Shown here piece after piece: positions 1 to 64,000 of a stretch of DNA of 64,000 nt (positions are counted from its first letter, which is position 1; every line of letters starts with the position of its first letter). Both the position numbers and the translations under genes were made by a program. Source of the stretch: Mumia sp. ZJ1417 (lineage in GTDB: Bacteria > Actinomycetota > Actinomycetes > Propionibacteriales > Nocardioidaceae); assembly GCF_014127285.1 (NCBI RefSeq), contig NZ_CP059901.1, forward strand, positions 372,001 to 436,000, in the 5' to 3' direction. Below the pieces are notes generated by a model that was given only the letters and a program-made list of their open reading frames with translations, had not been told where the DNA came from and searched no databases.

Positions 1-466
1 TCAGGGTCTCGAGGGCATTGACGGAGACGACCTCCGCAGGGCGCGCGACGAACTCGCTGATCAGCTGTCGGGTGATCCCCGGTGACAGGAGCGCGTCGCC
101 GTCCGCGACGACCCTCAGCGCCTGCACGATCTCCTCGGGCTCGGTGTCCTTGACGAGGAACCCGCTCGCCCCCGCGCGCAAGGCGTCGAACACGTACTCG
201 TCGAGCCCGTAGTTCGTCAGCACCACGACGCGTACGGCCGAGAGCCGCTCGTCCTCGACGATGCGCCGGGTCGCCTCGATCCCGTCGAGCACCGGCATCT
301 GCACATCCATGAGGACGAGGTCGGGCTGGTGCATGACGGCAAGGTCGTACGCGGTCGCGCCGTCCTCGGCCTCCGCCACGACCTCGATGTCGTCCTCCGC
401 GTCGAACAGCGCGCGCAGCCCCGTACGGATCAGCGCCTGGTCGTCGACGAGCAGCACCCGGATCAC
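1..466 (-). CDS. NarL/LuxR-family response regulator (3' part cut by window edge)
   Basis: The first 155 residues can be read on the minus strand and run off the window. They form a CheY-like receiver: the acidic pair DD at residues 8-9, phosphoacceptor Asp54 in 'VLMDVQMP', Thr84 and Lys106 in 'GFLVKD'. The spacing after the receiver fits the NarL subfamily, whose helix-turn-helix would lie outside. The GTG start overlaps the stop of the histidine kinase gene by four bases (GTGA), so the two are translationally coupled and almost certainly cognate. Sensed signal unknown. The divergent ABC exporter next door is a plausible target, which is inference from position. Confidence 0.9.
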   Translation of the reverse strand, partial: MIRVLLVDDQALIRTGLRALFDAEDDIEVVAEAEDGATAYDLAVMHQPDLVLMDVQMPVLDGIEATRRIVEDERLSAVRVVVLTNYGLDEYVFDALRAGASGFLVKDTEPEEIVQALRVVADGDALLSPGITRQLISEFVARPAEVVSVNALETL

Positions 467-1293
467 GAGGCGGCTCCGCTGTCGCGGGTCAGCGGCAGCT
501 CGGCGACGACTGAGAACCCTCCGTCCGGTCGGCGGCCCGCGCTGAGGTGCCCGCCGAGGGCGTTGGTCCGCTCGCGCATGCCGATCAGCCCGAGGCCGGG
601 CCGCGCGGGTACGGCGGACGGGTCCGTACGACCGTCGTCGTCCACGCGCACGGTCACCACGTCGAGGCCGTACTCGACGACGACGCGCGCCTCCGCGGCG
701 CCGGCGTGCCGGGCGACGTTGGTGAGGGCCTCCTGGATGATCCGGTACGCGGCGGAGTCGACCTCGGCGGGCACCGTCCGACGTCTCCCGGAGATCCGGA
801 GCCGCGGCTCGATCCCGGCGTGGCTGCTGCGGGCGACCAGACGAGGGAGGTCCTCCAGGCCGTACCCGTTCGCGTGGTCGTCGCGCCGTAGCACGCTCAA
901 CGTCTCGCGCAGGTCTCTTGACGCGTCGCCGGCCGCCTCCTGGATGGCCGACAGGGCGACGGGGACGTCCTCGCCGCGCTTGCGGGCCAGGTGTGCGGCG
1001 ACCCCGGCCTGCATGGTCACAACGGAGATGCTGTGGGTCAGCGAGTCGTGCAGCTCGCGGGCGATGCGCAGTTGCTCCTCGGCGACGCGGCGGCGCAGGA
1101 CCTCCTCGCGGACCCGCTGGGCCTCGGCGAGCTGCTCCTCGAGGGCCGTCATCCGCGCCCGCCACTGGTACGTGGCGGCGACGGCGACGAGTCCGGAGAC
1201 GAGCCAGCCCGCCGCGTAGAACCGCTTCCAACCTCGGTCTGTGCGCACTCGTGCACTGTAGGCGACCCTCCGGACCGTCCACATCCGCTGCAA
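463..1293 (-). CDS. NarL-type sensor histidine kinase with a short sensor region
   Basis: A 276-residue HisKA_3 kinase. One membrane segment (about residues 27-45) is followed by a coiled-coil linker (about 47-75), the dimerisation/phosphoacceptor helix with His82 in 'RELHDSLTH', and a C-terminal HATPase_c domain with 'GLGLIGMRER' near residue 225. Many family members carry four to six membrane segments before the H-box; here there is only one, so little room exists for an input domain. The signal may be sensed in the membrane, or the sensor part may have been lost. It is upstream of and overlaps its response regulator, and is divergent from the ABC exporter genes across about 150 bases. Confidence 0.88.
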   Translation of the reverse strand: MQRMWTVRRVAYSARVRTDRGWKRFYAAGWLVSGLVAVAATYQWRARMTALEEQLAEAQRVREEVLRRRVAEEQLRIARELHDSLTHSISVVTMQAGVAAHLARKRGEDVPVALSAIQEAAGDASRDLRETLSVLRRDDHANGYGLEDLPRLVARSSHAGIEPRLRISGRRRTVPAEVDSAAYRIIQEALTNVARHAGAAEARVVVEYGLDVVTVRVDDDGRTDPSAVPARPGLGLIGMRERTNALGGHLSAGRRPDGGFSVVAELPLTRDSGAAS

Positions 1294-1441
1294 GGAGCAT
1301 CCGCCACGTCATCCCCAGGGAGTACGTGCGCCCGTCGGCCGCCCCGTACGGGGGCCGCCCAAGTGCCGTCCCGGGGACGACGACGCGGAGGTGTCCGGCG
1401 GACGAGCCTGGTGGCCGATCGACACGACGAGGAGACGCGAC

Positions 1442-2404
1442 ATGGATGACCCAGCAGCGCCGGCGGTGGAGACCGCGGCGCTCACCAAGGCCTTCGGGAC
1501 GACGCGCGCCGTCGACGGGCTCGACCTCGTGGTCCCACGCGGCGGCGTGTACGGCCTGCTCGGCCCCAACGGCGCGGGCAAGACCACGACCGTACGGCTG
1601 CTCGCCACCTTGCTGCGGCCCGACGGCGGGCACGCACGCGTCCTCGGGCACGACGTGGTCGTTGATGCGGCGGCCGTACGGTCCGAGCTCGCGCTGACCG
1701 GGCAGTTCGCGGCGGTCGACGCCGACCTCACAGGGACGGAGAACCTGGTCCTCCAGGCTCGGCTGCTCGGGCACTCACGGCGGTCGGCACGCGCCCGGGC
1801 CGACGAGCTGCTCGCCGCGTTCGGGCTCGAGGACGCCGCCGGCCGGCTCGTCGGGACGTACTCCGGAGGCATGCAGCGGCGGCTCGACGTGGCCTCGAGC
1901 CTCGTACGGACGCCCCGGCTGCTCTTCCTCGACGAGCCCACGACCGGTCTCGACCCGCGAAGCCGCCGGCAGGTGTGGGACGTCGTCCGCGAGCTGGTCG
2001 CCCGAGGGACGACGGTGCTCCTGACCACGCAGTACCTCGACGAGGCGGACCAGCTCGCCGACCTCATCGGCGTCGTGGCCGGCGGCCGCATGGTCGCGAC
2101 GGGATCGCCGGACACGCTCAAGCGCTCGGTCGGCGGTGACGTCCTCGAGGTCAGGGTGACCGGCTCGACGCAAGCCGTACGCGCGGCCCAGGCGCTCACC
2201 GGGCTCGTCGACGGTGTCGAGCCGTCGCTCTCGTCGCCCGCGGACGACGGGACGGCGGTGCTGTCGGTGCCGCTCACGAGGCCGGTGCGCCAGATCCTCG
2301 ACGCGCTCGACAGCGCCGGGATCGCAGTCGCCGGGTTCGACGTACGCCGTCCGACGCTCGACGAGGTGTTCCTCGCCCTGACCGACGAGGCGGTGACGGC
2401 ATGA
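1442..2404 (+). CDS. DrrA-like ABC exporter ATP-binding protein
   Basis: A 320-residue ATPase of the daunorubicin-resistance (DrrA) type. It shows Walker A 'GPNGAGKTTT' near residue 41, signature 'YSGGMQRRLD', Walker B 'LLFLDEPTTGLD' and the C-terminal extension typical of drug and polyketide exporters. The ATG at 1442 is chosen because GAGGAGA lies 8 bases upstream; an in-frame GTG at 1391 would add 17 unconserved residues. It overlaps the permease gene by ATGA. Known DrrAB pairs export hydrophobic drugs; the substrate here is unknown. The divergent two-component pair could control it. Confidence 0.92.
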   Translation: MDDPAAPAVETAALTKAFGTTRAVDGLDLVVPRGGVYGLLGPNGAGKTTTVRLLATLLRPDGGHARVLGHDVVVDAAAVRSELALTGQFAAVDADLTGTENLVLQARLLGHSRRSARARADELLAAFGLEDAAGRLVGTYSGGMQRRLDVASSLVRTPRLLFLDEPTTGLDPRSRRQVWDVVRELVARGTTVLLTTQYLDEADQLADLIGVVAGGRMVATGSPDTLKRSVGGDVLEVRVTGSTQAVRAAQALTGLVDGVEPSLSSPADDGTAVLSVPLTRPVRQILDALDSAGIAVAGFDVRRPTLDEVFLALTDEAVTA

Positions 2405-3228
2405 CCGCCACGTTCCCCGCCGACCACGTGTCCGTGCTTGCGGACCCCGCCGAGCCGAGCGTCGAACCGGCGAGCGCGCTGTCCGCCGTCCGTGTCTTCG
2501 CCTGGCGCTCGCTGCTCAAGTTGCGTCACACACCGGAGCAGGCAGCCGATGCGATCCTGATTCCGTTCATCTTCACGGTGCTGTTCACCTACGTCTTCGG
2601 AGGAGCGCTCTCCGGCTCGCCGGGGACCTACCTCGAGTACCTCCTGCCGGGCACGCTCGTCATGGGGATCCTGATCATGACGGTGTACGGAGGCCTGTCC
2701 CTCAACACCGACGTCAGCCGCGGCGTCCTCGACCGGTTCCGGGCGCTCCCGGTCTGGCAGCCTGCCCACGTGGTCGGCACCCTCCTCGGCGACGTCGGCC
2801 GCTACGTGGTCGCGGCGACCCTCGTGGTGCTGCTCGGGCTTGTCCTGGGCTGGCGCCCCGACGGTGGGCTGCCCGGAGTCGTGGTCGGAATCGGGCTTGC
2901 TCTCGTCTTCGCCTACGCGCTCTCGTGGCTGTGGGCGACCGTGGGCCTGCTCGCCCGGTCACCGCAGGCCGTCTCGATGCTGAGCTTCGTCATCCAGTTC
3001 CCGTTGACGTTCGTCAGCAACGCGTTCGTCGACCCCGAGACCATGCCCAGCTGGTTGCAGGGATGGGTCGAGGTGAACCCGGTCAGCCTCCTCGTCACTG
3101 CCGAGCGCGCCCTGTTCGCGGGGACGGCCACCGTCGGCGACGTCGCGTGGGTGCTGCTGCCCTCCGCGGCCGTCGTCGCGGTCTTCGCCCCACTCACCCT
3201 CCACCTCTATCGAAGGAAGACAGCATGA
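2401..3228 (+). CDS. ABC-2 type exporter permease (DrrB-like)
   Basis: A 275-residue protein with a cytoplasmic N-terminus and about six hydrophobic segments of the ABC-2 fold. The region around 'LLPGTLVMGILIMTVY' and the late 'NPVSLLVTAER' element are typical of DrrB and NodJ-type permeases. It starts inside the stop of the ATPase gene (ATGA) and its stop overlaps the start of the following oxidoreductase gene, so three genes form one tight operon. It should form the membrane pore of the exporter; the cargo cannot be deduced. Confidence 0.9.
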   Translation: MTATFPADHVSVLADPAEPSVEPASALSAVRVFAWRSLLKLRHTPEQAADAILIPFIFTVLFTYVFGGALSGSPGTYLEYLLPGTLVMGILIMTVYGGLSLNTDVSRGVLDRFRALPVWQPAHVVGTLLGDVGRYVVAATLVVLLGLVLGWRPDGGLPGVVVGIGLALVFAYALSWLWATVGLLARSPQAVSMLSFVIQFPLTFVSNAFVDPETMPSWLQGWVEVNPVSLLVTAERALFAGTATVGDVAWVLLPSAAVVAVFAPLTLHLYRRKTA

Positions 3229-4463
3229 GCACGTACGGCACACCTGACACCGTGGTCCACGCCCGCACCGCACGCGACGTCGCCGGCGCGATCCACCACG
3301 CCCGCGACACGGGCATCACGCTGACTGTCCGCAGCGGCGGGCACAGCATCGCGGGGCTCAGCACCGCCGACAGCGGGCTCCTGCTCGACGTTCGCGGTCT
3401 GAACCGCATGACCGTGCTCGACCGCTCGCGGGGCCTGGTCCGGATCGGGACCGGTGCCACCTGGGGGATGGTCGCGGCACGGCTCGCCCCGTACGGGCTG
3501 GCGATCACCGCCGGCGACACGGCGAGCGTCGGCGTCGGCGGCCTGACGCTCGGAGGCGGCATCGGCTGGATGGTCCGCCGGTACGGCCTGGCGGTCGATG
3601 CCGTCGTCGCCGCGGAGATCGTGACCGCCGACGGGCGTATTCGCCGCGTCGACGCCGACCACGAGCCCGAACTCTTCTGGGCATTGCGCGGCGGTGGGGG
3701 CAACGTCGGTGTCGTGACGAGCCTCGACCTCGAGGCCGCGCCGGTCTCGCGGGTCGTCTTCGGCGCGCTCTCGTACGAGGTCCGCGACCTCGACCGCCTC
3801 GTCCGCGGGTGGCGCGACCACCTGCAGACCAGCGACGACCGGCTCACGACGATCCTGGCGCTGACACCGGCGACGCCCATGGGCCCCGCCGAGGCCGTCG
3901 TCCAATGGTGCTTCGCCGAGCCGGACGAGGCGGCGGCCTCGAAGGCGCTCGCCGGTCTGCGACAGATCGGCACGGTCGTCGGCGATGCCGCCGCCGTGGT
4001 CCCGTACGCCGACGTCCTCGAGGAGCACGAGATGCCCGAGGGGATGCAGGTCGCGATGCGCAACACGCTGGTGCCGACCCTCTCCGACGCCTGCATCGAC
4101 GACGCGCTCGCCTTCGCCGCGCAGACGCCCACGGTGCTGGTGCTCCGCGGGCTCGGAGGCGCGATGGGCTGGGTGCCGGACGACGCGATGGCGTTCGCCC
4201 ACCGCGACGCCGAGGCGATGGTGCTGGCGGCGCGCATGGCACCTCCCGGGGCGCCGGCGCCGTCCCTGGACGGGCCGGAGGACGACTGGGCAGCGGTGGC
4301 ACGTCACGGGACCGGCTCGTACGTCGGCTTCCTCGACGACGCGGGGGCTGAGATGGTCGTGAGCGTCTATCCTCCGGCGACGTACGCCCGGTTGGCCGCG
4401 GTCAAGCGGGCGTACGACCCGGACAACCTGTTCCGGCGTACGCACAACGTCCCGCCCGCCTAG
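3225..4463 (+). CDS. FAD-linked (PCMH/BBE) oxidoreductase
   Basis: A 412-residue flavoprotein of the berberine-bridge/6-hydroxynicotine oxidase group. The N-terminal FAD domain carries 'VRSGGHS' with His40, the usual 8-alpha-N1-histidyl attachment site, and 'GGLTLGGGIGW'. At the position where bicovalent members have Cys (CGxVG) the sequence has 'GDTASVGVGG', so a single His linkage is expected. The C-terminus 'YDPDNLFRRTHN' is the BBE element. ATG 3225 follows GAAGGAAG and overlaps the permease stop. The true frame starts here; a longer reading from further upstream overlaps the permease. Substrate unknown; the operon suggests it modifies or detoxifies the exported compound. Confidence 0.88.
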   Translation: MSTYGTPDTVVHARTARDVAGAIHHARDTGITLTVRSGGHSIAGLSTADSGLLLDVRGLNRMTVLDRSRGLVRIGTGATWGMVAARLAPYGLAITAGDTASVGVGGLTLGGGIGWMVRRYGLAVDAVVAAEIVTADGRIRRVDADHEPELFWALRGGGGNVGVVTSLDLEAAPVSRVVFGALSYEVRDLDRLVRGWRDHLQTSDDRLTTILALTPATPMGPAEAVVQWCFAEPDEAAASKALAGLRQIGTVVGDAAAVVPYADVLEEHEMPEGMQVAMRNTLVPTLSDACIDDALAFAAQTPTVLVLRGLGGAMGWVPDDAMAFAHRDAEAMVLAARMAPPGAPAPSLDGPEDDWAAVARHGTGSYVGFLDDAGAEMVVSVYPPATYARLAAVKRAYDPDNLFRRTHNVPPA

Positions 4464-4532
4464 CGTGTGCGTTCGGGCTCTTCACTAGGTGATCGAACGC
4501 GCACTTTTGCTATTGTGATCGAACGCGCACTT
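4464..4532. repeat. Operator-like repeats upstream of hipBA
   Basis: Two perfect 18-base direct copies of gtgatcgaacgcgcactt lie at 4489-4506 and 4515-4532, spaced 26 bases start to start. A degenerate inverted copy (gtgtgcgttcg) sits at 4466-4476. A TATTGT hexamer at 4511-4516, between the copies, is a possible -10 element. HipB antitoxins bind repeated operators in their own promoter, so these are probably the autoregulatory sites of the module that begins at 4570. The assignment is inference from position and repetition. Confidence 0.6.
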
Positions 4533-4569
4533 CTATGAAAGTGGCCGAGCGATCACGAGAGGCGACGGG

Positions 4570-4794
4570 ATGCAGGTGTTCACCGCGACGGACGTCGGCG
4601 CCGCTGTCCGTGCCACGCGCCGCGAAAAGAACCTCAGCCAGGCCCAGCTCGCCGATCGCGTCGGGGTGTCTCGCGAATGGGTGAGTCGCTTCGAGCGAGG
4701 TCGAGCACGGGCTGAGCTCCAGCTCGTGCTCGATCTGCTCGATGCCGTGGGTCTGCAGGTCGCACTCGAGCCGGGCGAGGGTGACGATGCCTGA
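4570..4794 (+). CDS. hipB: HipB-like antitoxin, XRE-family DNA-binding protein
   Basis: A 74-residue protein consisting almost wholly of a Cro/C1 helix-turn-helix: 'LSQAQLADRVGVSREWVSR' at about residues 22-40, followed by a short helix and an acidic tail. It overlaps the HipA gene by eight bases (ATG at 4787), the usual arrangement of hipBA. Known HipB binds operator repeats and HipA, repressing transcription and neutralising the kinase. Two perfect direct repeats just upstream are the likely operator. GAGAGG lies upstream of the ATG. Confidence 0.85.
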   Translation: MQVFTATDVGAAVRATRREKNLSQAQLADRVGVSREWVSRFERGRARAELQLVLDLLDAVGLQVALEPGEGDDA

Positions 4795-6055
4795 GAAGGC
4801 GCTCGAGATCTACCTGGACGGAGAGCACATCGGGCGCCTCGTCGAGGCTGCCGGTGGCGCGCTCAAGTTCTCGTACGACTCCGGTCGCACTCCCACCGAC
4901 GTCCCGCTCTCACTCTCGATGCCGACCACCGCCACCACCCACCAGAACCGCGTCGTACGGGCGTACCTGGACGGCCTCCTGCCCGACAACGACCAGGTGC
5001 GTCGTCGGTGGGCCGAGGAGTACGGCGTCTCCGCACGCAACCCGTTCGCGCTGCTCCGACACGTCGGACGGGATGCAGCGGGAGCGATCCAAGTGATCCC
5101 GCCAGGAGATGATGTTTCGGATGCGGCCGAGAGCCAGGGAGACATCGACTGGCTCGACGAATCCCGACTCCATGACCTGCTCGAAGCGATAGCGCGTCAC
5201 CCGGACGACTGGGGTGGGATGCAGCGCAGCGGCCGCTGGAGTCTGGCGGGCGCCCAGTCGAAGGTCGCGCTCTTCGGTGAAGCCGGGCGATGGGGGACGC
5301 CGCGAGATGCGACCCCGACGACGCACATCCTGAAGCCGGCGATCTCGGGATACGAGGGCCACCACCTGAACGAGCACCTGTGTCTGCGAGCGGCTGCCGA
5401 GGCCGGACTCCGCGCCGCCCGAACGACCCTTCTCGTCCACGACGAGTGGGATATCGTCGTCTCTGAGAGATACGACCGGGAGAAGCGCGGCGCGCGGTGG
5501 CGGCGTCTTCACCAGGAGGACCTCTGTCAGGCGCTGGGGCAGCCTCCCGAGAAGAAGTATCAGGCCGACGGGGGACCGGGGATCGCCGATGTCGGTGCCC
5601 TCTTCTCGCGGCTGCGGGGGTCGGCTCGTGCCTCGCTCACGAGGGACTTCTTCGACGCCCTCGCCTTCAACGTCCTGATCGGTGCGCCGGATGCACATGC
5701 GAAGAACTACTCCGTCATGCTCGGACGACGCGGTGCCGTCAGCCTGGCACCGCTCTACGACGTGGCCAGCATCGTGCCCTATTACCCGGGTGACCCCGTC
5801 ATGTCGGCGATGAAGATCGGGGACGCCTGGGAGACGTCGAAGATCGGAGTCTCCGACTGGGCGAAGGTGGGTCGTCAGCTCGGGCTCCGCGATGATGCCG
5901 TCGAGGAGCGGCTTTCACGCCTGACTCGCGTGCTGCCCGAGGCCTTCGAGCGCGCCGCGACGACTGACGTCCCCGACACGCTGCGCGCACAAGCCGCCGA
6001 GATGGCGGACGCGATCACCCAGCACGTCCGCCGAGTCGGCACGTCGTTCCTGTAG
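4787..6055 (+). CDS. hipA: HipA-like serine/threonine kinase toxin
   Basis: A 422-residue HipA. Visible elements in order: the N-terminal 'couple' domain (about 1-105), the activation-loop region 'LAGAQSKVAL' (153-162), 'HILKP' (180-184) in the ATP site, 'NVLIGAPDAHAKN' with catalytic Asp302 and Asn307, and 'APLYDVAS' with metal-binding Asp325. All catalytic residues are present, so it should be active. Known HipA phosphorylates glutamyl-tRNA synthetase and causes growth arrest and persistence; homologues differ in target, so the target here is not certain. The start at 4787 is preferred over an upstream in-frame ATG at 4742 because it gives the expected MPEKALEIYLDG N-terminus. Confidence 0.9.
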   Translation: MPEKALEIYLDGEHIGRLVEAAGGALKFSYDSGRTPTDVPLSLSMPTTATTHQNRVVRAYLDGLLPDNDQVRRRWAEEYGVSARNPFALLRHVGRDAAGAIQVIPPGDDVSDAAESQGDIDWLDESRLHDLLEAIARHPDDWGGMQRSGRWSLAGAQSKVALFGEAGRWGTPRDATPTTHILKPAISGYEGHHLNEHLCLRAAAEAGLRAARTTLLVHDEWDIVVSERYDREKRGARWRRLHQEDLCQALGQPPEKKYQADGGPGIADVGALFSRLRGSARASLTRDFFDALAFNVLIGAPDAHAKNYSVMLGRRGAVSLAPLYDVASIVPYYPGDPVMSAMKIGDAWETSKIGVSDWAKVGRQLGLRDDAVEERLSRLTRVLPEAFERAATTDVPDTLRAQAAEMADAITQHVRRVGTSFL

Positions 6056-6104
6056 TCACCTGCTCCGGCAGCCGATCCCGTACGGGCGGACCTACGCTGA
6101 GCGG

Positions 6105-7292
6105 ATGCCAACCATCGGAAGGCTCAGCCTCGGCGGGCTGCCCGCGCGCGACCCGGGAGAGCAGCACAGGTCCGCGACGCCGCTGGAGCTGCTCACCGAC
6201 CTGTGCTTCGTGGTCGCGGTCGCGCAGGCGTCGACGCAGCTGCACCACGCGACGAGCGAGGGCCACCTCGCGACCGGGCTGCTGCACTACGCGCTGGTCT
6301 TCTTCGCGATCTGGTGGACGTGGCTGAACTTCGCGTGGTTCGCCTCGGCGTACGACGACGACGGTGTCGCGTACCGGCTCCTCACGCTCCTGCAGATCGT
6401 CGGCTCGCTGGTCATCGCGGCGGGGATCCCACGGATGTTCGACGGCGACTTCCTGCTCGTGGTCATCGGGTACGTCATCATGCGCGTCGGGCTCGTGGCC
6501 CAGTGGCTGCGCGCGGCGGTCGGTGACCCGGGGCACAGGGCGACGTGTCTGCGGTACGCGGGCGGGATCGCTGCGGTCCAGTGCCTGTGGTTCGTCCTGC
6601 TCCTCGGTCCCCGGGGGCTGCAGGTCCCCGAGTTCGTGCTGTTCGCGGCGTGCGAGCTCGCGGTCCCGGTGTGGGCGGAGCGAGCGGGGCAGACCCCGTG
6701 GCACGCCCGCCACATCGCCGAGCGGTACGGACTGTTCTTCATCATCGTGCTCGGCGAGACCGTGCTGTCCGTGACGCTGGCGATCCAGCAGGCGGTGGAC
6801 GACGAGGCGCTCGAAGGGAGCCTGCTCCCGGTGGCGACCTCCGGCGTCGTGATCGTCTTCGCGGTGTGGTGGCTCTACTTCGCCCGCGACTCGGCGGCCG
6901 CGGTGGAGCGGGCACGAGGCACGGGGATGGAGTACCTCTGGGGTTTCGGCCACTACCTGGTCTTCGCGTCCGCGGCGGCGGTCGGTGCGGCGCTGGCGGC
7001 ACGCGTCGACGTCGTGACCCACCACGGGAGTGCGGCGGGTGCGAGCGGGTTGCTGCTGTGCCTGGCGGTGGCCGTGCTGCTGGCGGCATGCTGGGCGCTG
7101 ACGGTGCTCCCGGAGGACCGCTCGGTGACGACCGGGACGCGATGGGCGGTCGCGGTCGTCGTGGTGCTGGCGCTCGCCGCCGTACCGTCTCCGGAGCTCT
7201 GGGTCGCTCTGACCTGCGCCCTCCTGTTGGCCGCCGAGCTGTACGCCGCGTCACCTCAAGGTCGGGTCAGGGACGCGCCGGAGGCGAGCTGA
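6105..7292 (+). CDS. ltrA: Low-temperature-requirement A (LtrA) family membrane protein
   Basis: A 395-residue integral membrane protein with about ten to twelve hydrophobic segments. The N-terminal 'TPLELLTDLCFVVAVAQ' and 'IWWTWLNFAWFASAY' and the middle 'AERYGLFFIIVLGETVL' are hallmarks of the LtrA family (first described in Listeria). Its biochemical role is not known. A TACGCT hexamer ends 6 bases before the ATG and there is no clear Shine-Dalgarno sequence, suggesting a leaderless transcript. It stands alone between hipA and the MFS-Tmk gene. Confidence 0.88.
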   Translation: MPTIGRLSLGGLPARDPGEQHRSATPLELLTDLCFVVAVAQASTQLHHATSEGHLATGLLHYALVFFAIWWTWLNFAWFASAYDDDGVAYRLLTLLQIVGSLVIAAGIPRMFDGDFLLVVIGYVIMRVGLVAQWLRAAVGDPGHRATCLRYAGGIAAVQCLWFVLLLGPRGLQVPEFVLFAACELAVPVWAERAGQTPWHARHIAERYGLFFIIVLGETVLSVTLAIQQAVDDEALEGSLLPVATSGVVIVFAVWWLYFARDSAAAVERARGTGMEYLWGFGHYLVFASAAAVGAALAARVDVVTHHGSAAGASGLLLCLAVAVLLAACWALTVLPEDRSVTTGTRWAVAVVVVLALAAVPSPELWVALTCALLLAAELYAASPQGRVRDAPEAS

Positions 7293-7317
7293 CAGTTCGG
7301 ATGGATACTCTGAACGG

Positions 7318-9579
7318 GTGGCATACGACCCCGCAGGCACGGCTGCAGACACTGACGTCAACGGGATCCGCACGGTCATGCGGATCAAGGTGTTCCGTCG
7401 GTTCTGGGCTGCGCTCGGGCTGGCGTCGCTCGCCGACTGGATCGGCCTGCTCGCGCTGACGGCGTTCGCCAACTCGCTCGCCGAGGGCTACGCCGGCAAG
7501 AACTTCGCGATCGCCGCCGTCCTTTTCGCGCGGCTGGCGCCGGCGCTGGTGATCGGCCCGTTCGGCGGCTACGTCGCCGACCGCATGGACCGCCGCGTCA
7601 CGCTGACGGCGGGGCTCTTCCTGCGGGCGGTGATCTTTGCGAGTATCCCGCTGGTCGGCACGCTGTGGTGGCTGGTGGTCGCGACCGTGCTCATCGAGGC
7701 CGTCAACGCCGTCTGGATGCCGACCAAGGACGCGACCGTCCCGACACTGGTGCCCCGCGAGAACCTCGAGGACGCCAACCGCCTCAACCTCGCCACCACG
7801 TACGGGTCGGCGCTGCCGGCCGCGGCGCTCTTCATCGTCGCGACGTGGCTCACGAAGGCGGTCGACGGGCTCTTCCCGGTCTCGATCCCCGACGTCGACC
7901 CGACGATGTACATGGTGGCGATCCTCTTCGCGCTCGGCGGCCTGGTGATCCTCGGTGCGCGCGAGATCCCCGCAGGCGCTGGTGCCGACGAGCAGGTCGG
8001 CGTGTGGCGCACGATCGCCGACGGCTGGGCGTACGTCTTCCGTACGCCGCTGGTGCGCGGGCTGGTCCTCGGGATCGTCGGCGCGTTCGGGTGCGGCGGC
8101 GTCGTCATCGGGCTCGGGCGTGTCTTCGTCGGAGACCTCGGTGCAGGCGACCCCGGCTACGGCACCTTATTCGGTGCGGTGTTCCTCGGCCTCGGCCTCG
8201 GCATGTGGCGCGGCCCCAAGGTCCTCGTCCAGGTGAGCCGCCCACGGATGTTCGGCGTCGCGCTGGTCGGAGCGGGCCTCGGTCTCCTTGTCGTCGCGCT
8301 TGTGCACAACATGGCGCTCGTGACGATCTTTGTGACGCTCGTCGGGTTCTGCGCCGGCGTCGCCTGGATCACCGGCTACACCCTGCTCGGGCTCGAGGTC
8401 GAAGAGGAGATGCGCGGACGCACGTTCGCGTTCGTGCAGTCCCTCGTCCGGCTCGTGCTGTCCGGCGTCCTCGCGATCGCGCCGCTCGTCGCCGGACTCA
8501 TCGGCAGCCACACGATCGAGCTGCGCGACCTCGGCGACTTCACCTACACCGGCTCGCAGATCGCGATCCTCATCGCGGCGCTGATCGCGACCGTCTTCGG
8601 CCTGGTCTCGTTCCGCCAGATGAACGACCGGCACGGCCTCACGCTGCTCGCCGAGCTCAAGCAGGACGCGGCGACGGCTCCTTCGTACTCCACGAGCGGG
8701 CTGTTCATCGCGTTCGAGGGTGGTGAGGGTGCAGGCAAGTCCACGCAGGCGTGGATGCTCGCCGAGGCCCTGCGCGCCGACGGCTACCGCGTGCTCCTCA
8801 CCCGCGAGCCGGGAGCCACGCCGGTCGGCGAGAAGATTCGCGCCATCCTGCTCGACCCTGCGACGGGCGAGCTCGCGCCCCGCGCCGAGGCGCTGCTCTA
8901 CGCCGCGGACAAGGCCGACCACCTTGAGAAGGAGGTCAACCCGGCGCTTGCGCGAGGCGAGATCGTGATCACCGACCGCTACGTCGACTCCGCCCTCGCC
9001 TACCAGTCGGGCGGGCGCGCGCTCGATCTCGACGAGGTCGAGGCCGTGGCACGGTGGGCGACCTCGCGGCTGCGGCCGCACCTCACGGTGCTGCTCGACG
9101 TCGACCCCACGCTGGGTCGCTCGCGCTTCGGCGAGGCCGACCGTCTCGAGGCGGAGCCGGAGGAGTTCCACCAGCGCGTGCGCGAGACGTTCCTCGAGCT
9201 CGCCTCGAAGGACCGCGACCACTACATGGTGGTGCGCGCCGACCGCGACGTCGTCGACATCGCCGACGCCGTCCTCGACCGTGTGCAGCCCCTGCTCGGT
9301 CACGTGGAGCGCGTGATCGCGCCGCTGCGACCGCCGCCGCCGGGATCGCCGTTCGAGGAGCACGAGCAGCCGGACGAGGGCGGCCCCGACGACGACACCC
9401 GGATCGACCCGAGCGCGCTCGAGGAGCGCGTCGAGTCGTTCGAGGAGGCGTTCGTCGGGTACGACACGGTGGCCGAGGGCGGCGATCCTGCCCAGGCCGA
9501 CACGGAGGAGGCGGGCCCCGACCGCGATTCCGACGCCGGGCGTACGGACGGTGCGTACGGGCGTGGAGGCGACCGGTGA
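7318..9579 (+). CDS. tmk: Fusion of an MFS-like membrane domain with thymidylate kinase
   Basis: A 753-residue two-part protein. Residues about 20-440 form a major-facilitator-like domain of ten to twelve membrane segments ('GGYVADRMDRRVTL' is the MFS loop 2-3 motif). Residues about 460-660 are a complete dTMP kinase: P-loop 'FEGGEGAGKST', 'LTREPGATPVGEKIR' and 'TDRYVDSALAYQ'. The rest is an acidic tail. The kinase makes dTDP from dTMP; the membrane part is of unknown transport function and would tether the enzyme. No second tmk is visible here. GTG 7318 follows TACTCT by 6 bases (leaderless-like). The gene overlaps holB by GTGA, a common tmk-holB pairing. Confidence 0.9.
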   Translation: MAYDPAGTAADTDVNGIRTVMRIKVFRRFWAALGLASLADWIGLLALTAFANSLAEGYAGKNFAIAAVLFARLAPALVIGPFGGYVADRMDRRVTLTAGLFLRAVIFASIPLVGTLWWLVVATVLIEAVNAVWMPTKDATVPTLVPRENLEDANRLNLATTYGSALPAAALFIVATWLTKAVDGLFPVSIPDVDPTMYMVAILFALGGLVILGAREIPAGAGADEQVGVWRTIADGWAYVFRTPLVRGLVLGIVGAFGCGGVVIGLGRVFVGDLGAGDPGYGTLFGAVFLGLGLGMWRGPKVLVQVSRPRMFGVALVGAGLGLLVVALVHNMALVTIFVTLVGFCAGVAWITGYTLLGLEVEEEMRGRTFAFVQSLVRLVLSGVLAIAPLVAGLIGSHTIELRDLGDFTYTGSQIAILIAALIATVFGLVSFRQMNDRHGLTLLAELKQDAATAPSYSTSGLFIAFEGGEGAGKSTQAWMLAEALRADGYRVLLTREPGATPVGEKIRAILLDPATGELAPRAEALLYAADKADHLEKEVNPALARGEIVITDRYVDSALAYQSGGRALDLDEVEAVARWATSRLRPHLTVLLDVDPTLGRSRFGEADRLEAEPEEFHQRVRETFLELASKDRDHYMVVRADRDVVDIADAVLDRVQPLLGHVERVIAPLRPPPPGSPFEEHEQPDEGGPDDDTRIDPSALEERVESFEEAFVGYDTVAEGGDPAQADTEEAGPDRDSDAGRTDGAYGRGGDR

Positions 9580-10733
9580 CCGTCTGGGACGACCTTGTCG
9601 GTCAGGACGCGGTCGTGGCGACCCTCCGGTCGGCGGTGGCCTCGGCGCAGGAGCGCCTCGCAGGCGGTCCCGGCCCCGCGATGACCCACGCGTGGCTGTT
9701 CACCGGCCCGCCGGGCTCAGGCCGGTCCAACGCCGCGCGCGCGTTCGCCGCCGCGCTCCAGTGCGAGTCCGGGGGCTGTGGCGAGTGCCGGGCGTGCCGT
9801 ACCGCGCTGACGGGCGCGCACGCCGACGTGGCGCTGGTCAGCACGGACGGGCTGAGCATCGACGTCGGCGAGGTGCGTGAGCAGGTACGCATGGCCGCGA
9901 TGCGACCCGTGCAAGGACGCTGGCAGGTCGTCGTCGTCGAAGACGCCGACCGGCTGACCGAGAAGGCGGCCGACGCGCTGCTCAAGAGCCTCGAGGAGCC
10001 TCCGCCCCGTACGGTCTGGATGCTGTGCGCACCCACCGCCGAGGACGTGATCGTGACGATCAGGTCGCGCTCGCGCCAGGTCGTGCTGCGCACGCCTCCG
10101 ATCGCAGCCGTCGCCAAGATGCTCGCCGAGCGCGAGCAGGTGTCGCCCGAGCTCGCACTGCAGGCCGCACAGGCCTCGCAGGGCCACGTGGGTCGCGCGC
10201 GGGCCCTTGCCACGAAGGAGGCGGTGCGCGAGCGCCGGCGGACCGTCCTCGCGATCCCCGGATCGCTGACCTCGCTCGGCGCCTGCCTGGACGCCGCGGC
10301 GACGATCACCCAGACCGCCCAGGCACAGGCCGACGAGGTGGCCGAGCGGCTCGAGGGCGCGGAGCGCGACGCGCTCAAGATGGAGTTCGGCGTCGAGGAC
10401 CGCGGGCGCCGGCCGGCTGGCTACGCGGGTCGGCTCGGGTCCTTGGAGAAGGACCAGAAGCGCCGCCGTACGCGCATCGCCCGTGACTCGATCGACGGCG
10501 TCCTCATCGACCTGCTGTCGTTCTATCGCGACGTGCTCGCGTTGCAGACGGCGCCAGGCGCCGAGCTCGTCAATGCCGACGTCGCGGCGAGCGTCGCCGA
10601 CCTTGCGGGTTCAGGTCCGCCCGAGCAGACCCTCCAGCGGATCGAGGCCATCCTTGCGTGCCGTAGGGCACTCGAGGCCAACGCGGCTCCGCAGCTCGCC
10701 CTCGAGAACCTTCTTCTCACGCTGCGCCGCTGA
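9576..10733 (+). CDS. holB: DNA polymerase III subunit delta-prime
   Basis: A 385-residue clamp-loader subunit. It has an AAA+ fold with an altered P-loop ('TGPPGSGRSN', lacking the usual Lys-Ser/Thr), a zinc module 'CESGGCGECRAC' typical of delta-prime and gamma/tau, then 'VEDADRLTEKAADALLKSLEEPP', which is the DEAD-box-like region plus sensor. A degenerate P-loop is normal for delta-prime, which does not hydrolyse ATP. The start is the GTG at 9576 that overlaps the tmk stop; longer readings into tmk are out of frame with it. It works with the delta and gamma/tau subunits to load the sliding clamp. Confidence 0.92.
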   Translation: MTVWDDLVGQDAVVATLRSAVASAQERLAGGPGPAMTHAWLFTGPPGSGRSNAARAFAAALQCESGGCGECRACRTALTGAHADVALVSTDGLSIDVGEVREQVRMAAMRPVQGRWQVVVVEDADRLTEKAADALLKSLEEPPPRTVWMLCAPTAEDVIVTIRSRSRQVVLRTPPIAAVAKMLAEREQVSPELALQAAQASQGHVGRARALATKEAVRERRRTVLAIPGSLTSLGACLDAAATITQTAQAQADEVAERLEGAERDALKMEFGVEDRGRRPAGYAGRLGSLEKDQKRRRTRIARDSIDGVLIDLLSFYRDVLALQTAPGAELVNADVAASVADLAGSGPPEQTLQRIEAILACRRALEANAAPQLALENLLLTLRR

Positions 10734-10826
10734 GTCTGCCCCCTGTGGACGCCCGCCGACCGTCGTCGGCGAACTCCCGTACGGTGGCATGCACGATCGA
10801 GTTCGCCTTCACGGAGGGAGCACGGA

Positions 10827-12365
10827 GTGCGTGGTCGCAAGAGTGCCGCGGGTCTTCTCGCAGGTCTGGTCCTCGTCGCCGCCTGCGGCAGTGCCGAGGA
10901 CACGCGTGACTCGGCGCTGTCCGCGACAGCGCCATCCGACGCTCCGACCTCGGCGACCGGCGGCGACGTCGCTCCGGAGCTCGCCACGTTCTACGAGCAG
11001 GACGTCGCGTGGACCGCGTGCGGCCGCTATGAGTGCGCGAGCGCCGAGGTACCCGTCGACTATGCCGATCCGATCGGTGAGCGACTCACCCTCAAGATGA
11101 GGCGGCTGCCTGCAGGTGACCAGCGGGCGCGTCGGGGGTCGCTGTTCATCAACCCGGGTGGTCCCGGCGGCTCCGGTGTCGACTACGTCGCGCAGTTCAC
11201 CGCGGTCGCCGGCGACGACCTCCTCGACGCCTACGACGTCGTCGGCTTCGACCCGCGGGGGGTCGGTGCGAGCACACCGCTGGAGTGCGCGACGACCGCG
11301 CAGCTCGACGCCTACGTCAACACCGACCCGACTCCCGACGACGCGACCGAGGAGCAAGCGTTCTACGACGCGGCGCTCACGCTCGGGGAGCGGTGCGAGT
11401 CCGAGGGTGGCGAGCTCGCCGGCCACGTCTCGACTGTCGAGGTCGCCAAGGACCTCGACATCCTGCGCGCCGTCGTGGGCGATCCGACGCTGAGCTACTT
11501 CGGCGCCTCGTACGGCACGATGATCGGCGCGACCTATGCCCAGCTGTTCCCCAAGCGTTCAGGTCGGCTCGTGCTCGACGGTGCCATCGACCCGTCGCTC
11601 GACTCCGAGGGCCTCAACAAGGGCCAGGCCGAGGGCTTCCAGACCGCGCTTCGGGCCTACCTCGAGTCGTGCACCAAGCAGGCCGACTGCCCGCTCGGCA
11701 ACGACGTCGACACGGCGCAGCAGCGCCTGTCCGACTTCCTCTCGGGTCTCGACACCACGCCGCTGAAGACCTCGACCGAGGGTCGGCCGCTGACCGAGGC
11801 GATGGGCTTCTACGGCATCGCCGTGACCCTCTACAACGCCGACTACTGGGAGCTGCTCACCCGTGCACTCCGCCAGGGGCTCCGGGGCAACGGCACGCAG
11901 CTCCTCTTCCTCGCCGACACCTACCTCTCGCGCGGCGAGAACGGCTACGAAGACAACTCGGTCATCGCGCTCGTCGCGGTCAACTGCCTCGACGACCCCT
12001 CGACGATGACGCTCGAGCAGGCGCGCGAGTCGGTGCCCGAGTTCGACTCGGTGTCGCCCGTGTTCGGTGACAACTTCGCCTGGTCGCCAGTGACGTGCAC
12101 CGCGTGGCCGATCAAGCCGGCCCAGGAGGCACCCGAGATCCGAGCCGAGGGCGCGCCACCGATCGTGGTCGTCGGCACGACGCGAGACCCAGCGACGCCC
12201 TACCAGTGGTCCGAGGCGATGGCCGAACAGCTCGCGTCGGGGGTGCTCGTGACGCGCGACGGCGACGGCCACACCGGCTACGCGATGGGCAACGAGTGCG
12301 TCGACGACGCGATCGACGACTACCTCGTCACCGGGACTCCACCCCGCGAGGGCTTGACGTGCTGA
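10827..12365 (+). CDS. Secreted lipoprotein alpha/beta hydrolase, TAP-like (tripeptidyl aminopeptidase type)
   Basis: A 512-residue exported hydrolase. A lipoprotein signal ends at 'LVLVAAC' with lipidated Cys20. The catalytic triad is visible: Ser228 in 'FGASYGTM', Asp in 'TRDPATPY' and His in 'GDGHTGY'. The oxyanion segment 'INPGGPGGSG' and the C-terminal TAP-like domain match the Streptomyces SlpD/SlpE and tripeptidyl aminopeptidase group, which removes N-terminal tripeptides outside the cell. GTG 10827 follows GGAGGGA by 7 bases. It is a single gene ended by an inverted repeat at 12502-12548. Other substrates (esters, amides) are possible in this family. Confidence 0.88.
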   Translation: MRGRKSAAGLLAGLVLVAACGSAEDTRDSALSATAPSDAPTSATGGDVAPELATFYEQDVAWTACGRYECASAEVPVDYADPIGERLTLKMRRLPAGDQRARRGSLFINPGGPGGSGVDYVAQFTAVAGDDLLDAYDVVGFDPRGVGASTPLECATTAQLDAYVNTDPTPDDATEEQAFYDAALTLGERCESEGGELAGHVSTVEVAKDLDILRAVVGDPTLSYFGASYGTMIGATYAQLFPKRSGRLVLDGAIDPSLDSEGLNKGQAEGFQTALRAYLESCTKQADCPLGNDVDTAQQRLSDFLSGLDTTPLKTSTEGRPLTEAMGFYGIAVTLYNADYWELLTRALRQGLRGNGTQLLFLADTYLSRGENGYEDNSVIALVAVNCLDDPSTMTLEQARESVPEFDSVSPVFGDNFAWSPVTCTAWPIKPAQEAPEIRAEGAPPIVVVGTTRDPATPYQWSEAMAEQLASGVLVTRDGDGHTGYAMGNECVDDAIDDYLVTGTPPREGLTC

Positions 12366-12501
12366 CCCCGCCGTTGATCGAGTAGGGGCATGGCGCGAGC
12401 CGCGTGATGGCCCCCGCCTCGTGGAGACCGACCCCCGATCGCCGGGTCGGGTGTGCGATTCCCCCGTCCGCACCCGGCCCGGCTTCCACGTTCGCCGTAC
12501 G

Positions 12502-12548
12502 AACGACGAGGCGTTTCGCCCACATGCTGGCCCAAACGCCTCATCGTC
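12502..12548. terminator. Inverted repeat, probable bidirectional terminator
   Basis: Arms 12502-12516 and 12534-12548 (core acgaggcgttt / aaacgcctcat) pair over 15 bases with two imperfect positions and a 17-base loop. It lies between the convergent peptidase gene and fic. No U-tract follows, as is common in actinobacteria. The rest of 12366-12566 shows nothing else I can support. Confidence 0.5.
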
Positions 12549-12566
12549 TTGTCGGGTCTCAGGAAG

Positions 12567-13649
12567 TCACTCCGGACGGGTGAGCACGTCGAGGAACTCG
12601 TGGTTGACGAAGAGCCGTTCGCGACCCACCTTGATGTCGTGCAGCAGACCGACGTCCACGAGAGCGCGTAACCATGTCGAGGCCGTTTGTCGTGAGACGT
12701 CGCATCGGTCGACCACCGTGCCGATCCGGCAGTACGGCTGCTCGAACAGCACGGCGAGGAACTGCGCGTCGCGGCCGCCCGGCGTTGCCGTCCGCGCTCG
12801 TTCGGCGATCTCGTCCTGGCACGAGCGGATCGCGCTGATCTTGCGTGTGGTGGAGAGCGCGGACTCACTGACGACCGAGAGCATGTAGAGGATCCATTCG
12901 ATCCAGTCACCGTCGACGGTGACGGCACGCAGAAGCCGGTAGTAGTCGTTCTTACGGGCGATGATCGACCGGGAGAGATAAAGAATCGGCTCGTCGAGGA
13001 GCCCGGCTTCGATGAGCATGAGGATGTTGATCACACGCCCCGTACGCCCGTTGCCGTCGTGAAAGGGGTGGATCGCCTCGAACTGGTAGTGGGCGACCGC
13101 CATCCGTACGAGCGGGTCGAGGTCGTCCTCGGCGTGGACGAAGCGCTCCCAGGCTGCCAGCTTCTCGCGGATCAACGAGGCGCCTTCGGGTGGAGCGTAG
13201 ATGATCTCTCGGGACACGGGATTCGCAATCCTCGTACCCGGCACTGCGCGCACGTCCATCTCGCGACCTTGGAGACGGGTGCAGATCATCGCTGTGGTCC
13301 GCGTGGAGAGTGGCCGCTTCCTGATGGCGTCGACTCCGGCGAAGAGCGCGCCCCGGTAGCGTAGGGCTTCTTTCGTCGCGTGATCTCCGCCCTCGGAGTC
13401 GGCATGCTTGAAGAGCTCGTCCGCCGTGGTGACGATGTTCTCGATCTCGGAGCTGGCTTGCGCCTCGAGGAGAGGAACGGCATGGATCAGGACGTTCGGG
13501 TTGGGCAGCAGCCGACCGGCCTGAGCGAGTGTCGCCAAGGCGGCACGTGCCTCGATCGCTGCCTTGAGCACGCGCTTGGGTTCGAGGTCGATGTCGAGGG
13601 GAGGCAACGGCGGCAGGTCGTTGTACGGGATCTCCGGGTCCCACGACAT
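12567..13649 (-). CDS. Fic-domain protein (AMPylase type) with class II inhibitory motif and C-terminal winged helix
   Basis: A 360-residue Fic protein. The catalytic motif 'HPFHDGNGRTGR' is intact, so it should transfer a nucleotide (usually AMP) to a target hydroxyl. The N-terminal 'SSEIEN' matches the inhibitory motif (S/T)xxxE(G/N), placed before the Fic core as in class II proteins, so it is auto-inhibited and needs no separate antitoxin. The C-terminus carries a DNA-binding-like helix-turn-helix ('CDVSRQTASTWLRALVDVG'). No partner gene adjoins it. Upstream, an imperfect palindrome (acatgtgttaa at 13646-13656, ttaacatgt at 13702-13710) could be its own operator. The target is unknown. 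Confidence 0.9.
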   Translation of the reverse strand: MSWDPEIPYNDLPPLPPLDIDLEPKRVLKAAIEARAALATLAQAGRLLPNPNVLIHAVPLLEAQASSEIENIVTTADELFKHADSEGGDHATKEALRYRGALFAGVDAIRKRPLSTRTTAMICTRLQGREMDVRAVPGTRIANPVSREIIYAPPEGASLIREKLAAWERFVHAEDDLDPLVRMAVAHYQFEAIHPFHDGNGRTGRVINILMLIEAGLLDEPILYLSRSIIARKNDYYRLLRAVTVDGDWIEWILYMLSVVSESALSTTRKISAIRSCQDEIAERARTATPGGRDAQFLAVLFEQPYCRIGTVVDRCDVSRQTASTWLRALVDVGLLHDIKVGRERLFVNHEFLDVLTRPE

Positions 13650-13769
13650 GTGTTAACTCCTTCGACTGGTTCTCCGGATACGTTAAAAGAACGAGGAAAA
13701 CTTAACATGTCGTCCGGACATGGTGAAGCACCGAACATGTTTCCCGAGGGTGCTGCCGTGCCGTACGGG

Positions 13770-14171
13770 CTACGGCAAGCGGCCGAGGATGCGGTCGACG
13801 TCGACGAGGATCGTGACGCGGTCCGGGTTCTCGCGGGGCTGCTGATAGCGCTCGGCGTACCGGCGGACGGACTCGGCGATCTCGTCCGGGTCCCGGCTCA
13901 CGCGCGCAACGCCTTCGAGGGTGACCCAGTAGCCGCGGTCGATGTGGCACAACGCCACGCGCGCGCCACCCTCCCCGGCAGCCTCGATGTTGCGGACCTT
14001 CGTCGAGCCGTCGTTCGTGATGACGCGCGCCGTCCGCGTCTCCGCGTCGTACGTGACGCCGACCGGGACGACGTGCGGGGTGCCGTCCTTGCGGGGCGTC
14101 GTGAGCGTGGCGAGGTGGCGGTCGCCCATGAAGATGACCAGCGCCGGGTCGTCGTACGCGAGGCGCGGCAT
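13770..14171 (-). CDS. PPOX-class (F420/FMN-dependent split-barrel) protein
   Basis: A 133-residue split-barrel flavin/deazaflavin-binding protein similar in layout to mycobacterial Rv1155-type PPOX proteins: 'LATLTTPRKDGTPHVVPVGVTYD' near the N-terminus, 'TKVRNIEAAGEGGARVALC', and a conserved Trp in 'GYWVTLEGVARV'. Such proteins bind F420 or FMN and reduce or sense small molecules; the substrate is unknown. ATG 14171 overlaps the chorismate mutase stop (ATGA), so the true start is here rather than in the longer frame running through that gene. Confidence 0.82.
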   Translation of the reverse strand: MPRLAYDDPALVIFMGDRHLATLTTPRKDGTPHVVPVGVTYDAETRTARVITNDGSTKVRNIEAAGEGGARVALCHIDRGYWVTLEGVARVSRDPDEIAESVRRYAERYQQPRENPDRVTILVDVDRILGRLP

Positions 14172-14506
14172 CAGCCTCGGAACGCCTCGTGGTGGCGGAT
14201 GACCTCGGAGATGATGAAGTTGAGGAACTTCTCCGCGAACGCCGGGTCGAGATCGGCGTCGACCGCCAGGGCGCGCAGGCGAGCGATCTGACGGGCCTCG
14301 CGCTCGGGATCGGCCGGCGGGAGGTTGTGCTCGGCCTTCAGACGGCCCACCCGCTTGGTGCACCGGAACCGCTCGGCGAGGATGTGGACCAGCGCCGCGT
14401 CGATGTTGTCGATGCTCGCCCGCATCTCCTCGAGCTCGGTGATCACCGCCGGGTCGGGCGTGATCTGGGGCGTCGACTCGGGCGTCGGATCGAGGGGTTC
14501 GCTCAC
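14171..14506 (-). CDS. Chorismate mutase (AroQ class)
   Basis: A 111-residue AroQ-type helical protein: 'RASIDNIDAALVHILAERF' (first helix with the substrate-binding Arg), 'TKRVGRLKAEHNLPPADPERE' (Lys/Arg positions) and 'FLNFIISEVIRHH'. It converts chorismate to prephenate for Phe/Tyr synthesis, and the length is typical for a free-standing mutase. GTG 14506 is preferred because a TAGACT -10 hexamer sits just upstream, implying a leaderless start; an ATG at 14560 is less likely. It is transcribed away from the tRNA-Thr and co-transcribed with the PPOX gene. Confidence 0.82.
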   Translation of the reverse strand: MSEPLDPTPESTPQITPDPAVITELEEMRASIDNIDAALVHILAERFRCTKRVGRLKAEHNLPPADPEREARQIARLRALAVDADLDPAFAEKFLNFIISEVIRHHEAFRG

Positions 14507-14531
14507 GCGACAGGAGTCTACGGCCCCCGTT

Positions 14532-14561
14532 TTGGGCCGCCCGAACCGTCTCGGATACACT
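14532..14561 (+). promoter_or_regulatory. Probable promoter of tRNA-Thr
   Basis: TTGGGC (14532-14537) and TACACT (14556-14561) are spaced 18 bases, and the -10 element ends 36 bases before the mature tRNA. It fits a housekeeping sigma factor promoter with a moderate -35. Confidence 0.45.
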
Positions 14562-14597
14562 CGTCATCGGCCAGCGGGCGATCCTCGCGAGGCCGTC

Positions 14598-14670
14598 GCC
14601 GCTTTAGCTCAGTCGGCAGAGCGTCTCACTCGTAATGAGAAGGTCGTCGGTTCGATTCCGACAAGCGGCT
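14598..14670 (+). tRNA. tRNA-Thr (anticodon CGT)
   Basis: A full cloverleaf can be folded by eye: acceptor GCCGCTT / AAGCGGC, D stem GCTC/GAGC, anticodon stem TCTCA/TGAGA with loop CTCGTAA (anticodon CGT, codon ACG), T stem GTCGG/CCGAC with loop TTCGATT, discriminator T. CCA is not encoded. The 73 bases match a standard class I tRNA. Its 3' end faces a tyrosine-recombinase fragment, so it is a likely integration target. Confidence 0.96.
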
Positions 14671-14684
14671 CAACTAGTAAGTCC

Positions 14685-14716
14685 AGGTCAGAGGCTGCTT
14701 CTGCAGCCTCTGGCCT
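14685..14716 (+). terminator. Hairpin terminator after tRNA-Thr
   Basis: Stem cagaggctgc (14689-14698) and gcagcctctg (14703-14712), with a 4-base loop and outer pairs extending it to 14685-14716, lies 15 bases after the tRNA. The A-rich stretch further on does not give a classic U-tract. Confidence 0.65.
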
Positions 14717-14763
14717 GTTGGTTCCAGGCAAAAAATCCGGCCGGAGTGGCCATTCGAGTGGCC

Positions 14764-14955
14764 TTACTCATCATTGTCGCTCCCGAGCAGGTGCCCGAGC
14801 AGCTCCATGACCACGCGGGCCGGGACGCCGTGCTCGAGCATCAGGCTGGCCGCGGTGTGCCTGAGATCGTGTAGGCGGATCCTCCGGAGGCCGGCCCGCT
14901 TCAGGAGCAGCTGGAACGCGCGGTAGTCGCGAGCCCAGCTGCTACCGGCTGCCAT
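14764..14955 (-). pseudogene. Tyrosine recombinase (integrase) C-terminal fragment
   Basis: A 63-codon reading frame contains the box II region of phage-type integrases: 'RLHDLRHTAASLMLEHG' followed by 'VVMELLGH'. These carry the catalytic HxxR and the second His. The N-terminal core-binding domain is missing and no catalytic Tyr follows before the stop, so this is a remnant. It lies 94 bases from the 3' end of tRNA-Thr, pointing toward it, as integrases of tRNA-integrated elements often do. Between it and 15177 I see no other gene. Confidence 0.75.
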
Positions 14956-15177
14956 CGGTCGTGAATTGAATCAGCAGTTCACAAGCGTGTTGCTTATCGG
15001 GCGGTTCGGAATTCGAATGTGATGCTTGCCGATTCGAACTTCCTTCACCGCGTGAAAGGGACCAAAGTTGTGAAGCACCGTCAAGGCCGGCGCAGGTGAT
15101 CCTCGGCGCCGGGCACCCTGAGCACGAGGAGTGTGAGGGAAGGGAAGAGGCGGCGTCCATCGAGCGATCCTGGGGCA

Positions 15178-15700
15178 GTCCCCGACGTGATTCGAACGGC
15201 CGTCCTCGGCGCCGAGTTCGCCCCGGGCCAACGACTCGTCCAGGCGCTCCGCACTCCGCAATCTCGTGACCGAAGGACTCCTCGTGCGGATCGCCAACAG
15301 GGGAGCCCGCGTCCGGGTGGTCTCGTTGGAGGAGGCGACCGAGATCTGCGAGGTCCGCATGGTCGTCGAGGCGCTGTGCGCGGCGAAAGCTGCCGATCGC
15401 GTCGACGATGCCGCGAGAGCGCTCCTTCAGCAGATTGCGGCGGAGATGCGCATGGCGGTCGCTGCTGGTGACGTGTTCGGATACTCCGAGCTCAACCAAC
15501 GACCACCGGGCACTGCGGGACCTGGCTGGCAACGAGCCGCGTCCGACGTGCTCGACCGCCTCCACGGGCGGCTCGTCCGCCACCAGTTTGGGCTGGCAAC
15601 CCGCGGGCCGCGGGGGCAGCCGTGCGGCAGCACCTCGCCAGCGTCATCGAGTCCTTGGATCCTGCCGCCGACGCCATGGAGTGCACGCGCACGCCCGTCG
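15178..15700 (+). pseudogene. Decayed GntR/FCD regulator, paralogue of the one at 25628
   Basis: Segments in different frames match the intact regulator at 25628-26299 in order: 'VPDVIRTAVLGAEFAPGQRLV', then, after loss of about 20 codons, 'VTEGLLVRIANRGARVRV' with 'EVRMVVEALCAAKAA', then a frameshift near 15500, 'SDVLDRLHGRLVRHQF', then loss of about 28 codons before 'AVRQHLASVIESLDPAADAM'. At least two deletions and two frameshifts are needed, so it cannot make a working protein. Part of the helix-turn-helix is gone. It is convergent with the tannase-like gene. Close similarity to the intact copy suggests a duplication. Confidence 0.82.
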
Positions 15701-15734
15701 CGAGACGGGCCGTGCGCGCGCCGAACGGATCCGT

Positions 15735-17402
15735 TCAGTGGCCGTGCGTCGTCGGCGCCTTGACCGGGCCCGCCTCCCTGAGGGCGCCAGCGATCCAGGC
15801 CATCGCCTCGGGTACGTCGTAGTTCCCGGCGTGCGGCTTGTCCCAGGCCAGCTGGTAGTCCACCTCCTTGACCGATCGGTCGGACTCGAGCGCGCTGTCC
15901 AGGTTGATCGACACCGTGAACGCCGTGTCCCGATCACGCGTTCCGTGCCGGACGTACCAGTACGGTGCCGTGTCGGCGTTCGTCCCGATGTAGTGCATCG
16001 GGTCGATCAGATCGACCTGCTCGTCGACGACCGTTCCTCGCTGCCGGAGGAAGCGGGCCCACGTCAGACCGGTGTCGTCCACTCCCGTGCCGTCGCCGGC
16101 GATCGAGTTGTTGTTCCATGCGTACGCGGTGAAGTTGGAGTACACCTGTTCGTCGGTGCCGAAGAGGTTGGTCTCCCCGCCGGTCAGCCCATTGACGCCG
16201 ACCTGGTCGAACGCTGGGGCCGGCTTGAGCGCCCGCTGCTTGACGACGAACGCCAGATACTTGGTCATGTCGATCGAGACGACCTTGTCCCGATCGTTGT
16301 CGACGTCGATCCAGTCGTTGACCAGCCCGACCGAGGGCACGGTCTCGCCCAGGTCGGGGACCACGTTGGTCGGGGCGGCCTTCATGAAGGTCTCGGCGGA
16401 CCGGGCCACCTCGTCGCGGATCATCTTCAGCATCGTGTCCGCCGTCAGCTTGCGACCGGCGGCGTCCCGCAGCCCCAGGCTCTTGAGGTACGCGGGGTAG
16501 TCGGCCGCGATCGCGGCACTCGTGGCCGGAGCGGGATCCTGTCTGGTGGTAGCCCGGGTCCCGAGTGTCGTGAAGAGCCACTCGTAGGCGATATCGGCGT
16601 TTCCGAGGTCCGTGATCGGGCAGTACGCGTTGGCCGCGAACACGTCGTCGCGGATCGTGCTGCGTCTCTTCGACGAGATCCCCGCCGCGCCGACGTCCGC
16701 GAGGTACGTGTCGTAGTCGCGGCTGTTTCCTGATGCGGCGAGTGCTGCGGTGAGAGCGCCGCCGCCGCTGGTGCCGTTGACGACGATCCGCTCGGCGCTG
16801 CCCGGCATGGCCGAATCGTTGAGACGCAGGTACCGCACCGCGGCCTTGGCGTCGACGACCGCCGCCGGCGACTTGCCCGGGTAGGTGCCGTCCGCGGCCA
16901 CGATCCCGCGACTGCGGCTGGCGACGTCGACGAACACGTACCCGGCTTTGAGCGCCGCGCCAACGTTGCTCGCGGTCGAGTCGTACGCTGCGCCGTCAGT
17001 GACGCTGGCTCTGATGTAGCTGGCCATCCAGCCGCTGTTGTTGACGGCGAAGTAGATCGCCGTGCGGGGGTTCTCGGCTGACGACTCGGGCACGAAGACG
17101 TTCATGCTCTGGTAGCCGCACTCGGGATTCGCGATCTCGCGGCCGTTCTGGGTCTTGGCCATGAGGATCGGATCGGCGACGTAGCAGATCTCCCGGTACC
17201 AGCGGACCGCCATCGGCTGACCGTCCACCGTGACGGTGAGCTCGGTGTAGGCAGCCGGGTCGAAGGCGAGAGCACCATCCTCGGCATCTGACTTCGGGCT
17301 GCCCGGCGGCCCGTGGCCAGCCGATGCCGCCGCGGGGATCGCCGGAGACAACATCCCGCAGATCACGACGCCCGCTACGAGCGCTTGCTTCATCAAGGAC
17401 AT
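15735..17402 (-). CDS. Secreted subtype-B-tannase-like esterase
   Basis: A 555-residue exported alpha/beta hydrolase with a signal peptide (about 1-28). 'CYVADP' followed by 'YQSMNVFVPE' near residues 73-107 and the nucleophile elbow 'VNGTSGGGAL' with Ser212 follow the layout of Lactobacillus-type (subtype B) tannases. A late Asp and His ('RHGTRDRDT', 'WDKPHAGNYD') complete a likely triad. Tannases release gallate from galloyl esters; from sequence alone another aromatic ester is possible. ATG 17402 follows AGGAG by 6 bases. It is divergent from the transporter/ring-cleavage operon, with shared operator-like palindromes between, which supports a gallate-type role. Confidence 0.72.
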   Translation of the reverse strand: MSLMKQALVAGVVICGMLSPAIPAAASAGHGPPGSPKSDAEDGALAFDPAAYTELTVTVDGQPMAVRWYREICYVADPILMAKTQNGREIANPECGYQSMNVFVPESSAENPRTAIYFAVNNSGWMASYIRASVTDGAAYDSTASNVGAALKAGYVFVDVASRSRGIVAADGTYPGKSPAAVVDAKAAVRYLRLNDSAMPGSAERIVVNGTSGGGALTAALAASGNSRDYDTYLADVGAAGISSKRRSTIRDDVFAANAYCPITDLGNADIAYEWLFTTLGTRATTRQDPAPATSAAIAADYPAYLKSLGLRDAAGRKLTADTMLKMIRDEVARSAETFMKAAPTNVVPDLGETVPSVGLVNDWIDVDNDRDKVVSIDMTKYLAFVVKQRALKPAPAFDQVGVNGLTGGETNLFGTDEQVYSNFTAYAWNNNSIAGDGTGVDDTGLTWARFLRQRGTVVDEQVDLIDPMHYIGTNADTAPYWYVRHGTRDRDTAFTVSINLDSALESDRSVKEVDYQLAWDKPHAGNYDVPEAMAWIAGALREAGPVKAPTTHGH

Positions 17403-17469
17403 GAACCACTCCTGTCTGAGGAGGGCCGGTGGGGGCCCCGACCCGGTGTGACGCACGCTACATCGATAG

Positions 17470-17497
17470 ATGATATTGGAGAAGAGATCGTCACCAA
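17470..17497 (-). promoter_or_regulatory. Probable promoter of the tannase-like gene
   Basis: On the minus strand TTGGTG (17492-17497) and TATCAT (17470-17475) are spaced 16 bases, about 70 bases before the ATG. It is the best sigma-70-like match in the divergent region. Confidence 0.4.
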
Positions 17498-17540
17498 TTT
17501 TGTCGAAAGAGCATCGCCGCGGGGCTTCGAATCAGAGTTG

Positions 17541-17572
17541 TTGTGAATATCGTCTTCACAATTGTTCACAAT
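17541..17572. promoter_or_regulatory. Operator-like palindromes in the divergent tannase/transporter promoter
   Basis: Two nested elements are visible. TTGTGAA (17541-17547) and TTCACAA (17555-17561) form a perfect 7-base inverted repeat. ATTGT-TC-ACAAT (17561-17572) is a perfect 5-2-5 palindrome. FCD-type GntR regulators bind short palindromes of this kind. A one-mismatch version (ATTGTCGGCAAT) lies in front of the gntR gene at 25582. The site sits where it could repress both divergent units. Confidence 0.55.
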
Positions 17573-17650
17573 CTGAGGTACCGTGCCTCACGCCTCGCCC
17601 CGAGGCATCACGTCCGTCGGGCACAGTTGCCCGCTCCCCGAGGAGTGCTC

Positions 17651-18643
17651 ATGCACCGGTTGTCCTCTCGCGGCTCGTCCCGCCGATCTCTGCGCCTGCT
17701 CGCCGGCGTCGCGCTCACCCTCTCGCTCGCTCTCTCGGCGTGCGGAGGCGGCGACGACGACTCGTCCGCCGACGCGGACGGGACGACGTCGGTGACGGTC
17801 GGGGTGATCCCGATCATCGACGTCGCCCCGATCTACCTCGGGATCGAGCAGGGCTTCTTCGAGGACGAGGGTCTTGATCTCACGCTCGAGACGGCCCAGG
17901 GCGGTGCGGCGATCGTTCCCGGTGTCGTGAGCGACCAGTTCCAGTTCGGCTTCAGCAACTCGATCTCGCTGATGGTCGCCAACACGCAGGGGCTGCCGCT
18001 CAAGGTCGTCAGCGCCGGTGTCACCTCCACCGGCGAGGTGGGCAAGGACTTCGGTGGTGTCATCGTCAAGAGCGACAGCGACATCACGTCCGCCGCCGAC
18101 CTCGCCGGCAAGAAGGTCGCGGTCAACACGCTGAAGAACATCAACACCACCACCATCAACGAGGCCGTCCGGCAGGACGGTGGGGACCCGTCGTCGATCG
18201 AGTACGTCGAGCTTGCCTTCCCCGACATCGTCTCCGCGGTCGCCAAGGGGGACGTCGACGCAGGTCAGGTCGTGGAGCCGTTCCTCACGATCGCGACCCA
18301 GGGCGGCGACCGCCAGGTGAGCTCCAACTACGTCGCAACGGATCCCGACCTCGAGGTCGCGATGTACTTCACGACCTCGACGTACGCCGAGAAGAACCCC
18401 GAGGTCGTCGAGAGCTTCACCGCTGCGATGAACAAGTCGCTCGACTACGCCCAGGAGCACCCCGACGAGGTGCGCGACATCCTCGGCACCTACACCGAGA
18501 TCGACCCGAAGGTCGCCGAGGCCGTCGCCCTGCCGCGGTGGTCGTCGACGCTCGAGACGGAGTCCATCGAGAAGCTCGCCGACCTCGCCGAGCAGGACGA
18601 GCTGATCACGAAGCAGCCGGACCTCGAGGCTCTGCTGCCGTGA
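17651..18643 (+). CDS. ABC importer substrate-binding lipoprotein, SsuA/TauA/NMT1 type
   Basis: A 330-residue lipoprotein with signal 'LALSAC' (lipidated Cys31), then a two-lobed NMT1/SsuA-like fold: 'VTVGVIPIIDVAPIYLGIEQGFFEDEG' style opening and 'AADLAGKKVAVNTLKN' in the first lobe. Members bind sulfonates, thiamine precursors, nitrate or small aromatic acids. Here the operon (two permeases, an ATPase and OMA-pathway enzymes) suggests an aromatic acid such as gallate; this is inference. ATG 17651 follows CGAGGAG; longer in-frame starts upstream lack a ribosome site. Confidence 0.88.
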   Translation: MHRLSSRGSSRRSLRLLAGVALTLSLALSACGGGDDDSSADADGTTSVTVGVIPIIDVAPIYLGIEQGFFEDEGLDLTLETAQGGAAIVPGVVSDQFQFGFSNSISLMVANTQGLPLKVVSAGVTSTGEVGKDFGGVIVKSDSDITSAADLAGKKVAVNTLKNINTTTINEAVRQDGGDPSSIEYVELAFPDIVSAVAKGDVDAGQVVEPFLTIATQGGDRQVSSNYVATDPDLEVAMYFTTSTYAEKNPEVVESFTAAMNKSLDYAQEHPDEVRDILGTYTEIDPKVAEAVALPRWSSTLETESIEKLADLAEQDELITKQPDLEALLP

Positions 18644-18689
18644 CCACCCTTCACCAGGACGACGAGCGCCGACCACCGGAGGTGACACC

Positions 18690-19523
18690 ATGGGCGCCAC
18701 GCTCACCGCCCCGTCGCAGACGGTGACCCGCCCGATCAGGACACGGCGGGCAGGCCGGCTCCGTGACACCGTGCTCGGCATCCTCGGGCTGGCGGTCGTT
18801 GTCCTGGTGATCGAGCTCCTTCCCCGTGTCGGCGTGGTCGACAGCCGCTTCTTGCCGCCGGCGAGCGAGATGCTGGCCACCCTGTGGGACCAGCTCGGAG
18901 AGCCCTCCTTCTGGACCGCGCTCGGCGACACCCTGCGCGGCTGGGCCATCGGGCTCGCGATCGCGATGGTGGCCGGAGTCGCTGTCGGCATCGTGGTCGG
19001 CAGCATCCCCCTGCTCCGTGCGATCACGGCCTCGACCGTGGAGTTCCTGCGCCCGATCCCGTCCGTCGCTCTGATCCCGCTGGTCGTCCTGATCTACGGC
19101 AGCCAGCCGCAGTCGGCGCTGATCCTCGTCGTGTACGCCTCGTTCTGGCAGGTGCTCGTCCAGGTTCTATACGGCGTGGCCGACGTCGACCCTGTCGTCC
19201 GCGACACCGCGCACTCGTATCGCTTCTCGCGTCGCGCGATCGTCCGCACCGTGATCTGGCCGACCGCGCTCCCGTACGTCGTCACCGGCTTCCGCCTCGC
19301 GGCTGCGGTCGCTCTGATCCTCGAGATCACCGCCGAGCTCATCATCGGCGTCCCCGGCCTAGGACAGCGCATCGGCGTCGCACAGAGCTCCGGCGCCGTC
19401 TCTTTGACGTACGCGCTGGTCATCGTCGTCGGGCTCGTGGGGATCACCGTCAATCTGTTCGCCCGTGTCGTCGAGCGCCGCGCCCTGCGATGGCACAGCT
19501 CGGTCCGGAGGGAGATCGCATGA
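18690..19523 (+). CDS. ABC importer permease 1 (SsuC/TauC type)
   Basis: A 277-residue BPD-type permease with about six membrane segments and the cytoplasmic EAA-like loop ('ITAELIIGVPGLGQRI'). GGAGGTG is 4 bases before the ATG. It differs clearly from the second permease that overlaps it by ATGA, so the importer is probably a heterodimer, whereas most SsuABC systems use one permease twice. It should pair with the ATPase at 20310. Confidence 0.88.
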   Translation: MGATLTAPSQTVTRPIRTRRAGRLRDTVLGILGLAVVVLVIELLPRVGVVDSRFLPPASEMLATLWDQLGEPSFWTALGDTLRGWAIGLAIAMVAGVAVGIVVGSIPLLRAITASTVEFLRPIPSVALIPLVVLIYGSQPQSALILVVYASFWQVLVQVLYGVADVDPVVRDTAHSYRFSRRAIVRTVIWPTALPYVVTGFRLAAAVALILEITAELIIGVPGLGQRIGVAQSSGAVSLTYALVIVVGLVGITVNLFARVVERRALRWHSSVRREIA

Positions 19524-20305
19524 CCGTCCGCTCGCTCGCGCGCCAGGCCGCCCTGACCCTCGGCCTGCCGGTCGCGATGATCGCCCTGTGGTGGGTCGTC
19601 TCGGCCAACAGCACCAGCATCTTCTGGCCGCCGCTCTCGGAGATCGTCGAGGCATTTCCCGAGACCTGGACGTGGGACCGGATCGTCAACTCTGTCGTCC
19701 CGAGCGTCGTACGACTGCTCACCGGATACACGATCGCGGTTGTCGTCGGCGTTGCCGCCGGCACAGCGATCGGACTCTCGCGCAACGTCCGCGCCTTCTG
19801 CGAACCGTCGATGGAGTTCTTCCGTGCGATCCCGCCGCCCGTCCTGGTGCCCATCATCGCCCTGTTCACCGGCTACACCGGCGCCACCGCGAAGATCGTC
19901 ACGATCGCGCTGGGCTGCCTGTGGCCAGTCCTGCTCAACACTGTCGAGGGCGTACGGGGCCTGGACGAGGTTCAGCTAGACACCGCGCGATGCTACCGGT
20001 TCCGCACACGCTCTCGGCTGATCCATGTCGTGCTGCGCGGTGCGAGCCCACAGATCTCCACCGGAGCACGCCAGGCTCTCTCGATCGGCGTGATTCTCAT
20101 GGTCGTGAGCGAGCTCTTCGGGGCCAACAGCGGGCTGGGTGCCGACATCGTGCAGTTCCAGCGCAGCTTCGCGATCCCGCAGATGTGGACCGGCATCATC
20201 ATGCTCGGGCTTATCGGCGTCGTTCTCTCGGCCATCTTCCGCATCGTCGAGAACCGCGCGCTCGCCTGGTACTACGGCTTGCGACGCGCCGACCGAGGAG
20301 CGTGA
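19520..20305 (+). CDS. ABC importer permease 2 (SsuC/TauC type)
   Basis: A 261-residue permease of the same family as its upstream neighbour but divergent in sequence. It has about six membrane segments, 'PSMEFFRAIPPPVLVPIIALF' and the EAA-type loop 'VSELFGANSGLGADI'. The start is ATG 19520, overlapping the previous stop; a longer frame runs through the first permease gene and is not real. The ATPase gene starts four bases after the stop. Confidence 0.88.
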   Translation: MTVRSLARQAALTLGLPVAMIALWWVVSANSTSIFWPPLSEIVEAFPETWTWDRIVNSVVPSVVRLLTGYTIAVVVGVAAGTAIGLSRNVRAFCEPSMEFFRAIPPPVLVPIIALFTGYTGATAKIVTIALGCLWPVLLNTVEGVRGLDEVQLDTARCYRFRTRSRLIHVVLRGASPQISTGARQALSIGVILMVVSELFGANSGLGADIVQFQRSFAIPQMWTGIIMLGLIGVVLSAIFRIVENRALAWYYGLRRADRGA

Positions 20306-20309
20306 CCCC

Positions 20310-21185
20310 ATGACCTTCTCCACACGCGGCGGCCCGACGTCGCCCGAGACCGTAGAGACGGGAACCACCGTGCCCCCATCGTCCCAGCCGCCCGTCGCGC
20401 TCGACGTCGACGGCCTGCGCAAGATCTACCGCAGCGACAACGGCGACGTCGAAGCCGTGCGTGACCTCACCTTCTCGGTGTCGCGCGGTGAGCTGGTGTG
20501 CATCGTCGGACCGTCCGGCGCAGGAAAGACGACGCTGCTGCGCTGCATCGCGGGCCTCTTGGACCTCACTGAGGGCAGCGTGACCCTCGACGGCCAGTCC
20601 GTCGACGGGCCGCCCGAAGGCATGGCAGTGGTGTTCCAGGAGTACGGACGCAGCCTCTTCCCGTGGATGACCGTGCGGCAGAACGTGGAGATGCCTCTGA
20701 AGGAAAAGGGCCTGCGTCGCGCCGAGCGCCGAGAGAAGGTCGACGCCGCCCTCGAGGCCGTGGGGCTTGCCGACGTGTCGACTGCTCACCCGTGGCAGCT
20801 TTCAGGAGGCATGCAGCAGCGAGTCGCGATCGCCCGCGCCGTCGCGTACGAGCCGAGCGTCCTGTTGATGGACGAGCCGTTCGCGGCGGTCGACGCCCAG
20901 ACCCGTGCCGATCTCGAGGACCTTGTCCGCGAACTCTGGCGACGTCTCGGTGTGACGGTCCTCTTCGTCACCCACGACATCGACGAGGCCGTGTTCCTCG
21001 GTCAACGGGTGCTCGTGCTCTCCAACCGCCCCACCGTCGTCCTCGAGGACGTCAACGTCGACCTGCCCGACGAGCGCTTCCAGCTGGAGACCCGCTCGTC
21101 GCCTCGCTTCGCCGAGCTCCGTGCCCGCGTGTACGAGCTCATCCAGGCGGCGAAGAAGGGCGTCCGGTCGACCGCGGAGGTATGA
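20310..21185 (+). CDS. ABC importer ATPase (SsuB/TauB type)
   Basis: A 291-residue ATPase: Walker A 'GPSGAGKTTLL', Q-loop 'VFQEYGRSLFPWMTV', signature 'LSGGMQQRVAIARA', Walker B 'VLLMDEPFAAVD' and H-loop 'VTHDIDEAVFL'. The 'LFPW' after the Q-loop is typical of the nitrate/sulfonate/taurine group. It energises the two permeases upstream. The stop overlaps the start of the DUF1932 dehydrogenase gene (ATGA), tying transport to catabolism. Confidence 0.92.
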   Translation: MTFSTRGGPTSPETVETGTTVPPSSQPPVALDVDGLRKIYRSDNGDVEAVRDLTFSVSRGELVCIVGPSGAGKTTLLRCIAGLLDLTEGSVTLDGQSVDGPPEGMAVVFQEYGRSLFPWMTVRQNVEMPLKEKGLRRAERREKVDAALEAVGLADVSTAHPWQLSGGMQQRVAIARAVAYEPSVLLMDEPFAAVDAQTRADLEDLVRELWRRLGVTVLFVTHDIDEAVFLGQRVLVLSNRPTVVLEDVNVDLPDERFQLETRSSPRFAELRARVYELIQAAKKGVRSTAEV

Positions 21186-21952
21186 GCGTGGCGACCGTCG
21201 CGGTTCTCGGGGTCGGAGAGGCAGGTACGGCGCTGGTAGCCGACCTGCTCGGCGCCGGGGTCACCGTCCGTGTCCACGACCCGGTGGTCGCAACCCCGGG
21301 GGGCGCGACCGGTTGCCGTGACGACGCCGACGCCGTCGCGGGTGCTGCGCTCGTGATCAGCGTGAACAGTGCCGCCGACGCCCTCGACGCGGCTCGGGTC
21401 GGAGGGCCGGCATGCGCGCCGGGCACCGTGTGGGCCGACCTCAACACCGCCTCGCCGCAGCGCAAGTCCGAAGTCGCAGACGTCCTCCCACCCGAGGTCC
21501 GGTTCGCCGACGTCGCGCTGATGTCGATCGTCCCCGGGCATGGAATTCGTACGCCGATGCTCGTGAGCGGCCCCGGCGCGGAGGCGTACGCCGCGTTCGT
21601 GCGACCGCTCGGCACGCAAATCGACGTGCTCGCCGGTCCGCCAGGAGTCGCTGCGCAACGCAAGCTCATGCGCAGCGTCCTCTACAAAGGAATGGCGGCG
21701 GCGGTCATCGAGGCCGTCGCCGCCGGCCGCGCCGCTGGACTCGAGGACTGGATCCGCGCCGAGATCGCCCGCGAGCTAGACCAGCTCAGCGCCGGCTCTC
21801 TTGACCGGTTCGAGAAGGGCAGCCGGGCCCACGCCGTCCGCCGGGCGCACGAGATGGATGCGGCCGTTCAGATGCTCGACACACTCGGTGTTCCGGGGCG
21901 GGTCAGTGCAGCGAGCCGCGACTGGCTGAACGATCTCAGATCACCACCATGA
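21182..21952 (+). CDS. NAD(P)-dependent dehydrogenase of the 6-phosphogluconate dehydrogenase/DUF1932 family
   Basis: A 256-residue protein with an N-terminal Rossmann fold ('VAVLGVGEAGTALVADLL') and a helical DUF1932 C-terminal domain ('QRKLMRSVLYKGMAAAVIEA' carries the usual catalytic Lys region of this superfamily). It belongs to the beta-hydroxyacid dehydrogenase group in the broad sense. Substrate unknown. It is locked into the operon by ATGA on its 5' side and lies directly before galB, so it probably acts on a pathway intermediate or on a side product such as an oxo acid. Known gallate pathways do not need it. Confidence 0.78.
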   Translation: MSVATVAVLGVGEAGTALVADLLGAGVTVRVHDPVVATPGGATGCRDDADAVAGAALVISVNSAADALDAARVGGPACAPGTVWADLNTASPQRKSEVADVLPPEVRFADVALMSIVPGHGIRTPMLVSGPGAEAYAAFVRPLGTQIDVLAGPPGVAAQRKLMRSVLYKGMAAAVIEAVAAGRAAGLEDWIRAEIARELDQLSAGSLDRFEKGSRAHAVRRAHEMDAAVQMLDTLGVPGRVSAASRDWLNDLRSPP

Positions 21953-21999
21953 CCCAGCACGTGCACTCAAGACCGTTGAATCTCCGGGAAAGGAACACC

Positions 22000-22746
22000 G
22001 TGTCTGTTGACACCGACCGCTCACCCCGCTCCACCCTCGTCATCACCGCCCACGCCGGCGACTTCGTCTGGCGTGCCGGCGGCGCGATCGCACTCGCGGC
22101 TTCCCGCGGCGAGTCGGTGACCATCGCCTGCCTGACCTTCGGCGAGCGGGGCGAGTCTGCTCGCGCCTGGCGCGAAGGACGCGCGCTGGACGAGATCAAG
22201 GCGATCCGTCGTGACGAGGCCGAGAAGGCCGCAGCGACTCTTGGCGCCGAGGTCCGCTTCTTCGATGCGGGAGACTACCCACTCATCGCGACCGCCGAGC
22301 TCACCGACCAGTTGGTCCGGCTCTACCGCGAACTCGCTCCCGACGTCGTCCTGACCCACCCGCTCGATGATCCGTACAACGCCGACCACCCGGCGGCCGC
22401 ACGGATGGCGCTCGACGCTCGCGTTCTCGCGCAGGCCGTCGGCTATCCCGCCGATGGTGAGCCGCTCGGCGCGCCGCCCGTCTTCTACTTCGAGCCACAC
22501 CAGCCTGAGATGTGCGGGTTCGTGCCCGAGGTCCTCCTCGACATCACGGAGGTTTTCGACACCAAGCGTGCCGCGATGGAGTGTCTGGCCGCGCAGCATC
22601 ACCTCTGGGACTACTACACCGACCTCGCAAAGCGACGCGGCGTGCAGCTCAAGCGCAACGCCGGACCGAACCTCGGCCTGGCGAGCACCACGTTCGGCGA
22701 GGCCTACATGCGGCCTTTCCCGCAGGTGACGGACGTGCTCGCATGA
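22000..22746 (+). CDS. galB: 4-oxalomesaconate hydratase, PIG-L-type (GalB-like)
   Basis: A 248-residue PIG-L-fold zinc enzyme. 'AHAGDF' (His18, Asp21) and 'YNADHP' supply the metal ligands. 'GERGESARAWREGRA', 'FFDAGDYPL', 'EPHQPE' and 'HHLWDYY' are features I associate with Pseudomonas putida GalB rather than with GlcNAc deacetylases. GalB hydrates 4-oxalomesaconate to 4-carboxy-4-hydroxy-2-oxoadipate (CHA). GTG 22000 is preferred because GGGAAAGGA lies just upstream; an ATG at 21949 overlapping the previous stop would add 17 residues. The galC start overlaps its stop. Confidence 0.86.
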   Translation: MSVDTDRSPRSTLVITAHAGDFVWRAGGAIALAASRGESVTIACLTFGERGESARAWREGRALDEIKAIRRDEAEKAAATLGAEVRFFDAGDYPLIATAELTDQLVRLYRELAPDVVLTHPLDDPYNADHPAAARMALDARVLAQAVGYPADGEPLGAPPVFYFEPHQPEMCGFVPEVLLDITEVFDTKRAAMECLAAQHHLWDYYTDLAKRRGVQLKRNAGPNLGLASTTFGEAYMRPFPQVTDVLA

Positions 22747-23459
22747 GCGGCGTCATCGTGACCGACTGCCCTCGGCCTGACCCCGAGGATGTCGCGCGTC
22801 TGCGCGACTACGGCGTCGCCACGATCCACGAGGCGATGGGGCGCACCGGCAGCCTCGGCCCGGACCTGCGTCCGGTCCAGCAAGGTCTCACCATCGCCGG
22901 CGGCGCGGTGACTGCGCTGTGCTGGTCGGGTGACAACTTGATGATCCATGCCGCAGTCGAGCAGTGCGGACCCGGCGACCTGCTGGTGGTGGCAACCGCT
23001 GCCCCGAGCACCCATGGCATGTTCGGCGAGCTCTTTGCGACCGCGCTAGCCCACCGTGGCGTCGTCGGAATCGTCATCGACGCCGGCGTGCGTGACACCT
23101 TTGAGCTGCGTGCCATGGGTTTCGGTGCGTGGTCGCGGCACGTAAGCGCCGAAGGCACGGTCAAGGCGACAGGTGGATCGGTGAACGTCCCGGTGGTCCT
23201 GGCGGGCCAGGTCGTCGCGCCCGGTGACGTGGTCGTGGCCGACGACGACGGTGTCGTGCGCGTCCCGCTGGCCGACGTTCGCACGACGATCGAGGCCTGC
23301 GAGGCGCGGCTCGCGAAGGAGGCAGCCTCGCGCGCAGCGTTCGGTCGGGGTGAGCTCGGCCTGGACCGGTACGACCTGCGCGAGCTTCTGAACCGGCTCG
23401 GAGTCGTCTACCGCACGCATGAGGAGCAGACCGCGCCTAGCACCGAGGGCGCACCGTGA
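22743..23459 (+). CDS. galC: CHA aldolase / oxaloacetate decarboxylase, RraA-like fold (GalC/LigK-like)
   Basis: A 238-residue class II aldolase of the RraA/HMG-aldolase family. 'GELFATALAHRGVVG' and 'DAGVRDTFELR' carry the conserved Gly-Glu-Leu and the Arg-Asp pair that hold substrate and Mg/Mn. It cleaves 4-carboxy-4-hydroxy-2-oxoadipate to pyruvate and oxaloacetate and often decarboxylates oxaloacetate. Length equals that of characterised GalC/LigK enzymes. It overlaps galB (ATGA) and galD (GTGA), so the three are co-translated. Confidence 0.88.
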   Translation: MSGVIVTDCPRPDPEDVARLRDYGVATIHEAMGRTGSLGPDLRPVQQGLTIAGGAVTALCWSGDNLMIHAAVEQCGPGDLLVVATAAPSTHGMFGELFATALAHRGVVGIVIDAGVRDTFELRAMGFGAWSRHVSAEGTVKATGGSVNVPVVLAGQVVAPGDVVVADDDGVVRVPLADVRTTIEACEARLAKEAASRAAFGRGELGLDRYDLRELLNRLGVVYRTHEEQTAPSTEGAP

Positions 23460-24532
23460 CGAGCGGAGTCCGGTGTGCACTCATGCGAGGCGGCACCTCG
23501 AAGGGCGGCCTATTTCTCGCTGAAGACCTTCCGGCGGACGTCGCTGCACGTGATGCCCTTCTTCTGCGCGTCATGGGCAGCCCTGACCCGCGCCAGATCG
23601 ATGGGCTCGGGGGGGCGCACCCGTTGACCAGCAAGGTTGGCGTGGTGTCACGTTCTGACGAACCCGGCATCGACGTCGACTACCTATTCCTGCAGGTTGT
23701 CGTCGATGCGCCGGTCGTGTCCACCTCCCAGACCTGTGGCAACATCCTTGCCGCCGTCGGTCCGTTCGCGGTCGAGCGTGGCCTCGTCCTCGCGCGAGAC
23801 GGCGTGACGGAGGTGCGGGTGCGGATGGTGAACAACGACGGTCGCGCGACCCTCCATGTCCGTACCCCTGGCGGTGTCGTCACGTACGACGGAGACACGG
23901 AGCTCGCCGGCGTGCCGGGCACTGCGGCACCGGTGGAGATCGACCTTCAGGCGCTGACGGTGCCGCTGCTGCCGACCGGCCACCTGACTGATGAGCTTGC
24001 CGGCGTGACGGTGACCTGCATCGACAACGGGATGCCGTCGGTCATCGTCCGCGCCGGCGACCTCGGGTGTACCGGCGCGGAGTCCCCGGACGCTCTCGAG
24101 TCCGACGTAGCGCTCGTCGCGCGAATCGGTCGGATCCGCGCCGAGGCCAGCGCCGCGATGGGACTTCCGTCCGACCTGGCCACGTCCACCGTGCCGAAGG
24201 TCGTGCTGGTTTCTCCGCCCGAGGGCGGTGGCACTCTGCAGACCCGGAGCTTCATCCCGCACCGCGTGCACCAGGCGATCGGGGTCCTCGGCGCCGCCAC
24301 CGTCGCTGCGGCCGCCGCTCTTCCCGGGACGGTCGCCCACGAGCTCGCTGCTGGCCCGGCCCCCGGCCGTCCACTCCGGATCGAGCACCCCACCGGCTTC
24401 CTCGACGTCGCGGTCGCGTCCGGCAACGACACCGAAGACCTCACGCCGTCAGTCGCCCGGACGACGATCGTCCGCACTGCGCGGATGCTGATGGACGGCA
24501 CCGTCTACGCCGGGCCCGCCCGCGCCCTGTGA
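23456..24532 (+). CDS. galD: 4-oxalomesaconate tautomerase, PrpF family (GalD-like)
   Basis: A 358-residue PrpF-family isomerase with the hallmark 'ALMRGGTSKGGLF' near the N-terminus, 'TSQTCGNILAAVGPFA' and, near the end, a second diaminopimelate-epimerase-like half. GalD converts the keto form of 4-oxalomesaconate to the enol form used by GalB. PrpF itself acts on methylaconitate, but the direct coupling to galB and galC and the absence of a methylcitrate gene set favour the GalD role. GTG 23456 overlaps the galC stop. Confidence 0.86.
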   Translation: MTSGVRCALMRGGTSKGGLFLAEDLPADVAARDALLLRVMGSPDPRQIDGLGGAHPLTSKVGVVSRSDEPGIDVDYLFLQVVVDAPVVSTSQTCGNILAAVGPFAVERGLVLARDGVTEVRVRMVNNDGRATLHVRTPGGVVTYDGDTELAGVPGTAAPVEIDLQALTVPLLPTGHLTDELAGVTVTCIDNGMPSVIVRAGDLGCTGAESPDALESDVALVARIGRIRAEASAAMGLPSDLATSTVPKVVLVSPPEGGGTLQTRSFIPHRVHQAIGVLGAATVAAAAALPGTVAHELAAGPAPGRPLRIEHPTGFLDVAVASGNDTEDLTPSVARTTIVRTARMLMDGTVYAGPARAL

Positions 24533-24564
24533 CAACGAACCATCGAGACCACAAGGAGACCACC

Positions 24565-25521
24565 ATGCCGGCACCGATGGGCGACATCGCCCACCTCGGC
24601 CATGTCGAGCTGCTCACGCCCGACCTCGACGGAACTGTCTGGTTCTTCACCGAGATCCTCGGCCTGACCGAGTCCTCCCGTGATGCGGGCTCGGCGTACC
24701 TGCGGACCTTCGACGACTACGAGGAGACGAGCATCGTGGTCACCTCGAACAAGACGCCCGGCCTCGGCCGTACAGCCCTGCGCGCTTCGAGCGAGGAAGC
24801 GCTTCAGCGGCGCGTCCGCGCGATCGAGGCGTCGGGCGGTGTGGGCCGTTGGGAGGAAGGCCGTGCGGGCACCGGACGGACGTACGTGACGACCGACCCC
24901 GACGGCCACGAGATCGGGCTGTACTACGAGACCAGGTGGTACGAGGCCCCGCCCGAGCTTGCGCCGGGCCTCAAGAACCAGCCGCAAGCGAAGCCTCGCC
25001 AAGGAGTTGGTGTTCGTCGGCTCGACCACGTGAACTTCCTGGCCGCATCGGTCCTCCCCAACGCCGAGTTCATCGGCGACGTCCTGGGTGCCCGTCCCAC
25101 CGAGCAGATCCAGCTCGACACCGGCAAGATCGCCGCCCGGTGGCTCACTTTCAACAACAAGTCGTACGACCTCGTCTACACCGAGGACTGGTCCGGCTCG
25201 TCAGGCCGGTTGCACCACATCGCCTTCGCCACCGATACACGTGAAGACATCTTGCGCGCCGCCGACCTGTGCCTCGACAACGGCGTGTTCATCGAGACCG
25301 GGCCGCACAAGCACGCGATCCAGCAGACGTTCTTCCTGTACGTCTACGAACCCGGCGGTAACCGCATCGAGCTCTGCAACCCGCTGACGCGGCTGGTGCT
25401 CGCGCCGGACTGGTCCTTGATCACCTGGACGGAGAAGGAGCGCGCGAAGGGGCAAGCGTGGGGCCTGAAGACGATCCAGAGCTTCCACACCCACGGCACA
25501 CCGCCGCTGCCAGAAGCATGA
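24565..25521 (+). CDS. Type I (VOC) extradiol ring-cleavage dioxygenase
   Basis: A 318-residue two-domain vicinal-oxygen-chelate protein. The N-terminal module (about 8-125) lacks metal ligands; the C-terminal module supplies Fe(II) ligands His155 ('LDHVNFL'), His218 ('LHHIAFA') and Glu269 ('GNRIEL'), a spacing close to catechol 2,3-dioxygenase (153, 214, 265). It should cleave an aromatic diol or triol next to the hydroxyls. Location after galBCD makes gallate or protocatechuate the likely substrate. Known gallate dioxygenases are LigB-type, an unrelated fold, so this would be a replacement. AAGGAG precedes the ATG. Confidence 0.82.
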   Translation: MPAPMGDIAHLGHVELLTPDLDGTVWFFTEILGLTESSRDAGSAYLRTFDDYEETSIVVTSNKTPGLGRTALRASSEEALQRRVRAIEASGGVGRWEEGRAGTGRTYVTTDPDGHEIGLYYETRWYEAPPELAPGLKNQPQAKPRQGVGVRRLDHVNFLAASVLPNAEFIGDVLGARPTEQIQLDTGKIAARWLTFNNKSYDLVYTEDWSGSSGRLHHIAFATDTREDILRAADLCLDNGVFIETGPHKHAIQQTFFLYVYEPGGNRIELCNPLTRLVLAPDWSLITWTEKERAKGQAWGLKTIQSFHTHGTPPLPEA

Positions 25522-25565
25522 CGTCGACATGCTCGAGGCAGGGCCGCGCCACCCCTCGCCTAACC

Positions 25566-25593
25566 TATGATCTGTGTCAATATTGTCGGCAAT
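25566..25593 (+). promoter_or_regulatory. gntR promoter -10 and downstream operator-like palindrome
   Basis: TATGAT (25566-25571) is a strong -10 hexamer. ATTGTCGGCAAT (25582-25593) follows and differs by one base from the ATTGT-N2-ACAAT palindrome at 17561. Its position just downstream of the -10 would allow autorepression. Confidence 0.5.
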
Positions 25594-25627
25594 CCGGGAC
25601 CGGCGCAGGGATAGAGGGAGGTCGCTC

Positions 25628-26299
25628 ATGGCGGCAGGCAACCAGCGTCCGACGAGTGATCCCCAGGTCGTGACGGCGGCGATCCGCGACGCGATCCTTG
25701 GGGCGGACTTCGTTCCCGGCCAGCGGCTCGTCGAAGCAGACCTCTCCGAGCAGTTCCACGCGAGCCGCGCGGCCGTCCGTGCGGCGCTCTTCAGCCTTGC
25801 GACCGAGGGGCTCGTCGAGCGGATCGCAAACCGTGGCGCACGGGTGAGGGTCATCTCGCTCGACGAAGCGACTGAGATCTACGAGGTACGGATGGTGGTC
25901 GAGGCGCTCTGTGCGGCGAAGGCCGCCGAGCGGGTCGACGACGAGGCGATCGTGATGCTCCGGCAGATCGGCACGGACATGCGTACGGCGGTGGCCTCTG
26001 GTGACGTGTTCGGATACTCGGCTCTCAACCAGCGGCTCCACCAGGCGCTGCGCGACCTCAGCGGGCAGCACACAGCAGCCGACGTCCTCGACCGCCTGCA
26101 CGGCCAGCTGGTCCGTCACCAGTTCAAGCTCGCCACCAAGCCCGGCCGCCCGCAGGTCTCCATCGTGGAGCACCTGGAGATCATCGAGGCGGTCTGCGCA
26201 CGTGATCCCGACGCCGCTTCGGCTGCCGTGCGACGGCACCTTGAAAGTGTCATCGACGCGATGCGTCAATCGGCGGCGCAAGAAGCTGCAGCGGTGTGA
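25628..26299 (+). CDS. GntR-family regulator with FCD ligand domain
   Basis: A 223-residue regulator: winged helix-turn-helix (about 10-75, 'LSEQFHASRAAVRAALFSLATEG') and an all-helical FCD domain (about 85-215) with the usual metal/ligand positions Asn and His in 'LNQRLHQAL', His in 'VEHLEI' and His in 'VRRHLES'. FCD regulators respond to organic acids, often a pathway intermediate. GGGAGG lies 7 bases before ATG 25628; an in-frame GTG at 25574 would put the putative operator inside the gene. It follows the ring-cleavage operon in the same direction and is the likely controller of it and of the divergent tannase-like gene. A decayed copy lies at 15178. Confidence 0.88.
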   Translation: MAAGNQRPTSDPQVVTAAIRDAILGADFVPGQRLVEADLSEQFHASRAAVRAALFSLATEGLVERIANRGARVRVISLDEATEIYEVRMVVEALCAAKAAERVDDEAIVMLRQIGTDMRTAVASGDVFGYSALNQRLHQALRDLSGQHTAADVLDRLHGQLVRHQFKLATKPGRPQVSIVEHLEIIEAVCARDPDAASAAVRRHLESVIDAMRQSAAQEAAAV

Positions 26300-26310
26300 C
26301 GCCGCGGCGA

Positions 26311-26350
26311 ACCGCCGCCCGGACAGCCCCTACGGCATCCGGACGGCGGT
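26311..26350. terminator. Hairpin between convergent gntR and carboxylesterase genes
   Basis: Arms accgccgcccgga (26311-26323) and tccggacggcggt (26338-26350) pair over 13 bases with one mismatch and a 14-base loop. Position and strength fit a shared terminator. Confidence 0.6.
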
Positions 26351-26365
26351 CGCGAGGTCGTACGG

Positions 26366-27994
26366 TCAGGCTGCCGGGCTCACCTCGTCCCAGAGCTCGC
26401 ACTTGTGCGAAGCCTCGATATCGGTGCTCGAGACCTCAGCGGCGCTCGGAGCGACGAACTGGAGCTGGTTCCCTTCGACGCGGTAACGCGGCCAGTCAGG
26501 TGCATGCCGGACGTCGGGATCCCCGACCTCGGCAAAGCTCGCCCAGTAGCTGATCATCTGGTTCGACAGGTCGACCTGATCGGTGCTGAACGGCAGCGCG
26601 GTGCCGAGGTAGTCCCACAGATACCCGAGATCGTTCACGTGGGTGGCACCGAACGGATAGTCGGTGTTCAGGCGCCAGATCGAGGTGAACGGAGGCCCGT
26701 CCTTCTCGGCGAACTCGTACGCGTACGTGCGGGTGTCCGCGGCGAACCGGTTGCGTTGCGTCTGATCGGTGCAGGCGCGTTCGTCGCTCTGGATCGCGCC
26801 CCACGCGACGGTCGGCGAGTGGTAGTCCCCGACGTCGTACGCGGCCTTGACCGCATCGGCTCCGTCCTCGTAGGTCGAGTCGATCAGGTCCGACACCTGC
26901 TCCTCGGTGAGCGGGTTTCCGCGATAGTCGTACTGCCCGAACACGGACTGCTGGCGCTCGTCGGAGGTACCCCCGATGATGACAGGCAGGTTCGTGAGCC
27001 TGCCGGCCTTCAACAGCTCGAACGGGTCCTCGGGCAGCACGCGGGTGCCGTACACCGAGGCGCTTTGTCCGACCTTCTGCTGTGCCGCAAGCACCTCGGC
27101 CGGGCTCTTCGAGCGCAGACACGCGGTCTGGCCCGCACCCGTGGCGCAGCCGAGCTCGGCCGCGAACCTGTCGCCGCTGGTCGCAGCGGCCTCCTGGGTG
27201 CGCGCGGGTGAGTTGCAGCCGCCGCTCTGGAGAATGACCCGGTCGAACAGACCCTTCGCACCGGGTGAGGCGAGCTGGGTGCAGGTGTTGCGTGCGCCTG
27301 CGGACTGACCGGCGAGCGTGACGTTGTCGGGGTCACCGCCGAAGGAGCGGATGTTCTTCTGAACCCACTTGAGCGCTGCCTGCTGGTCGAGGATCCCGAA
27401 GTTGCCGGCGGCACCGTCGCGGTTGTCCTGGTTGATGCCGTTGGTGTAGAGCCAGCCCATCGCCCCGAGGCGGTAGTTGATGGTCACGAAGACGACGTCT
27501 TGCTTCGTGACGAACTTGTCGGGGTTCGTGTCGCGTCCCGCGCCGCCGGTGTTGCCGCCGCCGTGGTTCCAGACGAAGACGGGGAGCTTCTTCTTCGAGC
27601 TGTTCGTGGGGCGGTAGACGTTGAGGTAGAGGCAGTCCTCGGTCAACGTCACTTCTTCGTACCCCGGATCCCAGCCGCTGCCCTGGACGCAGGAGCCGCC
27701 GAACTCGGTGGCGTCCCTGACGCCGCGCCACGACTCGGCGCTCTGTGGCGCCTTCCACCGCAGGTTGCCGACGGGTGGCTCGGCGTACGGGATGCCTTTG
27801 AACGAGGTGACCATGGACTTGGCCTCACCCCGGACCTGTCCCTTGTCGGTGCGAACCACCGGATACTGGCCCGCGTACTCGCCGCCGGCGTCGTGGCGGA
27901 TCGTGGTGACGACCCCTGATGCGGCTGGAATACCGACGGCGACGAGCGCCGCGCCGGAGACCGCTGCGAGCAGTGTTGAGTGGAGTCTTCTCAT
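26366..27994 (-). CDS. Secreted type-B carboxylesterase
   Basis: A 542-residue exported esterase with an N-terminal signal (about 1-28). Family marks: 'SFKGIPYAEPPVGNLRW', 'TEDCLYLNVYRP', nucleophile 'AGQSAGARN' (Ser), acid Glu in 'GTSDERQQ', and His in 'ATHVNDLGYLW'. The usual Gly after GQSAG is Ala, which is tolerated in some members. It hydrolyses carboxylic esters outside the cell; the substrate is not defined, but three other secreted esterases and an aromatic-acid pathway are neighbours. GAGAGGA precedes the ATG. It is convergent with the GntR gene. Confidence 0.88.
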   Translation of the reverse strand: MRRLHSTLLAAVSGAALVAVGIPAASGVVTTIRHDAGGEYAGQYPVVRTDKGQVRGEAKSMVTSFKGIPYAEPPVGNLRWKAPQSAESWRGVRDATEFGGSCVQGSGWDPGYEEVTLTEDCLYLNVYRPTNSSKKKLPVFVWNHGGGNTGGAGRDTNPDKFVTKQDVVFVTINYRLGAMGWLYTNGINQDNRDGAAGNFGILDQQAALKWVQKNIRSFGGDPDNVTLAGQSAGARNTCTQLASPGAKGLFDRVILQSGGCNSPARTQEAAATSGDRFAAELGCATGAGQTACLRSKSPAEVLAAQQKVGQSASVYGTRVLPEDPFELLKAGRLTNLPVIIGGTSDERQQSVFGQYDYRGNPLTEEQVSDLIDSTYEDGADAVKAAYDVGDYHSPTVAWGAIQSDERACTDQTQRNRFAADTRTYAYEFAEKDGPPFTSIWRLNTDYPFGATHVNDLGYLWDYLGTALPFSTDQVDLSNQMISYWASFAEVGDPDVRHAPDWPRYRVEGNQLQFVAPSAAEVSSTDIEASHKCELWDEVSPAA

Positions 27995-28067
27995 GGATGC
28001 TTCCTCTCTACTGGTGGTCTTGGTCCCGAGAGCCGTGCCGCCATCGGCACGAGATCGTGGAGTCGCG

Positions 28068-29453
28068 TCAGCCCTCCCATGACGCGAAGGGCTGCGGCAG
28101 GAAGGCGACGCGGGTGACGAAGTCCTTGAGCAGGAGCCGCCACACGTTCCAGTTGTGGCCGCCGTGGACGAAGTCGGGCGTCACCGGGACGCCCGCGTCG
28201 ACGAAGGTCGAGACTTCCATCGCGGGCCCCGTGTGGAAGTTGTTGAAGCCCTTGGCGAAGATGACGTCCTGCCATCCGGCGCCGATGAAGACCGAGACCT
28301 TCTTCAGCGCGGTGACTTGCTCGTCCGAGAGCGTCTGCCCGGGAGCCAGGCCGGCGCTCATCATGCCGTAGTAGCCGAACTGCTCGGTGTCGTTCAGCAT
28401 CAGGTGGTTGGTGATGCGGCCACCTGCCGAGAGTCCCGAGAAGGCGCGGTCGGCGGCGGTTGTTGAAACGTGATAGCGATCTTCGACCCACGGGATGATG
28501 CGGTCGATGAGGTCTGATCGGAAGGCGGCGTTGTCGGTCGATGCCGGGTAGCCGTTGGCGTTCGGCATGACGACTACCATCGGGACGACCTCGCCGGTGG
28601 CGATGAGGTTGTCCATGATGTTCTTGACGTCACCCTGTGTGCTCCACCCCATCTCGTTCTCCCCTCCGCCGTGATTGAGGTAGAGCGTCGGATACGGCTC
28701 GGAGCGGCGCGGGTCGTAGGACGGCGGGGTGTAGACCACGAGCCGGTTCTCGTCGACCGGCGTGACGTGTCCGGGCGAGCTGTACGTGGCGATGCGCAGC
28801 TTGCCCTGCTTCTTCGCCGGCGCCTGCCATGAGTAGTCGACGGTGCCGAAGCGGCTGTCGGAGGGCACATAGACCTGGCTGTTGGGGACGGCGGATCCCG
28901 TCACGGTGTCGTTCTTCTCGTTCCACGGTGCGTTGCTCGGGTCAGAGACCGGGGTGCACCCAGCACCGTTGTCCGTCGGGCAGTCGACGAAGAAGGCGTA
29001 GGTGAAGACGCCGGACGGCAGAGGAGTCGTGAAGGTCCAGACGCCGTTGCGTTCCTTCGCCATGTCGTTGACCGGGAAGTTCGGGTCGGTCGAGTTCGGG
29101 TAGGGCATCGGGGCGTCGCCAGGCCGCCAGTCGAGGGGCAGGATGCCTTGCGACTCCACCGTGTGGTCTGGCGTGCTCGCGACCTGCGGGAGGGCGCTCG
29201 GTCGGACGAAGGACCACTCGCCCTTGATCTGCACCCGTGATGCTGTCGGGGCGTAGTAGCGGAAGGTCACCGAGTAGCCGGTGGGCGCCTTGCCGGTGTG
29301 CTTGAGGACGGGGCTGGTGCCAAGGCGTCGGTCGTGGCCGCCGCGGTCCGCAGGGGTCGCTGCATGTCCCGCGACGACGACGGTCAGCGCGCTGGCGCCG
29401 AGGATGGCCGCCGCGGCGCGAAGTCCGTTGCGCCAGAAGGAGCTGGTCGACAT
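28068..29453 (-). CDS. Secreted CE1/enterochelin-esterase-type hydrolase (feruloyl-esterase-like)
   Basis: A 461-residue exported protein: signal (about 1-32), an E-set/CBM48-like N-terminal domain ('GYSVTFRYYAPTASRVQIKG'), then an esterase-D-type alpha/beta hydrolase with Ser in 'FSGLSAGGRITN' and His in 'VHGGHNWNVWR'. The GGHxW element is typical of CE1 feruloyl/acetyl xylan esterases. It may release hydroxycinnamate or similar aromatic acids from plant polymers. ATG 29453 follows GAGAGGC; an ATG at 29504 adds residues that do not look like signal peptide. It is co-directional with the carboxylesterase at 26366, which starts 73 bases after its stop. Confidence 0.8.
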   Translation of the reverse strand: MSTSSFWRNGLRAAAAILGASALTVVVAGHAATPADRGGHDRRLGTSPVLKHTGKAPTGYSVTFRYYAPTASRVQIKGEWSFVRPSALPQVASTPDHTVESQGILPLDWRPGDAPMPYPNSTDPNFPVNDMAKERNGVWTFTTPLPSGVFTYAFFVDCPTDNGAGCTPVSDPSNAPWNEKNDTVTGSAVPNSQVYVPSDSRFGTVDYSWQAPAKKQGKLRIATYSSPGHVTPVDENRLVVYTPPSYDPRRSEPYPTLYLNHGGGENEMGWSTQGDVKNIMDNLIATGEVVPMVVVMPNANGYPASTDNAAFRSDLIDRIIPWVEDRYHVSTTAADRAFSGLSAGGRITNHLMLNDTEQFGYYGMMSAGLAPGQTLSDEQVTALKKVSVFIGAGWQDVIFAKGFNNFHTGPAMEVSTFVDAGVPVTPDFVHGGHNWNVWRLLLKDFVTRVAFLPQPFASWEG

Positions 29454-29828
29454 CGTTCTGCCTCTCGGTGGTGTGCCGATGGACGCGTACGTGATGTACG
29501 CCACGTAAACGGGAAGTTAGGCGGCTCTGATGTGGCCGTCAAACCGTGAAGTCTGCAGAGCGGTATGTAACTGCAAGTCTTCATAATCTGAACGCAGAGC
29601 CGATTTGACCTGTCATGTCAGGCGACCACGCGTGCGCAGGCAGTCGCTTGCCTTCGCAAATCGGAGGCAAAATATTCACAGTTCTGTCGGCCAGATCAGC
29701 GACCAGATTGTCGACAGTAGGTTCATACCCTGAAGGGAAGATGTCGGCTGACCGATTGACAGGGGGCTTCGCGCTGGGTCAGTGTGAGGCGCATCACGCT
29801 CACCATTTCGGCCTGTAGGGGGACCGTC
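29454..29828. promoter_or_regulatory. Divergent promoter region between two esterase genes
   Basis: 375 bases without a gene. It contains TACGTG/CACGTA (29488-29493, 29502-29507), CTGTCG/CGACAG (29684-29689, 29712-29717) and ATTGTCGACAGT (29707-29718), which differs by one base from the ATTGT-N2-ACAAT palindrome in front of the tannase/transporter genes. The stretch 29561-29680 is AT-richer than its surroundings. I cannot place the promoters with confidence. Confidence 0.4.
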
Positions 29829-31400
29829 ATGAAGCCTTCTGTCCGCCATATCCTCGTCGCGTTGGGCACTGCGACGACTCTCGCGCTCGGCGCCGCCCAG
29901 CCGACGTTCTCGGCGGGTCGGTCTCACGGCGACGGGGCGTCGCGCCCGGTCATCGCGACCGAGGCCGGTGCGATCCGCGGCGTCTCCGCATCGAGCGCCG
30001 ATCAGTTCCTCGGTGTCCCGTACGCGGCGCCTCCCGTGCGGGACCTGCGGTTCGCCGCTCCCGCGGAGCCTGCCTCGTGGAAGGGGGTCCGCGATGCCGA
30101 CCGGCAGTCGCCGGCTTGCGTGCAGTTCGAGCCGACGGGAGTCCGTGAGGAACAGGCGACAAGTGAGGACTGCCTGTACCTCGATCTCTACCGGCCGAAG
30201 AACCCAGGGAAGCGCTCAAAGCTGCCGGTCATGGTCTGGTTCCACGGCGGAGGTCACACGCAGGGCACCGGCGTCATCTACGGCGGCAGCACGATGGCCT
30301 CGAAGACCGACACCATCGTGGTGTCTGTCAACTACCGGCTCGGCGCTCTGGGGTTCCTCGCCCATCCGTCGCTGAGCTCGGCAACGCCCGGAGGCTCGGG
30401 AAACTACGGCCGCATGGACCAGATCGCATCGCTCGAGTGGGTGCGCGACAACGTCGCGAAGTTCGGTGGAGATCCGCGCAACGTCACGATCTACGGTCAG
30501 TCCGCCGGGGGTCAGGCCGTCTGTGACCTGATGGCCATCCCGTCGGCGAAGGGCCTTTTCCATCGCGCGATCGCACAGAGCCAGGACTGCCTCGCGAACC
30601 GACCGACGCTCGCCTCCGCCGAGCAGACAGGACTGACCTACGCCACGGCAGTGGGTTGCCCGGACCCGGCGACCGCGGTCGCGTGCCTGCGGAAGGCGTT
30701 TCCCGGCAAGCTGGTCGCGAACCAGGGTGCTTACACCGGCTCCTCCAAGTCCGCGAGCGGTCTGATGCCCGTGACGTTCGCCGGTGCGGTCGCCGCCGGC
30801 ACTTGGAACAAGGTGCCCCTGATGACAGGATCCACGAAGTCGGAGAACCGCCTGCTCTCGACAGCGCTGGCCGGCATCACGGCCGAGGGCTACGAGCAGC
30901 GGATCCGCGACACGTACGGAGATCGGGCGGACCAGGTCCTTGCGCGCTACCCGCTGAGCGAGTTCAAGACCCCGTACGACGCGATCACCCAGGTCCAGAC
31001 GGACGCCGGTCGGGCGTGCACGATCGAGCGAGTCGCGGAGACGATGGACTCCGAGACCCCGACGTACCGATACGAGTTCGACGACCCGACCTCGCCGACT
31101 CTGTACGGATTCGCGATCCCGGGCGAGGACATGTCCAACGCTCACAGCGCGGAGCTCGCGTACCTGTTCGACTTCACCCTCGGCGAGCGGCCGTTGACGC
31201 GGACGCAGGAGCGGCTCTCCGACCAGATGATGCGCTCTTGGGGTGCTTTCGCCCGCACCGGCAATCCGAACGTCCGGGGCGCGCCCGCCTGGCCGACCTA
31301 CGGCGAAGAGCGGCGCGTGATGAGCCTGCGTGCCGGTGGCGCGAGCAAGGCCGTCACCACCCTTCGCGCCGATCACCACTGCGACTTCTGGCTGTCCTGA
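29829..31400 (+). CDS. Secreted type-B carboxylesterase
   Basis: A 523-residue exported esterase with a signal (about 1-29). Marks: 'QFLGVPYAAPPVRDLRF', 'SEDCLYLDLYRP', 'VMVWFHGGGHTQG' (oxyanion hole), nucleophile 'YGQSAGGQA', Glu in 'STKSENR' and His in 'SNAHSAELAYLF'. It is similar in plan to the esterase at 26366 but clearly a different protein. ATG 29829 is preferred to a start at 29784, which would add 15 residues before the signal peptide. The frameshifted metallo-hydrolase gene begins 18 bases after the stop, suggesting one transcript. Confidence 0.88.
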   Translation: MKPSVRHILVALGTATTLALGAAQPTFSAGRSHGDGASRPVIATEAGAIRGVSASSADQFLGVPYAAPPVRDLRFAAPAEPASWKGVRDADRQSPACVQFEPTGVREEQATSEDCLYLDLYRPKNPGKRSKLPVMVWFHGGGHTQGTGVIYGGSTMASKTDTIVVSVNYRLGALGFLAHPSLSSATPGGSGNYGRMDQIASLEWVRDNVAKFGGDPRNVTIYGQSAGGQAVCDLMAIPSAKGLFHRAIAQSQDCLANRPTLASAEQTGLTYATAVGCPDPATAVACLRKAFPGKLVANQGAYTGSSKSASGLMPVTFAGAVAAGTWNKVPLMTGSTKSENRLLSTALAGITAEGYEQRIRDTYGDRADQVLARYPLSEFKTPYDAITQVQTDAGRACTIERVAETMDSETPTYRYEFDDPTSPTLYGFAIPGEDMSNAHSAELAYLFDFTLGERPLTRTQERLSDQMMRSWGAFARTGNPNVRGAPAWPTYGEERRVMSLRAGGASKAVTTLRADHHCDFWLS

Positions 31401-31418
31401 GGCCCAAGGAGATCGAAC

Positions 31419-33381
31419 ATGACAGAGCACGACCATGACGTCTGCACGCACGAGGTGTCGTCGACCATCAACAGGCGCAACGTCCTGCGGGCCGCCGGAG
31501 TGTTCGCTCTCGCGGCAGGCGTCGCCGGCGGGACGTCGACCGCAGCCGCGAACACCGCACGTACGAATCCATCGAAGGGCGGCCATGCGTCGGCGATCTC
31601 CTGGTACCGCCTGGTCCCCGGGTTCGTCGAGGTCGTCCAAGACCCGTGGGGCCGCCCCCTGGGGACGGGGTTCGCGGGGCCGAACCCGTGGGGTGCCTAC
31701 ACGGCTTACCTGATCCACGTCAGCAAGCGGGGCCACCGCACCTGGCGGGTCGAGAACATGGCGCTCACGACGCCGCGACAGGACGGCAGCCAGTACGCCC
31801 AGGGCTCCACGATGTGGCTGTTCGAGGGCTCCGAACGCGCACTCCTCGTCGACACCGCCCAGAACACCCCGGAGACGATCGGTGTCAACGACCTCAAGGC
31901 GGTCTGCCACTGGCTGCTCTCGCACGAGGACGACGGCAAAACCGTGCGTCCGGATCCCGTCGACTTCGACGTGGCGATCACCCATCGCCACGGGGACCAC
32001 ACGGGCAAGGCGTTCCAGATGACCGACCGGACGCTCTACTACCCGGATCTCGACTGGACGCCTACGACGACGGCCGGGCCGACGTGGGTGCCGATCCGGC
32101 AGGGTGGCGGGTCGACCACGAACGGCTCGGGCCAGGCCGTCGGACACGTCGACCTCGGCGGTCGCCGGATCGACGCCGTCGCGATGTACGGCCACACGCC
32201 AGGCTCGACCGGGTACTTCGACGCCGCGAACCTCATGCTCGCCACCGGGGACGCGATCGGCTCGGCGTACGTCTGGGCACACTTCGCGTCGGCCACGACG
32301 ACCCTGTATCACGACATGCTCAATGAGCTGCGTCGTGATCTGAGGCCGCTGAAGGGGCTCGCCCTTCTGCCTGCGCACTTCTACCAGATCAAGCAGTTCG
32401 GACGAGGCAGGCCGCCGATCAATGGGCGTCCTCTCGACCTCTCGTACCTCGATGACATGGCGAGGGCAGCTGGTGGAGCACTCGACGGCGGCATCCTGGG
32501 GGATCCTTACCACGAGATCGGGCGAGAGGCCGTCTGGATCAGCGGCGGCACGGCACGCATGGTCTACAGCCTCACCAACCTCTATCCGGGTGGCCCGGCC
32601 GGTGGCAACGGTGACCTGCGCGAGTTCCACGGCATCAACATCCCCAGCCGCTATCCGCAGGATCCGTTCCTCGACGACCCGTACGCCTTCCTGAACAACA
32701 TCAAGACCGGGTTGGTGATGATCCGTGACTCGGCCGAGGAGTCATCCTTCCTGGTGCGTGGGACCAACAAGGCGGTCCTCATCACGTCAGGTCGCGCAGC
32801 GCCAGGGCTCGCGCGGTACGCGCAGCGCCTGGTGCGAAGTCGCCGGCTCGACGTCGTCCTCACCTCCGGTGACCCCGCAGGGATCGCGGGAATCCGGAAT
32901 TTCGCCGGCCATGACGTCTGGGTGCCGAAGGGCGCCGAGGTCGGACGTCAGCATCGACACGTCAGGACCCTGCGACCAGGAGACTCGATCGATCTCGGAC
33001 GCGACACGGATGGGCGGCGTGTCCGTCTCGCCGTGGATGCGCTTCCCGGTGTCAGGGACGACGCCGTCACCCTGCTCGACCCGGTGTCGCGCGTCCTCCT
33101 TCGCCGGCGATGCCCTCGGAACACAAGGTGCTGCTGGCCTGACGCTGTCGGGCTCGCTCGAGGAGTTCGGGACAGCGCTGACAGAGTGGCGATCCGAGAC
33201 GAGCGGTGCGTACGACACGCTCTACACGTCCCACAACCACCAGTGGCACACGCGACCGGCCTACGTCGATTCGATTCAGACCGCAGTCGCCAGCGAGCCG
33301 GTGACCTCGCCACGGCCGGGCTACGAGGCGTACCGGGCGGGGACCGGGGAAGCCCTCGCGTGGGTCTTCGTCCCGACCTGA
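31419..33381 (+). pseudogene. Exported metallo-beta-lactamase-fold hydrolase, frameshifted
   Basis: The first ~560 codons encode a Tat-like signal ('NRRNVLRAAGVFALAAG'), an MBL domain with the zinc motif 'THRHGDHTG' (near residue 188) and 'YGHTPGSTGY', and the start of a second, degenerate MBL-like half in which the HxHxDH position reads 'TSGDPAGIAGI'. At 33091-33100 (gcgtcctcct) one extra C shifts the frame. Removing it joins 'DPVSRVL' to 'FAGDALGTQGAAGLTLSG' and the reading continues cleanly to a stop at 33381. So it is either a recent pseudogene or an assembly error. Family function: hydrolysis of an ester, lactone or similar; substrate unknown. Confidence 0.8.
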
Positions 33382-33388
33382 CCGGGGA

Positions 33389-33451
33389 GGCGGCCGCCCC
33401 CGACCAGGGCGGCCGCCGACCCAGCAGCCTTCACACCAGAGGTCCTGTGAA
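33389..33451. promoter_or_regulatory. GC hairpin and operator-like repeat before the ROK gene
   Basis: ggcggccgcc occurs at 33389-33398 and 33408-33417 and can pair as a terminator for the upstream gene. TTCACA (33430-33435) and TGTGAA (33446-33451) form an inverted repeat with a 10-base spacer, about 84 bases before the ROK start, and may be its operator. Confidence 0.45.
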
Positions 33452-33534
33452 AGACCCGAGAAGATGCGACGTGCGCGCTATCGTGCGTGACGGCCGCGTG
33501 CAGCGGCGCGTGCCCGCACGGAGAGGAGAGGGAC

Positions 33535-34710
33535 GTGACAACACGGGACGATGCCGGCCCCGGCTCCCTCACCGGCCTGCGCAGGGCGAACCGCGAGCGA
33601 CTGCTCGACCTGCTCAGGGACGGCACGCCGAGGAGCCAGGCCGACCTCGCACGGACGACCGGACTCTCCCCGGGCCTGGTGTCCGGTCTCGTGCAGGAGC
33701 TCACCTCGGCCGGCGACCTCGTCGTCACCTCAGGTATGGCCAACGGACGACGCAGCAACCTCGTGGCCCAGGCGCCCGACCGCCAGGAGTACGGCATCGG
33801 CGTCGACCTCGGTAGGACGCACGTCCGAGTCCTCATCGGCTCGTCGCTCGACCGTGTCGTCGACGAGAACGTTGTCACCTTGAAGGATCGGCACGGCGTC
33901 GCGGAGACCATCGAGCTCATTGCACGACTCGTGGACGAGGGATGTGAACGGACCGGGCTGGACCGAGGACGGATCACCGGACTCGCGATGGGTGTCCCTG
34001 GACCCGTCGACGTCCGGACCGGCGCCGTGACCGGAGGCTCCATCCTGCCTGGCTGGGGACATGTACCGCTTCGGGACATCGTGTCGGAAGGTCTCGGCTG
34101 TCCCGCGGTCATCGAGAACGACGCGAACCTTGGCGCGGTCGCGCTGCAGCGGGTGTATGACACGAGTGACGGACTGGCTTTCATCAAGATCGGTACCGGG
34201 GTGGGCGCTGGGATCGTGCTCGATGGGCGGTTGTGGCGAGGGGGCGCCGGCACGACGGGGGAGATCGGGCACCTGACGGTCGATCCGCGCCTCGCGCTGG
34301 TCTGCCGGTGCGGCCGACGCGGCTGCCTCGAGACGATTGGCTCGACGGAGGCAGTTCGCCATGCGATCGCCGCAGCCACGGATCGAGCGGTGACGGTGGA
34401 CGAGGCGATCAAGCTGATCGAGGCGAGGGATCCCGTCGCGCTCGCCGCGCTGCGGGATGCTGCGGACGCTCTCGGCCGAGGTCTCGGGCTCCTTGCGATG
34501 ACTGTCAACCCTCGCCGCATCGTCATCGGGGGACCGCTTGCTCGCGCGGGCGACGCGCTGCTTGCCCCTGTTCAGCGTGCGTTCGAGAGCGCCGTCATGC
34601 CGCGGATCGCCTCGTTCAGCGAGATCTCGATCTGCCCCCTCGGCGAGCGGGCGGAGGCCCTTGGCGCGCTAGTCCGGGCGATGGAGATCGACCGTGCGGC
34701 GAGCGTGTAG
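33535..34710 (+). CDS. ROK-family transcriptional regulator (NagC/XylR type)
   Basis: A 391-residue protein: winged helix-turn-helix (about 15-75, 'QADLARTTGLSPGLVSGLVQEL'), then an ASKHA sugar-kinase-like fold with 'GIGVDLGRTHVRVLIG' (phosphate-1 loop), 'GLAMGVPGPVD', 'IENDANLGAVAL' and the ROK zinc site 'GEIGHLTV' plus 'CRCGRRGC'. All zinc ligands are present. ROK regulators usually respond to sugars or sugar phosphates. GTG 33535 follows GAGGAGAGGG. Its target is not obvious; the esterase genes upstream and the decayed cupin downstream are candidates. Confidence 0.9.
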   Translation: MTTRDDAGPGSLTGLRRANRERLLDLLRDGTPRSQADLARTTGLSPGLVSGLVQELTSAGDLVVTSGMANGRRSNLVAQAPDRQEYGIGVDLGRTHVRVLIGSSLDRVVDENVVTLKDRHGVAETIELIARLVDEGCERTGLDRGRITGLAMGVPGPVDVRTGAVTGGSILPGWGHVPLRDIVSEGLGCPAVIENDANLGAVALQRVYDTSDGLAFIKIGTGVGAGIVLDGRLWRGGAGTTGEIGHLTVDPRLALVCRCGRRGCLETIGSTEAVRHAIAAATDRAVTVDEAIKLIEARDPVALAALRDAADALGRGLGLLAMTVNPRRIVIGGPLARAGDALLAPVQRAFESAVMPRIASFSEISICPLGERAEALGALVRAMEIDRAASV

Positions 34711-34780
34711 ACGCCGCCGGACTCATTCCTCACGACGCGCGGGATGGTCGCACGCACGCGTCGGCCAGCTTCTGCCTGTC

Positions 34781-35185
34781 TCAGTCCTTGCCCATCTGCT
34801 CCTCGGCGGACAGATGCTCGACGGTCAGTCCGGTCTCGGTGAACGTCCGTGTGACGTGACCGGACGTGTATACCCACAAGATCCGCAGCGGGAACATCCC
34901 CGACGTTGCAGAAAAAGTGAGGGATAGGAGCGGGCACATACGTCGTGTCGTACTGCTTCAGGCGCGTCGCCTCACCATCGACCACACCTCGGCCTCTCCG
35001 TCGAGGATCGTCACGTGCTCGTCGCAGTTGTGCGAGTGCATCGGAGCACCGGACCCGATGGGATAGACGCTCATGGCGGTGGTGATGTGGTTCTCGCCTC
35101 CGGCGACTGCCGTGGTCACCAGTGGGGTGGCCACCACGGCACCGCCGCGGTCCATCACCGGCACATCTGCGGCCTTCACGATCAC
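34781..35185 (-). pseudogene. Small cupin-domain protein, frameshifted
   Basis: Three frames together encode one cupin: 'MIVKAADVPVMDRG', 'ENHITTAMSVYPIGSGAPMH' and 'HNCDEHVTILDGEAEVW' (cupin motif 1 with His, His, Glu), then after a shift near 34970 '[20 protein letters not shown]' (motif 2), then after another shift near 34890 '[16 protein letters not shown]' and 'AEEQMGKD' to the stop. At least two frameshifts make it non-functional as written. It is convergent with the ROK gene. Confidence 0.75.
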
Positions 35186-35208
35186 GATGTTCTCCAGCTC
35201 GGCGTCGT

Positions 35209-35387
35209 CTGACGGCGCCGAGGGAAGCGAGATCTACGACTCCAACATGGGCGGGAGCCCGACAAGGGTGGTGCTGCCGGCAAAGCGCATCTCGTTCTGG
35301 ATCGGGTACGGGCTGACCTCGGCCAAGTCGCTGACCGTTGAGGTCACGCCGACCTCTGATCACGAGAGCGCCGTCTTTACGGGGTGA
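35209..35387 (+). pseudogene. C-terminal fragment of a secreted DUF4352-like protein
   Basis: In frame to a TGA at 35385 the reading 'GSEIYDSNMGGSPTRVV', 'KRISFWIGYGLTSAKSLTVE' and 'DHESAVFTG' resembles the beta-rich C-terminal end of actinobacterial lipoproteins with a DUF4352-like domain. No start, signal peptide or N-terminal part is attached, so it is a remnant. Confidence 0.4.
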
Positions 35388-35880
35388 ACACCGTCAACGG
35401 ATCCCTTCTGCGCCACAGCTGGGTGTCACCGCAGCTGAGCGGGGCGCCGGAATATTGACTGTGGTGCCCGGTCGCGGTGGTGAACCTTGCGTCGTGTGTG
35501 AATCGCGCATGTTGCTGCGGCGGCGCGTGTGATCACGTCGCGGAGGGTATCGACGGGGTCGCGTTTGGGCGTTGGTGGTCGTTCGAATGTCGGCGAGGGC
35601 GCGCATGGCGGTTGGTCTTTCCTGATCCGGCTGGCCCGACACTGGTCCGGCTGTCGTGGCGGTCGGATGCGACGTTCGTCCGCGTCTGGTTCGCGCTTGG
35701 TCTCGGAATCCTCGTGATCGGCCACATCGTGTACGCGCTCAAGGGCCCCGAAGCCCGTCGGGGGATGCGCGCGGGACGGGTCTCGAGCCGCTGGGCGCGG
35801 GCCGAGCACGCCGCCTGGGTCGATGAGATCGGCGACACCGACCCAGGCGGTTCAGAGGCTCGTCGCTAGGACCCGCTCGT
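35388..35880 (+). other. Weak reading frame with one membrane segment; otherwise no supportable gene
   Basis: A frame from GTG 35477 to 35869 encodes 130 residues; the last 65 look protein-like, with one hydrophobic segment ('VWFALGLGILVIGHIVYAL') and a charged tail. The first half has unusual composition (Cys and Trp rich) and no family resemblance, so either the true start is inside or it is a decayed gene. No ribosome site is evident. Treat as doubtful. Confidence 0.3.
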
Positions 35881-35895
35881 CTGGCACCCCTTGGC

Positions 35896-36540
35896 TCACG
35901 CGACGGCGCTGGCCTGCCGCAGCGGCGCGGCGGTCTTCGACGTCAGCTCCTCGAACGTGACGCCGGGCGCGAGCTGAAGGACCTCGAGCCCGTCCTCGGT
36001 CACGTCCATGACCGCGAGGTCGGTGACGATCCGGTCGACCACACCGACGCCGGTGAGCGGGAGCTCGCAGGTCTCGACGATCTTCGGGGCGCCGTCTCGG
36101 GCGACGTGCTCAGTGAGGACGACGATGCGCCGCGTCCCCGCGACGAGGTCCATCGCCCCGCCCATCCCCTTGACGAGCTTGCCCGGGATGGTCCAGTTCG
36201 CGAGGTCGCCGTTGGCCGCGACCTGCAGCGCGCCGAGGATGGCGATGTCGACGTGCCCGCCGCGGATCATCGCGAACGAGGTCGCCGAGTCGAAGATGCT
36301 TGCACCGTCGATGGTCGTCACGGTCTGCTTGCCGGCATTGATGAGGTCGGCGTCCTCCTCACCCTCGTACGGGAACGGGCCCATGCCGAGGATGCCGTTC
36401 TCGCTCTGGAGCACCACCGAGACGCCGTCAGGGAGATGGTTGGCGACCAGCGTCGGGATGCCGATGCCGAGGTTGACGTAGTCGCCGTCGTGCAGCTCCT
36501 GGGCGGCCAGCGCGGCCATCTCGTCTCGCGTCCACGCCAT
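35896..36540 (-). CDS. 3-oxoacid CoA-transferase subunit B
   Basis: A 214-residue beta subunit of the family I CoA-transferases (ScoB/PcaJ/AtoA type). The catalytic Glu lies in '[10 protein letters not shown]' near residue 48, the 'NLGIGIPT' motif near residue 23. It works with the subunit A gene, which ends one base upstream. The pair could be succinyl-CoA:3-oxoadipate (PcaIJ) or succinyl-CoA:acetoacetate transferase; no thiolase or other pca gene is nearby, while acetoacetate would be made by the homogentisate genes in this window. Assignment between these is open. Confidence 0.88.
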
Positions 36541-36541
36541 G

Positions 36542-37255
36542 TCAGGCCTCCTGCTTCGCGGGGTTCGGTCGGGTCGTCCGCTGCTCGATGGGCTTCACGC
36601 GCGGGCGTGCCTCCACCAGGCGGTTGACGTAGATGCCGGGGGTCGCGACCTCGTCGGGGTCGAGGTAGCCGTCGAGGACATGCTCGGCCTCGGCGACCGT
36701 GACCTTGCCGCAGGTCGCGACGACGGGGTTGAAGTTGCGCGACGTGAGCCGGTAACGGAGGTTGCCCGCCTGGTCGGCGGTGTGCGCGTGCACCAGGGCG
36801 AGGTCGGCGACGATGCCCCGCTCCTGCACGTACGTCTCGCCGTCGAACTCGGCCGTCGGCTTGCCCTCGGCGACCTGAGTCCCGACTCCCGTACGGGTGT
36901 AGAAGGCGGCGATGCCCGCGCCTCCTGCGCGCATGCGCTCGGCCAGCGTCCCTTGGGGCGCGAACTCGACGTCCAGCACCCCGTCGAGGAACTGCTTGGC
37001 GAAGAGCTTGTTCTCGCCGACGTACGACGCGATCACCTTCGCGACCTGGTTGTTCTCCAGCAAGATCCCGAGACCGGCGCCGTCGACGCCCATGTTGTTG
37101 GAGACGATCGTCAGCCCGGTCACCCCCGAGTCGCGTACGGCCTCGATGAGGTCGAACGGGTTGCCGCTCAACCCGAAACCACCGACGGCGATCGTGATGC
37201 CGTCCTTGAGCACTCCGTCGAGCGATTCGGTCGCGTCTTCTCTGAGCTTGCGCAT
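36542..37255 (-). CDS. 3-oxoacid CoA-transferase subunit A
   Basis: A 237-residue alpha subunit: '[22 protein letters not shown]' (the GGFG/GxxG CoA-binding motif), '[16 protein letters not shown]' and '[20 protein letters not shown]'. It pairs with subunit B directly downstream. The promoter faces the divergent IclR gene at 37419, with an inverted repeat GTTCACT/AGTGAAC between, so induction by an acid through IclR is likely. Confidence 0.9.
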
Positions 37256-37274
37256 AGGTCCGCGGAACTCCTGT

Positions 37275-37302
37275 GTTCACTGGTCGGTCGCACTGAGTGA
37301 AC
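37275..37302. promoter_or_regulatory. Inverted repeat between CoA-transferase and iclR genes
   Basis: GTTCACT (37275-37281) and AGTGAAC (37296-37302) form a perfect 7-base inverted repeat with a 14-base spacer; a further half site (actcaatgaac) lies at 37388-37398. Likely IclR operator in a divergent control region. Confidence 0.5.
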
Positions 37303-37418
37303 GTCGTCACACCGTACGGCGTCAACCACCCGGCAGATGTCGCGGAGGATCTTCCCGCTGCGCGGACGCTGAGCAGACACCTGCGTCCACTCAATGAACG
37401 CGCAGATAGGCTTGGCAG

Positions 37419-38174
37419 ATGCCGGAGTCGACGCAGATGGTCGGTCGTGTCAGTGCGCTGCTGCGCGCGCTCGCCGCCACCGAGAGCGACGGCCTGACGA
37501 CGACCGAGGTCGCACGGGCGACCGGGCTCCCACGCCCCACCGTCCACCGGCTGCTCGAGTCCCTCGCCGAGGAGGGCATGGTCGATCGCGACGGGCGGAC
37601 AGGTCGCTGGTTCCTCGGCCCTGAGCTGTACGTCCTCGGGGCGCGCGCGGCCTCGCGCTTCGCGGTGACCGACGAGGCGGCGAGCGCGGTGCGCCGGCTC
37701 GCCGAGGCGACCGGCGAGAGCGCGTTCTTCTCCGTCCGACGCGGCGACGAGACCGTGGTGCTCCTGAGGCAGGACGGTTCGTTCCCGATCCGCTCGTTCG
37801 TCCTGTACGAGGGTGCACGGTTCCCGCTCGGTGTGGTCTCGGCCGGCATCGTCCTCCTCGCCTACCTGAGCGAGCACGAGATCGCCGACTACCTCGCGAG
37901 GGCCGACCTCACGCAGGCGTGGGGCGAGACCCACAGCGAAGCGGCGATCCGTGAACGGATCCGGCTCACGCGCGAGCGCGGGTGGTCGCTGAACCCAGGA
38001 CTCGTTGTCGAGGGAAGCTGGGGCATGGCCGCCGCCGTCTTCGACGGTGACGGCTCACCGCGATGGGCGCTCACCCTCACCGGCGTACAGGGCCGGTTCG
38101 TCCCCGACCGTCAGGCCGAGCTGGGGCACCTGCTGCTCGCTGAGGCCCACCACCTCTCACGCGCGCTCAGCTGA
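37419..38174 (+). CDS. IclR-family transcriptional regulator
   Basis: A 251-residue regulator with an N-terminal winged helix-turn-helix ('TTTEVARATGLPRPTVHRLL' at about 27-46) and a C-terminal GAF-like effector domain ('ESAFFSVRRGDETVVLL', 'FPLGVVSAGIVLLAYL'). It is divergent from the 3-oxoacid CoA-transferase genes and probably controls them. PcaR and PobR of aromatic catabolism belong to this family, but the effector cannot be read from sequence. Confidence 0.88.
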   Translation: MPESTQMVGRVSALLRALAATESDGLTTTEVARATGLPRPTVHRLLESLAEEGMVDRDGRTGRWFLGPELYVLGARAASRFAVTDEAASAVRRLAEATGESAFFSVRRGDETVVLLRQDGSFPIRSFVLYEGARFPLGVVSAGIVLLAYLSEHEIADYLARADLTQAWGETHSEAAIRERIRLTRERGWSLNPGLVVEGSWGMAAAVFDGDGSPRWALTLTGVQGRFVPDRQAELGHLLLAEAHHLSRALS

Positions 38175-38250
38175 GGAGCTGCGCTGTCAGGTGACGGCGC
38201 TGGATCTTGCCCGAAGGCGTCTTGCCACCGACGGTGCCGGCCTCATCGCT
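38167..38250 (-). pseudogene. Scar of an AMP-forming acyl-CoA synthetase (C-terminal end)
   Basis: The minus strand reads 'TVGGKTPSGKIQRRHLTAQ' and then a stop at 38169-38167. The TPSGKIQRR element is the conserved C-terminal catalytic-lysine motif of acyl-CoA and aryl-CoA ligases. Nothing upstream continues the protein, so only about 27 codons survive. It abuts the 3' end of the IclR gene. Confidence 0.6.
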
Positions 38251-38304
38251 CAGCGCGGAGGACTCCTTGCCGTGCGGCGACACGGTGTGATCTACTTCAC
38301 GAAC

Positions 38305-38318
38305 GTACCAGTTAGTAC
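38305..38318. promoter_or_regulatory. Orphan palindrome gtaccagttagtac
   Basis: GTAC-CAGTTA-GTAC resembles TetR-type operators. It lies between the ligase scar and the citryl-CoA-lyase-like gene end, where no promoter is needed, so it may be left over from the lost ligase gene. Confidence 0.25.
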
Positions 38319-38397
38319 ATGTCCTGAGCCGCGAAAGGACCGGGTCATGAATCCCCCTCCGCGTGTCCTCGTGAGCTCCAGTGTGGCGCCGTGGCGT

Positions 38398-39213
38398 CTA
38401 CTCGGCCGCCCGAAACGTCGGCAGGATCGACGGCGGGATCGGCCCCTTGTTGCGCCGTCCGCTCTGTCGTTCCTCCCAGGCGTGGGCGAGGATGCCCACG
38501 CTGCGGCTCAGGACGAAGAAGCCGCGGGCCAGCTCGGGCGGGAAGCCCAGCTCGGCATAGATCACCGCAGTCGCTCCGTCGATGTTCATCGGGATGGGCC
38601 GCTCTCGGCCGCTCGCCAGCAGCGTCTCGACGGCGAGGGCTGCTTCGAGGTACTTGCCGGAGACGGCGCCGGCGCCGGCGGCGTCCTCGACCATGCCGAG
38701 CAGCGGATCACGGCGAGGGTCGCGAGGATGGAAACGGTGACCGAAGCCGGGGATATATCGGGACCGTTCGCGCCATCGGGCGACCACATCCTCGGTCGCC
38801 GCCTCGATCGTCAGCCCTTCGTTGACGGCCGTGACGATCTCCTCGAACATCTCGACGCATTGTTGTCCTGCTCCACCGTGGTGGTCGCCGAGGGTGTTCA
38901 CCGCCGAGGCCATGGCGTTGTTGATGCCGACGCCGCACGAGGCGGCGATCCGCGCGACTGCGATCGACGGCGCCTGGGGGCCGTGGTCCATGGACGCGAC
39001 CATGGCGGCCTGGAGGAGCGCGGCCTGGGCCGGGGAGGGGCGGTCGCCCCGCACCAGGAACCATGCAGAGGTGACGAGGTCGTCGGCCCCGATCATGTGC
39101 TGGACGGGGGTGCCGCGGTGCTCGACCTCGCCGGGGGCGATGCGGGTGATCGCGGTCTCCCACCAGTCCGCCACGGCCTGGACGGTGGGCTCGGGATAGC
39201 GGTCGACCGTCAC
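38398..39213 (-). CDS. Short citrate-synthase-family protein (citryl-CoA-lyase-like)
   Basis: A 271-residue citrate synthase superfamily protein. Catalytic positions are kept: 'DHHGGAGQ' (His of HGGA), 'IPGFGHRFHPRDPR' (second His) and 'NIDGATAVIY' (Asp). It is much shorter than a true citrate synthase and lacks most of the N-terminal helices, as in Aquifex-type citryl-CoA lyase. GTG 39213 overlaps the stop of the family III CoA-transferase gene. The natural reading is that the transferase makes an acyl-CoA of a hydroxy-polycarboxylic acid and this enzyme splits it to acetyl-CoA (or another acyl-CoA) and an oxo acid. The actual acid is unknown. Confidence 0.72.
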   Translation of the reverse strand: MTVDRYPEPTVQAVADWWETAITRIAPGEVEHRGTPVQHMIGADDLVTSAWFLVRGDRPSPAQAALLQAAMVASMDHGPQAPSIAVARIAASCGVGINNAMASAVNTLGDHHGGAGQQCVEMFEEIVTAVNEGLTIEAATEDVVARWRERSRYIPGFGHRFHPRDPRRDPLLGMVEDAAGAGAVSGKYLEAALAVETLLASGRERPIPMNIDGATAVIYAELGFPPELARGFFVLSRSVGILAHAWEERQSGRRNKGPIPPSILPTFRAAE

Positions 39214-40412
39214 GATCCCGCTCCGGCGCGGATGGAGTCGTGTTCGCGTCCGGACCGGCGAAGCTCGTCGAGCTCGCCGTTGTGCTCTCCGAGCAAGGGC
39301 GGCGGCCCCTGGGGGCGCAGCGGGCGGCCGTCGAGATGAATGCCGTTGCTGCTGGTCCTCACGACCCGGTCCGGGCGGCCGGGGAAGGGCACATCGTGGA
39401 AGAACTCCCGGTACGCCAGTTGCTCCGACTCCACCGCCTGGGCGACGGTGAGGATGGGGGCTGCGGGAACTCCGGCGGCGGACAGCTCGCTCGCCCACTC
39501 GCCAGCCGACCGGTCGGCGAGCGCGGCGTCGATCTCGTCGTTCAGCTTCTCGCGATGGATCTTGCGGAGGTCTCGGGTGGCGAAGCGTGGGTCGTCGAGG
39601 AGGTCGACGCGGCCGATAACCGTGCAGAGCGTGACGAACTGGGCCTGACGGTTCGCAGCGATATTGAGGGGGCCGTCGTCAGCGTGGAAGGTCCCGGAGG
39701 GTGCGGCGGTCGCGTTCTGGTCGCCCATGGGGACGGTCTCGATCCCGCTGATCAGGTAGTTGGAGACCGCCCATCCCATCGCGGACACCGACGCCTCGAG
39801 CATCGACAGGTCGAGATGGGCTCCACGACCCGTGCGTGCGCGCCCCGCGAGCGCACTGCTGATCGCGAAGGCCGCCATGAGTCCGCCGACGCTGTCGGAA
39901 ACCGGAAAGCCGATCCGCAGGGGCGCGGTGTCGGCACTCCCGGTGATGCTCATCATTCCGGAGAGCCCTTGCACGATTTGGTCGTACGCCGGCGCCTGGC
40001 TGTCGGGTCCGGTCTGGCCGAACCCGCTGATCGCGCAGTAGACCAGTGCCGGGTTCAGCGCCTCGAGCGTGTCCCAGTCATAGCCCAGGCGGGTGAGCAC
40101 GCCGGCCCGGTAGTTCTCGAGAAGTACGTCTGCGCCACGTACGAGGTCCTCGAATGCCGCCTTGCCCTCGGCATCCTTGAGGTCGAGCTCGACCGACTTC
40201 TTGCCGGCATTCTGCGCGAGGAAGGAGGCACCCAGGCCGACGTCGTTGAGTGCCGGGTCGGGACCGAGGTGGCGGGCCAGGTCGCCGGAGCCGGGCTTCT
40301 CCACCTTGACGACCTCAGCACCCATGAGGCTCAGTTGAAAGCTGCAGTAGGGACCCGCCAGCACGTTCGTGAGATCGAGTACGCGGATGCCGCTCAACGG
40401 TAGGTCTTCCAC
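39210..40412 (-). CDS. Family III (CaiB/BaiF) CoA-transferase
   Basis: A 400-residue family III CoA-transferase: 'IRVLDLTNVLAGPYCSFQLSLMG', 'GADVLLENYRAGVL', 'ISGFGQTGP' and 'GRGAHLDLSMLEAS'. At the site aligned by eye with catalytic Asp169 of formyl-CoA transferase (MxD) the sequence has Glu ('MLEA'). This may be functional or may shift the alignment. GTG 40412 is preferred since AGGAAGAGG precedes it; GTG 40442 would add ten residues. It is translationally coupled to the citryl-CoA-lyase-like gene and controlled probably by the IclR gene upstream. Confidence 0.85.
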   Translation of the reverse strand: MEDLPLSGIRVLDLTNVLAGPYCSFQLSLMGAEVVKVEKPGSGDLARHLGPDPALNDVGLGASFLAQNAGKKSVELDLKDAEGKAAFEDLVRGADVLLENYRAGVLTRLGYDWDTLEALNPALVYCAISGFGQTGPDSQAPAYDQIVQGLSGMMSITGSADTAPLRIGFPVSDSVGGLMAAFAISSALAGRARTGRGAHLDLSMLEASVSAMGWAVSNYLISGIETVPMGDQNATAAPSGTFHADDGPLNIAANRQAQFVTLCTVIGRVDLLDDPRFATRDLRKIHREKLNDEIDAALADRSAGEWASELSAAGVPAAPILTVAQAVESEQLAYREFFHDVPFPGRPDRVVRTSSNGIHLDGRPLRPQGPPPLLGEHNGELDELRRSGREHDSIRAGAGS

Positions 40413-40467
40413 TCGTGCCTCTTCCTGTGGCCGCTCGGCCACGTGTCTTGTTGGGTCGGGTCTGTCG

Positions 40468-41253
40468 CTACGCCTCGAAGGGGTGCGTGAACCCTCGGGC
40501 GGTCATCTGTGCCGAGGCGGAGATGAGCTCGTCGACGAAGACAGCCACACGTTCGTCGGTGAACCGCGCGGTCGGACCGCTGAGGGACAACGCCGCACCG
40601 ACGCGGCCGGACGGCGCGATGACCGGTACGGCGACGGCCGACACCCCGATCTCACGCTCGCCGTGGCTCACGGCGAATCCGTCCTCGCGGGCTCGCCCCA
40701 CTGCCTCGCGGAGGTCCGGAAGGCGCTCGGCCCCTTGGGGGGACATGGCGGCCACCCGCTCGAGGGTGGATGTTGGTGCGTCGGAGAGCAGCACCTTCGA
40801 GGAGGCGCCTGCCCAGAGCGGCAGCTGGTCGCCCACCTGGACGACGTGGCGAAGCGTCTGAGTGCCCTGCTGCTGCGCGATGCACACACGCTGCAGGTCC
40901 CGGGTGACATAGAGGTTGATGGTCTCGCGCGTCTTCTGGCCGGTCTCGCGCATCAGGTGACGGATCTCCGCGGGGAGCTCCCAGCTCCGACGGGCGAGGT
41001 AGGCCCAGCGCCACAGCCCGGGTCCGGCCGTGACGCCGGCGCTCGTGGTCCACACGAGTCCGTTCTTTCCCAGCGTGGCGAGCATGCGGACGACTGTGGT
41101 CTTGGCGAGACCGGTCTCCTTGACGATCTCCCCGACCGTGACCACGGGACGGTCCTCGCTGAGCAGTGCCAAGATCTCGACTGCACGCTGAACGCTTCGC
41201 ACCCCTCCGTGGTCGCCAGAACTCTTACCGCTTGCCGCCTCAGGCATCGTCAT
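40468..41253 (-). CDS. IclR-family transcriptional regulator
   Basis: A 261-residue IclR regulator: winged helix-turn-helix ('TVGEIVKETGLAKTTVVRML' about 39-58) and effector domain ('GQKTRETINLYVTRDLQRVC', 'GASSKVLLSDAPTSTLERV', 'VSAVAVPVIAPSGRVGAALS'). GAGAGGA precedes the ATG. It is co-directional with the CoA-transferase pair, and divergent from the aldehyde dehydrogenase/ThDP-enzyme/ABC genes, so it can link both units. Repeats at 41321-41349 in the divergent region are candidate sites. Confidence 0.88.
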   Translation of the reverse strand: MTMPEAASGKSSGDHGGVRSVQRAVEILALLSEDRPVVTVGEIVKETGLAKTTVVRMLATLGKNGLVWTTSAGVTAGPGLWRWAYLARRSWELPAEIRHLMRETGQKTRETINLYVTRDLQRVCIAQQQGTQTLRHVVQVGDQLPLWAGASSKVLLSDAPTSTLERVAAMSPQGAERLPDLREAVGRAREDGFAVSHGEREIGVSAVAVPVIAPSGRVGAALSLSGPTARFTDERVAVFVDELISASAQMTARGFTHPFEA

Positions 41254-41320
41254 TCGTCCTCTCGTGTCGGGAGACGTGGGCTTGTGCCGCTGATTTTTCG
41301 CTCACAGTCTCATCCGACGG

Positions 41321-41349
41321 GGTCGATCGAATCCAATTGTGGTCGATCG
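41321..41349. repeat. Direct repeats in the iclR/aldehyde dehydrogenase divergent region
   Basis: ggtcgatcg occurs at 41321-41329 and again at 41341-41349, spaced 20 bases (two helical turns). Three ggtcc pentamers follow between about 41399 and 41424. Such phased repeats are expected for a regulator bound as a tetramer, as IclR proteins are. Confidence 0.4.
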
Positions 41350-41480
41350 CTTGCCAGTGGCCTGCCTCACGGCTTACGTTACCCCAAGACCGCACAGCGG
41401 TCCAGAAGGTCCGACTAGTGGTCCATGAAGGGGATGGCGTGCTCGATCAGATTCTCAGCGCCGCGGCAGAGGGACGTGTC

Positions 41481-42920
41481 ATGGATGCGCCGTCGTACGT
41501 GGGCGGAGCCTGGACGAAGGACGGGGAGGCATGTGAACGATCCGGGCCGTGGTTGCGGGAGACGGTGACGGTCGCGTGGAAGCCGACGCCGGAGATCGTC
41601 GAGCGGGCGCTGGCGAATGGCCCAGCCGGTGCGCGCGCGGCGGCTCGTTACTCACCGGCGCACCGGGCCCGTGTCTTGCACCGTGCGAGCGAGCTCGCAC
41701 GAGTGCACCGCGACGCGATCGCCACGGTGATAGCCCGTGAGCTCGGCAAGCCTGTCTCCGACGGCGGACGCGAGCTGGACCGGGTCGCCGACACGCTAGC
41801 CGTGTGCGCGGACGAGACGCGACGCATAGGAGGAGAGGTCCTTCCTGTCGCTGGTTACGACAACGGAGTCGGCAATACGGCGATGACCTTCCGTGCGCCC
41901 CTGGGTGTCGCGCTGGCGATCACCCCGTTCAACGCGCCGGCCAACCTCCTCGCGCACAAGCTCGGTGCCTCGTACGCCGCGGGCAACACGACCATCGTGA
42001 AGTCCCCGCCGCAGGCGCCGGCGACCACGGCCTGCGTTGTCGCGCTGCTCCTCGAGGCAGGCATGCCGCCCGAGGCCGTGCAGCTCCTCCATGGCGACGG
42101 CATGCTCGGCGCGACCCTGTGCGCCGCGCCGGAGGTCGCCGTCATCAGCTTCACAGGCAGTGTCGCGACCGGCAACGCCGTCGCCCGCGCTGCCGGGGCG
42201 AAGCCGCTCGTCCTCGAGCTCGGCGGTAACGCGGCCACCATCGTCTGTGACGACGCGGACGTCGATCGGGCGGCACGGATCTGCGCCCGTACGGGATTCT
42301 CCAACTCCGGCCAGAGCTGCATCTCGGTCCAGCGGATCTACGTTCACTCGTCGGTCCTCGACGCGTTCCTCCACGGGCTGCGGAAAGAGGTCGCGCAGCT
42401 GGTCGTGGGCGATCCGGCCGATCCGCGCACCGACGTGGGCTCGATGGTCGACGACGCAGCCGCTGCGCGGGTTGAGCGCTGGGTCGCTGACGCAGTCGAC
42501 GGGGGTGCCGAGCTGGTGTGCGGTGGCACTCGCGACGGTGCCACCCTCGCGCCGACCGTCGTCGCCAGGCCGGCCGCCGACGCGACTCTCGTCACCAGCG
42601 AGGCCTTCGGAGCGGTCATCGCCGTCATGGCGTTCGACGACCTCGAGGAGGTCATCGACCAGTGCAACGACAGCCGGTACGGCCTCCAGGCGGGGCTCTT
42701 CACCGAGCGGATGGACCGCATCCTCCTCACGTGGCGCGAGCTGCAGGTCGGTGGCCTGATCGTCAACGGTTCCTCGAACTTCCGCCTCGACCACATTCCC
42801 TTCGGCGGCGTCAAGGACTCCGGCTTCGGACGCGAGTCTCCCGCTCACATGATCGACGACTACACGTCGGTCAAGACCCTCATCATCCGCGACCACACGA
42901 TCTGGGGAGAAGAGCGATGA
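41481..42920 (+). CDS. NAD(P)-dependent aldehyde dehydrogenase
   Basis: A 479-residue aldehyde dehydrogenase with 'LGVALAITPFNAPANLLAHK' (NAD-binding region), 'LELGGNAA' (general-base Glu), catalytic Cys in 'SGQSCIS', and 'GGVKDSGFGRE' near the C-terminus. ATG 41481 is chosen because AGAGGGA lies 8 bases upstream and the protein start fits the family; longer in-frame readings overlap the divergent promoter. It is the first gene of an operon with a ThDP enzyme and a branched-chain-type ABC importer. It likely oxidises an aldehyde produced by the ThDP enzyme. Specificity unknown. Confidence 0.88.
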   Translation: MDAPSYVGGAWTKDGEACERSGPWLRETVTVAWKPTPEIVERALANGPAGARAAARYSPAHRARVLHRASELARVHRDAIATVIARELGKPVSDGGRELDRVADTLAVCADETRRIGGEVLPVAGYDNGVGNTAMTFRAPLGVALAITPFNAPANLLAHKLGASYAAGNTTIVKSPPQAPATTACVVALLLEAGMPPEAVQLLHGDGMLGATLCAAPEVAVISFTGSVATGNAVARAAGAKPLVLELGGNAATIVCDDADVDRAARICARTGFSNSGQSCISVQRIYVHSSVLDAFLHGLRKEVAQLVVGDPADPRTDVGSMVDDAAAARVERWVADAVDGGAELVCGGTRDGATLAPTVVARPAADATLVTSEAFGAVIAVMAFDDLEEVIDQCNDSRYGLQAGLFTERMDRILLTWRELQVGGLIVNGSSNFRLDHIPFGGVKDSGFGRESPAHMIDDYTSVKTLIIRDHTIWGEER

Positions 42921-42964
42921 CCATCTCGATCCCCACACGCGACCCCTCCGAAAGGCATCGATGA
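42917..42964 (+). CDS. 15-residue linking ORF between aldehyde dehydrogenase and ThDP-enzyme genes
   Basis: ATG 42917 overlaps the aldehyde dehydrogenase stop (ATGA), encodes MTISIPTRDPSERHR and stops at 42962-42964, where the TGA overlaps the ATG of the ThDP-enzyme gene (again ATGA). The peptide itself is probably meaningless; the chain of two ATGA overlaps would carry ribosomes across the 40-base gap. Confidence 0.4.
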   Translation: MTISIPTRDPSERHR

Positions 42965-44751
42965 CCACCACGACGACATCAGCCGGCACCGCCCAGGACG
43001 ACGCGGGTGGGCCGGTCGTGACAGCGTCGGACGTCCTTGTCCGACAGCTCGAGGGCTACGGCGTCGAGTACATCTTCGGCACGTGCGGTCACAGCAACAT
43101 CGCCCTGCTCGACGCGATCGGCCGCAGCTCGATCACGTTCGTGATCGCCCGTCACGAGCAGGCCGCCGCCCACGCCGCCGACGGCTACGCCCGCATCAGT
43201 GGCAAGCCCGGCGTGGTGCTCATGCACGTGGGCCCGGGGATGATGAACGGCGTCACCGGCGTCGCCACGGCCGCGTTCGACTCCGTCCCGCTGATCGCGA
43301 TCAGCGGCGACGTGCCGTCGTACTACCTCGGTCGTCACCCGCACCAGGAGGTCAACCTGCACCAGGACGGCGACCAGGGGGCGATCTACCGGCCGTTCAC
43401 CAAGCGGGTCTGGAATGTCACGCGGGTCGAGGACCTCCCTAGGTTCACTGAGCGGGCGTTCTGGACTGCCACCTCAGGACGGCCCGGTGCCGTCCTCCTG
43501 AACGTGCCGATGGACATGTTCTCCCGGCCCCTCGCCCTCGAGACGGCCGACGCGTACCCGGTCGTGGCGGTGTCGACGACGCCCGGAGTCGGCGAGGCGG
43601 AGGCGAAGCGGGTCGCGGACCTTCTCGTCTCGGCGGAGCGGCCGCTCGTCTACGTCGGCGGAGGGCTACGGACCGAGCGTGGGCGAGAGGCACTGATCGC
43701 CCTTGCTGAACACCTCGACATCCCGATCGCACACTCGTTGATGGCCAAGGGGACGGTGCCGGACAGGCACCCGCTCCTTATGGGTATGACGGGCTTCTGG
43801 GGGTTGGAGCTCACCAACGACTACACCCGTGAGGCCGACGTGGTGCTGGCCTTCGGGACCCGGTTCGCCGAGACCGACTCGAGCTCGTGGGACGACCGCT
43901 ACACGTGGGGGCTCCCGCCCGGAAAGCTCGTCCAGGTCGATCTCGATCCTGCCGAGATCGGGCGCAACTACCCGGTCGAGGTCGGTATCGTGGCCGACGC
44001 GTCCCAGACCGTCGAGGCCGTTCTGGCGCAGTTGAGGCAGTCCTGTCCCGAGCGGCGTCCCCGTGCAGGGCTGCGCGAGGCGATCGAGTCGACACGGACC
44101 CGGCTGTTCGAGGACAGCCGCGACCGTGGTGCCTCCGACGCGTTCCCGCTCCGCCCCGAGCGGATCCTTCGCGACCTGCGTGACGGTCTGCCGGACGACG
44201 CCATCCTCGTCACCGACGTGGGGTGGAACAAGAATGGTGTCGCCCAGTGCTACGACCTGCCGCCACGGGGCCGCTTCATCACCCCCGGAGGACTCTCGAC
44301 GATGGGATTCGGTCCGGCGGCCGCCGTGGGCGTCCAGGTTGCCGCACCCGACAAGGTCGTCGTCGCCCTGATCGGCGACGGGGGGATGAGCGCGCAGCTC
44401 CCGGCACTCCCGATGGCAGTGGAGCAGGGGCTACCGGTGGTCTTCGTCGTGATGAACAACCGTGCGCACGGCACGATCGCCGACCTGCAGGCGTCGAACT
44501 TCGGCGCATCGTTCGGTTGTGAGTTTCAAGACCCGGACGGCAACCCCTACAGCCCAGACTTCTCGGTGATCGCGCAGGCGTGCGGCGCCGACGGCTACCG
44601 CCCGGAGTCGGCGGGTGCCTTCTCCGAGGCGCTTGCTCAGGCGGTCACGAACCGCAGGCCCGCCGTCATCGATATCGCGATGGTCAACGAGCCGGTGCCG
44701 ACGCCGGGCCACTGGAACATCAAGGACATCTACCACGGCCGTTTCGCCTGA
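42961..44751 (+). CDS. Thiamine-diphosphate-dependent enzyme (acetolactate-synthase/decarboxylase family)
   Basis: A 596-residue ThDP enzyme with three domains: the PYR domain with catalytic Glu in 'ARHEQAAAHAADGYAR', a central domain ('PLVYVGGGLRTERGREAL'), and the PP domain with the ThDP/Mg motif 'GDGGMSAQLPALPMAV' through 'NNRAHGTI'. It may decarboxylate an oxo acid or ligate two carbonyl compounds. It does not show the features I would expect for oxalyl-CoA decarboxylase or Xsc. Operon position between an aldehyde dehydrogenase and an importer suggests an oxo-acid to aldehyde step. Confidence 0.8.
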   Translation: MTTTTTSAGTAQDDAGGPVVTASDVLVRQLEGYGVEYIFGTCGHSNIALLDAIGRSSITFVIARHEQAAAHAADGYARISGKPGVVLMHVGPGMMNGVTGVATAAFDSVPLIAISGDVPSYYLGRHPHQEVNLHQDGDQGAIYRPFTKRVWNVTRVEDLPRFTERAFWTATSGRPGAVLLNVPMDMFSRPLALETADAYPVVAVSTTPGVGEAEAKRVADLLVSAERPLVYVGGGLRTERGREALIALAEHLDIPIAHSLMAKGTVPDRHPLLMGMTGFWGLELTNDYTREADVVLAFGTRFAETDSSSWDDRYTWGLPPGKLVQVDLDPAEIGRNYPVEVGIVADASQTVEAVLAQLRQSCPERRPRAGLREAIESTRTRLFEDSRDRGASDAFPLRPERILRDLRDGLPDDAILVTDVGWNKNGVAQCYDLPPRGRFITPGGLSTMGFGPAAAVGVQVAAPDKVVVALIGDGGMSAQLPALPMAVEQGLPVVFVVMNNRAHGTIADLQASNFGASFGCEFQDPDGNPYSPDFSVIAQACGADGYRPESAGAFSEALAQAVTNRRPAVIDIAMVNEPVPTPGHWNIKDIYHGRFA

Positions 44752-44784
44752 TCCGGCTGCCTACACGAAGAAGTGAGGACACCC

Positions 44785-45930
44785 ATGACCCCAACCCGAA
44801 TGCTGATGGTGGCCGCCGCGGCCGGCATCCTGCTGACCACGACGGCTGCCTGCGGCACCCCAGGCGAGGACGACTCGAACGCCTCGACGACCGGCGACAT
44901 CAAGATTGCCCTCGCCGATGCGCAGAGCGGCCAGCTCAGCGCGCTCGGCGCCTGGGAGCTGAAAGGGGTGGAGCTCGCCGTCGACGAGTGGAACAAGAAC
45001 GGCGGAATCGACGGGCGCAAGCTCAAGCTGACCGTGTACGACTCCCAGGGCGACCCGACCACCGGTACGTCGATCGCGCGCAAGATCACGAGCGGTGACT
45101 ACGTCGTCATGTTCGGCACGGCGGAGAGCGCCGTGACGCAGGCGATGAACCCGATCCTGCGCCAGGCGGAGATCCCGAGCATCACCTCGGGCCAGTCTCC
45201 GGCCATCTCGGAGCTGGGGAGCCCATTCCAGTTCCTCAACGGCCCGACCAGCGTGACGTACGACGAGACACTGGTTCGGTACCTCGTCGAGGACAAGGGA
45301 TACAAATCCTTCGCCATGGTCACCAACAACGGCGGCTACGGCACCGGCGAGCACGACGCCTTCAAGGCTGCGCTCGCGTCGCGGGACATCGAGCCGACCC
45401 ACGACAAGGTGGTCACCGCGGAGCAGAAGGACTTCAGCTCGATCCTCACCGACATCCGGTCGAAGAAGCCCGACGTCCTCTTCATCGGTGCCGAAGAGGT
45501 TCAGGCCGGCCTGGTCGCGAAGCAGGCCCGCGAGCTCGGTATCGAGGCGGTGTTCGCGGGCGCGGCGCCGCTCGCGACGAACGTGTACGTCGAGACGGCT
45601 GGCAAGGACAACGCCGAGGGCACGATCGTCAGCACCCCGTACCTGAGCAACGACGAGAACGACGCGTCGAAGACGTTTGCTGCGGCGTACGAGGAGGAGT
45701 ACGGCGAGGCAGCCGAGATGCACGGAGCCAAGGCGTACGACGGTGCGAACATCTTCTTCACGGCGCTCGAGGCGACCGGGGGGAAGGGCGGCAAGGAGCT
45801 CGCTGACGAGATCCGCTCGATCTCGTACGACGGCCTGCTCGGCACCTTCGAGTTCGACGAGTCGGGCGTGGGGATCCACGAGACGAAGGTCGGCACCATC
45901 CACGGAGGAACGCTGACGGCAGTGCAGTGA
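44785..45930 (+). CDS. ABC importer substrate-binding lipoprotein, LivK/type I periplasmic-binding family
   Basis: A 381-residue lipoprotein: signal ending 'TTTAAC' (Cys23), then a Leu/Ile/Val-binding-type two-lobe fold ('DIKIALADAQSGQLSALG', 'GIDGRKLKLTVYDSQGDPT', 'MVTNNGGYGTGEHDA'). Members of this family also bind amides, short acids and aromatic acids. ATG 44785 follows AAGTGAGG. A hairpin downstream separates it from the permease genes and probably allows more binding protein than permease to be made. Ligand unknown. Confidence 0.88.
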   Translation: MTPTRMLMVAAAAGILLTTTAACGTPGEDDSNASTTGDIKIALADAQSGQLSALGAWELKGVELAVDEWNKNGGIDGRKLKLTVYDSQGDPTTGTSIARKITSGDYVVMFGTAESAVTQAMNPILRQAEIPSITSGQSPAISELGSPFQFLNGPTSVTYDETLVRYLVEDKGYKSFAMVTNNGGYGTGEHDAFKAALASRDIEPTHDKVVTAEQKDFSSILTDIRSKKPDVLFIGAEEVQAGLVAKQARELGIEAVFAGAAPLATNVYVETAGKDNAEGTIVSTPYLSNDENDASKTFAAAYEEEYGEAAEMHGAKAYDGANIFFTALEATGGKGGKELADEIRSISYDGLLGTFEFDESGVGIHETKVGTIHGGTLTAVQ

Positions 45931-45942
45931 CAAGAGCCCGGC

Positions 45943-45974
45943 GCTGCGGGGCGGTCTCACGACCGACCCGCAGC
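45943..45974 (+). promoter_or_regulatory. Intercistronic hairpin after the binding-protein gene
   Basis: gctgcggg (45943-45950) and cccgcagc (45967-45974) pair, with inner ggtc/gacc pairs. A stem here is common after solute-binding-protein genes and can stabilise the upstream message or attenuate the permease genes. Confidence 0.5.
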
Positions 45975-46030
45975 ACGGCACGTCACCGCCCAAGCCCGAC
46001 GCCGAACGGCTGTACCCCGAAAGGATCGGC

Positions 46031-46900
46031 ATGCAAGTCGCACTCCAGACCCTGATGGGTGGACTGACGCTGGGAGCGCTCTATGCGCTCGTGGCGCTCG
46101 GCTTCTCGCTGGTCTACCGCACGATGGGGCTCGTCAACTTCGCGCACGGGCAGGTGGTCATGGTGGGCGCCTTCACCGCGTCGACCTTCTACATGACCGC
46201 CAACCTCCCCTTCCCGCTCGCCGTTGCGATCGCCGTCGTCATCACGGCGTTGCTCGGTCTCGTGATCGAGAGGGTTCTGCGCCCCCTCGAGGGTAGGGAC
46301 TTCGACCTGATGCTGATCGGGACGATCGGCTTCGGCATCGTGCTCGAGGCGCTCGCCGTCATCATCTGGGGTGCCACGGGGCGCGCTGTTCCGACTCCGA
46401 TCGACGCGGCCCCGCTCGACGTCGCGGGGATCAAGATCCGTACCTACAGCATCGTCGTCCTGGTCGTGGCCGCGCTGGCGACGCTGGCGCTCGTCACATT
46501 CCTCCACCGCACGAAGATGGGCACCGCCATGCAGGCGGTGGCGATGGACCCTGACGCCGCGACGTCTGTCGGCATCCATGTCGGTCGCAGCAACGCGATC
46601 GCGTTCGCGATCGGCGCAGGTCTCGCCGCGATCGCGGGCAGCCTCGCGGGACCCCTCCTGTACGTGAACGCGTCGCTCGGCGGCACGCTCGGCATCAAGG
46701 GCTTCGCGGCCGCGATCCTCGGCGGGTTCGGCAACATCCAGGGCGCCATCGTCGGTGGCCTGCTGATCGGGATCCTCGACGCCTTCGCCGCCGGCGAGTT
46801 CGAGGGCTACTCCGAGCTCGTCGTGTTCGTCGTGTTCACGATGCTGATCATGATCCGGCCCACGGGCATCTTCGGAGAGCGGACGGTGAACCGAGCATGA
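46031..46900 (+). CDS. Branched-chain-type ABC permease (LivH)
   Basis: A 289-residue inner membrane permease with about eight membrane segments and LivH marks 'GLTLGALYALVALGFSLVYR', 'NFAHGQVVMVGAF' and 'GFAAAILGGFGNIQGAIVGG'. It overlaps the LivM-LivG fusion gene by ATGA. It forms one half of the translocation pore for the ligand bound by the 44785 protein. Confidence 0.9.
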   Translation: MQVALQTLMGGLTLGALYALVALGFSLVYRTMGLVNFAHGQVVMVGAFTASTFYMTANLPFPLAVAIAVVITALLGLVIERVLRPLEGRDFDLMLIGTIGFGIVLEALAVIIWGATGRAVPTPIDAAPLDVAGIKIRTYSIVVLVVAALATLALVTFLHRTKMGTAMQAVAMDPDAATSVGIHVGRSNAIAFAIGAGLAAIAGSLAGPLLYVNASLGGTLGIKGFAAAILGGFGNIQGAIVGGLLIGILDAFAAGEFEGYSELVVFVVFTMLIMIRPTGIFGERTVNRA

Positions 46901-48747
46901 GTATCAAGATCAAGATCCCGGCCCTGGCGGTCGTGGCCGTGCTGCTGTATCTGCTGCCCTACACCGTCGGGCCATACCAGATTCACGTCGTCGACGTCAC
47001 GATCATCTTCGCTCTCCTCGCGATCGGGCTCGGCGTTGCCCTCGGGCTCGGTGGCCAGATCAACCTGGCGCAGGTGGCCTTCTTCGGCGTGGGTGCCTAT
47101 ACGGTCGCCATCCTCACGACGGTTCAGGGCTGGGGGTTCTGGACGGCCGCGGTCCTCGGCGTGCTGGCGAGCCTGCTCGCCGGACTCGTCGTCGGCATCC
47201 CCGCGCTCCGCGTCCAGTCCCACTACCTCGGCATCGTCACCCTCGGCCTGGCCCTCGCCTTCACCAGCTGGGTGACGAACGCGTCGGTCACACAGGGCGC
47301 GAACGGGATCTCAGGGATCCCGGTGCCGCCGATGCTCGGGATCGACCTCAGCAGCGAGTACCTGTACTACTACCTCGAGGTCGTCGTCTTCGTCCTCGCG
47401 CTGGCGTTCGCCCTCTTCGTCTCGCACACCCGCCTCGGCCGCCGCATGAAGGCGATGAGGGACGACTCCATCGCCGCGAGTGCGCTCGGTGCGAACGTGC
47501 CGCTGCTACGGATCGTCGCGTTCGGCATCGCCAGCGTGTACGGCGGCGTCGCCGGGGTGCTGTATGCCGGGCTCATCCGCTACGTGGCCCCCGAGTCGTT
47601 CAACCTCGCGACGATGTTCCTCCTCCTCGCCATGGTCATCATCGGTGGCCGTCAGAGCATCATCGGCTGTGTTATCGGTGCGGTCGTCCTCTCGTTCGCC
47701 CGTGAGTGGCTCATCGACTTCTCCACCTACGCCCAGCTCGGGTACGGGACCGTGGTCGTCCTGGCGGTTGTCTTCGCTCCCACCGGGCTTGCCGGCATCC
47801 CCGACCGAGTGAGGGCGCTGCGGCGAGGCAAGCCTGCCGACCGCGCGACGATCAAGCCGTTCCGGGTCGACCCCGAGGCGCAGGCTGCGGCGCGGGAGCG
47901 CCCGCCTGCCGTCGTGCGGATCGATGGAGTCAGCAAGCACTTCAAGGGCGTGAAGGCGCTGCAGGATGTGTCCCTGACCGCCGACGCGGGTCAGATCCGG
48001 GGCATCGTCGGCCCCAACGGCTCGGGCAAGACCACGCTCCTCAACGTCATCAGCGGGCTCTACACGCCTACCGCGGGGCAGTTCTTCGTCGACAGTGACG
48101 ACGTCACGTCATTGGGGGCCGCAACCCTGTCCCGTCGGGGGATCGCACGGACGTTCCAGAACCTTCGCCTGTTCAGCGCGCTGACCGTGCGGGAGAACGT
48201 CATGGTCGCGGCAGACCGCAGCACGCTGGCCTCGATGGTGGGCTACGTCTTCTGGCCGTTGGGCGTCGCACGCACCGACAAGCGGCTGCGACAGAGGGCC
48301 GATCAGCTCCTCGAGGAGTTCGGCATCTCCGAGTATGCGGACGAGACGCCGACGTCGTTGCCGTACGGGATCCAGCGGCGCGTGGAGCTGGCACGGGCGA
48401 TGGCGACCGATCCGCGGGTCGTCCTCCTCGACGAGCCGGCGGCCGGTCTCAACGGGCAGGAGGTCGGGCAACTGCGTGAGATCGTCCACGCCATCCGTGA
48501 CGGCGGCGTGACCGTGATCCTGGTCGAGCACAACATGGGCCTGGTGATGTCGCTCTGCGACGAGGTGACGGTCCTGGCGAGCGGCAAGGTGATCGCGGAC
48601 GGCCCTCCCTCCGAGGTCGTCACCAACCCCGAAGTGATCGAGGCGTACCTGGGCGATGTCTCGCAGCTCGCCGATCTGGTGCCCGACAAAGCCGACATTG
48701 AGAGCGCAGAGCACGCGCCCGAGGAGCACGAGGAGCTGTCACGATGA
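46897..48747 (+). CDS. LivM-LivG fusion: permease plus ATPase
   Basis: A 616-residue fusion. Residues about 1-305 are a LivM permease ('GGQINLAQVAFFGVGAYT', 'ALRVQSHYLGIVTLGLALAF'). After a linker (about 306-340) residues about 345-590 are a LivG ATPase: Walker A 'GPNGSGKTTLL', signature region 'LPYGIQRRVELARAMA', Walker B 'VVLLDEPAAGLN' and H-loop 'VEHNMGLVM'. The signature reads LPYG instead of LSYG, seen in some family members. Fusion fixes permease and ATPase stoichiometry. The gene overlaps both neighbours. Confidence 0.92.
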   Translation: MSIKIKIPALAVVAVLLYLLPYTVGPYQIHVVDVTIIFALLAIGLGVALGLGGQINLAQVAFFGVGAYTVAILTTVQGWGFWTAAVLGVLASLLAGLVVGIPALRVQSHYLGIVTLGLALAFTSWVTNASVTQGANGISGIPVPPMLGIDLSSEYLYYYLEVVVFVLALAFALFVSHTRLGRRMKAMRDDSIAASALGANVPLLRIVAFGIASVYGGVAGVLYAGLIRYVAPESFNLATMFLLLAMVIIGGRQSIIGCVIGAVVLSFAREWLIDFSTYAQLGYGTVVVLAVVFAPTGLAGIPDRVRALRRGKPADRATIKPFRVDPEAQAAARERPPAVVRIDGVSKHFKGVKALQDVSLTADAGQIRGIVGPNGSGKTTLLNVISGLYTPTAGQFFVDSDDVTSLGAATLSRRGIARTFQNLRLFSALTVRENVMVAADRSTLASMVGYVFWPLGVARTDKRLRQRADQLLEEFGISEYADETPTSLPYGIQRRVELARAMATDPRVVLLDEPAAGLNGQEVGQLREIVHAIRDGGVTVILVEHNMGLVMSLCDEVTVLASGKVIADGPPSEVVTNPEVIEAYLGDVSQLADLVPDKADIESAEHAPEEHEELSR

Positions 48748-49499
48748 CGGACTTGGATTTCCGCTCGCGTGCCGACGCGCTGAGTCCCGCCGAGCTGGTC
48801 GTCGACGGCCTCACCGTCAGGTACGGCGGGGTCGTCGCGGTCGACGACCTGTCGTTCGCCGTCGCTCCCGGCGAGTGCGTCGGCATCATCGGCGCGAACG
48901 GTGCCGGCAAGACCTCGACGCTGCGTGCGCTCATGGGGCTCGCGCCACGCTCGGCACGCAGTCTGCGTCTCGGGGACGTCGACCTCGCCAAGGTCAAGGC
49001 GCGCAACGTCGTACGGCACGGTGTCGGCTACGTCCCCGAAGGCAGGCACGTCTTCGGTGGGCTCAGCGTGGAGGCGAACCTCGAGCTCGGCGCGTTCTCG
49101 CGTAAGCGGGGCGACAGCGGGACCGCGGACGTGCTGCGGCAGGTCTACGACCTCTTCCCCGTCCTCGCGGACATGAGGACGCGGCTTGCAGGCTCGCTCT
49201 CCGGTGGCCAGCAGCAGATGCTGGCGATCGGGCGCGCGATGATGTCGTCGCCGAGCATCCTGCTGCTCGACGAGCCGTCGATGGGGTTGTCGCCGAAGCT
49301 GGTGGGCGAAGTGCTCGCGGTGCTGCAACGTCTGCGCGAGAGCGGCATCAGTCTCCTTCTGATCGAGCAGAACGCCTGGCTCACCTTCGAGGCGACCTCG
49401 CGCTGCCTCGTCATGGAGAACGGTGCCGTGCAGATGGAAGGGCGCGCGGACGAGCTGAGGCACGACCCGTCCGTGCGTCGGATCTACCTCGGCCTCTGA
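48744..49499 (+). CDS. Branched-chain-type ABC ATPase (LivF)
   Basis: A 251-residue ATPase: Walker A 'GANGAGKTSTL', 'GYVPEGRHVFGGLSVEANL' (LivF-type Q-loop region), signature 'LSGGQQQMLAIGRA', Walker B 'ILLLDEPSMGLS' and H-loop 'IEQNAWL'. Second nucleotide-binding subunit of the importer. ATG 48744 overlaps the fusion gene stop. A strong inverted repeat ends the operon at 49880. Confidence 0.92.
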   Translation: MTDLDFRSRADALSPAELVVDGLTVRYGGVVAVDDLSFAVAPGECVGIIGANGAGKTSTLRALMGLAPRSARSLRLGDVDLAKVKARNVVRHGVGYVPEGRHVFGGLSVEANLELGAFSRKRGDSGTADVLRQVYDLFPVLADMRTRLAGSLSGGQQQMLAIGRAMMSSPSILLLDEPSMGLSPKLVGEVLAVLQRLRESGISLLLIEQNAWLTFEATSRCLVMENGAVQMEGRADELRHDPSVRRIYLGL

Positions 49500-49879
49500 C
49501 GGTCTCGGCGTACGGGCTCGAGTGTGGTCGGTGGGACGTTCGCGCTCGCGCCCCTCGTCGGGGCGGCTGTGGTGGCGGGATCGACCGGCGTCTTCATGCT
49601 GTCGGAGTCAACAGACGCTCGTCGCCAACCGGTGCGTCGGCGCTGGACTCCCGTTTGGGGTGGTACACGTTCAGGGCCTCGCTCGGGCGGGCCCTCGGCC
49701 CGGGTTGCTCATCGTGGCCTGGCGGCTCTTCGGTGCGGCACGACACCGACCTCATGTTCCGTTCCGCGTTCAGACTCGGCTTCGGCCTGGGAGTCGTGCA
49801 GCCGCGGTCGTTGCCCCTGCGCGGGGCTCACCCTCGACGAACGTCGGTAGAGCGGGTCGGCTCGTGATGTCGACACGTC
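49500..49879. other. Intergenic stretch without a supportable gene
   Basis: About 380 bases. A plus-strand frame begins with a hydrophobic run ('GTFALAPLVGAAVVAG' from 49524) but turns Arg/Ser-rich and shows no family resemblance. It could be a decayed membrane-protein gene. I see no RNA gene here. Confidence 0.35.
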
Positions 49880-49914
49880 GAAGGCCGGGCGCCTGGACAA
49901 GGCGCCCGGCCTTC
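49880..49914. terminator. Strong bidirectional terminator
   Basis: A perfect 14-base inverted repeat (gaaggccgggcgcc / ggcgcccggccttc) with a 7-base loop, placed between the end of the liv operon and the end of the convergent ThuA-like gene. Confidence 0.85.
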
Positions 49915-49933
49915 ACCGGATGACCGACCGCCC

Positions 49934-50896
49934 TTACTTGCAGAAGGGCTCCACCCCCATCGCGCTCAGCAGACCGTGGACGACGTGGTCCTTGAAGTAC
50001 GCGTCGCCCTCCAGCGGCGCGTCGGTCCAGGCGGCGACGTCGTGACCGAGCGTGGTGAGCCAGGATTTTCCGCCGTCGTAGTACTGGCACCAGCTCACGA
50101 GGTGCTTGTCGCCGTGGCCGGGGTGGCCGGACGCGCGCTCGGGTGTCGAGCTCGTCTTGGCGTCGACCTTGGCGAGCTCGCGTACGAAGCTGGGGACCGG
50201 CTCGAGGTTGTACCACTCGTCGGTGAACGCCCACGTGCGTGGGAGGTTCTTGGTGGAGACGTCCTTCCTGTCCAGGGTCTGTACCGTGCCCGGCCGGTTC
50301 GGTCTGTGATCGTAGAAGTTCGTCCCGCCGAGGAGGCCCTCGTACCAGGGCCAGTTGTACTCGGCGCCGAACGCGTTGTGGATGCCGACGAACCCGCCGC
50401 CGCCGCGGACGTACTGACGCAGGTTCGTCTGGGCAGTGTCGTCGAGCGTGTCACGGTTGGAGCTCAAGAACACGACGGCCTGGTACTTGCTGAGGCCCGA
50501 GAAGCGGCTGACGTCCTCGGTCCAGTCGACCGTGATGCCCTGCTCCTCGGCCCACGCCTTGAGGCCGCGCTGCGCAACGTTGTCTTCGCCCAGGGGCGGA
50601 TTGAGTCCGGGGGCGAGAGGTGTCCCGAGGTGGGCGTGGCGGGGGCCTGCGGTCCGACTGTAGATGAGGATCCGCTTCGTCTCCCCCTCGGTGTAGCCGT
50701 TGCCCCAGTCGTTGTAGCACTCCGGGTCGACCCCGCGGCAGACGCCGTAGTCGGTGATCGCGTCGGTGTATATCGCCTCGGCGTTTGTCGAGCCGCCTCC
50801 GTGACCGTGACCGGCCGGGCTGAAGGCCGCGACGGCTGCGACGGTGGCCGCCGCGCTCGTGACGGCCGACAGGGCGGCGGTGAGTTTGCCTCTCAT
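49934..50896 (-). CDS. Secreted ThuA-like (type 1 glutamine amidotransferase fold) protein
   Basis: A 320-residue exported protein with a signal (about 1-28). A ThuA-like fold follows: 'ETKRILIYSRTAGPRHAHLG', 'YQAVVFLSSNRDTL', 'RGGGGFVGIHNAFG', 'WPWYEGLLGG' and 'PRTWAFTDEWYNL'. ThuA of Sinorhizobium acts in trehalose/trehalulose use, and secreted members occur beside glycoside and quinoprotein dehydrogenases; the exact reaction is uncertain. It is co-directional with the quinoprotein gene upstream but separated by a terminator and a palindrome, so it has its own promoter. Confidence 0.8.
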   Translation of the reverse strand: MRGKLTAALSAVTSAAATVAAVAAFSPAGHGHGGGSTNAEAIYTDAITDYGVCRGVDPECYNDWGNGYTEGETKRILIYSRTAGPRHAHLGTPLAPGLNPPLGEDNVAQRGLKAWAEEQGITVDWTEDVSRFSGLSKYQAVVFLSSNRDTLDDTAQTNLRQYVRGGGGFVGIHNAFGAEYNWPWYEGLLGGTNFYDHRPNRPGTVQTLDRKDVSTKNLPRTWAFTDEWYNLEPVPSFVRELAKVDAKTSSTPERASGHPGHGDKHLVSWCQYYDGGKSWLTTLGHDVAAWTDAPLEGDAYFKDHVVHGLLSAMGVEPFCK

Positions 50897-50930
50897 GATG
50901 AGGGACTCCGTTCCATTAGATGGTTTAAAA

Positions 50931-50947
50931 GGTCCACTGCATGGACC
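50931..50947. promoter_or_regulatory. Palindrome upstream of the ThuA-like gene
   Basis: GGTCCA-CTGCA-TGGACC is a perfect 6-5-6 palindrome 35 bases before the ATG (minus strand). Likely an operator in the ThuA promoter. Confidence 0.45.
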
Positions 50948-51030
50948 TGAGGTTAGCGGCGAGCTTTGACTCCCCGCAAGGGTTTGCCGTGACCTAATTC
51001 ACGAAGTGGATCGGTAGATCCACTAGACGG

Positions 51031-51075
51031 CAATGGGTTGCCGGACATGCGCTAGGCATGACCGGCAACCCATTG
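51031..51075 (-). terminator. Terminator of the quinoprotein gene
   Basis: caatgggttgccgg (51031-51044) and ccggcaacccattg (51062-51075) form a perfect 14-base stem with a 17-base loop, 8 bases after the quinoprotein stop. Confidence 0.8.
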
Positions 51076-51082
51076 CGGTTCG

Positions 51083-53800
51083 CTACTTGACGACCAGTGC
51101 GGCCGTCGTGGAGGCCAGCTGCTTCTGTACCCCCTTACTGAGGAAGTTCGCCACCAGCGTCAGCGGCACGTCGCGACCTTCCGGCACGTTGTTGTCGAGA
51201 TCGGCCTTGTCGAACTGGACGACCAGCCTCGTCCCTCCTGACGTGCCCTTCCACGGCCAGGCGCTCGCGACCGTGCGCACCTTCGTCGCCTTGACCGGGG
51301 TCTTCGAGAGAGGCGTCAGCAGAACGGCGTCACCGTCGTAGACGTAGCCGCGCGGCACGTCGAGCACGGCGGTGACCGTGCCGCGCACGCCGGTGAAGAC
51401 CCCCGTCGCCGACCCGAGGCGCAGCGAGCTCGGCACGAACGTCAGTGCACCCGGTCGGTCCTGGGGCTCGAGGTAGACCTCGATCTTGCCCGCTGGGCGC
51501 GGATCGGTGCAGTCGTTGAAGAAGTACTCGCCCGCCCGGTCGAAGGTGTGCTTGTACGTCTCGCCCGGCTTGAGCCGCGGGTTGAACTCTCCCTCGAAGT
51601 ACTGCGTTGCGCAGTGCTCCAGCTTGTTCGGGAAGTTCGGGAAGGTCTCCGCGCCCGGGTTGCGGAACGTGACGGTCGTCCCGACAGGGACGCGCAGGTG
51701 CGTCGGCGCCATCCCGCGCTGAGAGGTGCTGTCCTGCGCAGCGGCGGTGTCCGTGGTGCGGTCCACACGACCGAGCAGCACGGTGTTGTCCACCGTGTCG
51801 CCCTCGACCGGGTTGCCCTGCACGGGCCGGCGGATCGTCAGCGGAGCGGTGTCGGGGCCCTCCTGGCTGCCGGACTCGGTCGTGTACTTGCCGCCGAGCT
51901 TGAACGCCCAGAGGGAGTCGCCCTGGGTGACCGAGCCTCCGTACGGGTTGGTCGAGCCTGCGGCGAGCACGGCGACATACTGCTCACCGTCGATCTCGTA
52001 GGTGATCGGGGCGGCTGCGATGCCCGAGCCGGTCTGGAAGTCCCAGAGCGCCTTCCCGTTGGTGGCGTCCATCGCAAGGAGGTTGCCGCTGGCCTGTCCG
52101 ACGAACAGGAGGTTGCTCGCCGTGGTCAGCGGACCCTGGCCGTGGGCCATGTCCGTGCCGAGGTGGTTCTTCCACCTCACCTTGCCGCTCGACGCGTCGT
52201 ACGCCAGTATGCCGCCGGTCTGGTACTGGCCGATCGCCCTCTGGCCGTTAGAGCTGGCCCCGTTCCAGTGCGCGACCGGGTTGGTCCCGTACGGGAAGTA
52301 CACGAGGTTCGTCCGGTGGCTGTACGAGTGGTTCGACCAGTCGCCGCCGCCGTTCGGGCTGGTGGTCGACAGGATCGGCAGGTCCCACTGGGGGTCATAC
52401 ATGCAGCCTTCGCGGTGATCCTGCCCCTTCGGGTACGTCAGGAACGGCTCGTCTGCCTTGACGTAGCTGTCCGGGTTGAAGACGAGGCGACCATCCTCGT
52501 TGGGCTGGTAGCCGTTGTAGTTCGGCACGCCTCGCCACGGGTCGCCGGGGATGTTCTTCGGTTCGAGCTTCTGCCATACGACGCACTCGGGCAGCAGGTT
52601 CTCCTTGGGGAAGGGTTGCGTCGCCGCGTGGTTCTGGCGGGAGTCGGTGATCATCGGCTTCTCGACGACGGGGAGCACCGGCTTGCCGTTGGTGCGGTCC
52701 AGGACGAACTGGTGTCCGGACTTGCTGCCGTAGAAGACGACCTTCCGCTTCTTCCCGGCGACCTTGATGTCGGCGAGCGTCGGCGGATGGACGTTGTCCA
52801 TGTCCCAGACGTCGTGACGGATCGACTGGTAGTGCCACTTGTACGCCCCGGTCGTCATGTCGACGGCCACCATCGTGCTGGAGAACAGGTTGTCGCCCGG
52901 CCGGTTCGAACCGTCCTGTGAGCTGTTGCAGCTCCGCGCGTTGCCGAAGGTCATGTAGTACATGCCGAGCTCGGGGTCGACGGCTCCATGCATCCAGGGC
53001 GTCGAACCGCCCTCGAGTGAACAGTCGGTGCCGTCGGGCAGCCCCGGACCCCATGTGTCTCCAGCGACGACGGAGTTCCCGTTGACGTCGGTGAAGACGG
53101 CGCCGCGGTCCGGACCGCCGAAGAAGTGCCACAGGTAGGTGCCGTCGCTGGCGTCGAGCGCGACAACGGCGGCGCGATCGCCGTTGGCTGCGTGCGCATA
53201 GACGATGCCGTCGTGGTAGACGGTCGCGACGCGGTCGATGTTGCCGAGATCCTCGCCGTTCGGCCCCTTGGGCTCGACGACCCAGGCCTGCTCGCCGGTC
53301 TTCTGGTCGAGGGCGACGACCCGCTCGCTGCCGAGCGTGAAGATCTTGCCGTCGCCGGCCGAGACGCCACGGCGTGTGCCGGCTGCCGGGAAGCCGGTCG
53401 GCTCCCACTTCCACCGAGAGTCACCCGACTTGCCGTCGATCGCGATCACACCGCCGCTGGGAGTGTCGGTGTAGATCACGCCATCGACCACGATGGGCGT
53501 CGTCTGCTGCCCGACGTCGTCGGAGGCCGGCGCGACCGCGGAGACGTTCGTACGCCATGCGGGGCCGAGCGTGTCGAGATTGTGCTTGTTGATCTGCGTC
53601 AAGCTCGAGTAGTGCTGGTTGCCCAGGTTCCCGCCGACGGTGGGCATGTCCGCCCCGGCTGGTTCGACGCCGGTCAGGCCGGGTGGTGAGCTGCGTTCGG
53701 AAGCGATCACGAGGCCGGCGGCCGGGGAGGCAGCCAGCGTCACCGTGAGCACCGTCCCGAGCACCGCCGCAGTCCGCCTCTTCATCAGAGGTTTGCGCAT
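51083..53800 (-). CDS. Secreted PQQ-type quinoprotein dehydrogenase with C-terminal cupredoxin-like domain
   Basis: A 905-residue exported protein. After a signal (about 1-30), an eight-bladed quinoprotein propeller (about 50-640) shows repeated Trp-docking blades ('SGGVIAIDGKSGDSRWKWEP', 'SGKVRWKNHLG', 'NGKALWDFQTGSG'). It is followed by a cupredoxin-like domain (about 700-800, 'LRVPVGTTVTFRNPGAETFP', 'AGEYFFNDCTDPRPAGKIEV') and a final beta domain. The cupredoxin keeps His ('LEHC') and Cys but lacks the usual CxxH..M ligands. No adjacent-Cys pair typical of ethanol dehydrogenases is seen. An extracellular PQQ alcohol/aldehyde dehydrogenase is likely. AAGGAG precedes the ATG. Confidence 0.82.
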   Translation of the reverse strand: MRKPLMKRRTAAVLGTVLTVTLAASPAAGLVIASERSSPPGLTGVEPAGADMPTVGGNLGNQHYSSLTQINKHNLDTLGPAWRTNVSAVAPASDDVGQQTTPIVVDGVIYTDTPSGGVIAIDGKSGDSRWKWEPTGFPAAGTRRGVSAGDGKIFTLGSERVVALDQKTGEQAWVVEPKGPNGEDLGNIDRVATVYHDGIVYAHAANGDRAAVVALDASDGTYLWHFFGGPDRGAVFTDVNGNSVVAGDTWGPGLPDGTDCSLEGGSTPWMHGAVDPELGMYYMTFGNARSCNSSQDGSNRPGDNLFSSTMVAVDMTTGAYKWHYQSIRHDVWDMDNVHPPTLADIKVAGKKRKVVFYGSKSGHQFVLDRTNGKPVLPVVEKPMITDSRQNHAATQPFPKENLLPECVVWQKLEPKNIPGDPWRGVPNYNGYQPNEDGRLVFNPDSYVKADEPFLTYPKGQDHREGCMYDPQWDLPILSTTSPNGGGDWSNHSYSHRTNLVYFPYGTNPVAHWNGASSNGQRAIGQYQTGGILAYDASSGKVRWKNHLGTDMAHGQGPLTTASNLLFVGQASGNLLAMDATNGKALWDFQTGSGIAAAPITYEIDGEQYVAVLAAGSTNPYGGSVTQGDSLWAFKLGGKYTTESGSQEGPDTAPLTIRRPVQGNPVEGDTVDNTVLLGRVDRTTDTAAAQDSTSQRGMAPTHLRVPVGTTVTFRNPGAETFPNFPNKLEHCATQYFEGEFNPRLKPGETYKHTFDRAGEYFFNDCTDPRPAGKIEVYLEPQDRPGALTFVPSSLRLGSATGVFTGVRGTVTAVLDVPRGYVYDGDAVLLTPLSKTPVKATKVRTVASAWPWKGTSGGTRLVVQFDKADLDNNVPEGRDVPLTLVANFLSKGVQKQLASTTAALVVK

Positions 53801-53889
53801 CCTAGTTTCTCCTTGTCGGTCCGACGGGTCCCTCCCCGTCCGCCCGCGAGCTGCGAGCGCCCGGCCGGTACGACGATCCATCTAGCGGT

Positions 53890-53902
53890 TTGGTCAGACC
53901 GA
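53890..53902. promoter_or_regulatory. Palindrome upstream of the quinoprotein gene
   Basis: TTGGTCAGACCGA contains GGTC-A-GACC, the form of many GntR-family operators (TTGGTC-N-GACCAA). It is about 90 bases before the quinoprotein ATG. Confidence 0.35.
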
Positions 53903-54027
53903 CTGGTGACTCGCACCGTAGTAGTCTCGACCGGTGGCTGGCAAGCACACCGGCCTCGCGAGCCCGGCGGTGACGAGTGCGGACGTCAGCACGACCGCCT
54001 GGAGCCTGAGCCGCACCGACGGTCGAT

Positions 54028-54172
54028 CTACATCCCGGGGACGGTGACCGGCAGCCCGGCGTCGAGTGCGACCAAACGCCCGAGCCCGGTGGTCTCGAGC
54101 AGCGATTGGACGACCGTCGCGCCGAGGGTCTGGACGGGCACGTCGAGGAGCGCGCCCCCGTACCGGCCGACG
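54028..54172 (-). pseudogene. Short gene scar of unknown origin
   Basis: The minus strand has an open stretch of about 46 codons ending at TAG (54030-54028) with protein-like composition: 'RYGGALLDVPVQTLGATVV', 'SLLETTGLGRLVALD' and 'AGLPVTVPGM'. No start codon with a ribosome site precedes it. I do not recognise the family. The rest of 53801-54204 holds only the quinoprotein promoter. Confidence 0.25.
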
Positions 54173-54204
54173 GTCTACGCAGCGGGCGCAGACCACGATG
54201 TCGT

Positions 54205-55275
54205 TTATGCGTGACGGTGCGGGGTGGCGGGCGGCAGGAGCACGACCTTGGCCGCCACCCCGTCCCGCTGCGCCTTGACCGCCGCGTCGAACTCTTCGAG
54301 CCCGAAGGTGGTGACGAGCCGCTCCAGGGGGAGCAGCCCGTCCCGGTAGAGCGCGAGCAGCCTCGGGATGAGCTCGCCGGGCACCGCGTCTCCCTCGACG
54401 CAGCCTCGTATCTGAAGGCCGCGCAGCATCACGTCGCGCAGGTCGATCTCGCCGAGCGCCTTGCCCAGACCGACCAGGGCCGCGATGCCGCGCGGCGACA
54501 ACGTCGTGAGCATCTGGGCGATCACGTCGGCCCGGCCCGTCGTGTCGAGGGCGTGGGTGACGGGCGGGAGATCGTCGAGGCTCGCGTACGCCGTGGCGCC
54601 CAGGGACCGCGCGAGGGCACGCCGGGGCTCCAGCGGGTCCACGACGACGGTCTCTACGCCGACGGCGGTCGCGGTCGCCGCCGCCGCAGCGCCCACGCCG
54701 CCCGCGCCGACGACCAGGAGGCGGTCGCCGGTCTGCGGGGCCAGGGTGTTGAGGACCGCGCCGGCGCCGGTGAGGAAGCCGCACCCCAAGGGCGCAGCGA
54801 GGTGCGCGGGCACGTCGGGGTCGATCCGGACGCACGACTGCGCCGGGGCGATCGCGTGGGACGCGAAGGACGACTGTCCGAAGAACGAGGCGAAGACCGG
54901 TCGGCCGCCGACAGTGAGGGTCGCCGAGCCATCCGGACGGCGGCCAGAGCTGTTGAGGTGAGGCGCCTGCAGGCAGTACGCGGGGTGGCCGGCGACGCAC
55001 TGCGGGCACTGGCCGCAGAACCGGAAGGAGATCACGACGCGGTCGCCGGGCGCGAGGGTGGTCACGCTGTCGCCGACGCGTTCGACGGTCCCGCACCCCT
55101 CGTGGCCGAGCACGGCGGGGGCACCCCGGAGCCCGGCCAGCGTCACGAGGTCGGTGTGGCACAGCCCGGTCGCCTCGATCCGTACGAGCACCTCGTCGGC
55201 GCCCGGGTCGTCGAGCTCGGCGGCGACGAGCGAGGCCGCGTCGTCGCCTCGGTGCAGCAGGACGCTCGTCCTCAC
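54205..55275 (-). CDS. Zinc-dependent NAD alcohol dehydrogenase (aryl-alcohol-dehydrogenase-like)
   Basis: A 356-residue MDR enzyme. Catalytic zinc ligands are Cys in 'TGLCHTDL', His-Glu in 'LGHEGCG' and Cys in 'PLGCGF'. The structural zinc site is 'CGQCPQCVAGHPAYC'. The NAD-binding motif 'VVGAGGVGAAA' follows, with an acidic residue after the second strand ('VVDPLEP'), favouring NAD. The family includes XylB and geraniol-type dehydrogenases. GTG 55275 overlaps the stop of the GXWXG/DUF4334 gene. The natural substrate is probably an aromatic or terpenoid alcohol, not provable from sequence. Confidence 0.88.
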   Translation of the reverse strand: MRTSVLLHRGDDAASLVAAELDDPGADEVLVRIEATGLCHTDLVTLAGLRGAPAVLGHEGCGTVERVGDSVTTLAPGDRVVISFRFCGQCPQCVAGHPAYCLQAPHLNSSGRRPDGSATLTVGGRPVFASFFGQSSFASHAIAPAQSCVRIDPDVPAHLAAPLGCGFLTGAGAVLNTLAPQTGDRLLVVGAGGVGAAAAATATAVGVETVVVDPLEPRRALARSLGATAYASLDDLPPVTHALDTTGRADVIAQMLTTLSPRGIAALVGLGKALGEIDLRDVMLRGLQIRGCVEGDAVPGELIPRLLALYRDGLLPLERLVTTFGLEEFDAAVKAQRDGVAAKVVLLPPATPHRHA

Positions 55276-55766
55276 TCCCGCTCCAGGCCGAAGTAGAAGT
55301 GTGCGCCGTCGGCTAGCACGAGCGCCGGCTTGCCGTTCATGATGCCCATCAGCGTGCTGTCGTCGACACGCTTGAAGTGGTCGAAGACCGGCATCCCGTC
55401 GTACACCATGGTCGCGGTGACCTCGCCGCGGAACTCGACGTTCCACAGACTCGCCTCGCCGTTGCCGGACGTGACGTCGGAGAACAGGTTGCCGTCGTCG
55501 TCGGCGCAGATCAGCGGTTGGGCCTCGTGCACCGAGGCGAAGCGCTTGCCGTGCCAACGGGTCTTGGTGAGCCTGCGCTCGATCGGGTGGCCGGTGGAGA
55601 AGGCGAAGCCCGTCCAGCTCCCCAGGATCTCGCCGGCGTCGACGGTCGCGAGGGCGGCCCAGAGTGCGTCGAGCGCCTCGGTGTCGACCGGGCCGTCGTG
55701 GGCGCGCAGTGCGTCCCACCGGTCTCGAACAGCGTGCGGTGTCACGGTCATGATGTGAACCCCCAT
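55272..55766 (-). CDS. GXWXG/DUF4334 domain protein
   Basis: A 164-residue protein with the GXWXG element 'ILGSWTGFAFSTGHP' followed by a DUF4334 domain ('WHGKRFASVHEAQPLICADD', 'GEVTATMVYDGMPVFDHFKR'). Function unknown; these proteins often stand beside alcohol dehydrogenases in actinobacteria. ATG 55766 is chosen because GAGGA lies 8 bases upstream; an inner ATG at 55751 is possible. Translationally coupled to the alcohol dehydrogenase gene. Confidence 0.8.
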   Translation of the reverse strand: MGVHIMTVTPHAVRDRWDALRAHDGPVDTEALDALWAALATVDAGEILGSWTGFAFSTGHPIERRLTKTRWHGKRFASVHEAQPLICADDDGNLFSDVTSGNGEASLWNVEFRGEVTATMVYDGMPVFDHFKRVDDSTLMGIMNGKPALVLADGAHFYFGLERE

Positions 55767-56091
55767 TAACAAATCCTCGGCTGACGCCTGACATTAGTGG
55801 GCATGCAGCCGTGGCGGAAGTGCTGAGCGGGGACTCGGCGTCACTCACGTCCTGGGGACGAGGGCCTCTGTCAGGACGGCGGTGAGCTCGCCGGCGGGGT
55901 GGACAGGCCAGGCCGTGGTGTGACGCGTCGGGGATGACCTCGAGGTGTCGCCTCGCCCGGGCGGTGTGCCGGATTTCTGTAGACGGTCCGGCATTCCGTA
56001 CTTCGGAACGGACTTGGGGTTACTCGCAGGTATTCCGTACGGTCGAGGGTGGGGCGCGCGAGGTGCGTGTCCTTCGTCATGAGGGAGTGCC
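55767..56091. promoter_or_regulatory. Divergent promoter region with TTCCG palindrome and repeats
   Basis: 325 bases without a gene. TTCCG-N5-CGGAA (55994-56008) is a perfect palindrome, and attccgtac is repeated at 55993-56001 and 56032-56040. These are candidate operators for the 3-hydroxyacyl-CoA dehydrogenase gene. No RNA gene is evident. Confidence 0.4.
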
Positions 56092-56937
56092 ATGGACAAG
56101 ATCGGTGTGGTCGGCTGCGGCCTGATGGGTGCGGGCATCGTGGAGGTGTGTGCGAGGTCGGGCGCCCATGTGATCGCGGTGGAGTCGTCTCCTGAGCGCG
56201 TGGAGGCGGGGCTGGCCCGGATCACGAAGTCGCTCGAGCGTGCTGAGTCGCGCGGCCGGATCGAGAGCGCGGCCGCCGTCCTCGAGCGCATCAGCATCGT
56301 CGAGGACATCAACGCGCTGCGCGACCGCGAGCTGGTCATCGAGGCGATCGTCGAGGACGAGGCTACGAAGGTCGCGCTCTTCAAGCAGCTCGATGCGCTC
56401 GTCGAGTCGCCGGACGCCATCCTCGCGTCCAACACGTCGTCGATCCCGATCATGAAGCTCGCGGTCGTGACCAGCCGGCCCGACAAGGTGCTCGGCATCC
56501 ACTTCTTCAACCCGGTCCCGGTGCTCTCGCTCGTCGAGCTGGTGCCGAGCCTGCTGACCAGCGAGAAGACCTCCCTGCAGGCGCGGGCGTTCGTCGAGTC
56601 CCAGCTCGGCAAGCACGCGATCGTCAGTCAGGACCGCGCCGGGTTCGTCGTCAACGCGCTGCTCATCCCGTTCGTCCTGTCGGCGATCCGGATGCTCGAG
56701 TCCGGCTTCGCGACGGCCGAGGACATCGACGAGGGCCTCGTCCGCGGTGCCGCGCACCCGCAGGGCCCGCTCGCCCTCGCCGACCTCATCGGTCTCGACA
56801 CGACCAAGGCGGTCGCCGAGTCGCTGTACGAGGAGTTCAAGGAGCCCCTCTATGCGTCGCCGCCGCTGCTCAACCGCATGGTCGACGCGGGTCTGCTCGG
56901 CCGCAAGACGGGGCGCGGCTTCCACACGTACGAGTGA
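56092..56937 (+). CDS. 3-hydroxyacyl-CoA (3-hydroxybutyryl-CoA) dehydrogenase
   Basis: A 281-residue enzyme: Rossmann motif 'GVVGCGLMGAGI', 'ASNTSSIPI', catalytic His in 'GIHFFNPVPVL', and C-terminal 'HPQGPLALADLIGLD' with 'GLLGRKTGRGFHTY'. Length and motifs match FadB2/PaaH-type enzymes, which oxidise 3-hydroxybutyryl-CoA or related acyl-CoAs with NAD(P). GAGGGAG precedes the ATG. It is a single gene ended by a nested hairpin; it may serve polyhydroxybutyrate, fatty-acid or aromatic degradation. Confidence 0.92.
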   Translation: MDKIGVVGCGLMGAGIVEVCARSGAHVIAVESSPERVEAGLARITKSLERAESRGRIESAAAVLERISIVEDINALRDRELVIEAIVEDEATKVALFKQLDALVESPDAILASNTSSIPIMKLAVVTSRPDKVLGIHFFNPVPVLSLVELVPSLLTSEKTSLQARAFVESQLGKHAIVSQDRAGFVVNALLIPFVLSAIRMLESGFATAEDIDEGLVRGAAHPQGPLALADLIGLDTTKAVAESLYEEFKEPLYASPPLLNRMVDAGLLGRKTGRGFHTYE

Positions 56938-56955
56938 GCCGTCCGGCCGGGCGCT

Positions 56956-57008
56956 GGCGGTGAGTACGGTCCTACGCGACGGGGTTGCGTAGGACTAGGG
57001 TCACCGCC
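56956..57008. terminator. Nested hairpin, bidirectional terminator
   Basis: Outer arms ggcggtga (56956-56963) / tcaccgcc (57001-57008) enclose inner arms gtcctacgc (56969-56977) / gcgtaggac (56987-56995). It lies between the 3-hydroxyacyl-CoA dehydrogenase and the convergent tandem ferredoxin-fold gene. Confidence 0.75.
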
Positions 57009-57026
57009 GGTCCCGCCCGGTGGGCG

Positions 57027-57623
57027 TCATCCCCGGCGCGAGGCGAACCACGGCTCGTGGAGGTCGAGGTAGGACGCGTCGGCCATCGCGGACTCCATGT
57101 CGGCACGGATCTCGGCCGGCATGTCCTGCTGCTCCCCACGCCGCGCCGACTCCTCGTCGGTGAACGCGACGGTCTCGGTGAACGTGCCGTCGTCGGAGAT
57201 CGCGAGCGAGGCGCCGATGATGTCCGGGCGGGCCTCGTGGAGCTGGTCGGTGTCGGTCATCATCGCCTTGAGCCGGTCGGCGTCGGAGACGCGACCCTGG
57301 ATGACCTGCACGAACCCGGCCTCGTCCGACCCGCCATCGAGCGCGACCGTCACATCGGTGCAGTCGTGGAACATCGGCTCGCCGTCGAACAGCATCCGCG
57401 TCCGCTCCCACCACGCGCTCTGCTCGCGGCTGCCGGAGTTGGATCGCGCGGACTCCTCGGAGTCGAACCGAACGACCGCCACGAACGTGCCGTCGTCGGT
57501 GAACCCGTATGTGCCGCCGAGCCAGCCGACGACCTCGTCGGCACGCTCCGTACGCCACTGCTCCATGGCCGCGCGCATCTCGTCCTGGCGGCTGCACGGA
57601 CCCTGGATGACCTGGATGAACAT
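57027..57623 (-). CDS. Tandem dimeric alpha/beta-barrel (ABM-like) protein, function unknown
   Basis: A 198-residue protein made of two homologous halves: 'MFIQVIQGPCSRQDEMR' ... 'GFTDDGTFVAVVRFDSEESA' and 'GFVQVIQGRVSDADRLK' ... 'AISDDGTFTETVAFTDEESA'. Each half fits a ferredoxin-like antibiotic-biosynthesis-monooxygenase-type fold, so one chain can form the usual dimer by itself. No catalytic residues can be assigned. ATG 57623 follows GAGGGAG; a much longer reading upstream has no support. Confidence 0.75.
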   Translation of the reverse strand: MFIQVIQGPCSRQDEMRAAMEQWRTERADEVVGWLGGTYGFTDDGTFVAVVRFDSEESARSNSGSREQSAWWERTRMLFDGEPMFHDCTDVTVALDGGSDEAGFVQVIQGRVSDADRLKAMMTDTDQLHEARPDIIGASLAISDDGTFTETVAFTDEESARRGEQQDMPAEIRADMESAMADASYLDLHEPWFASRRG

Positions 57624-57690
57624 ACGTGTCTCCCTCGCTGATCCGAGACCGTCGGGGGACACTCCGACCGTAACCCCGGAGGGGTCGTCC

Positions 57691-57825
57691 TTACTCGGGG
57701 ATGCGAGGTTCGGTCTCCGGCGGCTCGTCGTGCGGGGGGACGTCGCCGGGTTCGGGATCGAGGCTCGGGACGACGTCCGGCTCGATCGTGTCAGGGTCCT
57801 CGGGGTCTGTGGTGGGAATCGACAT
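57691..57825 (-). CDS. Small acidic, proline-rich protein (44 residues)
   Basis: Reads MSIPTTDPEDPDTIEPD, then 'PSLDPEPGDVPPHDEPPETE' and 'PRIPE' to a TAA. About a quarter of the residues are Pro and a quarter Asp/Glu, so it should be disordered. Short Asp-Pro-rich proteins like this are often unannotated in actinobacteria. No good ribosome site is seen, so the call rests on codon pattern and composition. Confidence 0.5.
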   Translation of the reverse strand: MSIPTTDPEDPDTIEPDVVPSLDPEPGDVPPHDEPPETEPRIPE

Positions 57826-57943
57826 GGGCGAGCGGTACCCGGTCCGTCGAGCGGCAAACCGCGGCTGTGGCCCGCCGACCGTAGCTGCGGTCGCGAGGTG
57901 GACCCGCCTTCCGCGAGGACATCGAACCCGTCTCCGTCGCCCC

Positions 57944-58669
57944 TCAGTCTTCGCTGACGGGCCGCCCCAGGCGCGCGGCGATCTCGGCGGCGGCGGCAGC
58001 GACGCGCGGGGCAGCGCGATCGGCGACGTCCTCGCGGCTCGTGATCACGGCGACCGCCGCACGGGTGCCCCGCAGTCCGTGGACCGGCGCGGCGATGCCG
58101 TACGCGCCGGGGTTGAGCTCGGCGAACGTCGTGATGACGCCGTCCGTGCGTACGGAGGCGACGCGTGCGGGCTCGTCCGGTGTCGCCGGGCCGGAGGCGA
58201 GCACCGCCAGCCCTCCGGCGCCGCGGTCGAGGGGGTCGCGGTTGCCCAGCCGGTACGAGAAGCGCGGCCCGTCCGTCGGCGGCTCCGCGACCACGGTCGT
58301 CACCGCAGCGTCGCCGATCGCCTCGATCAGGCTCGCGGTGGCGTCAAGCTCGGTCGCGAGCGCGTCGAGGACCGGGGCGGCGACGTCGTGGATGTTCGGG
58401 CGTGAGCGCGCCGCGAGGGTGGAGAGCGCGGGGCCGAGATCGTACCGGCCACTGCTGTCACGTGTCGCATAGCCGGTGCGCTGCAGGCTCACCAGCAGCC
58501 GGTGGGCGATCGAGCGGTGCAGCCCCGTACGCGTGGCGATCTCGCTCGCGGTCACGCCGCGCGGAGCGGCCGCGCCGATCGCCTCGAGCACCACGAGCCC
58601 GCGCTCGAGGGTCTGCGAGCCACCGCCGCCGTCCCCGACTTGTGCAGCGTGTCGAGGTCTCCCCGTCAC
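57944..58669 (-). CDS. IclR-family regulator of the homogentisate genes
   Basis: A 241-residue IclR regulator: helix-turn-helix 'TASEIATRTGLHRSIAHRLL' and effector domain ('LIEAIGDAAVTTVVAEPP', 'GAYGIAAPVHGLRGTRAAV'). GTG 58669 overlaps the stop of the fumarylacetoacetase gene, so it is co-transcribed with it and likely autoregulated. The probable target is the palindrome at 59917 between fumarylacetoacetase and homogentisate dioxygenase genes. IclR proteins are known regulators of homogentisate genes (HmgR). Confidence 0.85.
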   Translation of the reverse strand: MTGRPRHAAQVGDGGGGSQTLERGLVVLEAIGAAAPRGVTASEIATRTGLHRSIAHRLLVSLQRTGYATRDSSGRYDLGPALSTLAARSRPNIHDVAAPVLDALATELDATASLIEAIGDAAVTTVVAEPPTDGPRFSYRLGNRDPLDRGAGGLAVLASGPATPDEPARVASVRTDGVITTFAELNPGAYGIAAPVHGLRGTRAAVAVITSREDVADRAAPRVAAAAAEIAARLGRPVSED

Positions 58670-59895
58670 GATTCCCCGGCTTTCTGCACAGATCGCGGAC
58701 GAGGCGGAGGAGAGACACGCCCGCGGACCTCGCCGAGGGTGAGGGTGCCGGCCGTGGCGCGCAGGACCACCTCGTCGCCGTCCTCGAGGAACGTCCGCTG
58801 CTCGCCGCCGGCGGTCCACGGCTCACGCCCGCCCCACGACAGCTCGAGGAAGGACCCGCGTTCCTCGCGTGCGGGGCCCGACACCGTCCCCGACGCGTAC
58901 AGGTCGCCGGTCCGCAGCGACGCGCCGTTGACGGTCAGGTGCGCGAGCATCTGGGCGGGTCCCCAGTAGTGCGTCCGGTATGGAGGGTGCGTCACCGTCT
59001 CTCCGTTCACCACGACCTCCAGCGCGAGGTCGTACCCGGCGGGCTCGTCGACCCGCAGGTACGGCAGCGGCTCGGGCTCCTGCGTCGGCAGCGGCACCCG
59101 TACGGGCTCGAGCGCGGCCAGTGGCGTCACCCACGCCGAGACCGAGGTCGCGAAGGACTTGCCGAGGAACGGGCCCAGCGGCACGTACTCCCAGGCCTGC
59201 ACGTCGCGCGCCGACCAGTCGTTGAGGAGCACCACCCCGAACACGTGGTCAGCGAACGCGCTCGTCGGCACCGGGTCGCCCAGGCGGGTCGGCACGCCGA
59301 CGACGAAGCCGACTTCGGCCTCGATGTCGAGCCGGGCGGTCGGCCCGTACGACGGTGCCTCGTCGGCCGGTCCCTTCAGCTGGCCGCATGGCCGTACGAC
59401 GTCGGTGCCCGAGACGACGACGGTCCCGGCGCGCCCGTGGTAGGCCACCGGGAGGTGGCGCCAGTTCGGGAGGAGCGGCTCGGCCTCCGGGCGGAAGATC
59501 CGGCCGACGTTGCTGGCGTGATCGAGCGACGCATAGAAGTCGACATAGTCGGCGACCGTGAACGGCAGGCGGAGCGACACCTCGTCGACGGGGTGGAGGT
59601 GCGGGCTGACGCGCTCTGCAGCGGATGCGTCGGTGAGCACCTCGGTCAGCCACGCGCGCGCTGCGTCCCACGTCGCGCGCCCTGCGGCCATCAGCGGGTC
59701 GAGCGTGGGTGCGTCGAGGTAGGGCGCGAGGGCGGCGGGCGGCTCGGCGGCCCCTGCGTCGAGCACGAGGTCGCCGATCCGCACCCCGACCCGGGGGTGG
59801 TCGTCGTCGCGGGTGAAGACCCCGTACGGCAGGTGGTCGACGTCGAACCCAGAGCCTGCGGCTCCCTCGACCCACGTCGGTTGGACGGTTGACAT
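58666..59895 (-). CDS. fahA: Fumarylacetoacetase
   Basis: A 409-residue FAH: N-terminal SH3-like domain, then the catalytic beta-roll with 'DFYASLDHASNVGRIFRPE', 'LPVAYHGRAGTVVVSG', 'LDIEAEVGFVVG' and 'NDWSARDVQAWEYVPLGPFLGKSF' in pieces, carrying the conserved Asp, Glu and His ligands for Ca/Mg. It hydrolyses fumarylacetoacetate to fumarate and acetoacetate. No maleylacetoacetate isomerase gene lies in the window; actinobacteria may use a glutathione-independent one elsewhere. It is divergent from the dioxygenase gene. Confidence 0.92.
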   Translation of the reverse strand: MSTVQPTWVEGAAGSGFDVDHLPYGVFTRDDDHPRVGVRIGDLVLDAGAAEPPAALAPYLDAPTLDPLMAAGRATWDAARAWLTEVLTDASAAERVSPHLHPVDEVSLRLPFTVADYVDFYASLDHASNVGRIFRPEAEPLLPNWRHLPVAYHGRAGTVVVSGTDVVRPCGQLKGPADEAPSYGPTARLDIEAEVGFVVGVPTRLGDPVPTSAFADHVFGVVLLNDWSARDVQAWEYVPLGPFLGKSFATSVSAWVTPLAALEPVRVPLPTQEPEPLPYLRVDEPAGYDLALEVVVNGETVTHPPYRTHYWGPAQMLAHLTVNGASLRTGDLYASGTVSGPAREERGSFLELSWGGREPWTAGGEQRTFLEDGDEVVLRATAGTLTLGEVRGRVSPPPRPRSVQKAGES

Positions 59896-59916
59896 ACCGG
59901 CACCTTAGTCGAACGA

Positions 59917-59933
59917 TGTTCTTTAAAGGAACA
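59917..59933. promoter_or_regulatory. Palindrome in the fahA/hmgA divergent promoter
   Basis: TGTTC-TTTAAAG-GAACA is a 5-7-5 palindrome with an AT centre, 22 bases before the fumarylacetoacetase start on one side and 31 before the dioxygenase start on the other. Probable IclR operator for both directions. Confidence 0.6.
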
Positions 59934-59963
59934 AGCAGTGACCGATTATCGGGAGGGAGCGTC

Positions 59964-61163
59964 ATGGCGTACTACCGCAAGGTCGGCGAGGTCCCGCGCC
60001 AGCGCCACACGCAGCTGAGCGGCGAGGACGGACGGCTGCGCTACGAGGAGCTGATGGGCGAGGAGGGCTTCTCGTCCGACTCGTCGCTGCTCTACCACCG
60101 GGGTGTGCCGACGGCGATCGCCGCGAGCGAGCCGTGGGAGCTCCCGGACCTCGCGACCACGCCCAACTACCCGCTGCGTCCCCTCCACCTGCGCCTCCAC
60201 ACGCTGTTCGACGACGCCGAGGCCAAGGCGCTCGACCCGGTGACAGCGCGCCGTCTCGTGCTCGGCAACGGCGACGTGCGGATCTCGTACGTCGTGGCCG
60301 GCGAGACCTCGCCCTACTACCGCAACGCGATCGGTGACGAGTGCGTGTTCGTCGAGGCGGGCACGGGCGTCGTCGAGACGGTGTTCGGGGTGGTGCCCTA
60401 TCGCGGGGGCGACTACGTCCTGATCCCGCGTGCGACCACCCATCGCTGGGTCCCTGCCGAGCTCAGCCGCCTGTACGCGATCGAGGCCAACAGCCACATC
60501 TCCCCGCCAAAGCGCTATCTCTCGCGGTTCGGTCAGCTTCTCGAGCACGCCCCGTACTGCGAGCGCGACCTGCACGGCCCGGACGAGCCCCTGCTGGTCG
60601 ACGGCAGCGACGTCGAGGTGCTGGTCAAGCACCGCGTGAGGGGAGACGTCGTCGGTACGCGGATGACGTACGCGACGCACCCGTTCGACGTCGTCGGGTG
60701 GGACGGCTGCCTCTACCCGTACACCTTCAACATCGAGGACTACATGCCGATCACCGGCAAGGTGCACCAGCCGCCGCCGGTGCACCAGGTGTTCGAGGGC
60801 TACAACTTCGTCGTCTGCAACTTCCTGCCCCGCAAAGTCGACTACCACCCCCTGTCGATCCCCGTGCCGTACTACCACTCCAACGTCGACTCCGACGAGG
60901 TCATGTTCTACGTCGCCGGCGACTACGAGTCCCGCAAGGGATCGGCCGTCGCGCTGGGGTCGATCACCCTGCACCCGGGCGGGATGGCGCATGGGCCGCA
61001 GCCCGGTGCGGTCGAGGCGTCGATCGGAGTGCACGAGTTCGACGAGACCGCGGTCATGGTCGACACGTTCCGGCCGCTCGAGGTCGGCGAGGCCGGCACG
61101 CAGAGCGACGACGGCGTGTACGCCTTCAGCGCCGCACGAGGTCTGCGGGATCGGCGCGACTGA
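59964..61163 (+). CDS. hmgA: Homogentisate 1,2-dioxygenase
   Basis: A 399-residue cupin-type dioxygenase. 'VPYYHSNVDSDEVMFYVAG' (His and Glu iron ligands) and 'LHPGGMAHGPQPGAVEA' (third His) are the active site. 'RLYAIEANSHISPPKRY' is typical of the family. It opens homogentisate to maleylacetoacetate in Tyr/Phe breakdown. The bacterial length is shorter than the ~440 residues of the human enzyme, as in other actinobacteria. ATG 59964 follows GGGAGGG. The last 38 bases overlap the convergent MFS gene. Confidence 0.92.
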   Translation: MAYYRKVGEVPRQRHTQLSGEDGRLRYEELMGEEGFSSDSSLLYHRGVPTAIAASEPWELPDLATTPNYPLRPLHLRLHTLFDDAEAKALDPVTARRLVLGNGDVRISYVVAGETSPYYRNAIGDECVFVEAGTGVVETVFGVVPYRGGDYVLIPRATTHRWVPAELSRLYAIEANSHISPPKRYLSRFGQLLEHAPYCERDLHGPDEPLLVDGSDVEVLVKHRVRGDVVGTRMTYATHPFDVVGWDGCLYPYTFNIEDYMPITGKVHQPPPVHQVFEGYNFVVCNFLPRKVDYHPLSIPVPYYHSNVDSDEVMFYVAGDYESRKGSAVALGSITLHPGGMAHGPQPGAVEASIGVHEFDETAVMVDTFRPLEVGEAGTQSDDGVYAFSAARGLRDRRD

Positions 61164-62595
61164 CCGGTTCGACGAGCCTGGCTACCAGTGTCGCGCTGCC
61201 CAGGGCGAGGGTGGCCGGCACGGCGAGGATCGCCGCGAGCGTCGTCGACGACGCGGCACCTGAGGCCAGGGCGGCGCCCGCGAGCGAGACGTAGACCGAC
61301 TGGGCGACGGTCGAGGAGAGCATGGCTGCCCCCGACATCTGACCCTGCGCGTCGGGCGGCGCGAGCGTGAGCACGTGGTTCGCGAGCGTCGGCGAGCCGA
61401 TCCCCATGCCCGTCCCGGCGAGCGCCCACAGGGTGAGGCCGAGCCACACCGGGACGACGTCGAGCGCGACGAGGACCGGACCGACGACTCCGGCCGCGAT
61501 CAGGCAGAACGACACTCGCATCCGCCCCACGGTCGTCGTCCGTCGCTGGACGGTCGCCGTCCCGTTGAGCTGGGAGCCGGCCGCCCAGAACACGCCGGTG
61601 ATCGTGAGACTGGCGCCGGCGACGGTCGGCCCGAGACCGTGGACCTGCGTCAGCATGAGGGGGATGAAGGCGCCCGCTCCGGCGAACGCGGCAGCCTGAG
61701 CTCCGCGGAGTGCGACGGTCGCCGGGATCCCGGGCAGAAGCCGGAGCGTGCCGGGCGGGAGCACGTGGCGAGCGCCGACGGCGATCAGTGCCGTGCCTGT
61801 CAGGAGCGCCAGCACCCCGGCGCCGCGGCTGGAGGCGCTGGTTGCCGCAGGTCCACCCAGCGCCAACGCCGCGAGTCCGACGCTGACGAGGACCGCCGAG
61901 CCGATCGCCACGCGGTTGGCTGCGGTGGACGGTGCGGACGGTGCGGACGGCGCGGACGGCGCGGGCGGCGCGGCGTCGCGCAGGCGTCGCAGCGACGGCA
62001 CCAGGCACGCCGTGGCCGGGACCATCAGCACGGGCGCCGCGGCGAAGACCACGCGCCAGCCGGCATGCTCGGCGAGCAGCCCGGCGACCGGTGGCCCGAG
62101 GAGCGACGGCAGCACCCACGCCGTCGCGAGCGCGCCGAACATCGCGGGCCGCAGGCCTGCGGGCAGCAGCCGCGCGACCATCACCGTGAGCGCGATGTCG
62201 AGGAACGCCTCGGCGACGCCGGCGACGACGCGCCCGGCGACGAACACGCCGATCGTTGGTGCGGTCGCCATCGCGAGCTGCGCGACGACGAAGCAGCCCA
62301 TCCCCGTCAGCAGCGCCGGCGCCGGTCCGCGACGATCGCACCACTGTCCGGCGACGACCATCGCGATGACCGACGACACGAGCGGGGCCGCTGCTGCCGC
62401 GCCGAACAGGTCGAGCCCGTGAAGACTGTCCGCCACCGTCGGCAGCACCGCCATCGTCGCGCGGTTCTCGAACGCGCCGAGCGTGACGAGCGCGAGCGCG
62501 CCGACCACGAAAGGGAGATAGCGGGGATCACGAAGACGTAGTGGCGCACTCGGACGCGGCGGGGAAAGGGGCACCCGACGATGCTCGATGCTCAA
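61126..62595 (-). CDS. MFS drug exporter (DHA2-like)
   Basis: A 489-residue transporter with about fourteen membrane segments. 'GQWCDRRGPAPALLTG' is the loop 2-3 motif and 'GRVVAGVAEAFLDIALTVMV' the antiporter-type segment. The central loop contains a Ser-Ala-Pro triplet repeat encoded by 9-base repeats (61928-61965). Probably an H+ antiporter for drugs or metabolites. Its 3' end overlaps the homogentisate dioxygenase gene by 38 bases on the opposite strand. Confidence 0.85.
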   Translation of the reverse strand: MSIEHRRVPLSPPRPSAPLRLRDPRYLPFVVGALALVTLGAFENRATMAVLPTVADSLHGLDLFGAAAAAPLVSSVIAMVVAGQWCDRRGPAPALLTGMGCFVVAQLAMATAPTIGVFVAGRVVAGVAEAFLDIALTVMVARLLPAGLRPAMFGALATAWVLPSLLGPPVAGLLAEHAGWRVVFAAAPVLMVPATACLVPSLRRLRDAAPPAPSAPSAPSAPSTAANRVAIGSAVLVSVGLAALALGGPAATSASSRGAGVLALLTGTALIAVGARHVLPPGTLRLLPGIPATVALRGAQAAAFAGAGAFIPLMLTQVHGLGPTVAGASLTITGVFWAAGSQLNGTATVQRRTTTVGRMRVSFCLIAAGVVGPVLVALDVVPVWLGLTLWALAGTGMGIGSPTLANHVLTLAPPDAQGQMSGAAMLSSTVAQSVYVSLAGAALASGAASSTTLAAILAVPATLALGSATLVARLVEPVSRADPADLVRR

Positions 62596-62634
62596 GCGGA
62601 CTTGAGGTCAAGCGGTGCCCCGTGCGACGTGGCG

Positions 62635-63564
62635 TCAGCGCATGATCGAGAGCGGGAGGTAGGCGCTGACAACCCAGTTCGGGGCGTCCACGACCTCGGA
62701 GATCTTGAGGTCCACTGCGACGCTGCACAGCACGTACGCGTCGCGCGGGTCCAGCCCGTACGTGTGGTTGAGGTGGTCGATCATCGCCCGGACGGCGTCC
62801 TTGGCCGCGTCCATCAACGACGGCGCGATCCCCGTCGTCGCGTAGTAGCCGGCGTCGTCGATGCCCGCGCGCAACGGCCCCGGCGTACGGAACTGGGGCC
62901 CCGGGATGCGGCGCCCCTGATGCAGACGGACGCGCACGGCCCCCTGCGCTGCCCACTCGATCGCGCTCACGCACACCTCGCCGTCGCCCTGCGCGGCGTG
63001 CGGGTCGCCGAGCGCGAGCCGGGCGCCGGGGACCTGGACCGGGAGGAACACCGACGAGCCGACCACGAGGTCACGGCAGTCGAGATTGCCTCCGAAGTGG
63101 CCCGGCGGCATCACGGGCAGCGGGTCGACCGTGTCCGGGCAGACGCCGACCACGCCGAAGAACGGTCGTACGGGCACCCGCGCGACGTCGCCCATGTCGG
63201 TGTGGTCGCCGTCGATCTCCCAGCGGTAGAGGTACGACTCGTCGAAGTCGCCGGCAAGGAGCCCTTCGTCGGGGACCATCGAGGTCCAGCCGAACCCCTT
63301 GGTCCCGGCCGCCTCGAGGATCTCGACCTCGAGCACGTCGCCCGGCTGCGCGCCCGCGACCAGGATCGGGCCGGCCAGCGGGTACGACGGACGGGTCGGG
63401 TCGGATGCCGGCATCGCGCCGCCGGTGGCGACCTCGTCGTACCGACCGTTCACCGCGTCCTCGGTCGCGAACGCGATCGTGTCGCCGGAGACGACCTCGA
63501 GACGGGGCTCGTGGGTGGTGGTCCAGAGGTGGTGGGGCGCGCCGTCGAGGTCGTGGTGGGTCAC
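62635..63564 (-). CDS. Acetamidase/formamidase family protein
   Basis: A 309-residue FmdA/AmdA-type amidase: 'VSGDTIAFATEDAVNGRY', 'AGPILVAGAQPGDVLEVEIL', 'MPPGHFGGNLDCRDLVVGSS' (metal/active-site region) and 'LALGDPHAAQGDGEV' with the conserved Asp-His. It hydrolyses short amides to ammonia and the acid. GTG 63564 is chosen since the family N-terminus begins here; upstream residues in frame have no similarity. The ribosome site is weak. It is co-directional with the MFS gene. Confidence 0.88.
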   Translation of the reverse strand: MTHHDLDGAPHHLWTTTHEPRLEVVSGDTIAFATEDAVNGRYDEVATGGAMPASDPTRPSYPLAGPILVAGAQPGDVLEVEILEAAGTKGFGWTSMVPDEGLLAGDFDESYLYRWEIDGDHTDMGDVARVPVRPFFGVVGVCPDTVDPLPVMPPGHFGGNLDCRDLVVGSSVFLPVQVPGARLALGDPHAAQGDGEVCVSAIEWAAQGAVRVRLHQGRRIPGPQFRTPGPLRAGIDDAGYYATTGIAPSLMDAAKDAVRAMIDHLNHTYGLDPRDAYVLCSVAVDLKISEVVDAPNWVVSAYLPLSIMR

Positions 63565-63639
63565 GGCGTCATTGTGCCGGAGAACGGTGCCGCGCTGCGC
63601 CTCCCCGGAACCGTCGCACTCCCGTGGTCTCATGGCCGT

Positions 63640-64000
63640 ATGCGCCGCCTGCCGCTCCCCGCGATCGCCGCCACTGCCGCCCTCGTCTGCGGCCTCGCGG
63701 GATGCGCAGGGGGTGACCAGAAGCCGTCGACTGCAGCCGATCCGACGCCGTCGGCGACCACCACCGCCACCGCCTCGGCGGCACCGCCCGCGGCAGCCGC
63801 CGCACCCCAGGACCTCCTGTCGTTCTCGTGCCCTCGCGGTGCCGACGGAAAGACGTGGTCGGCACGCGGCGTGATCGTCAACAGCGGACGCAAGGCCGAC
63901 TACCGGGTCACGGTGCTGGTGGCGTCTCCGGGGTCGACGCAGGGCAAGGCGCGTCGTCTGGTCATCCCGAAGGTCCCGACGGGGGTGGACACGCCGTTCA
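63640..64000 (+). CDS. Secreted lipoprotein, N-terminal part (runs off the window)
   Basis: 120 codons are visible. 'LVCGLAGC' is a lipobox with Cys22, followed by a Thr/Ala/Pro-rich linker (about 30-58) and a beta-rich domain ('LLSFSCPRGADGKTWSARGV', 'VNSGRKADYRVTVLVASPG') that looks like an immunoglobulin-type or FxLYD-like fold. Function unknown. It is divergent from the amidase gene with 75 bases between. Confidence 0.6.
   Translation, partial: MRRLPLPAIAATAALVCGLAGCAGGDQKPSTAADPTPSATTTATASAAPPAAAAAPQDLLSFSCPRGADGKTWSARGVIVNSGRKADYRVTVLVASPGSTQGKARRLVIPKVPTGVDTPF

Follow-up and report, generated by a model that had tools for sequence, protein, structure and literature searches.

The locus analyzed here raises the question of how an aromatic ring is opened when genes for GalB, GalC and GalD stand beside a VOC-type dioxygenase. 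It lies in a stretch of 64,000 nucleotides from Mumia sp. ZJ1417 (the window), within which no LigB-type gallate dioxygenase (GalA/DesB) was found. All genes, from the substrate-binding protein starting at 17651 to the GntR/FCD regulator ending at 26299, were located as given in a preliminary description. It had also placed an ABC importer and a DUF1932 dehydrogenase ahead of galBCD, and profile matches and coordinates confirmed both. The downstream enzymes are encoded in the order GalB-GalC-GalD with 4-base overlaps, followed by the VOC dioxygenase. From permease 1 of the importer to the PrpF-family gene, the junctions are -4, +4, -4, -4, -4 and -4 bases, and gaps of +32 and +106 bases separate PrpF from VOC and VOC from GntR. 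Gene identities, order and conservation are established at the level of sequence.

GalB, GalC and GalD had previously been named by motif, and these assignments were borne out above the motif level, each by a profile specific to its family or by a PDB structure. GalB, a predicted 4-oxalomesaconate hydratase of the PIG-L fold (21949..22746, + strand; PF02585), matched PDB 5cgz, entitled '4-oxalmesaconate hydratase', over residues 27-265 (267 bits, E=1e-78). GalC, a predicted RraA-like 4-carboxy-4-hydroxy-2-oxoadipate aldolase (22743..23459, + strand; PF03737), scored 302 bits against NF006731, over the cut-off of 179, and 260 bits against TIGR02798, under the cut-off of 304.5. GalD, a predicted 4-oxalomesaconate tautomerase of the PrpF family (23456..24532, + strand), reached 456.9 bits against NF033377, over the cut-off of 440. 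These enzymes are described as acting on 4-oxalomesaconate, the product of gallate ring cleavage (PMC8431788; PMC9942251). In Mumia, GalD would tautomerize 4-oxalomesaconate, hydration by GalB would yield 4-carboxy-4-hydroxy-2-oxoadipate, and GalC would convert the latter to pyruvate and oxaloacetate.

The neighborhood of the VOC gene was compared across the best 80 of 566 loci, mostly from Streptomyces and with 16 of the 80 clipped by contig ends. PrpF was found in 78, GntR in 78, RraA in 77 and PIG-L in 70; a match was missing for PIG-L in 10 loci, for RraA in 3 and for PrpF in 2 (one of these at a contig edge), and LigA or LigB occurred in 0 of the 80. The preliminary description had proposed looking for VOC genes beside galBCD without LigB. 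Among 396 Actinomycetota genomes, the 4-oxalomesaconate tautomerase exceeded its cut-off in 9, and a VOC gene directly adjoins it in 8 of them; the ninth (G544) had no VOC match at E<=1e-40 and carries a LigC-B-A-I-J set. The VOC and gal genes are also present on plasmids of Agrobacterium, Thioclava and Pantoea, so that the VOC + GalBCD set is kept across Actinomycetota and Proteobacteria. In Methylobacterium and genome G028, where the stretch yielded no homolog of GalB or GalD, a LigJ homolog (65-66%) lies near VOC. The VOC enzyme thus stays the same among loci, and the hydratase beside it comes from either the GalB or the LigJ family. Two further clusters, in Roseomonas (L003) and genome G151 (L144), have LigA and LigB homologs beside VOC, and the VOC protein may therefore not be the gallate enzyme there.

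The VOC protein (24565..25521, + strand), assigned by profile, structure and clade alignment, carries the 2-His-1-carboxylate metal site of type I extradiol enzymes. Its residues His155, His218 and Glu269, pointed out previously, occur without exception in the clade (99 of 99 distinct sequences). The predicted model (mean pLDDT 81.1) has the two-domain VOC fold, with Foldseek TM-scores by query length of 0.73-0.84 among the 50 matches listed. The best solved folds among these were AphC (PDB 7q2a, 4-ethylcatechol), a structure solved with an alkylcatechol, and RHA1 3lm4, at 37-38% identity. By sequence, the closest solved relative is PDB 9wgj (366.6 bits), which its depositors call 'Catechol 1,2-dioxygenase'. 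The protein scored 315.4 bits against TIGR03211 (catechol 2,3-dioxygenase), and several homologs are deposited as catechol 2,3-dioxygenase or VOC family protein, which would fit an ordinary catechol 2,3-dioxygenase merely located in the operon. We consider this very improbable, since the score falls just below the curated cut-off of 320.2, seven positions including Tyr201 separate 99 clade from 10 outgroup sequences (split support 0.984), and PrpF accompanies VOC in nearly all of the 80 loci.

Tyr201 occupies the position of His200 in homoprotocatechuate 2,3-dioxygenase (HPCD), the second-sphere catalytic residue that serves in acid-base chemistry. The 10 outgroup sequences uniformly keep the His, whereas Tyr replaces it throughout the 99 distinct sequences of the clade, so the VOC clade lacks this histidine. 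Two other residues, His248 and Arg293, never vary within the clade and do not occur in the outgroup. HPCD and the catechol 2,3-dioxygenase XylE (1mpy) share with the Mumia enzyme the VOC fold, the 2-His-1-Glu site and the equivalent of HPCD Tyr257, whereas HPCD, like AphC and RHA1 3lm4, has His where the Mumia enzyme has Tyr201. PDB 9wgj also has Tyr at this position, but Ser in place of His248. Counting against the gallate reading, oxygen chemistry with Tyr at this position may be altered or weak. Tentatively, the clade might have exchanged the catalytic His for Tyr because the third vicinal hydroxyl of gallate can do the proton-relay job. On the same tentative footing, intradiol cleavage at the 3,4-diol of gallate and extradiol cleavage at its 4,5-diol would break one and the same bond and both give 4-oxalomesaconate, which would relax selection for extradiol fidelity. 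If this substrate-assisted reading is true, the enzyme would be specific for trihydroxybenzenes, with little activity on catechol or protocatechuate, and a Tyr-to-His change would increase catechol activity.

A gene overlooked in the preliminary description lies divergently beside the operon start (15735..17402, - strand), across an intergenic region of 194 bases that presumably holds promoter and operator (17457..17650). Its product matched PDB 6yq4 'Tannase' (E=5.5e-61) and 4j0c (E=7.8e-48). The GTSGGG, DRDT and PH.G.YD blocks align, and within them we placed what we take to be the Ser/Asp/His triad of subtype B tannases. The start is taken as the ATG at 17402 (the longest open reading frame opens with GTG at 17456), and the N-terminus, judged by eye, has a hydrophobic, signal-like stretch. 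Conserved blocks and secretion signal together suggest a secreted, subtype-B-like tannase, and its position next to the operon points to gallate as the substrate. In 199 Streptomyces genomes, VOC was found in 45 and tannase in 7, and 7 of 7 tannase genomes were within the 45 (hypergeometric P = 2.1e-5, with genomes counted as independent despite kinship); tannase was not found in the other 38 of 45 at the cut-off used. This co-occurrence indicates gallate rather than protocatechuate. In the family of Mumia (197 genomes), tannase was found in 1 genome, that of Mumia sp. ZJ1417, which is one of 6 VOC genomes, and not in the other 5. On Agrobacterium pAt, a PF07519 tannase (437.9 bits) accompanies PIG-L, VOC, aldolase and tautomerase; it belongs to a different family from the Mumia homolog.

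A LigB-type gallate dioxygenase elsewhere in the Mumia genome (completeness 99.75%) would, according to the preliminary description, have spoken against a VOC route, and none was found. The sole PF02900 (LigB family) match scored 82 bits over profile positions 32-260, in a search that had no GalA/DesB control, and by its motif, judged by eye, we take it to be YgiD-like; an ordinary LigB gallate dioxygenase was thus set aside as an explanation. The LigA search of the genome gave no match, and its control likewise matched nothing anywhere.

The VOC enzyme might instead be a type I protocatechuate 4,5-dioxygenase, with the DUF1932/6-phosphogluconate-dehydrogenase-like oxidoreductase (21182..21952, + strand; PF09130, 41.4 bits; PF03446, 24.1; PDB 3qsg, E=1.4e-25) oxidizing the semialdehyde and an unlinked hydrolase making 4-oxalomesaconate. 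DUF1932 does recur beside VOC, and the Roseomonas cluster combines LigA, LigB and LigI homologs with Rieske/VanB-type genes. However, DUF1932 was found in 0 of the best 80 of 566 loci, where LigC-like matches were weak (9 loci, 26-31%, 133-173 aa) and the one LigI-like match was a 49-residue edge fragment. The LigABCIJUK set shares its tautomerase and aldolase with the Mumia operon and its LigJ with the VOC loci in which GalB was not found, but LigA, LigB, LigC, LigI and LigJ queries (from G544, Roseomonas and G151) had no match in the window at E<=1e-5, and no LigAB/LigC/LigI set stands there beside tautomerase and aldolase. The Mumia genome has a PcaH/PcaG-like pair (protocatechuate 3,4-dioxygenase-like) and three amidohydrolase matches; neither of the two examined was LigI-like by eye, and one of the three matched LigJ weakly (27%). 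Because LigC and LigI were not found in the window and the PcaGH-like pair is present, protocatechuate 4,5-cleavage was not retained as the main reading and, with tannase co-occurrence also favoring gallate, we regard it as unlikely.

LigM-like O-demethylase genes lie beside two operons, in G511 (PDB 5x1i, E=1.8e-217) and in G003 (a 70% homolog of the former). They would suit a VOC enzyme that cuts another pyrogallol-type acid, such as 3-O-methylgallate or a galloyl fragment, with gallate secondary. This, too, has little probability in our view, as an O-demethylase next to the operon is compatible with gallate being what demethylation yields, gallate is also what tannases set free, and GalD, GalB and GalC are described as handling 4-oxalomesaconate from gallate (PMC8431788; PMC9942251). 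LigM was found in 11 of the 396 genomes and the operon in 1 of these 11, indicating that the link is not general, and LigM was dropped as a marker of the operon.

The importer comprises an NMT1/SsuA-like substrate-binding lipoprotein (17651..18643; PF09084, 131 bits), permease 1 (18690..19523; PF00528), permease 2 (19520..20305; PF00528) and an ATPase (20310..21185; PF00005), all on the + strand. Against SsuA_fam the binding protein scored 110.7 bits, under the cut-off of 163.5. The previous suggestion that the pathway has its own importer is less well supported. VOC was detected in two further genomes of the genus; near the operon, the first has all importer genes and the second retains the binding protein alone. 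An MFS carrier lies downstream of VOC in 60 of the best 80 of 566 loci. The GntR/FCD protein (25628..26299, + strand; PF07729, PF00392) is the proposed regulator of the gene set. No GntR-type TNGTNNNACNA site was found in 17457..17650, and the whole window held 3 TNGTNNNACNA matches, fewer than the 6.3 that chance would give, and all of them lie away from the operon.

Taken together, the locus probably serves tannin/gallate utilization through a VOC gallate dioxygenase that is non-homologous to GalA/DesB. The secreted tannase would free gallate from galloyl esters, and the ABC importer, or the MFS carrier in Streptomyces, would take it up. The VOC enzyme, with Fe(II) and O2, would cut the C3-C4 (equivalently C4-C5) bond to give 4-oxalomesaconate. 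That a type I enzyme feeds this compound to GalD, GalB and GalC, as first proposed in the preliminary description, is supported by genomic context: the divergent tannase homolog, the lack of a detected protocatechuate- or gallate-type LigB in the genome, the conservation of VOC with GalBCD, the GalB/LigJ swap around VOC and the LigM-like gene beside two operons.

In Pseudomonas putida, GalA is a LigB-type (type II) dioxygenase. The galTAPRBCD cluster of that species shares GalB, GalC and GalD homologs with Mumia, so the same intermediates are expected, and its GalT resembles the MFS carrier of the Streptomyces operons. The Mumia locus differs in having the VOC enzyme instead of GalA, GntR/FCD instead of the LysR regulator GalR, and in adding the ABC importer and the neighboring tannase homolog. 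DesB of Sphingobium SYK-6, whose fold is unrelated to the VOC fold, catalyzes the reaction proposed here, gallate to 4-oxalomesaconate. The enzyme has been classed among the type II extradiol dioxygenases (PMC3962378).

Our literature search, largely at the level of abstracts and including PMC9867520, PMC12314914, PMC8431788, PMC12311729 and PMC9942251, turned up no report of a type I gallate dioxygenase. A gallate pathway has been characterized in Rhodococcus opacus PD630, according to PMC9942251 citing Cai et al. 2021. That cluster may be prior art, and it is therefore uncertain whether the system is undescribed, as had been thought.

The gene set, which recurs in many soil bacteria, seems to release gallic acid from the tannins of plants and then degrade it. 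The invariant Tyr offers a natural test of the need for the His200 acid-base residue in a well-studied enzyme class. If the proposed reading is true, gallate ring opening evolved two or more times, starting from unrelated folds, and in Actinomycetota the VOC version may be the predominant one (next to 8 of 9 strong tautomerases in 396 genomes; in 45 of 199 Streptomyces). As such genes are entered in public records under the names catechol 2,3-dioxygenase or VOC family protein, the flow of tannin and syringyl-lignin carbon in soil actinobacteria would then be mis-annotated.

We analyzed the operon at 17651-26299 of the window, which spans bases 372001-436000 of a 4.19 Mb genome (one contig, 99.75% complete). 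It encodes, in gene order, an SsuA/NMT1-type binding lipoprotein, two permeases, an ATPase, a DUF1932 dehydrogenase, PIG-L, RraA and PrpF proteins, a VOC-type extradiol dioxygenase (VOC) and a GntR/FCD protein, and the junctions from the first permease to PrpF are 4-base overlaps, except for one 4-base gap. The preliminary description had assigned GalB, GalC and GalD here, and the searches bore this out. The PIG-L protein (21949-22746, +) matched PDB 5cgz, a 4-oxalmesaconate hydratase, with 267 bits over residues 27-265, and its gene is, on sequence similarity, GalB. The RraA protein (22743-23459, +) passed NF006731 (302 against a cut-off of 179) and scored below the cut-off of TIGR02798 (260 against 304.5), while the PrpF protein (23456-24532, +) passed NF033377, the 4-oxalomesaconate tautomerase model (456.9 against 440). 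Therefore, the operon encodes the conversion of 4-oxalomesaconate into pyruvate and oxaloacetate.

Gallate is freed from galloyl esters by tannases. The operon had been described correctly, but a neighboring gene for a tannase homolog (15735-17402, -) had been missed. It is divergent from the operon and encodes 555 residues with a signal-like N-terminus. The protein matched solved tannases (6yq4, E=5.5e-61; 4j0c, 7.8e-48) and aligned with them in the GTSGGG, DRDT and PH.G.YD blocks, which we take to carry the Ser/Asp/His triad; PF07519 gave no match in it. Directly 3' of the operon, at 26366-31400, lie three esterase-family genes, two with the COesterase domain (PF00135) and one with PF00756, whose products may have galloyl or feruloyl esters as substrates. 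A degenerate second GntR/FCD copy, interrupted by a stop and by a change of frame, was observed at 15151-15619 (+), about 61% identical to the intact one over residues 22-176; 251 bases are 76% identical between the copies, which lie 10.5 kb apart as direct repeats on either side of the tannase plus operon.

We then assessed co-occurrence with gallate-releasing enzymes. Among 199 Streptomyces genomes, VOC was present in 45 and tannase in 7, and all seven tannase genomes were VOC-positive (hypergeometric p=2.1e-5, not corrected for kinship). The tannase shared a contig with VOC in three of them, at a distance of 23-29 kb in G357 and G441 and of about 0.8 Mb in G752, and lay on a different contig in the remaining four; the match was in two pieces in G621 and G752. 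Among 197 genomes of the organism's own family, tannase was found only in its own genome and VOC in 6, its own included. A LigM-like O-demethylase (PDB 5x1i, E=1.8e-217) adjoins the operon in G511, and a homolog 70% identical to it does so in G003, as expected if syringate or 3-O-methylgallate yields gallate. However, the operon occurred in only 1 of 11 LigM genomes (G511) among 396 Actinomycetota genomes.

The neighborhood of VOC, up to 10 kb, was examined for the best 80 out of 566 homologs on genome contigs. Most of these loci come from Streptomyces and others from Mumia, Actinomadura and Nonomuraea; 16 of them are shortened by a contig end. In these 80 loci, PrpF and GntR were each near VOC in 78, RraA in 77 and PIG-L in 70, with no PIG-L match in the other 10. 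An MFS carrier followed 3' of VOC in 60 (one member Pfam-checked), and a tannase homolog was near VOC in five (four 62-65% identical, one 32%); DUF1932 was found in none. In the proposed search for VOC beside galBCD in the absence of LigB genes, LigA and LigB homologs were found in 0/80 loci; as exceptions, both adjoin VOC in Roseomonas (locus L003) and G151 (L144). The Roseomonas stretch also yielded neither a GalB nor a GalD homolog. The single L144 cluster combines homologs of GalB, GalC, GalD, VOC, LigA and LigB with an intradiol dioxygenase and with a gene of the iron-type alcohol dehydrogenase family that by eye resembles maleylacetate reductase, placing several ring-cleavage enzymes next to one another.

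The tautomerase scored above the cut-off in 9 of the 396 Actinomycetota genomes, and VOC was its next gene in eight. In the ninth (G544), LigC-B-A-I-J surround the tautomerase and aldolase, and VOC was not found at E<=1e-40; Lig names in locus L145 were given from sequences and gene order, with LigB additionally backed by search. The same gene set was found on proteobacterial plasmids of Agrobacterium (pAt, walnut; including a PF07519 tannase), Thioclava, Pararhizobium, Rhizobium 11515TR, Hyphomicrobiales UR115 and Pantoea piersonii; in the last of these, VOC comes about 6 kb after the tautomerase. Methylobacterium and G028 have a LigJ homolog (65-66%) near VOC, in stretches that yielded neither a GalB nor a GalD homolog; judged by these homologs, the hydratase switches family while VOC stays.

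DUF1932, a 6PGDH-like dehydrogenase (21182-21952 in the window), recurs in VOC clusters of Nonomuraea, Proteobacteria and several other actinobacteria, beside VOC in L002, L003, L004, L005, L144, L147, L148 and L156-L159; Pantoea gave a 28% match only. Within the genus, VOC was found in two further genomes; one has the complete ABC importer, and in the second only its binding protein was found near the operon. DUF6282 (PF19799) was observed near VOC, GntR and DUF1932 in G003 and G028, both of the window's family (L147, 1210-2187, -; L148, 12580-13497, +).

The VOC protein (24565-25521, +) has a two-domain VOC fold (model mean pLDDT 81.1), nearest, among the structures compared, to AphC (7q2a) and RHA1 3lm4, next to XylE and other catechol dioxygenases, and then to homoprotocatechuate 2,3-dioxygenase (HPCD). 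It scored just below the cut-off of the catechol 2,3-dioxygenase model TIGR03211 (315.4 against 320.2). The metal ligands are retained, and Tyr201 aligns with HPCD His200, presumably the acid-base residue. We aligned tblastn matches of >240 residues. Of the aligned rows, 113 belong to the clade and share 53-100% identity with the window; the 10 rows of the outgroup (28-42%) were chosen by hand from plasmid matches. Tyr201, His248 and Arg293 occurred in 99/99 clade sequences (duplicates removed, window included), whereas position 201 was His in 10/10 outgroup sequences; seven positions were clade-specific, and the clade/outgroup split had a support of 0.984. Unlike the window enzyme, 3lm4 and 7q2a have His at 201. 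PDB 9wgj, a VOC-family relative deposited as 'Catechol 1,2-dioxygenase', shares Tyr at 201 but has Ser at 248.

As for a LigB-type gallate dioxygenase elsewhere in the genome, the only PF02900 (LigB) match had 82 bits and looks YgiD/DODA-like by its motif. LigA gave no match in the genome, in a search whose control was uninformative, and the window gave no match to LigA, B, C, I or J sequences drawn from G544, Roseomonas and G151. A pair that we take to be PcaH and PcaG lies at 119.4-120.3 kb of the genome, adjoining a regulator of IclR-type look; therefore, protocatechuate probably takes an ortho route, leaving the operon free for gallate.

Gallate pathways have been characterized in P. putida, SYK-6, N. 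aromaticivorans and R. opacus PD630, according to PMC9942251. No type I gallate dioxygenase was found in the literature searched, a coverage that most subscription papers fall outside. The VOC substrate and product, the importer cargo and the regulation are predicted steps, set beside observed gene identities and conservation. Gallate has three neighboring hydroxyls, and by chemical reasoning its C3-C4 bond would be intradiol for one diol and extradiol for the other, so that either cut of this bond would yield 4-oxalomesaconate. This either-cut chemistry fits a clade in which the metal site is kept and the acid-base residue is changed.
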